Below, piece after piece: positions 1-46,965 of a DNA stretch of 46,965 nt. The position numbers and the translations under genes were made by a program. This DNA is from Chloroflexota bacterium. Its GTDB lineage: Bacteria > Chloroflexota > Anaerolineae > Promineifilales > Promineifilaceae. Within the stretch, counting starts at the first letter, position 1. Every line of letters begins with the position of its first letter. The stretch is from the NCBI GenBank assembly GCA_018004935.1, contig JAGNBF010000059.1, positions 1-46,965 of the forward strand. The letters run 5' to 3'. The notes under the pieces were generated by a model, which ran no database searches, was not told where the DNA came from, and worked only from the letters and a program-made list of their open reading frames with translations.

Positions 1-520
1 GGACGGGATCATTAAGCGATTGGCCGTTTTCACCCTGGGCGCCGGTGCCGATTTGTACGCGGTACAGTTGTTGGCGGTTGAGTTGGCGGGCTGGGGTGAA
101 GACAACAGTGTCGTCACGCGTCCAGGTGAAGGTTCCGCGCACAGCCTGAGCATTTCCTTGCGCCTCGGTGATAGCGAAGGCGGCTTCAACGGAGGCCCGG
201 TTCATGGGCTGGTCGAAGCGGACGGTGATAGCCCCATCGAGGGTGGCTTCTTCGCCGGGTAGGGGACTGCTGTAGACAACCTGGGGGGGCCAGTCTATGT
301 CGGCGGGGTCAATGGCCTGGGGGCCAGCAGGTTCGGGGGTGGCGGTGGGCCGGGGGGGTGTGGTAGGACGAGGGGTGGCGGTGGGGTTCGCGGCCGCGGT
401 GGTATTCGTTGGCTCTGCTGTCGGTGTTGCTTCGTCCTTTTTGCGGCAGGCCGCCAGAACAAACACAATGATCAAACAAATAGCGAGAAGGCGGGTGAGG
501 GTGCGAGTACGTTTTGTCAT
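1..520 (-). CDS. Ig-like domain lipoprotein, C-terminus cut by window edge
   Basis: The minus-strand frame is open from the ATG at 520 to the window edge, giving 173 residues without a stop. It starts with a basic n-region, a hydrophobic stretch and the lipobox LAAC (Cys25), so it is read as a lipoprotein anchored on the outer face of the membrane. Residues 29-60 are a Thr/Pro/Ala-rich spacer. From about residue 75 there is a bacterial Ig-like fold of the Big_5 type (motifs VVYSSPLPGEEA, ITVRFDQPMN, FTWTRDDTVVFTPA, LYRVQIG). In Chloroflexota such domains often stand at the N-terminus of large alpha-2-macroglobulin-like or secreted multi-domain proteins; which applies here lies outside the window. 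AGAGGA sits about 8 nt before the ATG. The small gene upstream ends 12 nt before this start, so the two are probably cotranscribed. A GCGGCCGC site at about 390 encodes Ala-Ala-Ala in the spacer. Confidence 0.85.
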   Translation of the reverse strand, partial: MTKRTRTLTRLLAICLIIVFVLAACRKKDEATPTAEPTNTTAAANPTATPRPTTPPRPTATPEPAGPQAIDPADIDWPPQVVYSSPLPGEEATLDGAITVRFDQPMNRASVEAAFAITEAQGNAQAVRGTFTWTRDDTVVFTPARQLNRQQLYRVQIGTGAQGENGQSLNDPV

Positions 521-532
521 AGTGGGTTCCTC

Positions 533-775
533 TTAAAATGTCTGGCTCAGTTTCCGTTTAAGGCTCTCCCATTGCGAGGCATCGCGCCGCTGGTGCAGAC
601 GGGATTCGTTGATTCGGAGCAGTTCAAATAAGAACTTGTCTTCTGTCTGATCCAGACTCGAAGAAAACCATTCTTCGTTGGTGTTGGCATTGAGGCCATA
701 AAGCCCATCGCCAACAATCTGACGAAAAATGGTTTCAAAATCAGGTAAAGGGTGGATGGTGGTAGCCGGAGTCAT
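533..775 (-). CDS. small hypothetical protein upstream of the lipoprotein gene
   Basis: An 80-residue acidic, soluble protein that I do not recognise. The frame extends to an ATG at 787, but the ATG at 775 is preferred because GAGAGA precedes it at a usable distance, while nothing resembling a ribosome binding site precedes 787. No signal peptide, membrane segment or metal-binding motif is visible; the second half (FLFELLRINESRLHQRR, then WESLKRKL) looks helical. Its stop at 533-535 is 12 nt from the lipoprotein start, so the two form a likely operon. It may be a cytosolic partner of the secreted protein, but only the linkage supports that. It carries no GCGGCCGC site. Confidence 0.6.
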   Translation of the reverse strand: MTPATTIHPLPDFETIFRQIVGDGLYGLNANTNEEWFSSSLDQTEDKFLFELLRINESRLHQRRDASQWESLKRKLSQTF

Positions 776-939
776 GGTTTCTCTCATTGACTAGCAATTT
801 GGCACTGGTCTTTTTGTCATATCGTCACTCTCCGTATGTCGTTAGTATAACACAATCCATAACAGCTTATCTTGAGCGTTGACCTACGGAAAGGGGGTGA
901 ATGGGTGACGGGGTACATCAACACCGCGTATCTATACAG

Positions 940-1019
940 CCCCTCACCCTAACCCTCTCCCCAGGGAGAGGGAATTAACTCCCCTCTCCCGCTACGGGAG
1001 AGGGGTTGGGGGTGAGGGT
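940..1019. repeat. inverted repeat CCCTCACCC...GGGTGAGGG
   Basis: The outer arms CCCTCACCCTAACCCTCTCC (941-960) and GGGAGAGGGGTTGGGGGTGAGGG (right end, to 1018) are complementary apart from small mismatches. Two smaller hairpins lie inside, at 954-972 and 981-1005. The palindromic build suggests a REP-like dispersed element. Related CCCC/GGGG-rich flanks recur around the hairpin cassettes elsewhere in the window. Confidence 0.7.
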
Positions 1020-1034
1020 CAGCAATTCCACCTT

Positions 1035-1134
1035 CTCATTCCACGCTCGGCGTGGAATGTTCCCGGCGACGCTCGGCGTCGTGTAGGATGCAGAGTGTCC
1101 CAGAGGGATTTCCCACGCCAAGCGTGGGAATGAG
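1035..1134. repeat. REP-like element with three nested palindromes
   Basis: The terminal arms are CTCATTCCACGCT and AGCGTGGGAATGAG. Inside are three palindromes: 1037-1059 (CATTCCACG...CGTGGAATG), 1066-1083 (GACGCTCGGCGTC core) and 1109-1130 (TTCCCACGC...GCGTGGGAA). From memory, very similar GACGC...GCGTC / CCCACGC...GCGTGGG units are dispersed in many unrelated bacteria, so this is probably a widespread palindromic element and not a local invention. Confidence 0.7.
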
Positions 1135-1492
1135 TTGTGACACCTGAATAGTTACAACACCGCCCTCTATTTACAGGGATATGTGGTGTAGGGGTGGGGC
1201 AACCAGGGGATCGTTGGGCGCAACAGGATGTGCTGGTTCCTGGTTGCCTCACCCCGGTTGACCCACGAAAACCTGGGTCACACCGGGGCGAGGCAGGTGG
1301 GAGATAATGCTATGGTGAAAAGGCAAGGCTAACCCCACCTGCCCCGCCCCTACGCATTTGCGAAACGAAGCCAAACTAATGAGAATGGCGGTATATCGCT
1401 GTTTTGGGTTGCATGGGGGGGGAATCAGGTGTTACCCTTTGCGGCCGCGTTGGGGCATAGAATTGGGTGTCTGTCGGATAGGAATTAATCTT

Positions 1493-2917
1493 ATGTCAAC
1501 AAACAAAGAGAAGGAACGGCAACCCGCGCCGGGGTATTTTTTTCAGCGACGGGTGAGTGCGGTGGTGGACCATTTGCGGCCGCATCGCTGGAACTGGTAC
1601 ACGTTGGTGCGGCCGCTGGACCGTACCCTGGCCCAACAGACCGCCGAACCCCTGCCCCACGAGAAAATCCGCTCCCTGCGTTACTTCTGGATTGACGGCC
1701 TCTTTGCCGCCGTCAGCGAAAATTTCCATTTGAGCTTTGTGGCTTTGTTTGCCCTGGCGTATGGGGCCAGCAATGGACAGGTGGGGTGGCTGACGGCGTT
1801 GGGGAATTTGTTGGGGGCGTTGGCCCTGTTTCCGGGGGCACGATTGGTGGAAACGAAGGGTCAGCGGAAGCCGATGGTGGTCTGGTATACCGGGGTGGGT
1901 GGGCGGCTGACGCTGTTATTTCTGGCCCTTTTTCCCTTTTTCATCAAGGAGCCGGTCTGGGGCATTGTTCTCATCATCCTGTTGAATGGGATACGTGCCT
2001 TCCTGTTTAATTTCAGCAACCCGGCCTGGACTTCGTTGGTGGCGGACATTGTGCCGGATTTTATGCGCGGCCGCTACTTTGGCAGTCGTAACACGGCCAT
2101 GGGCATTGCCGCTCTCCTGGTAGCACCCCTGGCCGGGGTGATGATTCGGGAGCTAAATGGCCTGGAAGAGCAACCTTATCTGGGGTATCAGGCGGTCTTT
2201 TTTTGCGCCTTTGTTTTTGGCGTCATCAGTACCCTCTCCTTCAACCGCATCCAGGAACCGCCACTCAACCAACGGCAAAATCCGCCCCATCAACGGGGGG
2301 ATACGCGCCGCCTGCTGAAGCAAAATATCCCGTTTTTGGGGATGGTCATTTCGGCCTTTGTCTGGGGGATGTCCTTACAGGTGGCCGCCCCTTTTTTTAA
2401 TGTGTATCTGGTGCGGGAATTTAATGCCGGTACCGGGTTGATCGGGGCGGTGACGGCGGTGAGTAGTTTTATGGCGTTGTGGGGGCAATGGTTTTTTGGC
2501 CGAATGATGGATAAGAAGGGGGCGATGTGGGTGCAGAAGGTGTGCGGGTTAATGATTCCCATTTTGCCCTTTGCCTGGATGTTTATCACGGCTCCCTGGC
2601 AGGTGGGGCTGATCAACACGTTGGGGGGGTTTATCTGGGCCGGGTACAACCTGTCTAACTTTAGTTTATTGTTGGAGATGACGCCGGAACAATCGCGGCC
2701 GCGAGCCGTGGCTCTTTATCAGACAACCGTGTTCACCAGTGCCGTGCTGGGGCCATTGGTGGGGGGCTACCTGGCCGATGCCGTTAGCTTCCAGCTTATC
2801 TTTGGCTTGAGTGCTGGTGGGCGGATGTTGGGGATGGTGATTTTTCTTTTGTTCATACGTGGTTTGCGGCCTAAAGACGGCCCGCCTTCTGGTGATGGGA
2901 TGCTAGAAGATGAATAA
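1493..2917 (+). CDS. MFS transporter
   Basis: Major facilitator superfamily permease of 474 residues. The frame is open from 1358, but the ATG at 1493 is chosen because AGGAAT precedes it by 8 nt and the protein then begins with a hydrophilic N-tail as usual. About 12 hydrophobic segments can be read, in two blocks of six separated by a basic central loop near residues 245-270. The loop after helix 2 (GARLVETKGQRKPMVV) and the cognate loop in the second half (GRMMDKKGAMWVQK) match the MFS GxxxDRxGRR-type signature. The substrate cannot be told; the build resembles drug/sugar-efflux-like MFS proteins annotated without substrate in Chloroflexota. It stands alone, followed by repeats. At least four GCGGCCGC sites lie in it, read as Arg-Pro or Arg-Gly-Arg. 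Confidence 0.85.
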   Translation: MSTNKEKERQPAPGYFFQRRVSAVVDHLRPHRWNWYTLVRPLDRTLAQQTAEPLPHEKIRSLRYFWIDGLFAAVSENFHLSFVALFALAYGASNGQVGWLTALGNLLGALALFPGARLVETKGQRKPMVVWYTGVGGRLTLLFLALFPFFIKEPVWGIVLIILLNGIRAFLFNFSNPAWTSLVADIVPDFMRGRYFGSRNTAMGIAALLVAPLAGVMIRELNGLEEQPYLGYQAVFFCAFVFGVISTLSFNRIQEPPLNQRQNPPHQRGDTRRLLKQNIPFLGMVISAFVWGMSLQVAAPFFNVYLVREFNAGTGLIGAVTAVSSFMALWGQWFFGRMMDKKGAMWVQKVCGLMIPILPFAWMFITAPWQVGLINTLGGFIWAGYNLSNFSLLLEMTPEQSRPRAVALYQTTVFTSAVLGPLVGGYLADAVSFQLIFGLSAGGRMLGMVIFLLFIRGLRPKDGPPSGDGMLEDE

Positions 2918-3022
2918 AATACGCGGCCGCGAACTGAGCAAAAACTTACACCCTATGGTTGGTCTCCTGACCGTGCTCGGTGTGGCCCGGTGGAGACACC
3001 GGCCACAGCATGTAAATCCTAA

Positions 3023-3102
3023 GTAATCGTTCGGAAATAAGTTAGGTGGCGCGGTCAGAAGACCGGCCACAGCAAACCGCTAAGTTAAAAACGAACGATT
3101 AC
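3023..3102. mobile_element. 80-bp MITE-like element, copy A, TAA target duplication
   Basis: Begins GTAATCGTTCGG and ends CGAACGATTAC; the terminal 11 bp are perfect inverted repeats. TAA directly repeated at 3020-3022 and 3103-3105 is read as a target-site duplication. The core GGTGGCGCGGTCAGAAGACC followed by GGCCACAGCAAA is shared with copies at 5074, 6494, 20458, 38951 and 46360. It is too short to encode a transposase, hence non-autonomous. Confidence 0.75.
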
Positions 3103-3105
3103 TAA

Positions 3106-3177
3106 ACTTCTCAAGGGCTGAGCTTGTTGAAGCCCATTTTGCCTTCGACAAGCCCAGGCAACAGGTTTAGCAGTTAC
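3106..3177. repeat. TTGTCGAAG-type inverted repeat, copy 1
   Basis: Core GGGCTGAGCTTGTTGAAGCC, then its near-complement GCCTTCGACAAGCCCAGGC. It lies directly against the TAA of copy A, and another TAA follows at 3178-3180. Members of this family recur at 5477, 6916, 20740, 28854, 42502 and 44643. Confidence 0.65.
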
Positions 3178-3301
3178 TAAATCTCAAGTAAATTGTCCAG
3201 TGGGCGATTTACAAAATCATCCTACAAACTGTTAAACGCTATTTACCGACTTTTGAACCATACCGATTTTAGTCTATGTCCTATTTTTAAAAGAGGTCAA
3301 C

Positions 3302-4375
3302 ATGTTTAACCCCACCGAACACCCCCACCGACGACTCAATGTTTTAACTGGCGAATGGGTTACTGTGTCACCCCATCGCACCAAACGCCCCTGGTTAGGG
3401 CAAGTAGAAAAATTACCCCCGGAAAATCGCCCTGCTTATGATCCAGGCTGTTACCTCTGCCCCCGCAATGCCCGAGTCGGGGGTGTTCATAACCCCAATT
3501 ACACGAGCACCTTTGTCTTCGAGAATGATTTTTCCGCTTTACTCCGCGACGTACCCATCATTCCCCCCGGTGGTCACCCCCTGCTAAAAACAGTGAGTGT
3601 ACGCGGAGAGTGCCGGGTTTTATGCTTTTCCCCTCGCCATGACCTTACCCTGGCTGAAATGAGTACGTCGGAGATCCGACTGGTGGTAGATACCTGGGCT
3701 GATCAGGTTAGTGAGTTAGGCCGGGCATATCGCTGGGTTCAACTTTTTGAAAACAAGGGGGCAATGATGGGTAGCTCAAATCCCCATCCCCATGGTCAAA
3801 TCTGGGCCTTAGATACCCTGCCCAATGAACCAGACAAAGAGGATAGGCAACAGAAAAAGCACTGGGAATGGGCCACGCGGCCGCTTCTACTCGATTATGC
3901 TAAACTGGAAATAAGCAACGGGGAACGGATGGTCATTCAGAATGATCATTGGGTGGTTGTGGTGCCATATTGGGCGGTATGGCCCTATGAAACACTTCTC
4001 TTGCCCCGCCGCCATGTCATACGTCTGCCCGATCTCACTTCCAAGGAGCGAAATGCTCTGGCCGATATTCTCAAACGACTTCTCACACGCTACGACAATC
4101 TATTTGAAACATCATTTCCTTATTCAATGGGCTGGCATGGTGCCCCCTTTGACGTACCAGATAACCGACTGAGGTCACAAACAATTGCCGTCGAAAACAA
4201 TTATGATTATTGGCAGTTACATGCCCATTTCTACCCGCCTCTGTTGCGCTCAGCGACGGTGAAAAAGTTTTTGGTGGGGTTTGAGATGTTGGGAGAGGTA
4301 CAAAGAGATCTGACAGCAGAACAAGCGGCCGCACGATTGCGTGAGGTCTCCGAAAAACATTACCGAGAACGGTAA
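3302..4375 (+). CDS. galT: galactose-1-phosphate uridylyltransferase
   Basis: UDP-glucose:hexose-1-phosphate uridylyltransferase of the Leloir pathway, cytosolic, 357 residues (usual length about 350). The active-site motif is HPHGQ, with His162-Pro-His164-Gly-Gln166; by analogy with the E. coli enzyme His164 takes up the UMP. Cys50 and Cys53 (CYLCPRN) match the zinc-binding pair, and the two GalT halves (N-terminal [17 protein letters not shown]-terminal [20 protein letters not shown]) are both present. AGAGG precedes the ATG by about 7 nt. No galK, galE or galM is next to it, so it is an isolated pathway gene. tadA follows after 92 nt with its own promoter. Two GCGGCCGC sites are present (about 3879 and 4326). 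Confidence 0.95.
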
Positions 4376-4419
4376 TAATCGGCCACAAAAATGACGTGCA
4401 CCCCAAAATGGGTTCAGTT

Positions 4420-4449
4420 TTGACGCAGATGGATTGAGGTTGTTATAAT
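4420..4449 (+). promoter_or_regulatory. sigma-70-like promoter of tadA
   Basis: TTGACG at 4420-4425 and TATAAT at 4444-4449 with an 18-bp spacer. This is the best promoter in the window. Transcription should begin near 4456, which leaves only about 12 nt before the tadA ATG and coincides with an in-frame GTG. Confidence 0.8.
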
Positions 4450-4467
4450 CCGTTTGTGGGTAAGGTA

Positions 4468-4941
4468 ATGGACGTTAATAACCTGGTGGATGATAAAACA
4501 TGGATGCGACTGGCGTTGGCGCAAGCCCAACTCGCGGCCGCGCTCGATGAAGTACCGGTTGGGGCTATTGCCGTATGGCAAGGGCAAATCATTGGGGCGG
4601 GTTATAACCGCAAAGAGAGCGACCAGGACCCCACCGCCCATGCAGAGATTATGGCGCTAAAGGCCGCGGCCGCGTTTCGGCAAAACTGGCGACTCATCGG
4701 TGTCACCCTCTACTGCACCTTAGAACCATGCCCGATGTGTGCTGGGGCCATGATTCAGGCGCGGTTGGGGCGGCTGGTCTACGGAGCCAAAGATACCCGC
4801 TTTGGGGCAGATGGCTCGGTCGTCAGCATATTGCGGGATCAGCCATTTAACCACCAGTTTGCCATTACCACAGGCGTGTTAGAAGACGACGCGGCCGCGC
4901 TTCTACAAAGGTTCTTTCAAAAATTACGACAAAAGGCTTAA
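4468..4941 (+). CDS. tadA: tRNA-specific adenosine deaminase
   Basis: Converts wobble adenosine-34 to inosine in tRNA-Arg(ACG). It has the cytidine/deoxycytidylate deaminase fold with the zinc site HAE (His58, catalytic Glu60) and PCPMC (Cys88, Cys91), and the TadA-type tail RFGADGSVVSIL. It is 157 residues from the ATG at 4468, normal for the family. Start choice is uncertain: AAGG lies only 2 nt before that ATG, an in-frame GTG lies at 4456 where transcription is predicted to start, and another ATG at 4504 falls inside the conserved WMRLAL start of the domain. Three GCGGCCGC sites are packed into less than 400 bp, all read as Ala-Ala-Ala. Confidence 0.93.
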   Translation: MDVNNLVDDKTWMRLALAQAQLAAALDEVPVGAIAVWQGQIIGAGYNRKESDQDPTAHAEIMALKAAAAFRQNWRLIGVTLYCTLEPCPMCAGAMIQARLGRLVYGAKDTRFGADGSVVSILRDQPFNHQFAITTGVLEDDAAALLQRFFQKLRQKA

Positions 4942-4980
4942 AGTAAACCAGTTAAAGATTGTGCCGGTCTCTTTAACTAA

Positions 4981-5070
4981 GTGAACATCTAAAAATAACT
5001 TCCCGGTTTAGACCTGACAGGTTTTCGGAAACCTGTCAGGTCTGCGCGGAACTTATTCTTGGACGATTAC
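4981..5070. mobile_element. 90-bp MITE-like element, P family copy 1
   Basis: Flanked by TAA at 4978-4980 and 5071-5073, within CTAAG on both sides. Centre is a near-perfect hairpin of GACCTGACAGGTTTT and AAACCTGTCAGGTC (about 5010-5043). The outer ends (GTGAACATC, and GTAATCGTCC read from the other end) are imperfect inverted repeats. It is the same element as those at 20527 and 28205, in opposite orientation. Confidence 0.7.
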
Positions 5071-5073
5071 TAA

Positions 5074-5153
5074 GTGCGTGTCTAAAAATAACTTGGGTGG
5101 CGCGGTCAGGAGACCGGCCACAGCAAACTCAAAAGTTATTTGTGGGCGAATCC
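5074..5153. mobile_element. 80-bp MITE-like element, copy B, in tandem with P1
   Basis: Shares the TAA at 5071-5073 with the preceding element and ends before TAA at 5154-5156. Core GGTGGCGCGGTCAGGAGACC is as in copy A. It is followed at 5157-5175 by an orphan end matching the right end of copy A (AAAACGAACGATT), which points to nested or serial insertion at one hotspot. Confidence 0.65.
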
Positions 5154-5210
5154 TAAGTTAAAAACGAACGATTTCTAAACACTGTTTGCTATCCACTGTT
5201 CACTGATTTC

Positions 5211-5297
5211 GGAGAGGTGCCAGAGTGGTTGAATGGGGCGCTCTCGAAAAGCGTTGTGGCCGTGAGGTCACCGTGGGTTCGAATCCCACCCTCTCCG
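5211..5297 (+). tRNA. tRNA-Ser (anticodon CGA)
   Basis: 87 nt with the acceptor stem GGAGAGG/CCTCTCC, a discriminator G, a long variable arm typical of class II tRNAs and the T arm GTGGGTTCGAATCCCAC. The anticodon stem-loop is GCGCT-CTCGAAA-AGCGT, so the anticodon is CGA, reading UCG. CCA is not encoded. A terminator follows 5 nt later. Confidence 0.97.
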
Positions 5298-5302
5298 CTC
5301 CC

Positions 5303-5332
5303 AAAGGACATCCAGTAATGGATGTCCTTTTT
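5303..5332 (+). terminator. intrinsic terminator of tRNA-Ser
   Basis: Perfect 11-bp stem AAAGGACATCC / GGATGTCCTTT with the loop AGTAAT, followed by further T residues. Confidence 0.85.
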
Positions 5333-5347
5333 GTTTCCACCCCAAGG

Positions 5348-5451
5348 ATGACTCCACTGAAAAAAGGTCAAAACAGTTAAAAGCCCGGTTTCTTTCTCTC
5401 TGGAAGCAACGGTTAGATTAGTCAGAAACCGGGCTTTTTGCAGTAGACTCA
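5348..5451. repeat. 104-bp dispersed repeat R, copy 1
   Basis: Starts ATGACTCCACTG and ends CAGTAGACTCA, so the ends are imperfect inverted repeats (TGASTCYACTG). Inside, AAAAGCCCGGTTTCT (5379-5393) pairs with AGAAACCGGGCTTTT (5424-5438): a 15-bp stem with T-run that could act as a terminator. About 80 % identical by eye to copy 2 at 5825. Confidence 0.75.
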
Positions 5452-5476
5452 AGGATAGGTTCCCCCTTTTGTTGAT

Positions 5477-5570
5477 TAAATGTAACGACCAAGGCTCTCG
5501 AGGGCTGAAACTTGGCGAAGCCTCCTGTTGCCTTGGACAAGCTCAGGCAACAGCTTAGTCATTACGTTTA
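5477..5570. repeat. TTGTCGAAG-type inverted repeat, copy 2
   Basis: Terminal arms TAAATGTAACGACCAAG and CTTAGTCATTACGTTTA are inverted repeats of 17 bp with three mismatches. The degraded core CTTGGCGAAGCC...CTTGGACAAGCTCAGG belongs to the same family as copies at 3106 and 6916. Confidence 0.65.
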
Positions 5571-5637
5571 AATTTTTAACCGGGTAATGTGTTGATTCGC
5601 CCATCCTCAACAATTCCGGGCGGGAAGAGGGGAATGT

Positions 5638-5669
5638 CGGTTATCGTGCGCGGCCGCGCACGATAACCG
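5638..5669. repeat. hairpin cassette H1: 32-bp perfect palindrome
   Basis: A perfect palindrome centred on GCGGCCGC (arm CGGTTATCGTGC). Flanks are GGGCGGGAAGAGGGGAATG on the left and GTTCCCCGCCCCAGGGGTAGG on the right, like the flanks of the cassettes at 6662, 22942, 25695, 30041 and 44497, although the stem sequence is unrelated to theirs. Confidence 0.8.
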
Positions 5670-5824
5670 GCACATGAAAAAGTTCCCCGCCCCAGGGGTA
5701 GGGTTAAGGATGGGGGAACCATGTTCCCTGACTGTTTTTTAAACAACAATTGGGGGTAGGCAGGGCAAAAATAGTAAGGAAAGAAATAAGGAAAATAGGT
5801 TATACTTTGCCTAGCTCTCTATCA

Positions 5825-5928
5825 ATGACTCCACTTTAAAAAGGTCAAAACAGTAAAAAGTCCGGCTTCTTTCTCTCTGAAAGCGGTGGTTAAATTAGTC
5901 AGAAGTCGCGCTTTTTGCCGTAGACTCA
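5825..5928. repeat. 104-bp dispersed repeat R, copy 2
   Basis: Same length, orientation and ends (ATGACTCCACT...GTAGACTCA) as copy 1, 477 bp downstream. The internal stem is weaker here: AAAAAGTCCGGCTTCT against AGAAGTCGCGCTTTTT has a mismatch in the centre. Confidence 0.75.
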
Positions 5929-6023
5929 TCAATCTGAAGTGGGAATAATCACCTGTGGGTGGATGTGAAAATAAACCCTATCCCGTTTGAGCCAGTAGCG
6001 TATCTTTATTAAGGAGAGAAATA

Positions 6024-6494
6024 ATGCATTCATATCATCGTCGTGCAGAGGGGCAAGGTCTGGTGGAATATGCCTTGCTCCTGGTTTTAGTCGCTGTCGT
6101 TGTCATTGGCATATTGGTTTTACTGGGACCAACGATTAGCGGTGTCTTTGCCACCATCATTGCCACCTTAAATGGTCAACCACTCAACGGTGCAGGCACA
6201 GAATATGTTATTACCGGCCTTGATGCCTCTGCCGCTGGTTCATTTCCTTTTTGTACCGTTACTGTCTCAGGAATGGAAGTAACCGTCTTTGTAAATGGAC
6301 AATTGGCTGGTGCCGGGGTGAACGTCTCTGGTTCAGTTACTTTTGATGGGGGTGCCGGTGGGGCAACCAGTGGAGCTACAGACAATGGGGGGTCGGCTAC
6401 TCTCACACCAGTCAGTGGGGGGGGTAACTGTAGTGGCACGGCGACTTTAAGTATCGCTGGCGGTGGATCTAAAACTGTCAGCTATAGCAATTAG
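6024..6494 (+). CDS. Flp/TadE-like type IVb pilin
   Basis: Prepilin-like protein of 156 residues. The short basic leader MHSYHRRAEG is followed by QGLVEYALLL and a hydrophobic helix, which is the class III signal cut by a prepilin peptidase after Gly10, leaving Gln11 as +1 and Glu15 at the conserved +5 position. Classical Flp pilins end soon after the helix; this one continues for about 110 residues of Gly/Ser/Thr-rich beta-type sequence (VTVFVNGQLAGAGVNVSG, SGGGNCSGTATLSIAGGGS) with two Cys, so it is more likely a surface or pseudopilin with a globular head. AAGGAGAG lies 6 nt before the ATG. No Tad/Pil machinery is near. The stop TAG is formed by the junction with a downstream repeat element. 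Confidence 0.8.
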   Translation: MHSYHRRAEGQGLVEYALLLVLVAVVVIGILVLLGPTISGVFATIIATLNGQPLNGAGTEYVITGLDASAAGSFPFCTVTVSGMEVTVFVNGQLAGAGVNVSGSVTFDGGAGGATSGATDNGGSATLTPVSGGGNCSGTATLSIAGGGSKTVSYSN

Positions 6495-6565
6495 TAGTCA
6501 TGCAAAAATAACGTAGGGGGCACGGTGAGGACACCGGCTACAGCAAAGCGCTAAATTATCCTTAC
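6494..6565. mobile_element. MITE-like element, copy F, right end lost
   Basis: Follows TTA at 6491-6493. Begins GTAGTCATGCAAAAATAACG and carries the core GGGGGCACGGTGAGGACACC and GGCTACAGCAAAGCGCTAA, but the expected terminal repeat is missing; another repeat begins instead near 6562. The pilin stop TAG (6492-6494) spans the left junction. Confidence 0.55.
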
Positions 6566-6661
6566 CACGGTCATAAAGTGACATTTTGTTGGCGGCAACA
6601 GCTCGGGTAGGTTTGGGCTGAAGACCCATCCCCCGACGATCCCAGAGAGAAGGGAACTTTT

Positions 6662-6707
6662 TTAGGGCCGTTTTTCGCGAGCAAACGCCCGCGAAAAACG
6701 GCCCTAA
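6662..6707. repeat. hairpin cassette H2
   Basis: Stem TTAGGGCCGTTTTTCGCG paired with CGCGAAAAACGGCCCTAA, 18 bp without mismatch, around a 10-nt loop. It is framed by GGGTCTTCAGCCC-type and CCCCCTTCCC / GGGGGAATCGG flanks. The stem is close to that of cassette H3 at 22942 (shared GCCGTTTTTCGCG) but differs at the base. Confidence 0.8.
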
Positions 6708-6915
6708 TTGATTTCCCCCTTCCCGATTGGGGGAATCGGTGGGGATGGGTTCATTCTGATGAGCTTGCAATCGCTATGGTTTTAGCTTCCCTCTGATTTA
6801 CATTTACAGTTAAACATGTTACACTTTGGCCGGTAACTAGACATAACTGAAGCGTTTGAGGTCAATCTCTCACTCAGGTGTAACAATCACTCGAAGTTGG
6901 GCTTTTCCAATCTAT

Positions 6916-6990
6916 CGTAACTACTAACCCTCTCAGGGGCTGAGCTTGTCGAAGCCCGTTTGCCTTCGACAAGTTCAGGCAACAGGCTTA
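6916..6990. repeat. TTGTCGAAG-type inverted repeat, copy 3
   Basis: CGTAACTACTAACCCTCTC, then GGGGCTGAGCTTGTCGAAGC and its partner GCCTTCGACAAGTTCAGGC. It abuts MITE-like copy G through the TTA at 6988-6990. Confidence 0.65.
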
Positions 6991-7079
6991 GGAATGAGAA
7001 CTAAATAACTTATTCGCTGGGAGTGGCACGGTCAGGAGATCGGCCACAGCCAATGTTCAAGTTATTTAATCGTCAATCG
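6991..7079. mobile_element. 89-bp MITE-like element, copy G
   Basis: Ends GGAATGAGAACTAAATAACTT and AAGTTATTTAATCGTCAATCG are imperfect inverted repeats; the core GGCACGGTCAGGAGATCGG is that of the family. It is the reverse of the element at 22669-22757, with the same length. Flanking trinucleotides are TTA and TAA, so a clean duplication is not preserved. Confidence 0.65.
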
Positions 7080-7083
7080 TAAG

Positions 7084-7193
7084 CGTTCAGTTGGGTTACT
7101 TCAACGGATTTTCCAGAGGTCGTCTTTAATCCGTTCCTTTCTAAATCCGTTGAAGTAATCCAAAATGGCCTAAAATCGTCTCTGAACTGAACG
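7084..7193. repeat. long inverted repeat before the giant gene
   Basis: TTGGGTTACTTCAACGGATT (7091-7110) pairs with AATCCGTTGAAGTAATCCAA (7144-7163), one mismatch in 20, and CGTTCAG at the left pairs with CTGAACG at the right (7187-7193). I found no other copy of it in the window. Confidence 0.7.
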
Positions 7194-7474
7194 GTTACCG
7201 TCAATCCTTAGTAGTTACAATTTATCACCTTATTTCATCATACAAAAGCCTCATTTCTGCATTTGCTTTCGTTGTTATGTTTGGTTATTGGTTCCACCAC
7301 TAGCGTCTACTGTTTTGTGTGCCCAAAGTGGGTTGTACCAACAATGAATAAACATTACCCACATGGCTTTGGTGAAAATTAGCTTGATCAAAGGGGATAA
7401 CGAATAGATTGGCACACTCATAACCATTGATCAGGGTAAAAACGCCAGACTCCAGCTAAAAAGGTTGTTGCGCT

Positions 7475-10400
7475 ATGAAGTCAAAGACCCCCCTTTCCGT
7501 TTCCACTGTTCCTGCCCGCCTCAATCCCTGGCAAAAAATTCGTCCAGCTCTGCTTATTCCCTTTTTGGCTTTGGGTATGCTGGCGGGTCTGTTGGTATTA
7601 CTAAACCAACCTACTGCCGCTAACGCGGCCGCAACCCTCTCAACACCCATTGGTTCAGTGAACACGAATACCACCAGCCAGACCCGCGGCCGCGCCCCTC
7701 TGGCTAATATTCTTTATGTCACTACCAATGGTAGCGGGGCCGTCTGTACCATTGCACAACCCTGTACCCTGCAAGACGCCGTCAACGCCTCCAGTTCCGG
7801 GGATGAAATCCACGTTGCGGCAGGGTTATATAATGATGTTTATGGCAATGGTGTTTTCACCCAAACCGTCCAGGTCAACAAAACCATTACCCTGCGCGGG
7901 GGATACACCAGCACCAACTGGTTAGCTGAACCCGACCCGGTCGCCAATGAAACCATCCTGGATGGCAATAACCAGGGGCGTGTGATTTATATTTTCGCGG
8001 CCGCGCCCACTATCGAAGGGTTCACCATCCGCAATGGGCGGGCTACCATCGGCGGCGGAATCTACAAAGTCACCATTCAGGGTAGCCTCATCCAAAATAA
8101 TCGCATTTACAACAATACAGCCATCGGGGGCGGTGCATCTGGGGCAGGTATTTATACCCAAGGCAATGACACCATCCTGAACAACGAAATTTATGATAAC
8201 GATGCCGTGGCGAATGGTGCGGGCATTTACGCTACCAACTCCGCAGGTAGTGGGGTCGTCATCCAAAACAACCGCATTTACAACAACACGGCCGGGGCCG
8301 CCGGGGGTTCAACCATTGGGGGGGGCATTTTCCTTTTTAGTGGGATCATGACCGTAGACGGCAATGAAATTTTTGGCAACGAAGCCAATCTGGGGGGCGG
8401 TATAGGCTCCGTTCCCGGCACAACCTCCTATCTACAAAATAACTTCATCTACAACAATCGTGGGATAGTGGTTAGTACTGGGGCGGGCGGGGGTATTCTG
8501 GCTGGGGGGAATGTCCACCTTATTCACAACACCATTGTAGATAATATGGCCCCCTCGGCGGGAGGGGGGGGTATTTTTGCCGTCAGTGCAGTTGTCCATA
8601 TTACCAACAGTATTGTTGCCAGTAATACAGGAACAAGTAATGCCGGTATTTTCAGTTCGGCCAGCACCATTTCTGGCGCGAACAACAATATTTTTAACAA
8701 CGCAACCAATGTTACGCTTAATGGCACTATTACCAGTAATCCCCGCTTTGCCAGTTATAGCGGAGACAATTTTCATCTGTCGGCTAGTAGCACGGCTCTC
8801 ATTAATACGGGCCATGTTGTAGCCCTGACGAATGATATAGATGGGCAACTTCGCCCCTTCGCCGGAGGTTATGACATTGGGGGGGATGAGTTTTATGACC
8901 CTGCTCTAACCTGCTTCGCCCGTGTCAATGAAGGTCCTATTTTTACCAGTATTCAATCTGCGTTGGCTACCGTTACCCAGGCCAGCGATATTGTGAAGGT
9001 AGCTGGGCGTTGCCGCGACACCGACACGGAAGTGGTTTTGCTCAGTCAATCTCTGATTTTGCGTGGGGGTTACACCACCACGGACTGGATCAACCAGGAT
9101 GATGGCCCTACGATTATTGACGCACAAGGGGTCAGCGGCCGCAGAGGGATTCGTATCACCGCGGGTAGTCCTACTGTTGATGCGCTACACATTACAGGGG
9201 GCACGTTGACCTCTGGCAATGGCTCGGCTATTTATGTGAGTGGTGGTGCCAATGCCGTTTTACAAAACCTGGTGCTCTATGGCAATACCACGGCGGGTAC
9301 AAATGGGGCTTTAGGGGTAGCTTCAGGGACAAATCCCACTGTGCAGTTCAACACGATTGTCAACAATAGTGGCATTGGGGTACGTTTTGAAGGAACGGGG
9401 GCCATTCATAACAGTATTTTGTACGGTAATTCTAGTACAGCTATCAGTGGGGGGTTTGGCCATACCTTTAACCTGATTAATGTGAACCCGCAATTTGTCA
9501 ACGCGGCCGCGAACAATTATCACCTCACTGCTTTGTCCCCCGCCATCGGTGCCGCCGATCCAAACGCCGCTCTCAGCCGTGACTTTGAAGGCAATACGCG
9601 GCCGCTGGGCAACCATTTCGATGCCGGTGCAGATGAAGCCAATGAGTTTCCTGCCGTCTCTTTTGAACCTGGCTACGCCGATGAAGTTGACCGGGGAACC
9701 GTCGTCGCCATTGATCATGTCCTGACCAATTTAGGCACCGAACCTGACACGTTTACTCTCAGCGGGAACAACAACCTTAACTGGGATATAAATTTCCTCA
9801 CCACAAGTGGCCTGTTGGCCCCTGGTGAAGGTCTCCAGGTAACGGTTGTTATCACGGTTCCGGCAGGTGCTTTGCCGCAACAGGTTGGCGTGACCATTGT
9901 TACGGCTACCTCAACCTTTAATACCAGTGTCCACGATACAGTTGTGGATACCCTGACCGTAGCCCAAGTCCCTGGCATTCAGTTTACTCCTACCTACTCT
10001 AATGCCCTTTTGCCGGGTGAGGCCATCACCTACACCCACACGCTGACCAACACCGGTGATTATTCTGACACGTTTGCTGTGGAATTAGAAAATGATCCCT
10101 TTGGGTGGGCCGAGTTAATCCCAGATGATCCTTTTACGGTTACTTTAGCGGCTGGGGAAAATACACCCGTGGTTGTGGTGGTAACGGTTCCAGAGTTCGC
10201 GGCCGCGGGTTTTGCGGACACCATCATGATTCGGGCTACTTCCACCTACTCCCCGGCCATTACTGCCGTCGTTACGGATACGGTCACTGCCAAACCTACC
10301 GTTGGCACTCGCTACGTCTCGAACAGCGGTTTTGATCTCAATAATAACTGTACCCAACTACTCCAACCGTGTCGCACCGTGGGTCAAGCGGTCAGCCAGG

Positions 10401-13400
10401 CCTCCTTTGGTGATGCCATACGCATCGCCACGGGGACCTATGCCGAAGCAGACATCACCGTAAATGACACGATGTACCTCTCCGGCGGCTGGACGAATAA
10501 CTTTACCGCCCAAACGTTTGATCCCACTACAACGGTTATCAATGCCGCCCAAGAAGCCCGTATCTTCAGCATCGCTCCGGGAACTCAGCCCAGTTTTGCT
10601 TACCTCAGCCTGGAGAATGGCCTCAGTAGTGCGGTGGGTGGAGCCGTCTGGATTGGCAATGGGGCACAGCCGGACTTTGATCATGTGCATTTTCTGAATA
10701 ACCAGAGTGGTCAGGGTGGGGCCATTTATGCGGAAGCCAACACCAATACCGACCTTGTGGAAAGCCGTTTTGTGGATAATGTGGCTTCCCGTAATGGGGG
10801 TGCTTTCTTCCTGGTATCTGGTAGTTCTCTGATTTCAGCTACGGCGTTTGTGGATAATATTGCCCTGGGAACGCAAGAATTGGAAGGGGGTGGTGCTCTC
10901 TACCAACAGGCAGGTACGCTGACCGTCTTAAACGGTCTATTCGCTTCTAACAGTTCGGCCAAGCATGGGGGCGCGATTTTCGCCCGCAACGGGCAGGCCA
11001 CGATTGAATTCAGCACCATTGTTGAAAACACGGCCGCGGGCAGTGGTAGTGCGCTCTACAGCAACAATGCGGCCGCGACCCTGCGCAACTCCATCATCGC
11101 CAATAACAATAGTGTTTCTGGTGGAGCCTTATTCCGCAACACTGGCTCCATCCCCAACAGTTACAATCTCTTCTGGAACAACCTGCCCGATAACGGCAAT
11201 GTAACACCAGGGTCCAATTCCGTCTTCGCCGACCCAGAGTTTGCCGACCCCGCTTATCGTCTCTCCCCAGACTCGATAGCTGTAGATGCGGCCGACCCCA
11301 CGACAACGCTTGAAGTAGACTTTGAACGTGATGCCCGTCCGGCCGACTCCGGTTTTGATATGGGGTACGACGAGCTGGCCGGTTGCCTGGCGAAACGAGG
11401 AGCCACCATTTACGCCAGCATCCAGGAAGCAGTGGATGCCGGTACGGGTGGGAATCTCATCCAGGTGTCTGGTATCTGCCGGGGTGCTCAGGGACAGGAT
11501 ATCGGGGGCGGTGTTATTGTCAGCCAGACCGTTTTTCTGACCCAGGCCTTGATTATTGAAGGGGGCTGGAATAGTAGTTTTACCAGTAATTTCCCCCTTG
11601 TGCCTACTTATATTGATCCACAAGGACAAGGGCGAGGTATCTACATTAGTGGCACAGCGGGTGTCGAAATCCACAACATCACCATCATTAATGGAGATGC
11701 TACCGGTTTAGGGGGTGGGCCAACCGGACAATCCGCAGGTGGGGGTATTTATAACCTCTCCAGTGATAGCTATTTTGGTCAGATAGCCATTATTAACAGT
11801 ACGGCCCAGGTAGGAGGCGGTTTATATCTTGCCAGCAGTACTATCTCTTTCACGGGCAGTGCGATCATTAGCGGCACGGCCACCATCGGTGGTGGCCTGT
11901 ACAACAATGGAGGTATTACCCACCTGTCTAATAGTGGCTTCTTGAATAATACCAGCACTGGCAATGGGGGTGGGGCGTATAGCATCGGCGGTGAGTTCAC
12001 TGTTTTGAATGTGGTATTTGCCGAGAACGCGGCCGCGAGCGGGGCCGGTATCTATCTCAATAACAGTCCGGCCACATTGCTCCACCTCACCATGTACGAC
12101 AACAATGCCACCAGCAATGGTGGCGGTATCTACCAGACCGGCAATAGTAGCACCATTCGTAATGGCATCTTTGTCAGCAATAACGGAGCCAGTGGGCCAG
12201 CCATTTTCATCACGGGTGGCACCAGCAGTATTGATTACAACTATTACTATGATCACCTCAGCAATCCGGTGATTGGGGGTGTACTGGGAGCAAACTCCGT
12301 CAACACCAATGTCACCCCCCCCGGTCTGGTTGATCCGGCGCTGGGCGATTTCCATTTGCTCGACAACGCGGCCGCGCTCGACATCGCTGACCCCAACTCC
12401 CCCGTGCTTTATGATATTGACCTTGACCCTCGCCCCTCTAATCAGGGGTTTGACATGGGAGCAGACGAACTGGCTGGTTGTTATGCCCGTGTAGATGGCA
12501 TCATCTACGGGAGCATCCAACGAGCCATCCAGGTCGCTGATCCCGGGGATCAAATTGATGTCGCTGGGCGTTGTGGCGGTGTGCATACCTACAATGCTGG
12601 CGGAACATTAGGTGTCATCAGTACCACTGTGCACATCACCAAAAATGTCACTTTGGAAGGCGGCTGGCGCATCACCTATGAAGCCCAGGATGATGTAACG
12701 GTCATTGATCCTGGTCAGAATGGGTTCGCCCTCTTTGTTGCCCCTGGTATCACCAGCACCGTCAAAAATTTCCATCTGATCAACGGTAACGGCAATGCTC
12801 CTGGCCTGAATGGCAATGGTGGGGCCATTTATATTCATAACGCTTCCCCACAAATCTTGGGGAATAACATTTATAGCAATACGGCCACCAGTGGCTCGGC
12901 TATTTACATTGACAATGCTTCACCGGTTATTGGTGGGGGCAACCGTGTTTACAGCAATACTGCCACCAACGGCTCTATTTATATCAACAACACGGGCGCA
13001 ACAGCGACCATTGTCAATAACTTTATCTCTGGTAACACAGTGACTAACAATGGGGCCGGGTTGTATCATCAAGCCGGGGCGGCCAATATCTGGCACAACA
13101 ACTTTATCAACAATGAGGCGGTGAATGCGGGTGGGGCGATTTACGTCGCGGCCGCGTCACCCAATATCCGCAACAATATTATTCTAGGCAACGCGGCCGC
13201 GACCACAGGCGGCATCCGTTGCAATACCGGGGCCACCCCCGTCATCAACTACAACGACTACTTCACCAACACAGGGGGGGATGTTAGTGGGGCCGCCTGT
13301 ACCACGGGCGCAAATGGCTTCTTTGTAGACCCCCTGTTCATCAATGCCCCCATTGGCAACTACAACCTGCAAGACACATCCCCCATGCTCGACGTGGGTG

Positions 13401-16400
13401 ATCCTACCATGACCCTGTTAGTGGATTACGAAGATCGCATCCGGCCATCCCATCAGGGTTTTGACATCGGGGCTTACGAATTCGGTGGCTGTTACGCCCG
13501 TAATCTGGATACCCCCAATACCATTTTTGGTAGCGTACAATGGGCTGTAGATCAAGCGGCCGCCGGTGATACTATTCAGGTAGACGGTATCTGCTATGGG
13601 GTCAATACCCAAACCGTTTCCGGCAACCCCACCACCCAAAACCTGTTCATCAATAAAGATATTACCATTGATGGCTTGTGGAATGCCGGGTTGCCCGGTA
13701 GTGGGGATGGCCTGGCTACCCTGCAACCCCAAGAAGCCGGGCGTGTTGTGTATGTCGCCAGCGGCCGCGTCGTTACCCTCACCAACATCCTACTCTTTAA
13801 TGGGGATGCCAACGGGGCTGGCCTCAGCAATAACGGCGGTGGTGTATACAATACCGGCAACCTTATCCTCGACACGGTAACAATTCGCTTTAGCCTCGGG
13901 GCAAACGGAGCTGGCATCTACAATGTTGGACCTCTCTTGGTCAACGAATCCATCATCCAGGAAAACAACGGCACCAATGGCGGCGGCCTCTACAACAATT
14001 ACAGCGGCCAAACCAGTATCACCGGGACCCAAATTGCTCTAAATGTAGCTACCAACTCTGGGGGTGGTGTTTACCAAAACCTGGGCACATTACTCCTGGA
14101 AGACAATCAGATCAACGGTAATATTGGCTCCGTTAGTGGTGGGGGTGTCTACCAGAATACGGCGGTGTTACGTCTGTTGCGCAACACAATCTACAGCAAC
14201 AGCGCGAGTGGCAATGGTGGAGGCATCTATCTGAACGCCACCACTGGAGCCAACCAGGTATACAACAACTTCATCTATGACAACGAGGCCACCCTCGGTG
14301 GCGGGTTGTACAACGCCACCACCAACACCGGCATCTGGCACAACACCTTCGTAGACAATACCGCCACAGGAACGAACGGTGGAGCCATCTTCTCAGCTGG
14401 GGGCAACCTGGTCATCCGTAACAACATCGTTCATGATAATACCGGCACCGGCATTCACGTCATCGCTGGCTCACCCACTATTGGCTTTAACAATGTTGTG
14501 GGCAACAGTGCGGCAGGTTATGGCGGCACTGCCAGCGATAGCGGGGGTGGCATTGCCCAGGCCCCGGACTATGTAAATGCCGCCAATCGTGATTACCATC
14601 TAGACTTTGGCTCTTCGGGCATAGATGTAGGGGATCCGGCGGCTCCGGTAGCAGTAGATATTGACGCGGACAACCGCCCCAATAATGATGAGTTCGACAT
14701 GGGGGCGGATGAAGTCAACGCCTGCCTCATTCGTGTGGAAACGGCCATCTTCACTCACTTGCAAGATGCCATTAACTATGCCGAAGCAAACAACTTCACC
14801 ACCGTAGAAATCGCCCGTGGCGAATGCCGGGGTGTGCGCCCAGATCCGGTCAGTGGCACCACGCTACAGGTCGGTTATGTGCGCGAAAACATCCACTTCA
14901 TCGGCTCGCTACGTCGCACCGACTTCAGCGACCCCGATGATTTCCATAACCTTCTTATCCGAGCCAACTCCTCGGCTATCAACGCCGAAAATCAGGGGCG
15001 GGTCATTGTGATTGGTTCATCCACAGCGGTGGTTACGTTCACCCATGTGGCTCTGGTGAATGGCAACGCCTTCCAGGCTAATGATGGCAATGACAATGGC
15101 GGTGCCCTTTATAACCTCAATGGCTCGGTGGAAACGGCTGAAGCCAATTTCTGCGGCAGTCAGGCGGTGGATGGAGGTGGTTATTATGGCGGAAGTAGTG
15201 CCGATGCTTATTTAAGCGGCGGTAGTATCGGTAGTTGCCGGGTAGCGGAGGTGAGTGATGGGGATGTCTTGATAGGGTATGACCTTTATTCTGGCAATAG
15301 CGTCAGCGGTAATGGCGGGGGGGTATTTAGCCAGGGCGGTTTGGATATGAGCAATATTGGTATTTATCGCAACTCGGCCGGGAATCATGGCGGGGGTGTC
15401 TACAATACCAGCGCGGCCGCGACCCTCATCAATGTCATCCTCTATGACAACCTGGCCACGGCCAACGGCGGTGGCCTTTACAACACCGGCAACAGCCTGG
15501 AGATTTATCACAACACCATCCGCGATAACAATGCTCAAAACGGGGGTGGTGTATTCAACACCGGTACAGGCCTGGTGATTAACAGTACCATCGTCGCCAC
15601 CAATACGGCGACAACTACAGGGGGTGGTATTCACACCGTTGGTGGCAATCTCGGCTATAACAACTTCTATCAAAACAGCCCCAACGATTCTACTATCGGC
15701 GTGGGCACAGCGGCCCGCCTGGGTGATCCAGGCTTTGCCGCCGAGTCTGTCTTCCACCTGGCTTACACCTCTGACAACATAGACACAGCGGATTCAACAC
15801 TGGTATTACCACCCCTCAACATCACATTCGACGGGGACCTTGACTTCCGCCCAGACGCTCAGCTTGCGCCCCATAATGGCCCCTGGGAATATCGGAGTGA
15901 TATTGGCGCAGATGAGTACGCCAAAACCTTCCTGTGTGAACTATTGCCGGAAAGTCAGTCCCAGGCGGGACCAGCCGGAAGCACTGTTTTCCATATCTTT
16001 AACCTCATCAACAAAGGCAGTTTCACAGACACCATTACAATCACCCTGCAAAGCAGTACCCAGGGTTGGGCGACATTGGTAGGCGGGCCACAAGCTATCA
16101 CAATGGCACCGTTCTCCAATTACACGGTTACTCTAAGTGTGGCAATCCCCCTGACGGCCACCACCAATATGGCCGATACGTCTGTTTTGCACTGTGATTC
16201 CCATGCCATACCGGGGAATAGTGACATCGGCACAGCCACCACAACGGTTGAATTGGTACAAGGGGTATTGGTGGAGCAAGATCAGACAGCCTTTGCATTC
16301 CCCAGCGAAGTGCTGACCTTCACCCATGTCATCACCAATGTGGGCAACCGCACCGAAGATATCCAGATCATCCCCAATTCCGGGCCACAATTCGCAACCG

Positions 16401-19400
16401 CATCTCTGTACAACCTGGATGGTTCACCGTTCTTCCCCGACACCATTACCTTGGATGCCGGAGAAGCGATTTCGCTCCTGCTCCAGGTCACAATGTTTGA
16501 TGATGCGATGGGGGGTGGTGTTGCCACACCTGGGGTGATAGCCCGGCTCGCGGCCGCGCCTACCATCTTTGATGCCGCCCAAAACAACATCACTATCGGC
16601 TTCGTTCCTGGAACTCGTTACCTGGCCGCCAGTGGCGCCGTAGATAACTCCAACTGCACCAGCCCCAACAACCCCTGCGCCACCCTGCAACATGCAGTGA
16701 ACCAGGCCTTAAACGGAGATGACCTCTTGCTCTCCGCGGGTTCCTACACTGATTACAGTACTCGCACCCTTGGGGCTAACGTCATCCAACAAACCGCTTT
16801 CGTGGACAAAGACTTGAGCATTACCGGCGGTTACAACGCTGGCGATGGCTACACCACCTTCCAACCAATCACCAACAGTGTCACCCTGGACGGTCAGGGT
16901 AACGGACGTATTTTCTATCTAACCAGCGGAATTGATGTTATCCTGACCGGCCTCTTCATGGAACACGGGTATGAAGCCAGCTTTGGCGGAGCTATCTACA
17001 ACACCGGGGCCAACCTCAGCTTACAAGGAAACTGGGTCCAACAGAACCGCGCTGAGTATGGCGGCGGTATTTATCACCTGACAGGTACACTGACAATCAA
17101 TAGCTCGGTCTTTGCCCATAACCTCTCTAACAATGAAGGCAACACCTCACCCGGTGAAGGGGGAGCCATTTATGTGGCGAATGGCTCAGTCATCCTGGAA
17201 AACAACACCTTCGCTGACAACGAAGCGGTTGTCACCAGTTTTGCCCCAACCGCCAGTGGGAATGGGGGTGCCATCTTCCAGGCAGATGGATCAGTGAACT
17301 TGCAGAACAACATCTTTAGCCTTAACCAGGCCGATGGGTCAAATGGGGCCTATTACTTCGCTCCCGCTGTCAATATCCTGGCCAATGATTACAACCTGTT
17401 CTTTGGCAATACACCAAACAATGGCAACGTTTTCACTGGCACGCACAGCTTCACGGCCAATCCTCTCTTTGCTGATACCCTTTACCATCTAGGCAGTGGC
17501 TCCCAGGCCATTGACGCCGGTACAACTGCCGTAACCCAAGGGCCAGATATGGACGGCGAGCCACGGTTACAAGGTATTGGCATAGATATAGGCGCGGACG
17601 AACTGACGCAGGTAGCTACCTTCGCCTTTACTCCGGTCTTCCAGAGCGCTTTGATTAGCAGTGGCGACCAGTACACCTATACGCACATCCTCACCAATAC
17701 CGGTGACTTTGCCGATAGTTACACGCTGGCGATGGGGCATAACACTACGGGAGGAACGGGTTGGGGTTACAGCCTTGATCCACTCACCACGAACGTTCTT
17801 GATCCCGGGGAATCCATTCAAGTGACGCTAGTGATTACAGGGGCTAACCCCGGTTATGTGGATACCACAGTGATCACCGCCACATCTACGGCCTCAAATC
17901 TGTCTCTTGTTGTGACGGATGAGACCACCATCAGCCAGGTGGCAGGCGTCAATATTGAGCCACCACGCATGGGTGATGGTTTGGCCGGGGGTACAGTCCA
18001 GTACACGCATCTGGTAACTAATACCGGTGACGGGCCGGATAGCTTCAACCTGACGGTGGCATCGGCCACCCCACCCGGTTGGGTAATCACCATTAACCCC
18101 ACAAATACAGGCGTATTGTTACCCGGCGACGCGGCCGCGATCACGGTCACTCTGCAAATTCCGCTCAATGTCACCGTTACCCTACACACCGCCACCATAC
18201 AGGCCGCCAGTGTCGTCAACCCGGCGGTCACGGATAGCGTGGTAGACACGACCAACATCTATCTGGCCGGTGCACTCCTGGAGCCAGACCACTTCCAGGT
18301 GGTAGACCCCGGCACGGTCATTACCTACAACCACACACTCACCAATACCGGAAATGTAAGTGACACCATTGTTCTGACTTACACCAGCTCGCTAGGTTGG
18401 CTGGTGAGTGTTGACCCCATGTCGGCGACACTGGAGCCAGGAGAAGGGACGGCAATTGTCGTAGTAGTGAGTGTACCGGTTGCGGCCGCGCCAGGAACGC
18501 AAGATGACAGCATCATCACCGCCCGCTCCACTTTTAACCCCCTTATCACCGATACGGCCACCGATAATACCCGCGTGACCCAAGATCATGGGCTGACCTT
18601 TACCCCTGACCTTACCCAAACCGTCCCCGCCAACACCGTGGTGGTCTACACCCACATCCTCACCAACACGGGCAACGGCCCCGACACCTTTGCTATCACG
18701 GCCACCAGTAACCAGGGTTGGAACGTACAAACACCAGCCAACCTCACCTTAAACGAAGGAGCATCCGCAACGGTACTCGTAACCTTAACCGTACCCACCA
18801 CCGGACCAGTAACCGACACCATGCAAGTAACAGCCACCTCGGTTATTAGTCCGGCTTATAACGCCACCGTCACCGATACCACCATTGTCACCGGGCCTGT
18901 GCCCATTGCCGGAGTGAATATCGAAGCCGACCAAATTGGCTCAGGGGTCGCCGGAACACAGGTTGTCTACCAACACACCATCACCAATACCGGCAACATC
19001 CCCGATACCTTCAGCCTGACGTATGACTCCAGCCTGAACTGGACGGTGACGATTGTGCCAGATAGCATCCCCCTTGATGCTGGAGAAAGCACCACAGTAC
19101 AGGTGACAGTCAATATTCCTGGCGGCACAGCCTCCGGGACAGCTGATGTCACCACAGTAACGGCTACCTCGACCTTCAACCCCACGGTTTCTGATGCAGT
19201 GATAGATACAACCACCGTTAACGCCAGTGGTGGAGCGGGGGTACTCATCGAACCAGACAACACGGGGGCAGATATCGCCGGAACCACCGTGTTGTATCAG
19301 CACACCATCACCAATACAGGTGCCAATGCCGATACCTTCACCCTCACCATCGCATCCAGCGAAGGGTGGACAGTAGATGTGGGACCAGACAACGTGGCGC

Positions 19401-20449
19401 TGGATTCTGGCGAAACTGGGACAGTCGCAGTCACCGTAACCATCCCGGCTGGAGCTACAAGTGGCATAAGTGACATCACCACAGTCACGGCAACTTCCAG
19501 CACCAATCCCAACATCTCAGACATCGCTACCGACACGACTCAAGTACTCAATGTCGGAGCAGGAGTTCTCATCGGCCCAGACCAGCAAGGCCAGGGTACA
19601 CAAGGAAGTGATGTTGTTTATACCCACTGGGTCACAAACACCGGCAATATCACCGACTCCTTCCTGATCAGCCCCATATCCAGCAATGGCTGGTCAACCA
19701 TTGCCAATCCCAACTTCTTTAGCCTGGCACCAGGTGAACGAACGCTGGTGACGGTGACATTGAGCATCCCGGTAGATGCCACAATCGGAACCACAGATGT
19801 AATGACCATTTCTGCCTCGTCCACGACACCACCTAATCCTATTGATACAGCCATAGACCTCACAGAAGTGATTGAAGGGGTTTCTGGGGGCACAGTCTAT
19901 CTGCCCCTGGTCTTAAAACCGTGTGTGCCAACAAATATAGATCTCGTGGTGACGAGTCTGGAGATTGTTCCGGCCAATCCACAGGCTGGTCAACAAGTTA
20001 CAGTACGGATCACAATCCGGAATCAGGGTACGGTTGGCGTAACGGCTGGCAATAACTTCTTCCTGGACTTCTATGTGGATCGGGTACCGGAAATATTAGT
20101 CGCTGGGGATCTGGCCTGGGGTATCCAGGGCAGTTGGATGGCCGCGGGAGCCAGCCGCACCCTTACGGCAAATTACACCTTCACGGCCGGAACACATCAA
20201 TTGTGGGCACAGGTAGACACAGATAACACAGTGGCTGAATGCCCGAATGAGCTAAATAATCTCTTAGGGCCAGTTTCACTGACAGTCACTGGGGCCGCCG
20301 GGCAAGCAATTCCGGTTATTACCCCAATAGCTCCGTCGCCGTTGGATATGCCGCGCCCAACTCCCACCCCCCTGGCTCCCGGCGAACAGGACAACCCGTT
20401 AACGGAATCCACCGGAGATGAGGTTATCAACCCATCCACAACCGAATAA
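7475..20449 (+). CDS. giant exported repetitive protein (beta-helix modules, Ig-like repeats, CARDB-like domain)
   Basis: 4324 residues in one unbroken frame of 12,975 nt. A signal peptide covers residues 1-50 (basic n-region, hydrophobic LIPFLALGMLAGLLVLL, then TAANA). Eight pectin-lyase-fold modules rich in GGGIY/NNTA turns follow, each closing with a choice-of-anchor-Q-type box (F/Y-D-I/M-G-A-D-E) near residues 470, 720, 1300, 1665, 2000, 2415, 2815 and 3378. Most modules open with a C-x-A/I-R box, SIQxAI and a second Cys (GRC/GIC), perhaps a disulfide. Eleven Ig-like repeats marked THTLTNTG..DTF lie in groups of two (about 725-940), two (2818-3040) and seven (3380-4135). Then come VYLPLVLK (about 4140), a CARDB-like domain (4150-4245) and a Pro-rich tail. 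No transmembrane anchor or sorting signal is visible. A secreted adhesin or sheath/matrix protein is likely; enzymatic activity is not evident. AAGG precedes the ATG at loose spacing. About 18 GCGGCCGC sites lie inside. Confidence 0.93.
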   Translation: MKSKTPLSVSTVPARLNPWQKIRPALLIPFLALGMLAGLLVLLNQPTAANAAATLSTPIGSVNTNTTSQTRGRAPLANILYVTTNGSGAVCTIAQPCTLQDAVNASSSGDEIHVAAGLYNDVYGNGVFTQTVQVNKTITLRGGYTSTNWLAEPDPVANETILDGNNQGRVIYIFAAAPTIEGFTIRNGRATIGGGIYKVTIQGSLIQNNRIYNNTAIGGGASGAGIYTQGNDTILNNEIYDNDAVANGAGIYATNSAGSGVVIQNNRIYNNTAGAAGGSTIGGGIFLFSGIMTVDGNEIFGNEANLGGGIGSVPGTTSYLQNNFIYNNRGIVVSTGAGGGILAGGNVHLIHNTIVDNMAPSAGGGGIFAVSAVVHITNSIVASNTGTSNAGIFSSASTISGANNNIFNNATNVTLNGTITSNPRFASYSGDNFHLSASSTALINTGHVVALTNDIDGQLRPFAGGYDIGGDEFYDPALTCFARVNEGPIFTSIQSALATVTQASDIVKVAGRCRDTDTEVVLLSQSLILRGGYTTTDWINQDDGPTIIDAQGVSGRRGIRITAGSPTVDALHITGGTLTSGNGSAIYVSGGANAVLQNLVLYGNTTAGTNGALGVASGTNPTVQFNTIVNNSGIGVRFEGTGAIHNSILYGNSSTAISGGFGHTFNLINVNPQFVNAAANNYHLTALSPAIGAADPNAALSRDFEGNTRPLGNHFDAGADEANEFPAVSFEPGYADEVDRGTVVAIDHVLTNLGTEPDTFTLSGNNNLNWDINFLTTSGLLAPGEGLQVTVVITVPAGALPQQVGVTIVTATSTFNTSVHDTVVDTLTVAQVPGIQFTPTYSNALLPGEAITYTHTLTNTGDYSDTFAVELENDPFGWAELIPDDPFTVTLAAGENTPVVVVVTVPEFAAAGFADTIMIRATSTYSPAITAVVTDTVTAKPTVGTRYVSNSGFDLNNNCTQLLQPCRTVGQAVSQASFGDAIRIATGTYAEADITVNDTMYLSGGWTNNFTAQTFDPTTTVINAAQEARIFSIAPGTQPSFAYLSLENGLSSAVGGAVWIGNGAQPDFDHVHFLNNQSGQGGAIYAEANTNTDLVESRFVDNVASRNGGAFFLVSGSSLISATAFVDNIALGTQELEGGGALYQQAGTLTVLNGLFASNSSAKHGGAIFARNGQATIEFSTIVENTAAGSGSALYSNNAAATLRNSIIANNNSVSGGALFRNTGSIPNSYNLFWNNLPDNGNVTPGSNSVFADPEFADPAYRLSPDSIAVDAADPTTTLEVDFERDARPADSGFDMGYDELAGCLAKRGATIYASIQEAVDAGTGGNLIQVSGICRGAQGQDIGGGVIVSQTVFLTQALIIEGGWNSSFTSNFPLVPTYIDPQGQGRGIYISGTAGVEIHNITIINGDATGLGGGPTGQSAGGGIYNLSSDSYFGQIAIINSTAQVGGGLYLASSTISFTGSAIISGTATIGGGLYNNGGITHLSNSGFLNNTSTGNGGGAYSIGGEFTVLNVVFAENAAASGAGIYLNNSPATLLHLTMYDNNATSNGGGIYQTGNSSTIRNGIFVSNNGASGPAIFITGGTSSIDYNYYYDHLSNPVIGGVLGANSVNTNVTPPGLVDPALGDFHLLDNAAALDIADPNSPVLYDIDLDPRPSNQGFDMGADELAGCYARVDGIIYGSIQRAIQVADPGDQIDVAGRCGGVHTYNAGGTLGVISTTVHITKNVTLEGGWRITYEAQDDVTVIDPGQNGFALFVAPGITSTVKNFHLINGNGNAPGLNGNGGAIYIHNASPQILGNNIYSNTATSGSAIYIDNASPVIGGGNRVYSNTATNGSIYINNTGATATIVNNFISGNTVTNNGAGLYHQAGAANIWHNNFINNEAVNAGGAIYVAAASPNIRNNIILGNAAATTGGIRCNTGATPVINYNDYFTNTGGDVSGAACTTGANGFFVDPLFINAPIGNYNLQDTSPMLDVGDPTMTLLVDYEDRIRPSHQGFDIGAYEFGGCYARNLDTPNTIFGSVQWAVDQAAAGDTIQVDGICYGVNTQTVSGNPTTQNLFINKDITIDGLWNAGLPGSGDGLATLQPQEAGRVVYVASGRVVTLTNILLFNGDANGAGLSNNGGGVYNTGNLILDTVTIRFSLGANGAGIYNVGPLLVNESIIQENNGTNGGGLYNNYSGQTSITGTQIALNVATNSGGGVYQNLGTLLLEDNQINGNIGSVSGGGVYQNTAVLRLLRNTIYSNSASGNGGGIYLNATTGANQVYNNFIYDNEATLGGGLYNATTNTGIWHNTFVDNTATGTNGGAIFSAGGNLVIRNNIVHDNTGTGIHVIAGSPTIGFNNVVGNSAAGYGGTASDSGGGIAQAPDYVNAANRDYHLDFGSSGIDVGDPAAPVAVDIDADNRPNNDEFDMGADEVNACLIRVETAIFTHLQDAINYAEANNFTTVEIARGECRGVRPDPVSGTTLQVGYVRENIHFIGSLRRTDFSDPDDFHNLLIRANSSAINAENQGRVIVIGSSTAVVTFTHVALVNGNAFQANDGNDNGGALYNLNGSVETAEANFCGSQAVDGGGYYGGSSADAYLSGGSIGSCRVAEVSDGDVLIGYDLYSGNSVSGNGGGVFSQGGLDMSNIGIYRNSAGNHGGGVYNTSAAATLINVILYDNLATANGGGLYNTGNSLEIYHNTIRDNNAQNGGGVFNTGTGLVINSTIVATNTATTTGGGIHTVGGNLGYNNFYQNSPNDSTIGVGTAARLGDPGFAAESVFHLAYTSDNIDTADSTLVLPPLNITFDGDLDFRPDAQLAPHNGPWEYRSDIGADEYAKTFLCELLPESQSQAGPAGSTVFHIFNLINKGSFTDTITITLQSSTQGWATLVGGPQAITMAPFSNYTVTLSVAIPLTATTNMADTSVLHCDSHAIPGNSDIGTATTTVELVQGVLVEQDQTAFAFPSEVLTFTHVITNVGNRTEDIQIIPNSGPQFATASLYNLDGSPFFPDTITLDAGEAISLLLQVTMFDDAMGGGVATPGVIARLAAAPTIFDAAQNNITIGFVPGTRYLAASGAVDNSNCTSPNNPCATLQHAVNQALNGDDLLLSAGSYTDYSTRTLGANVIQQTAFVDKDLSITGGYNAGDGYTTFQPITNSVTLDGQGNGRIFYLTSGIDVILTGLFMEHGYEASFGGAIYNTGANLSLQGNWVQQNRAEYGGGIYHLTGTLTINSSVFAHNLSNNEGNTSPGEGGAIYVANGSVILENNTFADNEAVVTSFAPTASGNGGAIFQADGSVNLQNNIFSLNQADGSNGAYYFAPAVNILANDYNLFFGNTPNNGNVFTGTHSFTANPLFADTLYHLGSGSQAIDAGTTAVTQGPDMDGEPRLQGIGIDIGADELTQVATFAFTPVFQSALISSGDQYTYTHILTNTGDFADSYTLAMGHNTTGGTGWGYSLDPLTTNVLDPGESIQVTLVITGANPGYVDTTVITATSTASNLSLVVTDETTISQVAGVNIEPPRMGDGLAGGTVQYTHLVTNTGDGPDSFNLTVASATPPGWVITINPTNTGVLLPGDAAAITVTLQIPLNVTVTLHTATIQAASVVNPAVTDSVVDTTNIYLAGALLEPDHFQVVDPGTVITYNHTLTNTGNVSDTIVLTYTSSLGWLVSVDPMSATLEPGEGTAIVVVVSVPVAAAPGTQDDSIITARSTFNPLITDTATDNTRVTQDHGLTFTPDLTQTVPANTVVVYTHILTNTGNGPDTFAITATSNQGWNVQTPANLTLNEGASATVLVTLTVPTTGPVTDTMQVTATSVISPAYNATVTDTTIVTGPVPIAGVNIEADQIGSGVAGTQVVYQHTITNTGNIPDTFSLTYDSSLNWTVTIVPDSIPLDAGESTTVQVTVNIPGGTASGTADVTTVTATSTFNPTVSDAVIDTTTVNASGGAGVLIEPDNTGADIAGTTVLYQHTITNTGANADTFTLTIASSEGWTVDVGPDNVALDSGETGTVAVTVTIPAGATSGISDITTVTATSSTNPNISDIATDTTQVLNVGAGVLIGPDQQGQGTQGSDVVYTHWVTNTGNITDSFLISPISSNGWSTIANPNFFSLAPGERTLVTVTLSIPVDATIGTTDVMTISASSTTPPNPIDTAIDLTEVIEGVSGGTVYLPLVLKPCVPTNIDLVVTSLEIVPANPQAGQQVTVRITIRNQGTVGVTAGNNFFLDFYVDRVPEILVAGDLAWGIQGSWMAAGASRTLTANYTFTAGTHQLWAQVDTDNTVAECPNELNNLLGPVSLTVTGAAGQAIPVITPIAPSPLDMPRPTPTPLAPGEQDNPLTESTGDEVINPSTTE

Positions 20450-20457
20450 TGGGATAA

Positions 20458-20523
20458 GTAATCGTTCGGCAATAAGTTAGGTGGCTCGGTGGGGACACCA
20501 GCCACAGCGCGTAAGTCCTATAC
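20458..20523. mobile_element. MITE-like element, copy C
   Basis: Starts GTAATCGTTCGGCAATAAG, 8 bp after the stop of the giant gene, preceded by TAA (20455-20457) and followed by TAA (20524-20526), which it shares with the next element. The core GGTGGCTCGGTGGGGACACC is altered and the right end is shortened (66 bp in all). Confidence 0.65.
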
Positions 20524-20526
20524 TAA

Positions 20527-20616
20527 GGGTCCATAAAAGATTAAGTTCCGTCAAGACCTGACAGGTTTTCGGAAACCTGTCAGGTCTAAATCGGGAAGTT
20601 ATATTTTTACGAACCC
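20527..20616. mobile_element. 90-bp MITE-like element, P family copy 2
   Basis: Terminal repeats GGGTCCATAAAA and, read inward from the right, GGGTTCGTAAAA (10 of 12 match). TAA flanks both sides (20524-20526, 20617-20619), inside CTAAG. Centre is the hairpin AGACCTGACAGGTTTT / AAACCTGTCAGGTCT. Near-identical to the element at 28205, where the flanking triplet is TTA. Confidence 0.8.
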
Positions 20617-20671
20617 TAAGTGGTTGTTTCACGGCAACATTCAAGTTGTCGGGAAAGTCACCTTTCCCCGC

Positions 20672-20715
20672 AAAAAAGACCGCTGACGAAATTAAACGTC
20701 AGCGGTCTTTTTGTG
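20672..20715 (+). terminator. bidirectional-looking intrinsic terminator
   Basis: 16-bp perfect stem AAAAAGACCGCTGACG / CGTCAGCGGTCTTTTT around AAATTAAA, with A-run before and T-run after. It lies 220 nt after the giant gene and is the most likely end of its transcript. Confidence 0.85.
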
Positions 20716-20739
20716 TAGCGATATTGGCAATGGGTATCA

Positions 20740-20815
20740 TCGTAACGACTAACCCTCTCGGGGGCTGAGTTTGTCGAATCCCGTTTGCCTTCGACAAGCT
20801 CAGGCAACGGGCTTC
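20740..20815. repeat. TTGTCGAAG-type inverted repeat, copy 4
   Basis: CGTAACGACTAACCCTCTCG, then GGGCTGAGTTTGTCGAATCC and GCCTTCGACAAGCTCAGGC. Followed directly by a truncated relative of the 22669 element (GATTGACGATTAAATAA, then GGCCGGTCTCCTGACCATGC), to about 20885. Confidence 0.65.
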
Positions 20816-20981
20816 GGATTGACGATTAAATAATTAAACATTTGCTGGGGCCGGTCTCCTGACCATGCCCCTCCCAGCAAACAGTCTCTCGCAGGCTGTC
20901 GGAAAAGCCTGGGTTTTACAGTTAGACGACACAAGTCACTTATGTGAATAATGGTCTCTCCAGGCCAAAAACCCTGGTTTT

Positions 20982-21215
20982 ACATCGAATTCGGCGTGCC
21001 TTTACAAGAGAAAAACCTGGTTTCTGAACCTGCTAGAACATCTTGGCGAAAATAGAAACCAGGTTTTTACATCGAATTCGGCGTGCCTTTACAAGAGAAA
21101 AACCTGGTTTCTGAACCTGCTAGAACATCTTGGCGAAAATAGAAACCAGGTTTTTACATCGAATTCCGAGCACTTTATAGGAGAAAAACCTGGTTTCTAA
21201 ACTGGCTAGAGATTT
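20982..21215. repeat. 87-bp tandem repeat, two full units and a degenerate third
   Basis: Units at 20982-21068 and 21069-21155 look identical; a third begins at 21156 and diverges after ACATCGAATTC. Each unit holds AAAAACCTGGTTTCT and, 28 bp on, AGAAACCAGGTTTTT, forming a hairpin like that of repeat R. The preceding 80 bp contain a decayed version (CCCTGGTTTTACATCG). It is non-coding. Confidence 0.85.
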
Positions 21216-21343
21216 ACGCCCAGGTGTACTAGAGGCTTCCGCCCTTATGTACTAGAGGCACAAAAATGCCGATCTGATGATCGGCATATATTGGGGGCCG
21301 CGATGAAGCGTACCAGGGAAACGCTCTTGAGCTAGAACGGTGT

Positions 21344-22093
21344 TCAGGCGTTGTATTTCTTAGTTTTTTGCTGGTGCCATTGCATTGCAACACCCGTCAG
21401 AATAAAACCCACACCGGTAATGGTGAGAATGAGAATAGGCAGGGCTACCGGCGCACCAGAAGCGGGTAAAACGGAGGGACCAGGAGCCGCGGCCGCGCCC
21501 TTACGCACACAAAAATCAACATTTAGCGCTACCGGTTGTTCAGCACTGATCGTCACTGTTTGTGAGGCGGCTGAAGAAATCGTATAACCCGCAGGGGGTT
21601 TGGCCGTGACTTTCCAAGGACCATACCCGGCGGCAACCAAACCATAACTACCATCACTGCCAGATTCCAGGAAAACGGTGTTTTGCCCATCCTGACTCAT
21701 AAATTCGATGATGATACCCGATAAAATCGGTTCGTTTTGCCCCACACATTTACCATCGTTATTTTTATCTTCATACACAGTCCCCCGAATAGAACCCAGA
21801 CTAGATCCGGTAGCTGGCCCGCTTCCGGCGATAGGGGTGTTGGTCGCCCCGGGGATTGGAGTACTGGTCGCCCCAGGGATTGGAGTATTGGTATTTGTAG
21901 GAGTTATACTGGCTGGTGTTACCGGAGTAACGGTAAAGGTAGGTGTTGGTGCGGGGGGCGTTTCATTGGTAGGTGTAGCCCGAGGTGTATTTGTGGGTGT
22001 AGGGTCTCCCTGCGCATGAAGGGGAGAGGGGAAATATAGCGCAACAAAGAAGGCCAAGAACAGAGTAGCGGCCGCGAATCGGTGGAACTTCAT
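21344..22093 (-). CDS. LPASG-anchored surface protein with SdrD-B/Cna-B-like domain
   Basis: 249 residues. A signal peptide (residues 1-28, ending LHAQG) is followed by a Thr/Pro-rich spacer (about 29-95) with a tandem IPGAT(S/N)TP motif. Residues 103-200 form a small beta domain with the repeat signature GTVYEDKNNDGKCVGQNEP...DGSYGL and the ending ALNVDFCV, as in SdrD-B or carboxypeptidase-regulatory-like domains. The C-terminus has LPASG, a hydrophobic stretch and the basic tail QQKTKK, the order of a sortase sorting signal; the same residues could also act as a plain membrane anchor. A GGGAGG box lies about 6 nt before the ATG. No sortase is in the window. It faces the giant gene tail to tail. 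GCGGCCGC sites occur in the signal peptide (AAA) and just before LPASG. Confidence 0.8.
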   Translation of the reverse strand: MKFHRFAAATLFLAFFVALYFPSPLHAQGDPTPTNTPRATPTNETPPAPTPTFTVTPVTPASITPTNTNTPIPGATSTPIPGATNTPIAGSGPATGSSLGSIRGTVYEDKNNDGKCVGQNEPILSGIIIEFMSQDGQNTVFLESGSDGSYGLVAAGYGPWKVTAKPPAGYTISSAASQTVTISAEQPVALNVDFCVRKGAAAAPGPSVLPASGAPVALPILILTITGVGFILTGVAMQWHQQKTKKYNA

Positions 22094-22238
22094 TGAACAC
22101 CTCCCAGGTAACAGGCAATGTGTTGGCGACGAAGGACAAACGGTTAAGACAAGGTTAAAAGTTAATCGTAATTTTATGTCTATTTGACGATTAATTCAAC
22201 CCTATTCAGGAGTAGAGCCATTGCCTACAAAGAACCAC

Positions 22239-22652
22239 TTAACTAATAACAGGACGGAACGCGGCCGCGATGGTAGCCGTGTCGTGAAATTCTTGCCAGC
22301 GTTCAATCTTACCATCTTTTAAGGTAAACCAGTGTGCCCATTCCGTTTCAAAAAAACGATCCGTTGGCCGCACACGCACACGCTCATGCCCCAACACAAC
22401 CACATGGCTACCCGAAGCCATAATTTGTAGAGGGCCAAATAGATGCAATTCACAAGTATCCGTTAGTAAGGCGAACAGAGTCGCTACGGCCTCTTGCCCC
22501 TGGTAATGCCCCGCATAGGGAATATCCTGAGAATGACCCACAAAATGCCATTCCACATTCTCCGTCAATAAGGTCAACATACTTTCTACATCTCCCTGAC
22601 CATAAGCAATATAAAGCTGACGCACAATCTGCACATTATCTGAGTAATTCAT
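22239..22652 (-). CDS. SnoaL-like (NTF2-fold) protein
   Basis: 137 residues, cytosolic, single NTF2-like domain of the SnoaL/ketosteroid-isomerase-related group. It shows the usual order: an N-terminal helix pair (VQIVRQLYIAYGQGDVESML), the strand VEWHFVG, then GHYQGQEAVATLF, the strand HVVVLGHERVR, and the closing WAHWFTLKDGKIERWQEFHD. Members are isomerases, cyclases or binding proteins; no active residue pattern allows a choice, so the substrate is unknown. AGGAGAGG precedes the ATG by 4-5 nt. The preceding minus-strand region contains repeats, so it is probably monocistronic. A GCGGCCGC site lies near the 3' end, read as Ala-Ala-Ala. Confidence 0.85.
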   Translation of the reverse strand: MNYSDNVQIVRQLYIAYGQGDVESMLTLLTENVEWHFVGHSQDIPYAGHYQGQEAVATLFALLTDTCELHLFGPLQIMASGSHVVVLGHERVRVRPTDRFFETEWAHWFTLKDGKIERWQEFHDTATIAAAFRPVIS

Positions 22653-22668
22653 ACCCCTCTCCTATTTA

Positions 22669-22757
22669 GGATTGACGATTAAATAACTTGAATATTTGCT
22701 GTGGCTGGTCTTCTGGCCGTACCACTTTCAGCGAACAAGTTATTTAGTTCTCATTCC
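22669..22757. mobile_element. 89-bp MITE-like element, copy I
   Basis: Begins GGATTGACGATTAAATAACTT and ends AAGTTATTTAGTTCTCATTCC. It is the reverse complement of copy G (6991-7079), same length. The core is GGCTGGTCTTCTGGCCGTACC. Preceded by TTA and followed by TTT. Confidence 0.7.
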
Positions 22758-22941
22758 TTTTGGATGAATGATTACTGCCACGCGGGCAGATCAAGGTTAA
22801 GACCATTCACCATTCTCAACTTTAGCAAACCCATACCCCCCCATACAGACCAAAAACTATTCACTTTGTGTCCATTTCACGCCAGTAACGCAGAAGGTAA
22901 ACGCAGATTAGGGCATTTACCGTTAGGGGAAAAAACAATTT

Positions 22942-22981
22942 GAGCCGTTTTTCGCGGGCGAATGCCCGCGAAAAACGGCTC
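22942..22981. repeat. hairpin cassette H3
   Basis: Perfect 18-bp stem GAGCCGTTTTTCGCGGGC / GCCCGCGAAAAACGGCTC with the tetraloop GAAT. Followed by TTAAAAAGTTCCCCGCCCC and a GGGGGCGGGG complement, the same right flank as cassette H5. Confidence 0.85.
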
Positions 22982-23375
22982 TTAAAAAGTTCCCCGCCCC
23001 TGGGGGCGGGGAAATCCGAGTATGCCATCGCCCTACAGACAAAGGCCTGGTTTTGGGCAACCAATACAAAATCAGATATAGTGTTACGTTTGTAGGGCAA
23101 AACAGTTCATCGTACCCCTCAGTTAACCGCCCTGAAACAGGCCTACAGAACACCCAAATCAAAGTAAAAATTGGTAATTACTAACACCCTCGAGGGCGTG
23201 TATAGTTACATTGTCTCTATCCAGACTGGCTGGAAGATCATCGTTATGCGCTAACATGCGGCCGCAACGCCTGTTTTAATGTGTGTCGAAACATGGATAC
23301 CCATGCCATGTGCCATTCATCCCGCTGTCATCATCGAAAACATTACTATCGCCTATCTACAGGAGGCGTTTAATC

Positions 23376-25460
23376 ATGTCATCTCCTTTAGCTCAACGTC
23401 TGGAAGTGGCAAGAAGACAGCGATTTGTAGGGCGTAGCCCGGAATTAGAGCGATTTCAAGCCGCCCTGATCGCCCCTGAACTCCCCTTTTATGTGATCCA
23501 TGTCCATGGCCCTGGTGGCGTAGGCAAAACAACGCTTCTACGTCAGTTTATGTTTGGAGCCAGAGAAGCACAGGTTCCCGTTATTTACCTGGACGGACGT
23601 AATATTGATCCGGCTCCGGAACTGTTTTTAGGGGCTTTACACCAGGCTCTAGCCCTGACACCCCAAGAACAACCGCTTAGCTATCTCGCCGAGCAACCCG
23701 GGCGACTGGTTTTACTCATTGACACCTATGAGACGTTGATGCCATTGGATGGCTGGTTGCGTGATATATTTCTGCCCCAATTATCGGGCAATATCTTGAC
23801 GGTGCTGGCCGGGCGACATCCCCCCACCCTACCCTGGCGTACGGATCCCGGATGGGAAGGGCTAGTCCAGATCATTCCTCTACGTAATCTCAGCCCAGAA
23901 GAAACCGAAGCCTATCTGCTCAAACGCTTCATACCTGCCGCCCAGCATCAAGATGTGTTAGCGTTTACCCATGGATACCCATTGGCCCTTTCGTTGGTAG
24001 CCGATGCGTTTGCACAAAACCCCCAACTCATCTTCAAACCCGAATCTGCTCCCAATCTCATCAAAGCCTTGTTGGATCATTTTGTGGAAAAAGTGCCCGG
24101 GCCTCATCACCGGGCGGCGCTGGAAGCATGTGCCTTGGTGCGTCTTACCAGTGAACCTTTGCTGGCGGCATTGCTTAATACGCCAGATGCCCATGAATAT
24201 TTTGGCTGGCTCCGGGGCCTTTCTTTCATAGACACAGATCGCTTTGGGCTGTTTCCCCATGATCTGGCGCGGGAAGCTCTGGCGGCCGATTTACGCTGGC
24301 GCAATGCGGAATGGTATATGGAGTTACACACCAGGGCGCGGCGTTATTATTTGAGTCAGCTAGAGCGACATGAGGGACAGGGGCAACAATCCATCTTGTT
24401 TGATTATGTTTTTTTGCACCGAGATAACCCGATGGTGCGCCCGTTTTTTGAATGGAAACAGAGTGGCACAGTATTTGTGGATAAAATGCAGGCCAACGAC
24501 GCGGCCGCGATTCAGGCCATGATCTCCACCCATGAAGGGACTGAAGCCGGAACCATCGCCACCTACTGGCTAAACCGCCAACCTCAGGGTGTACAACTAT
24601 TACGCGATGGTTCTGGGATCGTTCAAGGCGTGTTAATGCTAATCGCCCTGGAACAGATAACATCCGCCGACCGGCAACAAGACCCTGGCATTCAGGCCAT
24701 CTGGCAATTCTGGCATAAAACCGCCACCATCCGGCCCGGAGAAACGGCTACCGCCTTTCGCTTTTGGCTGGGGCACGAAACTTACCAAAATGTTTCCCCT
24801 GTCCAAAGCCGTATCTTTCTCAACATGGTGCAACATTATTTAACAACTCCTGGTCTAACCTACACCTTCCTACCCTGCGCTCAGCCGGAGTTCTGGGCCA
24901 ATATTTTTGCTTATGCCGATTTACACCGGTTAGAAGCGGCCGATTTTACGGTAGGTGCACATCGTTATGGCGTTTATGGCCATGATTGGCGTGCTATTCC
25001 CCCCATGGCCTGGCTCTCTCTCATGGCCGAGCGGGAAGTGGCTTTGGGGTTAAAGGGAGAACCCCCAAAACCGGCCCAGGCTGTTTTACTCCTCAGCGAA
25101 GCAGAATTTAGCTCAGCGCTTCGGGATGCCTTACGTGATTTCACCCATCTTCCGGCCCTATTTAATAACCCACTCCTGCAATCGCGCCTGGTGTGGCAAC
25201 AGGCCGGTACCGACACACCCCCGGCCCGGCGCGTAGATGTCTTACGCCAATTACTCCAGGACGCGGCCGCGCCCCTACAACAATCCCTCAAACAGGCCAA
25301 ACTATACCGTGCCCTCTACCACACCTACTTCCAGCCCGCCGCCACTCAGGAAGAAGCGGCCGAACTGTTGGATGTCCCCTTTAGCACCTATCGTCGCCAC
25401 CTTCGCGCTGGCCTGGAACATATCGTCACCGTTTTGTGGCAACAAGAACTAGGTAGCTAA
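23376..25460 (+). CDS. STAND/NACHT-like ATPase with C-terminal helix-turn-helix
   Basis: 694 residues from the ATG at 23376, chosen because AGGAGG precedes it by 9 nt. After FVGRSPELERFQ, which marks the edge of an AAA-type module, the Walker A motif GPGGVGKT lies at residues 45-52, Walker B LLIDTYE near 111-117 and a sensor-like VLAGRHPP near 145. The domain resembles STAND or ORC/Cdc6-like signalling ATPases. The middle 350 residues are helical with no motif I recognise. Residues about 655-690 (EEAAELLDVPFSTYRRHLRAG) form an HTH like sigma region 4 or a LuxR-type reader. A nucleotide-switched transcription regulator fits; the target is unknown and no sensor partner is adjacent. GCGGCCGC occurs twice as Ala-Ala-Ala. 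Confidence 0.75.
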   Translation: MSSPLAQRLEVARRQRFVGRSPELERFQAALIAPELPFYVIHVHGPGGVGKTTLLRQFMFGAREAQVPVIYLDGRNIDPAPELFLGALHQALALTPQEQPLSYLAEQPGRLVLLIDTYETLMPLDGWLRDIFLPQLSGNILTVLAGRHPPTLPWRTDPGWEGLVQIIPLRNLSPEETEAYLLKRFIPAAQHQDVLAFTHGYPLALSLVADAFAQNPQLIFKPESAPNLIKALLDHFVEKVPGPHHRAALEACALVRLTSEPLLAALLNTPDAHEYFGWLRGLSFIDTDRFGLFPHDLAREALAADLRWRNAEWYMELHTRARRYYLSQLERHEGQGQQSILFDYVFLHRDNPMVRPFFEWKQSGTVFVDKMQANDAAAIQAMISTHEGTEAGTIATYWLNRQPQGVQLLRDGSGIVQGVLMLIALEQITSADRQQDPGIQAIWQFWHKTATIRPGETATAFRFWLGHETYQNVSPVQSRIFLNMVQHYLTTPGLTYTFLPCAQPEFWANIFAYADLHRLEAADFTVGAHRYGVYGHDWRAIPPMAWLSLMAEREVALGLKGEPPKPAQAVLLLSEAEFSSALRDALRDFTHLPALFNNPLLQSRLVWQQAGTDTPPARRVDVLRQLLQDAAAPLQQSLKQAKLYRALYHTYFQPAATQEEAAELLDVPFSTYRRHLRAGLEHIVTVLWQQELGS

Positions 25461-25694
25461 TAGGCAATCGCCCTGCAAAGTTGCCTTGCCCCCTTGCGCC
25501 TGGGTATGATTTATACTGCCAAAGGGCATAATCTGATATTTTCCTCCAGTGCGGTGATTTAGGTCGTTCAATAATCGCCACATGCTTGATCATCAAGGGG
25601 GGGGAATGGGCCATGTTTTGTGCCCTGTCTCCAGATTGGTTTATCCGTGCCCACTCCCACCCCTAACCCCGCCCCAGGGGTAGGGAACGATTTC

Positions 25695-25734
25695 CGGCAC
25701 GGTTTGGCGGACGGACACCCGCCAAACCGTGCCG
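25695..25734. repeat. hairpin cassette H4
   Basis: Perfect 16-bp stem CGGCACGGTTTGGCGG / CCGCCAAACCGTGCCG around ACGGACAC. The upper stem GGTTTGGCGG is shared with cassette H6 (44497), the base is not. Confidence 0.85.
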
Positions 25735-25766
25735 TTGGGTTTCCCCCTTCCCTCGGAGAAGGGGAT

Positions 25767-25825
25767 GCCTGTCGAAGGCCGTTGGTGGCGACAGGCTCAA
25801 CCAACGGCACCGCGCATTATTGAGA
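25767..25825. repeat. short hairpin repeat U ending TTATTGAGAA, copy 1
   Basis: GCCGTTGGTGGCGACAGGC pairs in part with GCTCAACCAACGGC; the conserved tail is TTATTGAGAA. Copies lie at about 28803-28852 and 33917-33970. Two of the three sit immediately upstream of a plus-strand gene start. Confidence 0.6.
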
Positions 25826-25850
25826 AAGTGCGTTTAGAGGGCTAAAAGGC

Positions 25851-26753
25851 ATGATTGAATTGGGTGATACAGTAACCGTGAGTTGGCACTGGCAACCTAT
25901 TCTCCTGTTACTGGGGGGAGTAATTGGGTTGCTTTATGTGCGGGGCTGGCGGGTAGAGCGGCAAAAAGGCCACACGATAGCTACCTGGCGACCTCTAACA
26001 CTGATACTAGGCCTTGTCTGCCTCTTCCTGGCGCTCATTTCCCCCCTCCACGAGTTGGCTTTATACTACCTCTTTGCTCGTGTTAGCCAACACATTTTGC
26101 TCCTGGCTCCCTCACCAGCCCTGCTCCTGGTGGGCGATCCCTGGCCCATTTTGAAGGCTGGATTTCCCCAACGAGGTCGGAATTGGTTGACGGTCACTTT
26201 TGGCCCTGAAACCCGCGGCCGCACCCGCCTACAGCAACTCACACCCGTCAGCTTCATCTGGTTCGGCTTCCTCGCCGGATTTAGCCTGTGGTATGACCCC
26301 ATATTACACAACCTGGCCCGACAAACCCCCTGGCTCCGTACCCTGGAACTCAGCACCATATTTGCGGCCGCGTTACCCTACTGGTGGGTTATCACCCGTG
26401 CCCATCCCCACTTGCATCAATTGCCCCACTTTTGGTTGCGTGTTCTCTACACAGCCATCGGCGCGGCCCCCCTCAAAATACTGGGTGGCCTGCTCCTGTT
26501 CAGCGAAACCACTCTCTACCTCTACCCTACCCAACAAATTCAGATCATGGATGTCAGCGGCATACGGGCACAACAACTATTGGCCGGTTTGGTGATATGG
26601 TTCCTGGGGGGCGTCACCTTCACAAGCGCCGCCTTCCTACTCATGCGTACCTGGTTTGATAGCGAAGAGCGCAAACCGACCCTTTCCATTGCCCGCCTTT
26701 CCACAGAAGAACGGCTCATAGCCCCAGGCTGGGAACAATCGAGACCGCGATAA
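25851..26753 (+). CDS. CtaG-like cytochrome c oxidase assembly membrane protein
   Basis: 300 residues with about seven membrane segments, of the caa3_CtaG family (cytochrome c oxidase assembly factor found in Gram-positives and relatives; not homologous to the Cox11-type CtaG). Supporting motifs are SPLHELALYYLFARVSQHILL, where conserved His residues lie at the membrane face, then GLLLFSETTLYLYP and the late YDPILHNL. Family members help copper delivery to or maturation of haem-copper oxidases. No oxidase subunit is adjacent here, but a bc complex operon lies 4 kb downstream. The ATG is weakly preceded by AAAAGG. Its stop TAA shares one base with the ATG of the next gene, so the two are translationally coupled. 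Three GCGGCCGC-type sites occur. Confidence 0.8.
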   Translation: MIELGDTVTVSWHWQPILLLLGGVIGLLYVRGWRVERQKGHTIATWRPLTLILGLVCLFLALISPLHELALYYLFARVSQHILLLAPSPALLLVGDPWPILKAGFPQRGRNWLTVTFGPETRGRTRLQQLTPVSFIWFGFLAGFSLWYDPILHNLARQTPWLRTLELSTIFAAALPYWWVITRAHPHLHQLPHFWLRVLYTAIGAAPLKILGGLLLFSETTLYLYPTQQIQIMDVSGIRAQQLLAGLVIWFLGGVTFTSAAFLLMRTWFDSEERKPTLSIARLSTEERLIAPGWEQSRPR

Positions 26754-28189
26754 TGCCCTCTGCCACAAAAGCTCATTCCTTGACCACCCCCCCACCGCCA
26801 GCCCCTTTCATGGAGCGGATGGCCGCTTTATTAGGGAATGAATTTCCTGCCTTTGCCCAAAGCTATACGGAATCCGGTCACACCGGTCTGCGGCTCAATA
26901 CCCTAAAAATCACCCCTGAACGTTTTCGCCAATTGGCCCCCTTTCAGATCAACCCTCTGGGAGAATGGGATGCGGCCGCCTTTCAACTCACATCCAATGA
27001 AACAGTTACCCCAGGCAAACATCCCTACCACTGGGCCGGGCTGTACTATCTACAAGAACCCTCGGCGATGGTTGTAGGAGCTTTAGCGCGGCCGCAACCA
27101 GGGGAATGGGTACTAGACATTGCGGCCGCCCCAGGCGGAAAATCTACCCACCTGGCCGCCCTCATGCAGGATACCGGCCTGCTGGTAAGTAACGATGTGG
27201 ATCGCGGCCGCGCCCACATCCTGGCCGAAAATCTTGCCCGCTGGGGCACCCAAAATAGCCTCATCACCAACGATACCCCTGAAAAATTAGCTCAAACCTG
27301 GAGCGACCTCTTTGATCGCGTCTTAGTAGATGCGCCCTGTTCTGGCGAAGGCATGTTTCGGCGACAAGGGGGTTTTGCCTGGAGTGAAAACATGGTTCAG
27401 GCGTGCGCCCGGCGGCAAAAAAGCTTGATCACTACGGCCGCCCGCTGTGTACGGCCTGGTGGCTTTCTCGTTTACGCCACCTGTACCTTCGCCCCAGAAG
27501 AAGATGAGCAGGTAATTGCTCACTTCCTGCACCAAAGACCTGATTTTGTCCTGATGGAACCACCCCACTATCCCGGTTTTGCTCCCGGCCACCCCGAATG
27601 GGCTGATAACACTTCCGCACTCCACCACGCCACCCGTCTCTGGCCCCATCAGTTTCCCGGCGAAGGGCATTTCGTCGCCCTGTTGCAAAGATCCGGTCCC
27701 CCTATCGGATTTCCAGGCCATTCCCCTAAACCCAAATCCAAAACAGCCCTCTACAAACAAACGAACCAGATCCCGCAGGAATGGCGGGCCTTTGCCGCCG
27801 AACATCTACACGAAGCGTTTCCGGCCCATCGTTTTCACCTGGCTGGCAACCGCCTCTATCTTTTACCTGAACAGCCTGTCGCCACAGAGGCAATTCGGCT
27901 AGTGCGTTATGGTTTACTATTAGGAGAAGTGGGCAAAGGGTACTTTAAACCGGCGCCTACGCTGGCCCTGACCCTCAGTACCAAGGCGACGCCCACGTAC
28001 CTGGACTACCCGGCCGCGGCCGCGGAAATCAGGGCCTATTTGGCGGGACAAGAGTTCGCGGCCACGGGGCCAGATGGTTGGGTGTTGGTGGCTGTAGATG
28101 GGTTTGGTTTAGGATGGGGCAAGCGGGTACGCGGCCGCGTCAAAAACCATTCACCCCATCCCCGCCAGGAGCAAAAATTACCCCTTTGA
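26753..28189 (+). CDS. RsmB/NOP-family rRNA (cytosine-C5) methyltransferase
   Basis: 478 residues; SAM-dependent m5C methyltransferase of the Nol1/Nop2/Sun family, probably acting on 16S rRNA like RsmF/YebU. The Rossmann motif I VLDIAAAPGGKSTHLAAL is at about residues 117-134, DAPCSGEGMF carries Cys near 195 and YATCTF carries the catalytic Cys near 243; both cysteines are needed for base flipping and release in this family. The segment after residue 300 (LFLEEMPE..-like position) is an RsmF-type C-terminal RNA-binding region (RHLAGNRLYLLPE) and ends with a GRVKN basic tail. It overlaps the preceding gene by one base (TAATG). The start ATG at 26753 is therefore firm. It has more GCGGCCGC sites (six) than any gene of its size here. 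Confidence 0.9.
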   Translation: MPSATKAHSLTTPPPPAPFMERMAALLGNEFPAFAQSYTESGHTGLRLNTLKITPERFRQLAPFQINPLGEWDAAAFQLTSNETVTPGKHPYHWAGLYYLQEPSAMVVGALARPQPGEWVLDIAAAPGGKSTHLAALMQDTGLLVSNDVDRGRAHILAENLARWGTQNSLITNDTPEKLAQTWSDLFDRVLVDAPCSGEGMFRRQGGFAWSENMVQACARRQKSLITTAARCVRPGGFLVYATCTFAPEEDEQVIAHFLHQRPDFVLMEPPHYPGFAPGHPEWADNTSALHHATRLWPHQFPGEGHFVALLQRSGPPIGFPGHSPKPKSKTALYKQTNQIPQEWRAFAAEHLHEAFPAHRFHLAGNRLYLLPEQPVATEAIRLVRYGLLLGEVGKGYFKPAPTLALTLSTKATPTYLDYPAAAAEIRAYLAGQEFAATGPDGWVLVAVDGFGLGWGKRVRGRVKNHSPHPRQEQKLPL

Positions 28190-28204
28190 CTAGACACCCA
28201 CTTA

Positions 28205-28293
28205 GGGTCCATAAAAGATTAAGTCCGTCGAGACCTGGCAGGTTTTCGGAAACCTGTCAGGTCTAAACCGGAAAGTTATATTTTTGCAAACCC
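28205..28293. mobile_element. 89-bp MITE-like element, P family copy 3
   Basis: GGGTCCATAAAAGATTAAG at the left, TTTTTGCAAACCC at the right. The flanking triplet is TTA on both sides (28202-28204, 28294-28296), inside CTTAG; in copy 2 it is TAA inside CTAAG. That the flank differs between copies but matches within each copy is the mark of a target duplication. Hairpin AGACCTGGCAGGTTTT at the centre. Confidence 0.8.
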
Positions 28294-28296
28294 TTA

Positions 28297-28374
28297 GTAC
28301 CCGTCTAAGAATAACGTCCCTTTTTGCTGTGGCCAGCCTCCTGACCGTCCCCAACTTAACTTCGAGTGAACACC
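28297..28374. mobile_element. MITE-like element, copy J, in tandem with P3
   Basis: Starts GTACCCGTCTAAGAATAACG after the shared TTA, contains TTGCTGTGGCCAGCCTCCTGACC, and ends near GAGTGAACACC before TGA, 5 nt upstream of the HIT gene start. The ends are degenerate. As at 5071 and 20524, two elements share one TNA. Confidence 0.55.
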
Positions 28375-28378
28375 TGAT

Positions 28379-28747
28379 ATGTTATCACGTTGGCTTTTTT
28401 CTCTGGCTCGTTCCCCGTGGTGGGGAAACTGGGCAGGTTTTTTATTTACGTATATGAGTTTTATTCTACCGGTGCAATATCTCTATAAAGGTGAGACTGT
28501 TCTGGCCTTTCATCATCCTCGCCCTGCCTACCCTTTCCACGTTCTGTTGGTTTCCAAACAGCCACGGCGAAATTTGATGGCTCTTTCGCCTCAAGACAGC
28601 CTATTTTTGCATGAGCTAATGGAAGCGGTACAAAAATTAGTGCAGGAGTTTCATCTAGAAGAAAAAGGGTATCGGCTAATATGCAATGGTGGCCCTTATC
28701 AGGATATACCCCATTTACATTTCCATCTCATCACCGACCAAACTTGA
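28379..28747 (+). CDS. membrane-anchored HIT-family protein
   Basis: 122 residues. The C-terminal 75 residues form a histidine-triad nucleotide-binding domain: FHVLLVSKQPRRNLMALS, GYRLICNGGPYQDIPHLHFH and the triad His112-x-His114-x-His116, in which His114 should attack the alpha phosphate. Unlike ordinary Hint/HinT proteins, which are soluble and begin with a C-x-x-C segment, this one starts with about 45 mostly hydrophobic residues (WWGNWAGFLFTYMSFILPV), so it is probably membrane-tied with an uncertain orientation. Substrate is unknown. The start ATG lies 5 nt after a repeat element and has no evident Shine-Dalgarno sequence; an internal start would remove the hydrophobic part. Confidence 0.8.
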   Translation: MLSRWLFSLARSPWWGNWAGFLFTYMSFILPVQYLYKGETVLAFHHPRPAYPFHVLLVSKQPRRNLMALSPQDSLFLHELMEAVQKLVQEFHLEEKGYRLICNGGPYQDIPHLHFHLITDQT

Positions 28748-28802
28748 ACTAATGATATCTTCTTAATATTTCGGGGGACACGAGGCCCAAACTTATCGCA
28801 GA

Positions 28803-28852
28803 TCGTTGGTTTCGCGAGGCTCAACCAACAGCGCCACGTCTTATTGAGAAAA
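28803..28852. repeat. short hairpin repeat U, copy 2
   Basis: TCGTTGGTTTCGCGAGGCTC then AACCAACAGCGCCACG and the tail TTATTGAGAA, matching 25767-25825. The TTGTCGAAG-type repeat begins right after it. Confidence 0.6.
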
Positions 28853-28853
28853 A

Positions 28854-28930
28854 ACGTAACGACTAAGCCGTTGCTCGAGCTTGTCGAAGGCAACACGAGA
28901 CTTCGACAAACTCAGCCCTCGGGAGCCTGG
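28854..28930. repeat. TTGTCGAAG-type inverted repeat, copy 5
   Basis: CGTAACGACTAAGCCGTTGC, GAGCTTGTCGAAGGC and its partner CTTCGACAAACTCAGCCCTC. It lies between the convergent HIT and TPR genes. Confidence 0.65.
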
Positions 28931-28948
28931 GTAGGTACGAAGAAACAA

Positions 28949-29767
28949 CTAACGGCTAAACAGTCCCCCTAAACGACCACTTTGTTTCTTTTTCTTTTCG
29001 GCAATTGCGGCCGCGAGATCTTGGGCTGGTTGATAATCAGGCTGAAAGCGCAGGGCCTGTTGGTTGGCCCGTTCTGCATCCTCATCTTTGCCCATACGCC
29101 AGTGAATGAAGGCCGTTTGATACCATAACTCACCATTCTGGGGATCCACTTGCAAGGCCTGTTTATAAGCAGGAATGGCCTGTTCATATTGATTAAAGGC
29201 AAAATAGCTATCAGCCACAATACGCCGCCATTGCAAACGTTGGGGGTTAGTCACCGCCTCCTGCGAAGCCTTTTCACACCAACGAACAATCTGCGCCAAA
29301 TCTTTCCGAGCCACCCAATAGGCCACCTCAACCGCATTCAAATAATAAAAAGCCGGGTCAATCTCCCACAAATAATCCAGCACCAGGCGGGCATCATCCA
29401 AACGACCACTATAAACGTAAACAAGCGCCTCAATAAAATTAATCTCCAACAAATCCGGCTCATCAGACTGGGCCTTTTCCAGCCAGGATTGGGCCACCTG
29501 CACCCCCCCGGGATCATACGAACCATCCCCCTCGCGGGCGATAGCCAGCAAAGCATAGGCCACACCAGCAAAGGCATAGGGCCGTGAATCACCCCCAAGA
29601 AAGGTGCGGAGCGCGGCCGCGATCTGTTTGGCATCACCCCGGTATGCATCTACCTGGTCCAACCCAATCTCATAGGTTTTGCGCCCCAACGCCGTTGCCT
29701 GAGCCGTCGTCGGCCAACTGGCCTTAACCAAAGACGGTAAAATCTGCTCGATCAAACGTTTGCCCAT
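28949..29767 (-). CDS. TPR-repeat protein
   Basis: 272 residues, soluble and helical. At least three tetratricopeptide units are clear in the second half: around RRIVADSYFAFNQYEQAIPAYKQAL, VDPQNGELWYQTAFIHWRMG and KDEDAERANQQALRFQPD; earlier helical pairs (ARLVLDYLWEIDPAFYYLNAVEVAYW) look TPR-like too. The tail is basic (EKKKKQSGRLGGLFSR). TPR arrays bind protein partners; the partner is unknown. The frame extends to 29818, but the ATG at 29767 follows GGTGGG at good spacing and starts a helical segment, so it is preferred. Two GCGGCCGC sites lie in it, both read as Ala-Ala-Ala. Confidence 0.8.
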   Translation of the reverse strand: MGKRLIEQILPSLVKASWPTTAQATALGRKTYEIGLDQVDAYRGDAKQIAAALRTFLGGDSRPYAFAGVAYALLAIAREGDGSYDPGGVQVAQSWLEKAQSDEPDLLEINFIEALVYVYSGRLDDARLVLDYLWEIDPAFYYLNAVEVAYWVARKDLAQIVRWCEKASQEAVTNPQRLQWRRIVADSYFAFNQYEQAIPAYKQALQVDPQNGELWYQTAFIHWRMGKDEDAERANQQALRFQPDYQPAQDLAAAIAEKKKKQSGRLGGLFSR

Positions 29768-30210
29768 AACACCCACCTTTTTCTCCCCACCAACACCCCA
29801 TTTTACCCGATGCCTCAACGAACGAAAATGCTACAGAGAAACTCCGAGTATACCCATAAATCGTGGGGCACAGACCTGACAGGTTTCTAAAACTTATCAG
29901 GACTCCCACAAAACGTGGATATACTCGGGAACTCCGAGTAGGCAATCGCCCTGGAAGCATTCGTAGGGCGATTGCATACTCACCAGAATGAACCCATCCC
30001 CCTACCCCCCTTCCCGAAATCGGGAAGGGGGAACCCACTCGGCGGGTAAAATCGGGGCTTCGCCCCGATTTTACCCGCCTTAAAAAACTCCCCGCCCCTG
30101 GGGGCGGGGTTGGGGGTGGGGGAAATCCGAATATGCAATCGCCCTGGAAGCATTCGCCCTAAATGTGGCATAATTCATCGGTCAAGATATAATCACCGCC
30201 GTTATTGTTT
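29768..30210. other. 443-bp repeat-rich region before tRNA-Val
   Basis: Holds an 85-bp inverted repeat with ends CCGAGTATACCC and GGATATACTCGG around a decayed GACCTGACAGG hairpin (29844-29928), a GGCAATCGCCCT...AGGGCGATTGC hairpin (29940-29974), and hairpin cassette H5 (30041-30079) with its GGGAAGGGGG and GGGGCGGGG flanks. TATAAT at 30188-30193 is a plausible -10 for the tRNA. No gene is seen. Confidence 0.65.
30041..30079. repeat. hairpin cassette H5
   Basis: Perfect 18-bp stem GGCGGGTAAAATCGGGGC / GCCCCGATTTTACCCGCC with a 3-nt loop. Left flank CCCTTCCCGAAATCGGGAAG is itself a hairpin; right flank is CTCCCCGCCCCTGGGGGCGG. Confidence 0.85.
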
Positions 30211-30284
30211 GGGCGCTTAGCTCAGTTGGTCAGAGCGCTTCGTTTACACCGAAGAGGTCGGGGGTTCGAGCCCCTCAGCGCCCA
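30211..30284 (+). tRNA. tRNA-Val (anticodon UAC)
   Basis: 74 nt; acceptor stem GGGCGCT/AGCGCCC with discriminator A, D arm AGCTCAGTTGGTCAGAGC, anticodon stem-loop CTTCG-TTTACAC-CGAAG giving TAC, and T arm GGGGGTTCGAGCCCC. CCA is not encoded. TATAAT at 30188-30193 lies at a fitting distance upstream. Confidence 0.97.
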
Positions 30285-30308
30285 TCAACTCCACCCCGGT
30301 CGTATTGG

Positions 30309-30336
30309 TTGCCCACCTAAACCGGTTTGGTATAAT
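30309..30336 (+). promoter_or_regulatory. candidate promoter before the bc-complex operon
   Basis: TTGCCC (30309-30314) and TATAAT (30331-30336) with a 16-bp spacer, starting transcription near 30343. The transcript would meet the hairpin at 30364-30395 before reaching the Rieske gene. Confidence 0.55.
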
Positions 30337-30363
30337 CCTGATTGTGATAAAAAGTACATATAA

Positions 30364-30395
30364 AACTGCCTGTAAGGTGGTTACAGGCAGTTTTT
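30364..30395 (+). terminator. terminator-like hairpin in the leader of the bc operon
   Basis: 12-bp stem AACTGCCTGTAA / TTACAGGCAGTT around a short loop (GGTGG), followed by TTT. It could end tRNA-Val transcripts, or act as an attenuator for the operon starting at 30456, or define a short leader RNA. Confidence 0.7.
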
Positions 30396-30455
30396 GCCTG
30401 TAATGCCCGTTAGTCAAATTCCAAAATCCGTGTGTCTTACAGGAGAGATCCATTT

Positions 30456-31094
30456 ATGTCTGCAACAACTGTTCCTGCCTCTTCCGGTTTAACGCGCCGG
30501 GAATTTCTCTTCTACATTTGGGGGGCGTCTATGGCCCTATTCACCGCAGAATTTGCCGGGTTGTTTGTGTGGTTTGCCCTACCCCGGTTCAAAGCAGGTG
30601 AATTTGGGGGTGTATTTGAAGTCCCAATTGATAGTTTGCCTACAACAAATGATGAGCCAGCGGGCTTTAGCGAAGGCCGATTCTGGTTGGTCAACCTTGA
30701 TACCAGTCAAGCCAACAACAAAATGTACCGGGCCAGTGATGAAAATCAAGATATTGTTGGCGTGGCGGCAGTTTATAAAGTGTGTACTCACCTGGGTTGC
30801 ATTTATGCCTGGAACAAGGCGAATGAACGTTTTGAGTGCCCCTGCCATGGTTCAAAATATCGCCTGGATGGGCGACGCGTTGAAGACCCAGCCCCCCGCA
30901 CGTTGGATCGTTTCGAGATTCAAGCGGTAGATGTGAATGGTACGATATTAGCCACAGCAGAAAAAGATGCTGATACTGGCTCTTATCTGCCTTTGGTTTT
31001 ACCGGCCAATACAGCCGAAATCTGGGTTAATACCGGTGTAAAAGCACGCGGCGCCTCATTGCCGCTGATTAGTGAAATTGGTCGGGCTTCCTAA
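30456..31094 (+). CDS. Rieske iron-sulfur subunit of the quinol:cytochrome c/plastocyanin-type complex
   Basis: 212 residues. One N-terminal membrane helix (about 19-42, preceded by TRREF, resembling a Tat-like twin-Arg start) anchors an extracytoplasmic Rieske domain. The [2Fe-2S] ligands are Cys110 and His112 (CTHLGC) and Cys128 and His131 (CPCHGS); the disulfide pair is Cys115 and Cys130. It passes electrons from quinol at the Qo site to cytochrome c. The frame opens at a GTG (30432), but AGGAGA lies 9 nt before the ATG at 30456, which is chosen. It is the first gene of a three-gene operon with cytochrome b and a di-haem cytochrome c, 50 nt before the next start. It has no GCGGCCGC site. 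Confidence 0.93.
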   Translation: MSATTVPASSGLTRREFLFYIWGASMALFTAEFAGLFVWFALPRFKAGEFGGVFEVPIDSLPTTNDEPAGFSEGRFWLVNLDTSQANNKMYRASDENQDIVGVAAVYKVCTHLGCIYAWNKANERFECPCHGSKYRLDGRRVEDPAPRTLDRFEIQAVDVNGTILATAEKDADTGSYLPLVLPANTAEIWVNTGVKARGASLPLISEIGRAS

Positions 31095-31144
31095 CGAGAA
31101 TGAACTATTCTTGACTCTCGTCATCAGATAGGGAGGAGTTATTT

Positions 31145-32815
31145 ATGGCAACTTTCATTGAGCAAGTACAGGAAATGGGGCTGAAACAGGCCGCCATTGC
31201 CAAATTGGACGAGGCCGTGGAACGGATGACTGCCGGGATGAATATCAATGACATCCGGGCGGCTTTGCGTGGTGATGAACCTCGTCGTCCGAATCCTCGT
31301 TTGCGGCCGCATGCCGATAGTTTCTGGCTCCACATTCGGCCTAGTTTCTACCACACCGAAGTTACCCACATTTACCCCACTTTCCGCCTGGGTTGGCTTT
31401 CTACCTGGCTCTTCGTCTGGGAAACCTTAACCGGTATCTTCCTCATGGTTTTCTATACGCCATCCCCTGTGAATGCTTATGAAAACATCTGGAATATCTT
31501 AGGTAATGTGCCTCTAGGGCAATTGATGCGTAATCTGCATCGCTTTGGTGCCGAAGTCATGGTGTTGGTAGTGGCCCTGCATATGCTTCGTACCTTCATT
31601 ACCGGAAGCTATAAAAAGCCCCGCCAGTTCACCTGGGCAACAGGTATGATTCTGTTGGTCCTTACCCTGATGCTGAGCTTTAGCGGTTACTTGCTCCCTT
31701 GGGATCAATTAGGTTATTGGGCTTTAACCGTGTTCCTCAGCGCGACCGAAGCTCAGCCTGGCCCAGAATTTTTGGGGCGCAATATAGGTTTGCTTCTTGC
31801 CGGTGCGCCGCAGGTAGGTGCGGGTGGTTTGCTTCGTTGGTATTTGCTTCATGTGTTAGTCATGCCTCTGGCGCTGGGTATCCTCTTCTTCGTTCATTAT
31901 TACAAAGTTGTTCTGCATGGACATTCTCTCCCCCCTGGTCGGGAAGAAATCGGTGAAGACACGGCCAAACGTGTTCCTAAAGATGAGCGGACTTATTTCA
32001 TTCCCGATATTTTGACCAATGAACTGATGTGGACAGCTCTGGCAACTCTGATTTTAGTAGCTGTACCTTTGTTCCGTCTCTACAATGCTCCCCTTGAGAG
32101 CCATGCCAACCCGCTGGTAACGCCACTCCATGTGGTAGCTCCCTGGTATCTGGCCTGGTCGCAAGGTTGGCTTAAACTGTGGGATAAAGCTTTCGTTGCT
32201 TTTGGCTTAATCCCGGGGTTATTAGTTGCTTTCACCGTTATGCCTTACTTTGAAGTGGGTAAGAGTCGCCGTTACATTGATCGCCGAGTTGGGTTGACTG
32301 TTTCTATGGCTTTCATCGTGATTATGCTCTACTCTAACTGGTTGGGATCGCCGGAATATGGTGTTACCAGTTCCGCCGAACAAGAAGTTTTCCAGGATAT
32401 TTTGCCCCAGGAAGGTCATAGTGAACTGAAAGCAGTGCCCTATGATGAGTTGCAACCGGGAACTTATGTGCCTGGTACACCTATCCCTGGTCGTTTTTAC
32501 TTAACTGAGGCGTTAATTGCCCTGGAAGAAGCCATCTATTCCCATTCTTGTCATTTGAATGGCAATAATCCATTAGACTTACCTGACTGTGAGGAATATA
32601 CGGCTGAAGACGGTACGACAAAATATCGTACTTATTACACCCGGGATGCCATGCCTGACCCGCAATTCCAATTGATTATCAAAGATTATCAGAAGAATAT
32701 GCGGGAGATTATTATTACAGCCAAAGTAGAGGATCCAGCGAACCCCGATACCTATCTGATTAATAACCAGATTGTGGGATACCGTCACCAGGATTCTAAC
32801 TACGAGGAAGATTAA
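31145..32815 (+). CDS. cytochrome b of the bc complex, b6 and subunit-IV parts fused
   Basis: 556 residues. A hydrophilic 60-residue head precedes eight or so membrane helices. The b-haem ligands are His132/His146 (spacing 14) and His236/His251 (spacing 15); the second spacing is the b6 type, not the mitochondrial bc1 type. The C-terminal half follows in the same polypeptide (FIPDILTNELMW, NPLVTPLHVVAPWY), as in fused cytochrome b. At the Qo site the canonical PEWY tetrad reads APWY (residues 332-335), so the Glu is absent. A hydrophilic 150-residue tail from about 400 ends the protein and has no relative I recognise. GGAGG precedes the ATG by 9 nt. It oxidises quinol in the membrane and passes electrons to the Rieske protein and the cytochrome c encoded on both sides. 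Confidence 0.93.
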   Translation: MATFIEQVQEMGLKQAAIAKLDEAVERMTAGMNINDIRAALRGDEPRRPNPRLRPHADSFWLHIRPSFYHTEVTHIYPTFRLGWLSTWLFVWETLTGIFLMVFYTPSPVNAYENIWNILGNVPLGQLMRNLHRFGAEVMVLVVALHMLRTFITGSYKKPRQFTWATGMILLVLTLMLSFSGYLLPWDQLGYWALTVFLSATEAQPGPEFLGRNIGLLLAGAPQVGAGGLLRWYLLHVLVMPLALGILFFVHYYKVVLHGHSLPPGREEIGEDTAKRVPKDERTYFIPDILTNELMWTALATLILVAVPLFRLYNAPLESHANPLVTPLHVVAPWYLAWSQGWLKLWDKAFVAFGLIPGLLVAFTVMPYFEVGKSRRYIDRRVGLTVSMAFIVIMLYSNWLGSPEYGVTSSAEQEVFQDILPQEGHSELKAVPYDELQPGTYVPGTPIPGRFYLTEALIALEEAIYSHSCHLNGNNPLDLPDCEEYTAEDGTTKYRTYYTRDAMPDPQFQLIIKDYQKNMREIIITAKVEDPANPDTYLINNQIVGYRHQDSNYEED

Positions 32816-32896
32816 CTTTCTTAGGGGTGACAAATAAGATCGCCCCTATTTCATCCTTCACTAGGGGAAGCCAAACCACAACGAGGAAGAGAAGCC

Positions 32897-33796
32897 ATGC
32901 AAGTAAAGATTATCATTGGTACAGTGGCTTTTATGATGACGATGATGCTCTTTGGATATGCCGCGTTACGTGAACCGGCACGTCTGGAGCGTTTCGCGGC
33001 CGCAGACTTGGCTCGTAATATTGAAAAAGGGGCCGAGATTTTTAACGGTAACTGTGCAACCTGTCACGGTGTGGCAGGGGATGCGTTGGAATGTTTTGAT
33101 TCCACCACCGGGGAACCAGTGGCTTGCAAAGGGTTGCCCTTGAAAGACACCTATTTGCTATGTGGCGAACCATCAGCCCGGTTACAAGATGTAGCTTATG
33201 CCTTTACCGTGCGGGATTACATCTTTGGTACCGTATCTGCGGGTCGTATCGGCACAGAAATGCCTACCTGGAGCGCCCGTATGGGTGGCCCCATGCAGGA
33301 TTATGAAATCGAAAATGTGACCCAATTTATTCTGAATTGGCGGACCGATTTGTGTGCCGAAGGCGTAGAGATTGTAACCGTTGAATGGCCCTTAACCGTC
33401 ACCGCTCTACTCGAATCAGAAGAGGTCACGGCTCCTGGGGATGCGGTCAATGGTCAAGCTCTGTACGAAACGACGTATGTCTGCACCAGTTGCCATGGGG
33501 ATCCCGCAGAAGAAGGATCTAACCGTGTAGGTCCCTGGTTGGGTGATTTGGCAGAACGAGGCGGCACGATTGTAGAAGGGTATGCGGCCGCGGATTACTT
33601 ATATGAATCCATCCTTAACCCCAATGCTCACATTGCCGCTGAGTGTCCCACTGGCCCCTGTGGTTCTCCCAGTGCCATGCCTGGTAACTTCAGTGCCCGT
33701 ATTCGTGAGATGCAAAACATGGTTGATCTGATGACCTATATTCTGGATGATAACCTGGAAACGAATGGGGTCGAAGTGAACTATACCGCCCGATAA
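32897..33796 (+). CDS. membrane-anchored di-haem cytochrome c
   Basis: 299 residues. One N-terminal membrane helix (about 4-24) without a cleavage site holds two class I cytochrome c domains outside the membrane. Haem motifs are CATCH (Cys53, Cys56, His57) and CTSCH (Cys196, Cys199, His200); candidate axial Met lie in TEMPTW (first domain) and SAMPGNF (second). Two further Cys (ECFD, ACKG) follow the first haem motif and two more (ECPTGPCG) precede the second Met. It is the electron exit of the Rieske/cytochrome b complex. GAGG lies about 12 nt before the ATG, and a strong terminator follows the stop at 33823. GCGGCCGC appears twice as Ala-Ala-Ala. Confidence 0.92.
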   Translation: MQVKIIIGTVAFMMTMMLFGYAALREPARLERFAAADLARNIEKGAEIFNGNCATCHGVAGDALECFDSTTGEPVACKGLPLKDTYLLCGEPSARLQDVAYAFTVRDYIFGTVSAGRIGTEMPTWSARMGGPMQDYEIENVTQFILNWRTDLCAEGVEIVTVEWPLTVTALLESEEVTAPGDAVNGQALYETTYVCTSCHGDPAEEGSNRVGPWLGDLAERGGTIVEGYAAADYLYESILNPNAHIAAECPTGPCGSPSAMPGNFSARIREMQNMVDLMTYILDDNLETNGVEVNYTAR

Positions 33797-33822
33797 TTAG
33801 TAACCAACAACCAAATCAATGG

Positions 33823-33868
33823 AAAGACGGGTATTGTGCTTAATTGAACACAGTACCCGTCTTTTTAT
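33823..33868 (+). terminator. intrinsic terminator of the bc operon
   Basis: Stem AAAGACGGGTA / TACCCGTCTTT, extended by TTGTG/CACAG, followed by further T residues. It closes the Rieske-cytochrome b-cytochrome c operon. Confidence 0.85.
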
Positions 33869-33916
33869 TTATATTTAGTGGCTTCTCAATATTCTGGGGG
33901 GAATCGTAACCTGAGC

Positions 33917-33970
33917 CTGTCGAAGGCGGTTGGTTTCGACAAGCAACCAACATCACCATATTTTATTGAG
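33917..33970. repeat. short hairpin repeat U, copy 3
   Basis: GTCGAAGGCGGTTGGTTTCG and CAAGCAACCAACATCACC, then TTTTATTGAGAA. It sits directly upstream of the CoA-binding gene, as copy 1 does upstream of the CtaG-like gene. Confidence 0.55.
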
Positions 33971-33986
33971 AAGATACTATATTCAT

Positions 33987-34400
33987 ATGATAAATGAAAC
34001 GATGATCCACATCATGCAGACCTGCCACACCATCGCGGTAGCAGGTTTTTCTCGTTTTTCCGAGAAGGCAGGTTATTATGTACCGGCTTACCTGCAAAAA
34101 CAGGGATACCGTATCATTCCGGTGAACCCTAATTTGGATGAAGGGTTGGGGGAAACCGCCTATTCTGCTCTGACAGATATACCGGACCCGGTTGATCTGG
34201 TGCTGTTATTCCAGCGCAGTGAAAATGTAGCCCCCTTTGTGCAAGAGGCCATTCAGATAGGGGCAAAAGCAATCTGGATGCAATTAGGGATTGAAGATGA
34301 AGCCGCGGCCGCAACCGCCCGATCTGCTGGTTTAGCCGTAGTACAAGATACCTGTATGTTGGTGGCCCATCGCCAATGGCGGGCTGGCAAGCTGATCTGA
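33987..34400 (+). CDS. CoA-binding protein (YccU-like)
   Basis: 137 residues, cytosolic, one Rossmann-like CoA-binding domain as in YccU or the N-terminal part of succinyl-CoA synthetase alpha. Motifs are TIAVAGFSRFSEKAGYYVP (nucleotide loop), YRIIPVNPNLDEGLGETAYSAL, DIPDPVDLVLLFQRSENV, AIWMQLGIEDEAAA and the C-terminal VVQDTCMLVAHRQW with the Cys seen in this family. The function of stand-alone members is not established. The frame can be extended to 33930 through a repeat, so the ATG at 33987 is used, with GAGAAG as a weak ribosome binding site. One GCGGCCGC codes for three alanines near the C-terminus. Confidence 0.9.
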   Translation: MINETMIHIMQTCHTIAVAGFSRFSEKAGYYVPAYLQKQGYRIIPVNPNLDEGLGETAYSALTDIPDPVDLVLLFQRSENVAPFVQEAIQIGAKAIWMQLGIEDEAAAATARSAGLAVVQDTCMLVAHRQWRAGKLI

Positions 34401-34476
34401 CAGGGGTTCTGGCGTCCTAGACACACAATTCGAATGTCTAGGACACCACTCCGATATCGCCTGCCACCCAAAAGGG

Positions 34477-35424
34477 CTAGCGCCCTTTTAACGGGGTGCC
34501 ACACTGACGGCAAAAACGATCATCTGCGTGGGCTTCCTGCCCGCATTGATGACAATAACGGGGTATCTCAGACGGGGCAGATGAAGTGGCAGAGCGTTTG
34601 TTGGGGAGATTCTTTATCGGACGGGGGGGTTGGCGACGCGCTAATGGTTTTTTCTGTTGGGTAGAACGTTCTTTTAACCCCTGCCAGATAAGGGTTCCCG
34701 AAATAATTAACCCGCCAACACCCACCAGGATTAAAGGCCAGTTGGTACGAACCGCGGCCGCGCTCTCGGTATCACTCTCATTTATAGTAGGGGCTGAATC
34801 TGTGGTATCTGATTCCAGGGTCCCAATAGTGAGCTGGTTATCAGACAATGTGTAATGCAAACGGACACTTAAGGGTTGCCCCAGGGTCAGTGGTTGCGAA
34901 GCCAGGTGATGGTAGGTTAGACCATCTTCACCTGTAATCACGGATTCAGGCACAGGTTCTACAACAAAATCCATCGCGGCCGCGGGCTGTTGCGCGGCCA
35001 CCGTTACCTCTCCAATTACCATCGGGTACGCCCAGTCCATTACAAATGTGTGAGCGGTATCTTCAGCCGTGTAGGGCACATAATATTCCACTCGAAAACG
35101 AGGATCAGGCGTCGTGAGCGTGATTTGCCCCTCAGAAACTTCAAACTCAATATCATCCACCATCGTATTGGTATCCGAAATGCGGGCCACGGCATTCACA
35201 TCAGCCCCTGTGGGTAAGGGCAGGGTCAAGGTAGCCGGTAAATCAACAGAGGCATCAAGCACCCCGGTTAGTAATACCAACACCAAAGGGCGGTCATAAT
35301 CAGGCCACAATTCAATGGCTAATTGTTCTAAAGCTGGTGACTCTCCTTGCCCTTGCACGGGGGCAAAAGGCAATAAGGCAAATAAAAAGAAGAGGAATAG
35401 GATAAGTTGTTTACTGTTCTTCAC
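34477..35424 (-). CDS. membrane protein with exported beta domain and C-terminal zinc ribbon
   Basis: 315 residues in four parts: a signal peptide (1-25, ending VQGQG); an exported beta-rich domain (about 27-195, with THTFVMDWAYPM and LTLGQPLSVRLHYTL); one membrane helix near 229-248 (WPLILVGVGGLIISGTLIW); and a basic cytosolic segment (about 250-285) closing with a zinc ribbon, YCHQCG...FCRQCG. The order places the ribbon inside the cell and the beta domain outside, so it could link an external signal to an internal partner. I do not know the family function. The adjacent gene at 35509 also encodes a C-terminal zinc ribbon. Two GCGGCCGC sites give AAA in the exported part. Confidence 0.75.
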   Translation of the reverse strand: MKNSKQLILFLFFLFALLPFAPVQGQGESPALEQLAIELWPDYDRPLVLVLLTGVLDASVDLPATLTLPLPTGADVNAVARISDTNTMVDDIEFEVSEGQITLTTPDPRFRVEYYVPYTAEDTAHTFVMDWAYPMVIGEVTVAAQQPAAAMDFVVEPVPESVITGEDGLTYHHLASQPLTLGQPLSVRLHYTLSDNQLTIGTLESDTTDSAPTINESDTESAAAVRTNWPLILVGVGGLIISGTLIWQGLKERSTQQKKPLARRQPPRPIKNLPNKRSATSSAPSEIPRYCHQCGQEAHADDRFCRQCGTPLKGR

Positions 35425-35508
35425 TGACGGTGACTCTCTTATGTTGGATTTAGGGTAATAGCGTACCTACTTCAAACTTCAATCAATCGTACCCTATGTT
35501 AATTGGTT

Positions 35509-35808
35509 TCAGGCGCGGCCGCGGAGACGAATTCGGTTCGCTCGGCAATGGGGACAATCCATCTCCGTATAATCGCGGCCGCAGGTTCGGCAAGTGCGTA
35601 CCTCTACCGGGCGTTCATCAGCCAGAGATCCCAACACGAGAACGATATCTTCCTGTTCGTGTTGGGCCAGCCATTGGTGTACATCTTGCTCCCCCACCTG
35701 CCATCGCCCCGAAGCATCGCGCCGGACAATCCCTTTCAGCACATCCAGGTCCATCTCATAGGCCATAGATGCCAGTTTTAGAATGGCCGCTCGCCGAATC
35801 GTATTCAT
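35509..35808 (-). CDS. small zinc-ribbon protein
   Basis: 99 residues from the ATG at 35808; the frame extends nine codons further but GGGGA lies at a usable distance before 35808. The N-terminal 60 residues are helical (RRAAILKLASMAYEMDLDVLKGIVR) and may form a small DNA- or protein-binding domain, followed by a two-pair zinc ribbon, CRTCG...CPHC, and the basic tail RANRIRLRGRA. It stands 84 nt upstream of the exported zinc-ribbon protein on the same strand and may be cotranscribed. I do not recognise a named family. Two GCGGCCGC sites lie in it. Confidence 0.65.
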   Translation of the reverse strand: MNTIRRAAILKLASMAYEMDLDVLKGIVRRDASGRWQVGEQDVHQWLAQHEQEDIVLVLGSLADERPVEVRTCRTCGRDYTEMDCPHCRANRIRLRGRA

Positions 35809-35875
35809 ATCATTTTTCCCCGGCCAGGAGTCCAATAACCTGATTTTTCAGATTCTAACTGTATCTCCTCAAGCC

Positions 35876-35904
35876 TTGTTTATTGATCGCACATCCCCTA
35901 TTAT
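35876..35904 (+). promoter_or_regulatory. candidate promoter for the 35925 gene
   Basis: TTGTTT (35876-35881) and TATTAT (35899-35904), 17-bp spacer, 20 nt before AAAGGAG and the ATG at 35925. Imperfect boxes, so moderate support. Confidence 0.45.
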
Positions 35905-35924
35905 ACCCGGAAAGGAGTAAGGCT

Positions 35925-36518
35925 ATGAGTCAGAATGATGCCAAACTGGAACATGATGTAACGATTTTAGAAGCCATGAGCGGGGAAATAGATGAATATT
36001 TGCGTCACGAGGTTTTGTTTTGGCCCCTAATGCAAGGAAATTTGCCCCGGTTAACCTTTGGGGGAATTCTCATGCGTATTCATCGCCTCACCCAGCTAAA
36101 ACATCTGCTACCCGCAGAGGCACAAATACGCTGTGAAAACGCTATTAGGCAGTTTAATGAGGCCACAGCCCAACATATTGTCGCTGTGGAACAACGGTGC
36201 CAACAGGAATTGGCTGTCCGTTTACGCCAATGGCAAACTTCCATCCAGGAATGGCAGGCCAATGCCCCTTCAGTGGCCCTTTATGCCGCAGGGGTAGAAG
36301 TACGCGTTATGGTTGCCAGCCTTCTAGAAAAACTTCGTTTCCCCCCTTTTCAATTGGACTCCCAACTGGTGGAACGGGTGAGAGGATTGGATCAAGCATT
36401 ACGCGGCCGCTGGCAATCAGGTCCATTTGTCTGGCCAGAAACCTGGCAATCAGCTTATCCGCAATCAGAGTATTGGTGGCTTTATGGTTTACCTGGCGGG
36501 GCCCAATCTCTCGCCTGA
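35925..36518 (+). CDS. hypothetical protein
   Basis: 197 residues, soluble and helix-rich; no family recognised. The ATG at 35925 is used because AGGAG precedes it by 6-7 nt; the frame is open to 35883 but without a ribosome binding site. Features: an acidic start (QNDAKLEHDVTILEAMSGEI), a conserved-looking segment LPRLTFGGILMRIHRLTQL, a long amphipathic helix (about 75-115, HIVAVEQRCQQELAVRLRQW) that could form a coiled coil, and a Trp-rich C-terminus (WPETWQSAYPQSEYWWLYGL). It is divergent from the zinc-ribbon pair and convergent with the histidine kinase, so its neighbours say little about its role. Confidence 0.7.
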   Translation: MSQNDAKLEHDVTILEAMSGEIDEYLRHEVLFWPLMQGNLPRLTFGGILMRIHRLTQLKHLLPAEAQIRCENAIRQFNEATAQHIVAVEQRCQQELAVRLRQWQTSIQEWQANAPSVALYAAGVEVRVMVASLLEKLRFPPFQLDSQLVERVRGLDQALRGRWQSGPFVWPETWQSAYPQSEYWWLYGLPGGAQSLA

Positions 36519-36620
36519 GGGTAAGTGTTCAGTTACCCCGCCCCGCGGTCAAACCGCCAGGCTATCGGGTTTTGGGGCACACGCTGTCCTCTATCCGTCT
36601 TTCGTGGGCAAGGGGAAAAA

Positions 36621-38891
36621 TCAAGGGGTATCGGCAAGGGGTAATGTAAAATAGAAATGACTTCCCTTTCCTAGTTCACTGTGCACGCCTGCATCCCCCC
36701 CTAACCGCTCCACAATCCGTTTGACAATAGAAAGTCCTAAACCTAATCCCCTTTCACCCCCTTGTAATTGGGTGAAGGGGTGAAAAATGCGTTCTTGATC
36801 TTCTGGGGGTAAACCTGGCCCTTCGTCACGAACACCAAACTGGGCCATGTTTCTGTCAATCACCTGCGCCGTAAGCGTAATGATGGGGGGGGTACCTCCA
36901 TAACGCAAGGCATTGCTCAAATAATTAACCCACACGGTTTCTACCCATCCTTGATTGCCAATAACCACAGGCCAATTTTCCGGGCACCGGAGGGTTGCCT
37001 GTTGGGTGTTAATCTCTCCTTCCAAACGACGTAGGCTATCGCTAATTATGATCGCCATATCGAGTGGTTTCGTTCTAATATCCGCCTTGCCCATGGTCGC
37101 CAACAGGTACAAAGATTCCACAACTTCTTTCATTTTTCGGCTGTCTTGGAGAATCGTCTGAGCATAACTACCTTGTTGCTCAGGGGTGAGACCAGAACGA
37201 CGATCCGCGACAATTTCAGCGTACATAATCACGCGCGCCAGAATGGCTTGTAGATCGTGGGCTACGGTATGGGCAAAGGCATCTAATTCCTGATTACGCG
37301 TCTGTAATTCCTGAGTTCGGGCTTCTACGCGATATTCCAGCGCTTCATTTGTGTGACGCAATTTATCAAAAAGACGGGCATTTTCCAGGCCAATGGTCAA
37401 ATAGCTTGATAGGGTATGTACAAAAAGCAATTCTCGGGGGGTAAAATGGCGATCTTCGTAGGTGTATAACTCAGCCAGCCCAATCACTTCATGGCGCACA
37501 ACCAGAGGGATAAGAAGAACATTTTTACTCTGGTGACGAGAGAGTATTAGTTCGTCAGCCGGGGACAGGGATGGCTGATAAAATTCCAGACTAACGATTA
37601 CTTTTTCTTGTAATGCACGCAATACGGCGGGGGAAGGGGTAACGACATCTCGTGTATCTTCTCTTTCCATTCTAACCCATCCCAATGAGCGTACCCGGTG
37701 CATATTACCCAAAGGAACAAGCAATTGAGAGGATGAATCCCAGCAGTATAAAGCACAGCCATCACAATTGAACGCGGCCGCCATATATTCGGCAATATCC
37801 TGAATAATCTCTTCATTTTGGGTAGCGTGGGCCACAATAGCGCTGGCTGGTATCAGAATGTTAATTTCATCAAATGACTTTTTTAACAGGGTCTGATAAT
37901 TTTGAAGTTCGGCTTCTGCTTGCTTCCGTGGGGTAATGTCTATGAACATAGCCCGGGTGCCTATCACCTGCCCGTTGTTATCCGTTTCTGGAAAAGCCCG
38001 CACAATTGTCTCCAGAATGGTTCCCTGGCGTGTCACCAACTGTCGCTCTTCATTCACAAAATGGCCTTGTAAAGCCCGTTGATACCCCCCTTGCTCCAAT
38101 TGCCTGACAGAGGCTGGTGAGTAAAACTCACCCAGGTAATGCCCCACAAGTTCTTCAGGGCGGTATCCCAACGTATCAGCCAGGAGTTGATTACATTCGA
38201 CGATATAAGGTTTGCCACTTTGGTCGCGTGTGACAACATACATAACTGGGGCCAGTTCAAATAGTCGGCGATATTTTTGTTCTGTTTGTCTCGCGGCCGC
38301 AATCAGTCGTGCGTTCATGAGTGCCACAGCAATCTGGTTGGCAAAAGCCGCAATTAGAGGCATTTCCGTCGCCATCAAATCATTACCACTTACCGATAAC
38401 AAACCTAATACCTGACCCGCGTGCAAAAACGGGGCCACAATAACCGCCTGCTTAGTCAGGTTATTCACTGAGGCAACACTATCATGGGCAAAGAATCCCT
38501 GGAAAAAAGCCGTCTCCGAGAAGAAATGGGGCTGTTTTTCCCGAACAACCTGGTGCATGGGGGGAATCTGCGCTATAGGAAAAGCCTGAGTAAAAGGATC
38601 AAAACCCAGGCGCTCCCGAATTTTAGCCAGGCGGTTCATAATCGGCAGAGGGAAGTTGAGGGTGTGGATGCGTAAGGTTTCCGCAACGGCATCATAAACA
38701 AATAATGTGCCTTCCAGCCCTAACCCGGTCATCTCTTCACTGAAGATACGGAAAACATCGGCTTCGCTATATGTCGTATGTAGAAGCGCGGCCGCGGCCG
38801 CGTTCAGCGCTTGTATTAAGGCCGTCATCCGCTCATTCGGCGCTAACTTAGTCAAATGTTGCCCGGGGAGAATAACTTTAGGAGTATCCAT
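36621..38891 (-). CDS. GAF-PAS-GAF sensor histidine kinase
   Basis: 756 residues, without a membrane segment, thus cytosolic. Domains: GAF (about 20-195), PAS (about 205-325, KYRRLFELAPVMYVVTRDQ, ending ITPRKQAEAEL), second GAF (about 345-510), HisKA with the phospho-acceptor in HTVAHDLQ (His about 543), and HATPase_c (about 630-750) with N box NALRYGG, G1 DEGPGLPP and G2 GLGLGLSIVKR. The GAF domains suggest a small ligand or redox/light input; the PAS domain reads QSGKPYIVECNQ, with no obvious haem or flavin residue. No response regulator is adjacent. The frame runs on to 39011 through repeat copy E, but ATG 38891 is preferred: the extension is repeat-derived. It has four or more GCGGCCGC sites, one as a tandem GCGGCCGCGGCCGC. 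Confidence 0.9.
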   Translation of the reverse strand: MDTPKVILPGQHLTKLAPNERMTALIQALNAAAAALLHTTYSEADVFRIFSEEMTGLGLEGTLFVYDAVAETLRIHTLNFPLPIMNRLAKIRERLGFDPFTQAFPIAQIPPMHQVVREKQPHFFSETAFFQGFFAHDSVASVNNLTKQAVIVAPFLHAGQVLGLLSVSGNDLMATEMPLIAAFANQIAVALMNARLIAAARQTEQKYRRLFELAPVMYVVTRDQSGKPYIVECNQLLADTLGYRPEELVGHYLGEFYSPASVRQLEQGGYQRALQGHFVNEERQLVTRQGTILETIVRAFPETDNNGQVIGTRAMFIDITPRKQAEAELQNYQTLLKKSFDEINILIPASAIVAHATQNEEIIQDIAEYMAAAFNCDGCALYCWDSSSQLLVPLGNMHRVRSLGWVRMEREDTRDVVTPSPAVLRALQEKVIVSLEFYQPSLSPADELILSRHQSKNVLLIPLVVRHEVIGLAELYTYEDRHFTPRELLFVHTLSSYLTIGLENARLFDKLRHTNEALEYRVEARTQELQTRNQELDAFAHTVAHDLQAILARVIMYAEIVADRRSGLTPEQQGSYAQTILQDSRKMKEVVESLYLLATMGKADIRTKPLDMAIIISDSLRRLEGEINTQQATLRCPENWPVVIGNQGWVETVWVNYLSNALRYGGTPPIITLTAQVIDRNMAQFGVRDEGPGLPPEDQERIFHPFTQLQGGERGLGLGLSIVKRIVERLGGDAGVHSELGKGSHFYFTLPLADTP

Positions 38892-38950
38892 ATTGCCTGA
38901 AACCTTACAAGAACCACACACATTGGGATTTCGTGGCGTCAGGTTGATAA

Positions 38951-39030
38951 GAGTTCGCCCGCAAATAACTTTTGAGTTTGCTGTGGCCCGTCTCTTGACC
39001 GTGCCACCCACGTTATTTCCGAACGATAAC
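38951..39030. mobile_element. 80-bp MITE-like element, copy E
   Basis: Starts GAGTTCGCCCGCAAATAACT and ends GTTATTTCCGAACGATAAC. TAA flanks both sides (38948-38950 and 39031-39033). Core GGCCCGTCTCTTGACCGTGCC. It lies between the kinase gene and the upstream glycoside-hydrolase gene, and would be translated as an N-terminal extension if an upstream start were chosen for the kinase. Confidence 0.75.
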
Positions 39031-39049
39031 TAAGTAATTGTAGGGGACA

Positions 39050-40819
39050 TTAAAACCGTCGTCGCCAGAAAAGTAATAAAGCACCTAATCCAAGTCCCCC
39101 TCCAATAAACAAAAAGGATAAATTATTCGTACCTGATTCATCCACAAAAGGCGTTACGGTGAGCGTAGGTTCAAAAGACGCTGTTGCCGTGGCCAGAAGA
39201 ATAGTGGTTGCCGTGGGAGGCATAGGAGTAATGGTAGGTGACGGTGAAGCCGTTGCCGTGGCGGTGGCTGTTGCTGTAGGAGTAGCGGTAGCAGTGGGAC
39301 GCGGCGTCCGGGTAGGCCGGGGAGTCGCTGTAACCGTGGGGGTAAAGGTAGCGCTGATTGTGCGCGTGGGTGTCAGTGCATTCGCGGCCGCGGTTACGGT
39401 GACTCCATTCCCGGCTGTACTACTCCCACCCCCAGAGCCACCAACAGGTGGCGGTGGGGGAGCACCCCCGGTCGCCGATTGCACCAGATAGAACGTTGTT
39501 CCCCCGATCATACAATAATCACCAATCGGTTGCGTACATAATGCCCCTGGTAAATCCACGGTAAAAACCCCATTCTGGGCGGTGATAGTACGCTGACCAC
39601 CCCACATATCCACCAGCAAAGCCGTAGGTGCCGTAGCCGTTACCTGAGCCTGTTGGGGTGCGGGCAGGCGGGCAAATAACACCGTTGTCGTTTTTCCCTC
39701 TTGCTCCAGCCGAATCTGCCCTACTTCATTCCAACGTTCCCGGTTGACCGCCGTCATCCCCGCCAGATAACGCACAGCAATGCGATAGGTGTCAAAAGCG
39801 GGACGGCGCGACCCGTCCATACGCACCAGACCAAACGGTTCAGGATTAGCGGCCACATCTCCGGCCGTGTCTTTCAATTTGTAAATGGCAATACGTTGCG
39901 CCCCAGCGGCCAATGCCACCGCTAAGGCCTGGGGCATAAACGCCGCCTGCTCATCCTGAGTAACCGAAAGAGTCCAGTTTGCCACTGTCCAGGCCGGATC
40001 ATTGATGGGGGGAGCATTGGTTTCTACCAGCCAGATGGGTTTCCAGATACCAAAGGCCCCCATCATGCCGTAAAATGCCTGCGTTACATCATAAACGGTA
40101 TTGGGCTGAAAGTAGAGGTGGGCAGTAGCGGCGTCAAAATAGTAATTATTCGCGGCCGCGTCTGGGTCAGCCGTAATCTCACGCAAAAGGCGTGTCATAT
40201 ACTGCTCCTGCCCACACTGAAAATCCCAAAAATAGGTCATCGCCCCCAGGTGAATAGTCACATTAGGGTTGACCTGTTTGGCGGCTAGATAAGCAACCCG
40301 TAAAAGTTGAAAAAAGTCACGCACCGTTCCATTCCAGGTATGTCCCGGAGCCGCCGGATCGCAGACATCAGGCTCATTCCAGATGATCCAATGGCTAATG
40401 CGGCCGCTATAACGTGTTACCGCCTCACGTACATAGTTAGCCCAGGTATTATCTGGGCTATCATAGGGCGACCAAAGACCATTGGGTAAACCGGTAGCAT
40501 CGCTGGCCCATGTGGGAACACCAATAAGTAACCCCATCACCATGCGGCCGCTATTAACTTCACCATTAATCTGCCCCTCAGTTACCGTGGGAGTCCAAGT
40601 TCCTGGCCCACCCGCCTGCACCTCCGCCCACTGAAAACGAACCCGTGTCCAGGCTACCCCTAGCGCGGCCGCGTCTGCTGGCGATTCATACGACTCAACA
40701 ACGCCAAAACGCCAATCCACACCCTGTCCCGCCGGAGCACCATAACCAAATTGTGCTTGGCTTACTAAAAGAGCAAAGAAGAGAAGAGAAACAATTACCA
40801 GAAAATGTCGCTTAATCAT
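39050..40819 (-). CDS. exported glycoside-hydrolase-like TIM-barrel protein, C-terminally membrane-anchored
   Basis: 589 residues. A signal peptide (1-30; ends near YGAPAG) precedes a (beta/alpha)8 barrel of the GH39/GH5-like clan A. The probable acid/base is Glu in IIWNEPD (about residue 149) and the nucleophile is Glu in WLVETNAPP (about 266), the distance and order expected for retaining clan-A enzymes. A beta domain (about 365-470) with a Cys pair (LCTQPIGDYCMI) follows, then Pro-Gly, a long Thr/Pro/Ala linker (about 480-565) and a C-terminal membrane helix with the stop-transfer WRRRF. The substrate is unknown. The frame is open to 40951, but ATG 40819 begins a true signal peptide. It is divergent from a second barrel protein at 41005. 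Five GCGGCCGC sites. Confidence 0.85.
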   Translation of the reverse strand: MIKRHFLVIVSLLFFALLVSQAQFGYGAPAGQGVDWRFGVVESYESPADAAALGVAWTRVRFQWAEVQAGGPGTWTPTVTEGQINGEVNSGRMVMGLLIGVPTWASDATGLPNGLWSPYDSPDNTWANYVREAVTRYSGRISHWIIWNEPDVCDPAAPGHTWNGTVRDFFQLLRVAYLAAKQVNPNVTIHLGAMTYFWDFQCGQEQYMTRLLREITADPDAAANNYYFDAATAHLYFQPNTVYDVTQAFYGMMGAFGIWKPIWLVETNAPPINDPAWTVANWTLSVTQDEQAAFMPQALAVALAAGAQRIAIYKLKDTAGDVAANPEPFGLVRMDGSRRPAFDTYRIAVRYLAGMTAVNRERWNEVGQIRLEQEGKTTTVLFARLPAPQQAQVTATAPTALLVDMWGGQRTITAQNGVFTVDLPGALCTQPIGDYCMIGGTTFYLVQSATGGAPPPPPVGGSGGGSSTAGNGVTVTAAANALTPTRTISATFTPTVTATPRPTRTPRPTATATPTATATATATASPSPTITPMPPTATTILLATATASFEPTLTVTPFVDESGTNNLSFLFIGGGLGLGALLLFWRRRF

Positions 40820-41004
40820 TAAATAGTAGTTTATCCCATTTGCGGTCTTGTGAAAAAAGATTATTCTGGTAAGGTCATGTTCCCAGGTACAAGTCACTTT
40901 TGTAGACACACGATAACAGTATTTGATTCTTGACCCATTTGATAAGAACATGACATAGCTCTTCCGCTACATCATCTTATCCTCACATAAACTCACAATA
41001 TCCT

Positions 41005-42372
41005 ATGAAAAACACCAAACAATACCCCCGGTTGTTCCTTCTCCTTTTTATCATACTCCTCATTGCCTGTGGTACGGTAATCCAACCCAATGTCCCTACC
41101 CTTATACCTACCGCCGCTTCACCTAATGAAGAATTGGCCGCCAATGAAGCTCTCCTTTTACTCCCTACCTTCACTCCCTTACCCGATATTCAGCCAGAAG
41201 TAGCCGGGTTGACTCCGGCAGATCCTTATACCGTGGCCACCCCCACAGATATGCCCCCACTGCCCACGCGTACCCCTACCCGTACTTTGACACCTACCGT
41301 TACCCCCACGTCACCCCCCACAGCTACCTCAACGCCCAGCCGAACCGTATCACCCACAAGCGCCCTGGATGGAACCATTACCCCGGTGTCTGATGCCACA
41401 GCAACCACTCAGCCTCTGGGTCCAGCCTGGACGAGACCAACACCTCATGCTCATCCTGTTACAACCATTCCCCGTCAAGGGTTCGCCGCCTCGTTGTATC
41501 TTCAAGATAGCCTGACCTTTGGCCAATGGAGTTACTCCTGGTCACCCTATGTAACGCCTAACCTGCAAAACCTGCAACATGTTCCCATGCTGACAGGTGG
41601 CCCACGTGATGCCGTACCCACCGTCGCCACGCTCCAAATGTCTGATAACAGCACCAACCACAATTATTGGCTTGTTTTTAATGAGTGCGAACACCAATTC
41701 CAGTGCAATTCATCACCGCAAAATGCCGCTGATTTCCTGCACAACCAGATACTCCCAGTTGTCTATGATCAAGGGGGCGACCCCGACGCAAAGTTGATCA
41801 TTGGGGGGGTCAATACCCATCCTTGTGGCATCAAATGGTTGACCGATTTTGTTGTTTATTATGAAGCTACATATGGCCCCCTCCCCCATGCAGGCTGGCA
41901 CTTTCACATGTACCCGGAAATACGGCAGGCTAATCCCACTGCCTGTACCGGCGATTGGGTCTTTGATGATAATCTATTCCCCAATCCCAATGCGGCATTT
42001 GAACTGTGGCGACAATACGCCTATAACGCCTTGACTTTCGTACAAACCTATGGCGAACAAACGGACGAAATTTGGTTTACGGAAATGGGTTGTCTGAATT
42101 ACGGCTTTCACCAGATTCAAGAAGAAGTTTGCCAGGGCGAAGGGTTTCTTTCTACCTATGCACCGTTGATTTTAGGCTGGCTCAATGGGGAGGGCCGTTG
42201 GGTAACACGGTATGCCTGGTATACTGATTGGACAACGGCTTATTACAAAATAACCGCTCTTTTAGCCAATACCTTTCCCCCAGGGCACACTGGCCCCATG
42301 GATTTGACCGATTTGGGTCAATTTTACGCCAATGTGGACGCGGCCGCGGCAGTTCCGCTTCCCTGGCCTTAG
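41005..42372 (+). CDS. lipoprotein with glycoside-hydrolase-like TIM barrel (Asl1/GH128-like)
   Basis: 455 residues. Lipobox LLIAC (Cys22) marks a lipoprotein; residues 75-150 are a Thr/Pro-rich linker. The catalytic part (about 160-440) is a barrel similar to Asl1-like/GH128 proteins: the acid/base candidate is Glu227 in VFNECE and the nucleophile candidate is Glu360 in EIWFTEMG, with aromatic residues such as AGWHFHMYP between. Extra Cys (FQCNSS, HPCGI, TACTG, GCLNYG, EVCQG) hint at disulfides. Substrate unknown, possibly a beta-glucan or a polymer of the envelope. Divergent from the anchored barrel protein with 185 bp between starts, so the two may be coregulated. One GCGGCCGC near the C-terminus gives four alanines. 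Confidence 0.8.
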   Translation: MKNTKQYPRLFLLLFIILLIACGTVIQPNVPTLIPTAASPNEELAANEALLLLPTFTPLPDIQPEVAGLTPADPYTVATPTDMPPLPTRTPTRTLTPTVTPTSPPTATSTPSRTVSPTSALDGTITPVSDATATTQPLGPAWTRPTPHAHPVTTIPRQGFAASLYLQDSLTFGQWSYSWSPYVTPNLQNLQHVPMLTGGPRDAVPTVATLQMSDNSTNHNYWLVFNECEHQFQCNSSPQNAADFLHNQILPVVYDQGGDPDAKLIIGGVNTHPCGIKWLTDFVVYYEATYGPLPHAGWHFHMYPEIRQANPTACTGDWVFDDNLFPNPNAAFELWRQYAYNALTFVQTYGEQTDEIWFTEMGCLNYGFHQIQEEVCQGEGFLSTYAPLILGWLNGEGRWVTRYAWYTDWTTAYYKITALLANTFPPGHTGPMDLTDLGQFYANVDAAAAVPLPWP

Positions 42373-42501
42373 AAATCACCCCCAATAACCAGATCAAAAG
42401 GCACAATTCCGCCATAACCAACGTTACTTTCGTCATAGCGCACTGCGTCAAAAATCAATTGACCACCCCCTACGTTAAGGTTATAATCGGCTGAATTCGT
42501 G

Positions 42502-42610
42502 CAAATTTGGTATCTATACAGGTGGGGCACAACGATGCCTGAGCTTGTCGAAGGCGGAGCCGGGCTTCGGCAAGCTCAGCCCTCGAGGATGTGTATAGCT
42601 ACCAAATTTG
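42502..42610. mobile_element. 109-bp inverted-repeat element around a TTGTCGAAG hairpin
   Basis: Terminal repeats CAAATTTGGTATCTATACA and TGTATAGCTACCAAATTTG are complementary over 19 bp with one mismatch. Inside, CCTGAGCTTGTCGAAGGC pairs with CTTCGGCAAGCTCAG. The remainder of the 299-bp gap between the lipoprotein and etfB contains no other feature. A half-copy ending TGTATAGTTAC lies near 23189-23215. Confidence 0.8.
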
Positions 42611-42671
42611 TTCATTATCCAAGTTCCTCTTTGTGTATGTCGCCTGAATTTCCCATTGTGGAGGTAACCGT

Positions 42672-43469
42672 ATGAACGTCGTGGTGTGTTTAAAACAAAC
42701 ACCCAGCACCACTGCCGTCTTTAAAGTAAGTAACGGCGTCGTTAGCTGGGATGACCCCGGGGGAAAGCCCCAAGTGCTTAACCCTTGGGATGAATATTCT
42801 GTAGAAGAAGCGATCCGCCTGACAGAAAAACATGGAGCTAAAGAAGCCATTGCCATCTCTCTCGGTGCACAAGACGCTGTCGAATCATTGCGTACCGCCC
42901 TGGCGATGGGTTGCACCCAGGCCATTCTGGTATCGGATCCAGCCTTTGCCGGTTCAGACACCGCCGGTACAGCCCGCATACTCGCGGCCGCAATTGCCAA
43001 ACAACCCGATGCCCAAATCGCCCTTTTCGGTAAACAAGCCATAGATGGAGACACAGGGCAAGTACCCCTGCAAGTCGCCCGCAAACTCGGCTGGACCCCC
43101 CTTACCTTTGTGGCTGAAATTAAAAGCATCAGTGGCGATACCATCACCGTGACCCGTCTCTTGGAAGAAGGTAAACAGACCGTCACCACCAAATTACCGG
43201 TGGTTATTAGTGTCGTCAAAGAGATTAATGAACCCCGTTATCCTTCTTTTATGGGTATTCGCAAAGCCAACAAAGCCACCATCCCCACCCTCACCGCCGC
43301 CGATTTGAACGTCGCCGGGGGGGTCGGTGCCGGTGCCAGCAAAGTAGATTGGTCTAATGTAACCACGCTACCCGTGCGTGAAGGTAATGTCTTTATGATT
43401 CAAGCCGAGTCCGTTGAGGAGCAGGCACGCCTCCTGGCGGATAAATTGTTTGAGGAGAAGGTGATATGA
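42672..43469 (+). CDS. etfB: electron transfer flavoprotein, beta subunit
   Basis: 265 residues, normal for EtfB; soluble. With EtfA it takes electrons from acyl-CoA and other dehydrogenases and hands them to ETF:quinone oxidoreductase. Motifs: start MNVVVCLKQTPST, NPWDEYSVEEAIRLTEKHG, the adenine-nucleotide region LFGKQAIDGDTGQVP and the family signature VISVVKEINEPRYPSFMGIRKANK, in the LPxVxxxxxEINEPRYP loop that docks partner proteins. GGAGG precedes the ATG by 8 nt. The stop overlaps the start of etfA (ATGA), typical of this pair. One GCGGCCGC gives Ala-Ala-Ala (about 42984). Confidence 0.96.
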   Translation: MNVVVCLKQTPSTTAVFKVSNGVVSWDDPGGKPQVLNPWDEYSVEEAIRLTEKHGAKEAIAISLGAQDAVESLRTALAMGCTQAILVSDPAFAGSDTAGTARILAAAIAKQPDAQIALFGKQAIDGDTGQVPLQVARKLGWTPLTFVAEIKSISGDTITVTRLLEEGKQTVTTKLPVVISVVKEINEPRYPSFMGIRKANKATIPTLTAADLNVAGGVGAGASKVDWSNVTTLPVREGNVFMIQAESVEEQARLLADKLFEEKVI

Positions 43470-44443
43470 GCGGCGTATGGGTTTGGATCGAACATCGTGA
43501 TGGTCAAATTTTGGCTATCAGCAAAGAATCATTAATGGCCGCCCGTCAGGTGGCCGATGATCTGGGGCAACCCCTGACGGCTCTGGTTTTTGGCCAGGGA
43601 GTAGCGGGTATCGCCACTTCTGCATTTGACCTGGGTGCAGATGCTGTCCTCGGTGCCGATGACGCCCTATTGGGTACATTCCGGGCGACCGCGGCCGCAC
43701 CCCTACTGGTTCATCTGGTTCAAGAACGGCAACCCGCCGTCCTGTTGGCCGGGCATTCCACCGCCGGACGCGATCTGTGCGCCTGGGTAGCCGCCGACCT
43801 GGATGCCGGAATGGTTCCCGATGCCATTCACCTGGATGTCGAGGGGGGCAAAGTGGTTGTCACCCGTCCGGTTTACGCCGGTAAACTCCAAGGCAAAATC
43901 CAGATCACGGATGGGCTACAAATTATTACATTGCGCAGTCGGGCGTTTGCGGCCGCGGAATCCACCGGCAAAACCGGCACCCCCGAATGGCTACCTGTGT
44001 CCCTCAGCGAAGACGATGTGCCTGTAAAAGTGGTCGGTTTTGAAGCTCGAGATGAAGGCATTAACCTCACCGACGCCAAAATCATCATCAGTGGCGGCCG
44101 TGGGGTGGGTGGCCCTGAAGGCTTTAACCCTCTACGTGGCCTGGCCACCACCTTAGGAGCGGCCCTCGGCGCTTCTCGCGCCACCGTAGATGCGGGTTGG
44201 ATTCCCTACGACAATCAGGTTGGGCAAACCGGTAAAATCGTCAGCCCTGATCTGTACATTGCCTGCGGTATCAGCGGGGCAATTCAGCACCAGGCCGGTA
44301 TGCGTACCGCCAAAGTGATCGTTGCCATCAACAAAGATGCGGATGCGCCCATTTTCAAGCTGGCACACTATGGCATCGTTGGCGACTTATTCAAAGTAGT
44401 GCCAGCGCTCAACGACGAATTCAGCCGCCGCCTGGGCAAATAA
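43466..44443 (+). CDS. etfA: electron transfer flavoprotein, alpha subunit
   Basis: 325 residues, normal length. The N-terminal half is the AMP/beta-like domain; the C-terminal half carries the FAD site with GGRGVGGPEGF, LGASRATVDAGW, YDNQVGQTGKIVSPDLYIA, GISGAIQHQAGM and IVAINKDADAPIF. It binds one FAD and is the partner of EtfB, whose gene overlaps it by 4 nt; the start ATG is fixed by that overlap and a GAGGAGAAGG box just before it. No dehydrogenase or ETF:QO gene is next to the pair. Two GCGGCCGC sites (about 43691 and 43949) are read as Ala-Ala-Ala. Confidence 0.96.
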   Translation: MSGVWVWIEHRDGQILAISKESLMAARQVADDLGQPLTALVFGQGVAGIATSAFDLGADAVLGADDALLGTFRATAAAPLLVHLVQERQPAVLLAGHSTAGRDLCAWVAADLDAGMVPDAIHLDVEGGKVVVTRPVYAGKLQGKIQITDGLQIITLRSRAFAAAESTGKTGTPEWLPVSLSEDDVPVKVVGFEARDEGINLTDAKIIISGGRGVGGPEGFNPLRGLATTLGAALGASRATVDAGWIPYDNQVGQTGKIVSPDLYIACGISGAIQHQAGMRTAKVIVAINKDADAPIFKLAHYGIVGDLFKVVPALNDEFSRRLGK

Positions 44444-44496
44444 ATCAGGTTTGAGTGGGCTTACCAAACAACAACAAGGCGTCCTGAGTTTTCATT

Positions 44497-44538
44497 CCGG
44501 CTCGGTTTGGCGGGCGGCCGCCCGCCAAACCGAGCCGG
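44497..44538. repeat. hairpin cassette H6: 42-bp perfect palindrome
   Basis: Perfect two-fold symmetry; arm CCGGCTCGGTTTGGCGGGCGG, with GCGGCCGC exactly at the centre. It lies 53 nt after the etfA stop and shares the segment GGTTTGGCGG with cassette H4. Confidence 0.85.
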
Positions 44539-44642
44539 TTGGTTTCCACCTTCCCCAAGGAAAGGGGATAGGGGGATGAATCTTCAGCCTAAACCTACCC
44601 AATCTGTGGCCGCCAACAAAATGTCACTTTATGACTGTGGTA

Positions 44643-44741
44643 AGTATAACTACCGACCCTCTCGAGGGCTGAGCTTGTCGAAGCCTGAGCTTGTCGAAAC
44701 CCGGTGTCGCCTTCGACAAGCTCAGGCTACACCTATATGGG
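44643..44741. repeat. TTGTCGAAG-type inverted repeat, copy 7
   Basis: AGTATAACTACCGACCCTC, then CTGAGCTTGTCGAAGCC in two adjacent copies, then CCTTCGACAAGCTCAGG. The internal duplication is unique to this copy. Confidence 0.6.
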
Positions 44742-44767
44742 TAGGCTAAAAAATCGCCTTGGACCAC

Positions 44768-45388
44768 TCAGGTAATGGCGGGAGTCTGGTGTAAAAAGGT
44801 GTCATCTGTAAGTTGCCGAAGCACAAAGGCGGCCACATCCGCACGGGACACTTGTTTCGCCACAATAGTAGGATCTACACCAAACCGATAATTGCCCGTG
44901 GCCGGATTGTCGGTTAAACCCCCAGGACGAACAATAATCCAATCTAACCCACTATCCCGGATGATTTTTTCCTGGACTTCTTTGTCACGCAGAGGTTTAC
45001 GCAAAACAGTTTTGATTAACATTTTAAAGATAGCTGGAACCTGATCGCGGCTATCCCCTACCCCTAATGAAGTTACAGTAATGAGTCGTCGCGGCCGCGC
45101 TTTGGCCTTCATCGCTTCAATAATATGCCCTGTCCCCCGCGAAACCACCATATCCGGATTATTAGCCGTATTACCCAAACTACAAATGACCGCCTCTGTA
45201 TCCTCAACGGTCTCAGCTACCTTTGTTATCTCTAATACATCCCCTTGAATGATGGTGAGGTCAGGGTGTTTTATCATCAACCGGGTGGGATCACGCACTA
45301 AAGCTTGCACCTGATACCCCGCAGAAAGTGCCTGACTCACAATCTGGCGACCCGTACCCCCGGTCGCCCCAAAAACAGCAATTCTCAT
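44768..45388 (-). CDS. NAD(P)-binding atypical SDR protein (NmrA-like)
   Basis: 206 residues, soluble. Rossmann fold with the nucleotide loop GATGGTG (residues 7-13, GxxGxxG), the adenine-side DVLEI after strand 3, AVICSLGN, the segment RLITVTSLGVGDSRD and, near the C-terminus, SGLDWIIVRPGGLTDNP with the DW-IVRP motif of the atypical SDR/NAD(P)H-binding group. The YxxxK dyad of classical SDRs is not present, so it may be a redox sensor, epimerase-like or quinone-oxidoreductase-like protein. GGAGGCGA lies 5 nt before the ATG. Divergent from coxM. One GCGGCCGC site near 45090 reads Arg-Pro-Arg. Confidence 0.88.
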   Translation of the reverse strand: MRIAVFGATGGTGRQIVSQALSAGYQVQALVRDPTRLMIKHPDLTIIQGDVLEITKVAETVEDTEAVICSLGNTANNPDMVVSRGTGHIIEAMKAKARPRRLITVTSLGVGDSRDQVPAIFKMLIKTVLRKPLRDKEVQEKIIRDSGLDWIIVRPGGLTDNPATGNYRFGVDPTIVAKQVSRADVAAFVLRQLTDDTFLHQTPAIT

Positions 45389-45506
45389 ACTATCGCCTCC
45401 ATTGTTTGCTAGACTGCTACCAAAATTATAAAATCTCCTTCAACTAAACGCACACGCTGGTAGTGGCTCGCATAGGCCATTACCACAACATTCTGAGAAG
45501 TCTCGT

Positions 45507-46376
45507 ATGAAACCTGCCCCCTTTGCTTATTCTGCTCCCAAAACGCTGTCTGAGGCCTTAGCCCTCATGACCCAACATGGTGATGAAGCCAAGGTTTTAG
45601 CCGGGGGCCAAAGCCTGATCCCGGTGATGAATTTCCGGCTGGCTCAACCAACCCGACTGATAGACCTGAATGGGGTGGATGGATTAGCCTTTATTCGGGC
45701 GGAAAAGGATGGTTTGCATATTGGAGCAATGACGCGGCAACGGCAGGTTGAACGCTCGGCAGAGGTGGCACAATATGCGCCTTTGGTACATGAGACAATG
45801 CCCCACATTGCTCACCCGCAAATTCGGAATCGTGGCACGTTTGGGGGGAGTATTGCCCATGCAGACCCGGCGGCGGAGTTACCGGCCATTGCCGTGACAT
45901 TAAAGGCCCGTTTGCGTCTGCAACGGCAAGGCAGTGAGCGTTGGGTCACAGCCCCAGATTTTTTTACCGGCCTTTTTGCCACCGATCTGGCTCCCGATGA
46001 GATTCTAACGGAAATTGTCTTTCCCCCCTTGCCCGCGGGTACGGTAACGGCTTTTATCGAATTTGCCCGGCGACATGGGGATTATGCCACGGTTGGCGTC
46101 GCGGCCGCACTCACTTTTACCCCTGATAATATCTGCACCGGGGCACGGCTGGTTTATCTGAGTGTGGGCGAGGTGCCCACCATCGCGGAAAAGGCTTCCT
46201 CTTTGTTGGTGGGTGAAAAATTAACGACAGCCGTGATGTCTGCGGCCGCGCACACCGCCGCTTATGAAGAAGTAACTCCAGATGATGACATCCACGCCAC
46301 TGCGGCCTATAAACGTCATCTGACCGACGTGTTAACCCGTCGGGTACTCCACACTATTAGTACTCGTTCGTTTTAA
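45507..46376 (+). CDS. coxM: molybdenum hydroxylase FAD-binding medium subunit (CoxM-like)
   Basis: 289 residues, usual length. FAD-binding subunit of the xanthine-oxidase family, showing both FAD signatures: AGGQSLIPVMNFR (about 32-44) and TFGGSIAHADPAAELP (about 111-126). It takes electrons from the molybdenum subunit through the 2Fe-2S subunit encoded next. Substrate (CO, nicotinate, xanthine, others) cannot be told without the large subunit. GAGAAG precedes the ATG. The last codons (AGT ACT CGT TCG TTT TAA) and the stop lie inside a MITE-like element (46360-46438), so the natural C-terminus has been replaced. Two GCGGCCGC sites. CoxM is only the family-level name. Confidence 0.92.
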   Translation: MKPAPFAYSAPKTLSEALALMTQHGDEAKVLAGGQSLIPVMNFRLAQPTRLIDLNGVDGLAFIRAEKDGLHIGAMTRQRQVERSAEVAQYAPLVHETMPHIAHPQIRNRGTFGGSIAHADPAAELPAIAVTLKARLRLQRQGSERWVTAPDFFTGLFATDLAPDEILTEIVFPPLPAGTVTAFIEFARRHGDYATVGVAAALTFTPDNICTGARLVYLSVGEVPTIAEKASSLLVGEKLTTAVMSAAAHTAAYEEVTPDDDIHATAAYKRHLTDVLTRRVLHTISTRSF

Positions 46377-46438
46377 CTTAACGATTTGCTGTGATCGGTC
46401 TCCTGACCGAGCCACCTATCTTATTTCCGAACGATTAC
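46360..46438. mobile_element. 79-bp MITE-like element, copy D, inserted at the end of coxM
   Basis: Begins GTACTCGTTCGTTTTAAC and ends CCGAACGATTAC; TTA flanks both sides (46357-46359 and 46439-46441). Core GGTCTCCTGACCGAGCCACC. The first 17 bp supply Thr-Arg-Ser-Phe and the stop codon of coxM; the rest lies between coxM and coxS. Confidence 0.8.
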
Positions 46439-46480
46439 TTAGCACCAAAAAATAAAGCTGTCCCCATTGAGTATGTTTCT

Positions 46481-46960
46481 ATGACCCAAACCATTACCCT
46501 CACCGTCAACAATCAGCGTTACGAAAAAACGGTCGAACCCCGTCTCTTGCTGAGTGATTTTTTGCGCCATGATTTGGGCCTCACGGGTACCCATGTGGGT
46601 TGCGAACATGGGGTGTGTGGCGCGTGCACGATTTTATTCGATGGGGCACCGGTACGCTCTTGCCTGATGTTGGCCGTACAGGCAGATGGACACACACTTA
46701 TGACGGTAGAAGGGTTAACTCCTGATCCCAAGCAGTTACACCCTCTGCAACAGGCGTTTTGGGAAGCTCATGGGTTACAATGTGGCTTCTGTACCCCTGG
46801 TATTTTGATGACCATGCTCCCTTTTCTAGAAGAAAACCCGAACCCCAGTGAAGCCGAAATTCGGGAGGCTCTCTCAGGTAATTTATGCCGTTGCACAGGG
46901 TATCAACATATTGTCACAGCCGTCCAGCTCGCGGCCGCGAAACATGCTTTACACCCCTGA
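46481..46960 (+). CDS. coxS: molybdenum hydroxylase 2Fe-2S small subunit (CoxS-like)
   Basis: 159 residues, usual length. N-terminal plant-type ferredoxin domain with Cys41, Cys46, Cys49 and Cys61 (CEHGVCGAC, then RSC), then a helical [2Fe-2S] domain with Cys101, Cys104, Cys136 and Cys138 (CGFCTPG, CRCTGY). It carries electrons between the molybdenum cofactor and the FAD of CoxM. The frame is open to 46391, inside repeat copy D, but the ATG at 46481 begins the conserved ITLTVN strand. The ribosome binding site is poor (TGAG), so translation may depend on the preceding cistron. The catalytic large subunit is expected just beyond the window edge. A GCGGCCGC site near the end gives AAA. Confidence 0.93.
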   Translation: MTQTITLTVNNQRYEKTVEPRLLLSDFLRHDLGLTGTHVGCEHGVCGACTILFDGAPVRSCLMLAVQADGHTLMTVEGLTPDPKQLHPLQQAFWEAHGLQCGFCTPGILMTMLPFLEENPNPSEAEIREALSGNLCRCTGYQHIVTAVQLAAAKHALHP

Positions 46961-46965
46961 TCAAC

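What the first reader, a model, noticed from the sequence alone, without database searches (positions are those of the whole stretch)
7475..20449. A 4324-residue secreted protein built from eight beta-helix modules, eleven Ig-like repeats and a CARDB-like end
The frame is intact over 13 kb although internally repetitive. Module boundaries are regular: each helix ends in an FD(I/M)GADE-type box and the next begins with Cys and SIQxAI. Ig-like repeats divide the array into blocks of 2, 5 and 1 helix modules with 2, 2 and 7 repeats. There is no visible catalytic signature or membrane anchor, so it may be a filament sheath, adhesin or matrix protein.
Basis: partly seen in the sequence, partly recalled or inferred. 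Interest (0 to 1): 0.62.

Follow-up and report, generated by a model that had tools for sequence, protein, structure and literature searches.

The report
Giant surface protein paired with pilin
A very large secreted bacterial protein made of eight rod-like beta-helix blocks and a chain of Ig-like beads is real, keeps the same layout across related bacteria, and almost always sits directly behind a gene for a special pilus subunit, which suggests it is a pilus-linked sticky surface protein.

Summary
The reading frame and its architecture are real. The 4324-residue protein has 8 right-handed beta-helix modules, each with its own N-cap and a choice-of-anchor-Q C-cap. It also has 11 Ig-like repeats (2/2/7) and a CARDB end. 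It is not an assembly effect: H3-H8 aligns end to end with one-frame orthologs in other Chloroflexota, and 18 of 20 genomes with both gene ends inside a contig have one frame of at least 3917 aa. The core layout is fixed; the C-terminal Ig tail and helix 2 vary.

The new result lies outside the coordinates given. A small Flp-type pilin gene with an extra Ig-like domain (window 6024-6494) lies directly upstream, same strand, in 23 of 24 assessable giant loci, and upstream of 0 of 15 other beta-helix genes of this genome. The genome encodes TadZ-A-B-C, TadE and prepilin peptidases. An SdrD_B-like protein with a sortase-type tail is linked in 12 of 23 loci. Invariant residues in the helix bodies are almost all Gly/Asn/Ala (1 charged of 132), which speaks against enzymes.

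Best reading: a Tad-pilus-linked adhesive or scaffold protein displayed by a dedicated modular pilin. Pilus attachment and ligand are inferred, not shown.

The parts
6024..6494 (+). Flp-type prepilin (156 aa): short leader, G-QGLVE-Y processing motif, hydrophobic helix (residues 11-49), then a C-terminal Ig-like beta-sandwich (residues 59-155)
   Evidence: Flp_Fap 18.6 bits, below the cut-off of 32.2; pLDDT 89; C-terminal domain Z 9.3 to GH2 Ig-like domains, 7.9 to intimin D domains
6495..7474 (.). 980-nt spacer filled with short dispersed repeats; it is longer than in most relatives
   Evidence: repeat copies in other own-genome stretches; inverted repeats; gap 968 nt here; 16-325 nt for the nearest pilin in 21 of the 22 other loci, 822 nt in L086
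7475..20449 (+). giant protein, 4324 aa
7475..7630 (+). N-terminal signal-like segment, residues 1-52 (by inspection; no signal-peptide program available)
7706..8890 (+). beta-helix H1 (block-initial N-cap, C-x5-C)
8891..9649 (+). beta-helix H2 (follow-on N-cap); missing in most same-family orthologs
9650..10306 (+). Ig-like repeats 1-2
10307..15916 (+). five-helix block H3-H7 (H3 10307-11374, H4 11375-12469, H5 12470-13480, H6 13481-14713, H7 14714-15916)
   Evidence: H4-H5 model pLDDT 90, pTM 0.73; fold match to Rhombotarget A Z 33.4
15917..16612 (+). Ig-like repeats 3-4
16613..17602 (+). beta-helix H8 (block-initial N-cap, C-x6-C)
17603..19885 (+). Ig-like repeats 5-11 (tail; number varies among orthologs)
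19886..20446 (+). YLPLVLK motif, CARDB domain, then Pro/Thr-rich tail with PRPTPTP
21344..22093 (-). linked neighbour: secreted 249-aa protein with Pro/Thr linker, SdrD_B-like domain and LPASGA + hydrophobic stretch + basic tail (sortase-type anchor)
   Evidence: (SdrD_B 25.5 bits, below the cut-off of 29.7); two sortase genes elsewhere in the genome

Best explanation
The giant is a non-enzymatic extracellular protein of Anaerolineae that works with a dedicated Flp/Tad-type modular pilin. Proposed chain of steps. The pilin (leader cut at G-QGLVE, hydrophobic helix packed in the Tad filament, Ig-like head exposed) enters a Tad pilus, most likely at or near its tip. The giant is exported by Sec and held by the pilin head or by the sortase-type neighbour. 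The eight disulfide-capped beta-helices form a rigid multi-rod head that binds polymers or neighbouring cells, and the variable Ig tail plus CARDB is an adjustable stalk. SHOWN: the fixed architecture, the pilin-giant linkage, the Tad genes in the genome, no invariant charged cluster in the helix bodies. INFERRED: physical contact of pilin and giant, tip position, the disulfides, adhesion and its ligand.
For: Pilin within 1.2 kb upstream on the same strand in 23 of 24 assessable giant loci, against 0 of 15 other beta-helix/choice_anch_Q genes of this genome. Other flanking genes are shared by at most 8 of 23 loci where the pilin is shared by 20. In the class draw the long pilin occurs in 19 of 396 genomes and the giant in 20 of 396. 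In the 59-genome set the long pilin is in 16; 15 of these have the giant next to it and one, G012, does not. The pair is seen in three family groups, f1, f42 and f46. Tad core genes, TadE, prepilin peptidases and short Flp pilins lie elsewhere in the genome. Head fixed, Ig tail 4-11. 132 invariant positions in the helix bodies include 1 K/R/D/E; about 8.5 would be expected from composition.
Against: Conserved neighbourhood is not proof of contact. G194 has a giant with no pilin upstream, and G012 has a long pilin without a giant beside it. The pilin is below Pfam's Flp_Fap cut-off (18.6 and 20.2 bits against 32.2). No ligand-binding site was identified. Only AlphaFold2 models of single chains were made; no complex was modelled. 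The genome also has two further T2SSE ATPases, so the pilin might serve another machine. The pilin-giant distance correlation (r 0.93) is what shared descent alone would give.
Confidence: 0.5

Rival explanations
1. Free-standing cell-wall, sheath or matrix protein. The giant coats the filament or builds extracellular matrix and is anchored through the sortase-type neighbour; the pilin is only co-regulated with it.
For: The SdrD_B-like protein with LPxSG/LPxAG/LPVTG-type tail is linked in 12 of 23 loci, and the genome has two sortases. The giant itself has no pilin motif.
Against: The pilin link (23 of 24) is tighter than the anchor-protein link (12 of 23) and is kept where the anchor gene is absent.
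Confidence: 0.25
2. The pilin is a pseudopilin needed to push the giant out (a secretion function of the Tad or another type IV filament machine) rather than a display platform.
For: Same gene linkage; pseudopilin-driven secretion is established for type II secretion (recalled). The genome has three T2SSE-family ATPases.
Against: The giant begins with an ordinary Sec-like signal. That a Sec signal would be enough to bring it out of these cells is my inference and was not tested.
Confidence: 0.1
3. Polysaccharide-active enzyme array: each beta-helix is a lyase, hydrolase or epimerase.
For: Fold matches include pectate lyase Pel9A (Z 28.1), rhamnogalacturonan lyase (Z 26.3), alginate epimerases and two-domain PL6 lyases.
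Against: Only 1 of 132 invariant positions in the helix bodies is K/R/D/E; four invariant His sit in HN motifs. Of the GH28 motif strings tried, only a single NTD occurs and the rest are absent. Pfam gives no enzyme family apart from an Ig-like match to the FixG C-terminus.
Confidence: 0.07
4. A grappling-hook filament like GhlA of Litorilinea or GhpA of Aureispira, in which one giant chain spans the whole filament and oligomerises.
For: Same phylum has a 6,596-aa Ig-bead filament protein with a proven filament (PMC13319060, sections read).
Against: GhlA has 49 DUF11 domains; Pfam finds no DUF11 here at E up to 1, and most of this protein is beta-helix. The papers' passages I read do not mention a linked pilin for GhlA.
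Confidence: 0.06

Closest known systems
Choice-of-anchor Q beta-helix proteins (NCBIfam NF041518) and Rhombotarget A (PDB 9cdu/9cdv)
   Same: Same module: capped right-handed beta-helix with the DIGAxE-type end. The AF2 model of H4-H5 matches 9cdu_C at Z 33.4, rmsd 2.5, 315 residues; profile match E 1.2e-4.
   Different: Rhombotarget A is a single helix of about 450 residues; here eight are chained with Ig arrays in one chain. The C-cap is internal seven times, so it works here as a helix cap, not as a terminal sorting region.
Modular pilins: Streptococcus sanguinis PilB (PMC8179133, abstract) and Caulobacter CpaL (PMC12607857, abstract and passages)
   Same: A pilin stem carrying an extra module, presumed at the pilus tip; the G/A-X4-F/E processing site is the same type.
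   Different: There the working module is fused to the pilin (vWA). Here the fused module is a small Ig-like domain and the large putative adhesin is a separate gene.
Thermus ComZ (PMC6561018, abstract)
   Same: A beta-solenoid presented by a pilin at the pilus tip; it binds DNA.
   Different: One solenoid inside the pilin, not a separate protein with eight helices.
GhlA (Litorilinea aerophila) and GhpA (Aureispira) grappling-hook proteins (PMC13319060, sections read)
   Same: Giant surface protein; GhlA is in the same phylum and is a chain of Ig-like beads.
   Different: DUF11 beads rather than beta-helices; no Sec signal reported for GhlA; no pilin link reported in the parts I read.
PilY1/PilC-type tip adhesins of type IV pili (recalled)
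   Same: A separate large adhesin working with minor pilins.
   Different: No PilY1/PilC family match in Pfam or NCBIfam at E up to 1.

Membership tests
choice-of-anchor Q domain proteins (NF041518) | C-cap domain above the curated cut-off | tested here: met
   118.3 bits against 25; 6 stretches pass on their own
Right-handed beta-helix (pectate-lyase-like) fold | Beta_helix profile match and parallel beta-coil structure | tested here: met
   PF13229 89.3 bits, 9 stretches; AF2 model of H4-H5 only, pLDDT 90; Z 21-33 to beta-helix proteins
Polysaccharide lyase / GH28-type enzymes | conserved charged catalytic cluster in the helix body | tested here: not met
   1 of 132 invariant body positions is K/R/D/E in 12 aligned sequences; only one NTD string and none of the other GH28-type strings. 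An active site in a subset of members would escape this test.
CARDB domain proteins | PF07705 above cut-off | tested here: met
   42.5 bits against 22.7, residues 4156-4263
Flp/Tad (type IVb) pilins (neighbour gene) | leader ending in G, X4, E then Y, followed by a hydrophobic helix | tested here: met
   G, E and Y invariant in 19 rows; helix 11-49 in the model
Flp/Tad (type IVb) pilins (neighbour gene) | Pfam Flp_Fap above the curated cut-off | tested here: not met
   18.6 bits and 20.2 bits against 32.2; no Flp hit of this genome passes it, the short pilins included
Flp/Tad (type IVb) pilins (neighbour gene) | Tad assembly genes in the genome | tested here: met
   TadZ, TadA, TadB, TadC adjacent at C60; TadE at C145; prepilin peptidases at C170 and C181
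Flp/Tad (type IVb) pilins (neighbour gene) | assembled into a pilus | not testable with these tools
   needs EM or proteomics
Modular tip pilins (PilB/CpaL type) | adhesive or sensory module fused to the pilin itself | tested here: inconclusive
   the pilin carries an Ig-like domain of unknown role; the large module is a separate ORF
Grappling-hook proteins GhlA/GhpA | array of DUF11 domains | tested here: not met
   no DUF11 match at E up to 1
PilY1/PilC tip adhesins | PilY1/PilC C-terminal domain | tested here: not met
   no such family at E up to 1
Sortase substrates (downstream neighbour) | LPxTG-like motif, hydrophobic stretch, basic tail, and a sortase in the genome | tested here: inconclusive
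   LPASGA/LPEAGA/LPQSGA in f1 and LPVTG in f46 by eye; two sortases in the genome; which motif they use is unknown

The most novel reading that the evidence does not exclude
Anaerolineae carry a previously undescribed kind of pilus adhesin system: a dedicated modular Flp pilin, a separately secreted protein of about 4,000-5,000 residues with a fixed head of seven or eight disulfide-capped beta-helices on an Ig stalk of variable length, and often a sortase-type anchor protein. It is held as one locus in at least three family groups and may mediate aggregation, with members in MAGs such as Ardenticatenaceae CFX1.
Probability: 0.4. Interest if true: 0.78.

Novelty: new variant of a known kind. 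Interest (0 to 1): 0.6.

Why it matters
Published overviews say most wastewater Chloroflexota MAGs encode Tad pili and suspect these of causing adhesion and aggregation, but call the mechanism unclear (PMC10746286, passages; PMC4877987, passages). This locus names a testable adhesin candidate: one giant gene and one pilin gene that travel together. If true, it would show that a pilus can present a protein about 30 times the length of its pilin partner as a separate subunit, and would give a direct target for knock-out, antibody or proteomic tests in filamentous and granule-forming communities. It also shows that the 'choice-of-anchor Q' domain is used seven times inside a chain, so at least here it acts as a structural cap.

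Tried and rejected
Assembly or annotation artefact: rejected; uncut single frames of at least 3917 aa in 18 of 20 genomes with both gene ends inside a contig. The two exceptions: G159, whose frame contains a run of N, and G285, broken into several frames in a 15.7-kb contig.

Freely shuffled modules: rejected for the core; H3-H8 aligns end to end in order with the orthologs. Only H2 (seen in W, G005, G050, G088, G159, G194, G240, G285 and G713, not in the other f1 orthologs with an intact start) and the Ig tail vary.

Enzyme: see rivals. Phage origin: one weak hit in viral contigs, 32% identity over about 170 residues; no PHROG match for the pilin or the SdrD_B-like neighbour; no PADLOC match for the giant or the pilin.

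YLPLVLK motif as a sorting signal: tried on 67 closed ORFs of own-genome stretches. 4 matches against 0.7 expected from shuffles, of which two look real by eye. Too few to claim.

Foldseek of the pilin alone gave nothing at E <= 0.001; only the second look gave Ig-like matches, most rows near the level of common arrangements. Fold tools did not list a pilin structure at the top; that is no evidence against.

Promoter/terminator scan of 5400-7700: near chance. Rfam: two tRNAs only. Papers: no paper in the open-licence PMC library describes the pair in searches (searches returned zero papers); subscription journals and preprints were not searched.

Data left out. A1 used the window and 11 of 17 ortholog loci or fragments then fetched (cut, duplicate or distant ones left out: L047, L048, L049, L053, L054, L057); of the 20 stretches, L055, L056 and L058 are not orthologs. 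A2 used the window and 18 of 19 pilins (L076, near-identical to L070, left out). A3 used the window and 20 of 24 loci (L085, L089-L091 left out). In the 24-locus count five of 29 genomes were dropped because the contig ends at or near the gene start (G020, G027, G050, G713, Dive96_bin1.126). In the first, shorter version of the beta-helix control (0 of 15) flanks were only 1.5 kb, so it was redone with longer flanks. In the third-gene count, 10 are by profile and 2 (G194, G240) by eye; one of the 10 (G010) is cut by the contig end.

Full report
WHAT IS THERE. The frame 7475-20449 is open for 4324 aa. It begins with a signal-like segment, then two beta-helix modules (H1, H2), two Ig-like repeats, five helices (H3-H7), two Ig-like repeats, one helix (H8), seven Ig-like repeats, a YLPLVLK motif, a CARDB domain and a Pro/Thr-rich tail. 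Each helix ends in a C-cap that NCBI calls choice-of-anchor Q (118 bits, cut-off 25). The modules are 24-37% identical to one another. The window is contig C14 of an 8.0-Mb, 229-contig genome. Its named relatives are Chloroflexota MAGs labelled Anaerolineae, Ardenticatenaceae, Anaerolineales, Thermoflexia or simply Chloroflexi.

TWO KINDS OF N-CAP. Helices that open a block (H1, H3, H8) carry C-x5/6-C; helices that follow another helix (H2, H4-H7) carry C-x30..33-C. All 12 of these cysteines in H3-H8 are invariant in 12 aligned sequences. I infer one disulfide per helix. This was not tested.

FIXED ARCHITECTURE. The 2432-aa H3-H8 stretch aligns with orthologs end to end (43-49% in the best full-length hits; 40-47% in the 12-row alignment). 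Of the 59 genomes of that search, 49 have some match, but most are short matches to other beta-helix proteins; the giant itself was recognised from long colinear matches and architecture. Profiles show the same order in all complete members: helix (plus H2 in some), Ig-Ig, five helices, Ig-Ig, one helix, Ig tail. Weak C-caps of H7 fall under the profile threshold in some members. The Ig tail varies: 7 here, 5 in G013 and G020, 4 in G027, 6 in G005, 10 in G001 and G713, 11 in G025. H2 is present here, in G005 and in the members from other families that can be judged (G050, G088, G159, G194, G240, G285; also G713), and absent in the other f1 orthologs with an intact start. I infer that the two-helix start is ancestral and that H2 was lost within f1.

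STRUCTURE. AlphaFold2 on H4-H5 with 21 sequences gives pLDDT 90.1 and pTM 0.73. Both modules start with a beta-beta-alpha cap (helices 16-22 and 381-387) and continue as parallel coils, so they are two separate capped rods, not one continuous helix. The best structural match is Rhombotarget A (9cdu_C, Z 33.4, rmsd 2.5, 315 residues), then pectate lyase Pel9A (Z 28.1). Foldseek ranks two-domain PL6 alginate lyases first, but with rmsd around 25 over both domains.

NOT AN ENZYME, AS FAR AS TESTED. Among 132 invariant positions in the bodies of H3-H8, 55 are Gly, 37 Asn, 15 Ala and only 1 is K/R/D/E, where composition would give about 8.5; four invariant His are in HN pairs. Charged invariants sit in the caps. 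Active beta-helix lyases need conserved basic and acidic residues in the groove (general knowledge).

THE LINKED PILIN. Directly upstream is a 156-aa protein with a short leader, the motif G-QGLVE-Y, a hydrophobic helix and an extra domain of about 100 residues. The processing site fits the G/A-X4-F/E consensus quoted in PMC12607857 (passages). The model (19 sequences) has helix 11-49 and an eight-stranded sandwich, pLDDT 89; a second look places the sandwich among Ig-like domains (GH2 Ig domain Z 9.3, intimin D0-D1 Z 7.9). Of 29 genomes that hold the giant or a piece of it, 24 have at least 500 nt upstream inside the contig; 23 of these 24 have such a pilin on the same strand within 1.2 kb, and G088 has two in tandem. 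The exception is G194. The mature pilins are 126-146 aa long, against about 50 for short Flp pilins. In the 59-genome set a full-length match to the pilin profile occurs in 16 genomes; in 15 it precedes a giant (in G029 the giant is cut by the contig end after 117 codons) and in G012 it does not. Over 396 genomes of the class it occurs in 19, and the giant at E <= 1e-60 in 20. Of the two lists, 17 genomes are shared. The pilin-only pair is G012 (orphan) and G088 (giant cut after 589 codons); G285, also pilin-only in the list, has a broken giant. The giant-only ones are G020 and G050 (contig starts at or 249 nt before the gene), G194 (no pilin) and G240 (pilin present but too divergent for that cut-off).

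CORRECTION TO THE LAST COUNT, spelled out: list has 19 genomes, list has 20; pilin-only are G012, G088, G285 (so 16 shared), giant-only are G020, G050, G194, G240 (again 16 shared). The shared number is 16.

CONTROLS. Other beta-helix or choice_anch_Q genes of the same genome: 0 of 15 have a pilin-like frame within 1.2 kb upstream. Among flanking frames of 22 loci plus the window, the pilin cluster covers 20, the next cluster 8, others 6 or fewer. Pilin and giant distances correlate (r 0.93, 18 loci), but shared descent alone gives that.

THE SECOND NEIGHBOUR. Window 21344-22093 (-) encodes a secreted protein with a Pro/Thr linker, an SdrD_B-like domain (25.5 bits, cut-off 29.7) and LPASGA plus hydrophobic stretch plus basic tail. 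Relatives are linked in 12 of 23 loci that can be judged: 10 by profile and G194 and G240 by eye, where the tail reads LPVTG in G240 and MPVTG in G194. In G005 it lies upstream of the pilin on the same strand, in G194 and G240 downstream on the same strand, in most others convergent. The genome has two sortases.

MACHINERY. The genome has adjacent TadZ, TadA, TadB and TadC genes, two TadE-family genes, two prepilin peptidases and several short Flp pilins elsewhere. The pilin-giant locus is not next to them.

HOW IT MOST LIKELY WORKS. The constant companion of the giant is a pilin with an exposed Ig-like head. I propose that this pilin joins a Tad pilus, where such bulky modular pilins fit best at the tip (argument made for PilB, PMC8179133, abstract; ComZ, PMC6561018, abstract; CpaL, PMC12607857, passages), and that it holds or recruits the giant, whose helix head binds polymers or cells. 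The length-variable Ig tail would be the stalk. Contact, tip position and ligand are inferred. Confidence 0.5. Rivals are listed in their field.

WHAT IS KNOWN. Tad genes are common in these bacteria and suspected in aggregation (PMC10746286 and PMC4877987, passages). A giant Ig-bead grappling-hook protein is known from Litorilinea (PMC13319060, sections 2.3 and 2.4 read). I found no paper on this pair in the library. The fold, the domains and the idea of pilus-borne adhesins are known; the pairing of a separate eight-helix giant with a dedicated modular Flp pilin is what appears new.

Noticed in passing
window 19895-19921 (YLPLVLK region); L145 and L149 C-termini: A short [YF]LP[LIV][LIV] motif sits between Ig array and tail in 14 of 16 orthologs with a complete C-terminus, and other secreted beta-helix proteins of this genome end in similar letters (for example ...RLFLPLMLSQ...LYLPLVGRS). 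It may be a sorting or anchoring signal of unknown kind.
   Followed up: partly
window 20377-20397 (tail): The giant's tail carries a [PL]RxTP motif in 16 of 16 complete orthologous C-termini, and the linked SdrD_B-like protein often starts its mature part with TPRPTPT. Pro/Thr linkers are common, so this may mean nothing.
   Followed up: partly
L102 (G024:C35) 5138-5650 and 5974-7755: Another pilin with a C-terminal extension lies directly upstream of a secreted 594-aa protein that resembles the window's own 39050-40951 (-) product, so modular Flp pilins may be paired with other secreted proteins too.
   Followed up: no
L126 3549-4013 and 4106-4621: Two different long pilins in tandem ahead of the giant in G088.
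   Followed up: no
window 6495-7474: The pilin-giant spacer is built from short repeats found many times elsewhere in this genome, also in other intergenic gaps; a MITE-like family.
   Followed up: partly
L101 16380-16796 (-): G012 keeps a full-length long pilin without a giant beside it.
   Followed up: no
L132 1045-16407: A 5121-aa relative in another family (f46) with the same helix/Ig core, pilin upstream and an LPVTG-tailed protein downstream on the same strand.
   Followed up: partly
window 5211-5297 and 30211-30284: Two tRNA genes.
   Followed up: no

Follow-up and report, generated by a model that had tools for sequence, protein, structure and literature searches.

Target duplications of TA are characteristic of the Correia, RUP and ERIC elements, and duplications of the TNA or TWA type are known for the ISL2 and IS1031 groups of the IS5 family. 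Small mobile sequences of the enterobacterial ERIC/RU type have been described to provide the last codons and the stop codon of a gene (PMC2759123), and MITEs residing inside transcripts can serve as RNase III sites (PMC10969869).

In the window (the whole stretch of 46,965 nucleotides analyzed, representing contig C14 of an 8-Mb genome in 229 contigs), a coxM-like gene for the FAD-binding medium subunit of a CO dehydrogenase-type molybdenum hydroxylase was identified on the forward strand at positions 45,507–46,376 (Pfam FAD_binding_5, E 2.6e-48; CO_deh_flav_C, E 2.9e-22; orthologs). It is followed on the same strand by a coxS-like gene for the [2Fe-2S] small subunit (46,481–46,960; Fer2_2, E 3.1e-34; Fer2), the start of which was placed by alignment to relatives. 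The contig ends 5 nt past the coxS stop, before any coxL. Elsewhere in the window, a very long open reading frame of 4324 aa was noted (7475–20,449).

A MITE-like element of 79 bp without genes occupies positions 46,360–46,438 of the forward strand and equals an 80-bp consensus minus one T; in total, this copy deviates from the consensus at five positions (four substitutions and the lost T). The element is bordered by TTA target duplications at 46,357–46,359 (the TT of an ATT and the A of an AGT codon in coxM) and 46,439–46,441, both read directly from the sequence, the former also resting on the TNA statistics given below. The first-pass annotation had proposed the same extent with TTA on either side, and its coordinates were correct. 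The inverted ends of the element comprise 11 bp each (GTAATCGTTCG/CGAACGATTAC), being represented here, on the forward strand, by the left terminal repeat GTACTCGTTCG (46,360–46,370; consensus GTAATCGTTCG) and the right terminal repeat CGAACGATTAC (46,428–46,438). Between them lies the core hairpin GTGATCGGTCTCCTGACCGAGCCAC (46,391–46,415, forward strand), which is common to all arm subfamilies. The consensus features stop codons in all three frames, at most 23 nt from either end. For the RNA of the element, a fold of -23.5 kcal/mol was predicted (z -4.2 versus shuffles), a stability that is expected of any palindrome.

The proposal of a MITE-like insertion was borne out by the genome itself, for which 42 BLAST matches, most of them with 85–94% identity, and 253 occurrences of the terminus TNAGTAATCGTTCG at no more than one mismatch were obtained, as compared to six for the reversed control. 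Twenty copies were alignable from end to end and had unrelated flanks, and the exact core was found 170 times (control: 0). Family statistics were based on approximately 1.9 Mb of the genome, about 0.62 Mb of which had been picked blind to the element. In total, 219 cores were counted, and the 48 of them located in the blind sample of 622 kb correspond to approximately 600 core copies per genome. Boundaries appeared at fixed offsets from the core (TWAG at -35 and CTWA at +22), and 77 out of 87 bounded copies were intergenic, compared to about 20 expected from random 80-bp placements. Hence, the small mobile family is real and reaches a high copy number in this Chloroflexota genome. Further bounded copies of the superfamily in the window are located at 3023–3102 and 5074–5153 (both TTA/TTA) and at 38,951–39,030 (TAA/TAA); the copy at 5074–5153 has mismatched arms and, like some other copies, apparently lies inside a type-A end, which indicates nesting.

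The same TNA was present on both sides in 19 of the 21 copies with well-matched arms (9.7 by shuffle) and in 62 of all 87 bounded copies (37.4 by shuffle). Furthermore, one copy (locus L102, reverse strand, at about 15,258) resides within another high-copy repeat of approximately 100 bp (GTAGGACGATTTTGTAAATCGTCC...), and its flanks, once joined at a single TAA, match many paralogues of this host repeat across the junction (GTTAAGCACAG), which provides a direct empty site. At the level of the family, it is thus established that insertion duplicates a 3-bp TWA target.

Near-identical cores were found between different arm pairs (GTAATCGTTCG, GGGTTCGCTCG, GTAACCGTCTAAGA, GGATCGAAGATTAAATAAC and GGATTGACGATTAAATAAC), with arm types being sorted by an objective arm-complementarity score. 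The pairing of the terminal arms amounted to 499, versus a mean of 441 and a maximum of 480 in 5000 shuffles, and paired changes were recorded on both sides (T-A/G-C at positions 2/79 and A-T/T-A at positions 4/77). Among copies with mismatched arms (0–4 of 11), the same TNA on both sides was seen in 3 out of 10, corresponding to the chance level in this small sample. Mismatched arms without a matched duplication suggest that resident copies have recombined or that contigs were mis-joined during assembly. We tentatively consider a modular superfamily, in which the near-invariant hairpin core GCTGTGGCCGGTCTCCTGACCGNGCCAC is combined with at least four to five arm pairs, all at TWA, and in which resident copies may exchange arms, and possibly also the chromosomal flanks, when recombining at the core; this is a possible reading, with odds well below even. 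Additional palindromic repeats (GCCTGAGCTTGTCGAAGGC type) bounded by CTWAG-like sites were observed at L104 (11,038–11,121), L136 and L180, and suggest that other hairpins use the same target.

BLAST searches of 58 other related genomes yielded matches in 21, mostly to the core alone, and the exact 27-letter core was present in none of 399 other genomes of the phylum, few of which belong to the same family. In the literature search, the core letters were encountered only in one unrelated paper, and no such element was described for Chloroflexi; likewise, Rfam returned no family at the coxM-coxS site. The superfamily is without a description in the literature searched. With its several hundred copies, common core and interchangeable arms, this superfamily of a group of uncultured Anaerolineae would help to interpret genome rearrangements in their MAGs.

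At the coxM-coxS site, the present coxM end reads ATT AGT ACT CGT TCG TTT TAA (...L H T I S T R S F stop). Half of the AGT codon derives from the host, and Thr-Arg-Ser-Phe-stop (46,362–46,376, forward strand) belongs entirely to the element, so that the codon reading confirms the assignment of the last residues and the TAA to the insertion. When the flanks are joined at a single TTA, the resulting empty site ends in ...RRVLHTISTKK*, with its stop five codons past the insertion point and a reconstructed length of 288 aa, versus 289 aa now. Consequently, no reading frame was cut short, and the claim of the first-pass annotation that the insertion had ended one is not supported. The near-intact length is explained by the stops that the element brings in all three frames. 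Counted from the conserved YKRHL motif, the coxM tails of relatives comprise mostly 20–32 residues, and the present tail comprises 22. The nearest coxM relatives in named records are Anaerolineae/Caldilineaceae MAGs, which makes an uncultured Chloroflexota the most likely host. With coxM identities of only about 62–65% and no genome of the same genus listed, the relatives are too distant to display the coxM empty site itself, and the pre-insertion end was reconstructed from one sequence. It could be argued that the insertion truncated a longer C-terminal tail and made the present stop, since the tails of most relatives (23–31 aa) exceed the present one. However, the position of the empty-site stop speaks against this, as do three relatives (L022, L032 and L041) whose tails end at 21 residues, the length inferred for the ancestor. 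Any longer tail would have been gone before the insertion, or the stop in the flank would have arisen later. A truncation is regarded as improbable. Judged from the sequence, the coxM end is exchanged and not truncated, with a tail still within the range of relatives. In the coxM frame, S-N-R-S-F-L-T-stop would originally have been encoded by the consensus; today's S-T-R-S-F-stop would then have resulted from an A-to-C change and the loss of one base in a T run.

The gap between coxM and the likely coxS ATG at 46,481 covers 104 nt (46,377–46,480). It had been described as almost entirely element, which is overstated: 62 nt are indeed element, but 3 nt belong to the duplication and 39 nt to the host. 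The remaining host spacer (46,442–46,480, forward strand) starts with GCACCAAAAAATAA, i.e., the old coxM end S-T-K-K-stop, after which 25 nt remain to coxS. Enlargement of the spacer by the element and the weakness of the coxS ribosome binding site, no good one being present upstream of the gene, were correctly recognized in the earlier reading; by the present reconstruction, the spacer increased from about 25 to 104 nt. Gaps in relatives ranged from -4 to 236 nt; among 48 relatives with adjacent genes, 20 had gaps of 10 nt or less and 19 had gaps above 40 nt, these counts being approximate because the starts of coxS and of the next gene were chosen mechanically. The element core was absent from the relatives' gaps listed, and unrelated palindromes recurring tens of times per genome were found in the same gap (G021/G034 and G024). 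The range of gaps and the unrelated palindromes in at least two lineages indicate that coxM-coxS spacing is permissive. The loci from other genera in which unrelated multicopy palindromes were seen in the coxM-coxS gap are L030, L031 and L027, and two loci (L065 and L067) have 796 and 633 nt between the genes, apparently with an extra reading frame. An insertion hot spot at coxM-coxS was considered and rejected, since gaps between coxS and the next gene were enlarged equally often (17/48 versus 19/48; Fisher p 0.83).

The element might have been kept as a regulator whose stem-loop uncouples coxS translation or acts as an RNase site and thereby sets the coxM:coxS ratio. Its stable RNA fold and the stable palindromes present in the same gap of several relatives agree with such a role, and an effect on expression is conceivable in view of the RNase III precedent, given that RNase III cleaves Correia-type MITEs in transcripts and that ERIC alters mRNA levels (PMC10969869); nonetheless, none of the present observations points to such an effect. 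Against this stand the equal enlargement of the downstream gaps, by which the junction is not special, the short gaps of 10 nt or less in 20 of the 48 relatives, and the decay of this copy from the consensus at five positions. Moreover, neither a sigma-70-like promoter nor a terminator was predicted within 46,200–46,600, and the coxS start was predicted to be similarly open with and without the element (unpaired 0.64 versus 0.59) and is not buried in the fold. A regulatory role is therefore regarded as unlikely. The first-pass annotation had suggested a possible influence on subunit ratio or mRNA stability; any effect on the ratio would probably be small.

Regarding the mobilizing enzyme, the domains DDE_Tnp_1 (PF01609), DDE_Tnp_4 (PF13359) and DDE_Tnp_1_2 (PF13586) had no match in the genome, although the MAG may omit the transposase; multicopy insertion sequences are often lost from short-read MAGs. 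Type-A end pairs at most 3 kb apart were searched in approximately 1 Mb, and no transposase was recognized by eye in the IS-size pairs inspected, the longest open reading frames of which resemble, also by eye, ordinary host genes. As an alternative to a MITE, a REP-type element mobilized by a RAYT, a transposase of the Y1 tyrosine type, would fit the conserved central hairpin and the inverted core pairs in relatives, but is very improbable: the inverted ends of the element are clear, and its 3-bp target duplication is of a sort that Y1 enzymes are not known to generate. Furthermore, only one protein with a Y1_Tnp domain was found in the genome, a regulator-like fusion of 389 aa without element ends beside it. 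In this protein (L151, 643–1809), the Y1_Tnp domain follows a response-regulator-like N-terminal part, and it looks like a domesticated transposase domain.

Taken together, the data favor, with a probability of about 0.8, a MITE-like insertion that exchanged the coxM end in a nearly length-neutral manner, lengthened the spacer and was near-neutral for the operon. In this lineage, a palindromic, non-autonomous element, presumably mobilized in trans by an unseen transposase, would have entered coxM at a TTA located five codons upstream of its stop, duplicating the TTA and introducing stops in all frames over no more than 23 nt. With minor subsequent mutations of the element, the last two to three coxM residues would have changed from S-T-K-K to S-T-R-S-F, and the distance to coxS would have increased from about 25 to 104 nt. 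For the operon, this was most likely a tolerated, near-neutral change; the utmost consequence would be a weakened translational coupling of coxM and coxS and an additional stem-loop in the mRNA. The effect on coxM-coxS is probably minor and the insertion of an ordinary kind. It nevertheless represents a clean case of how a MITE can insert at the end of a gene and leave it nearly undamaged, owing to the stops in all three frames at both element ends.

Like the bacterial MITEs Correia/NEMIS, RUP, ERIC/RU and Nezha, the element is shorter than 300 bp, lacks coding capacity and features inverted ends, a short target duplication, hundreds of mostly intergenic copies and a stable RNA fold. It differs from them in its TWA duplication, in the several arm subfamilies on one near-invariant central hairpin, in its uncultured Anaerolineae host and in that its partner transposase was not found. 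With the ISL2 and IS1031 groups of the IS5 family, it shares only the 3-bp TWA duplication, which is a lead only, since its ends match no named insertion sequence and none of the searched transposase domains was present in the genome. The closest parallel to the coxM end is provided by the ERIC/RU 3'-end fusions, in which a mobile sequence likewise gives the final codons and the stop; those fusions extend the gene, whereas the exchange in coxM leaves the length almost unchanged (288 to 289 aa).
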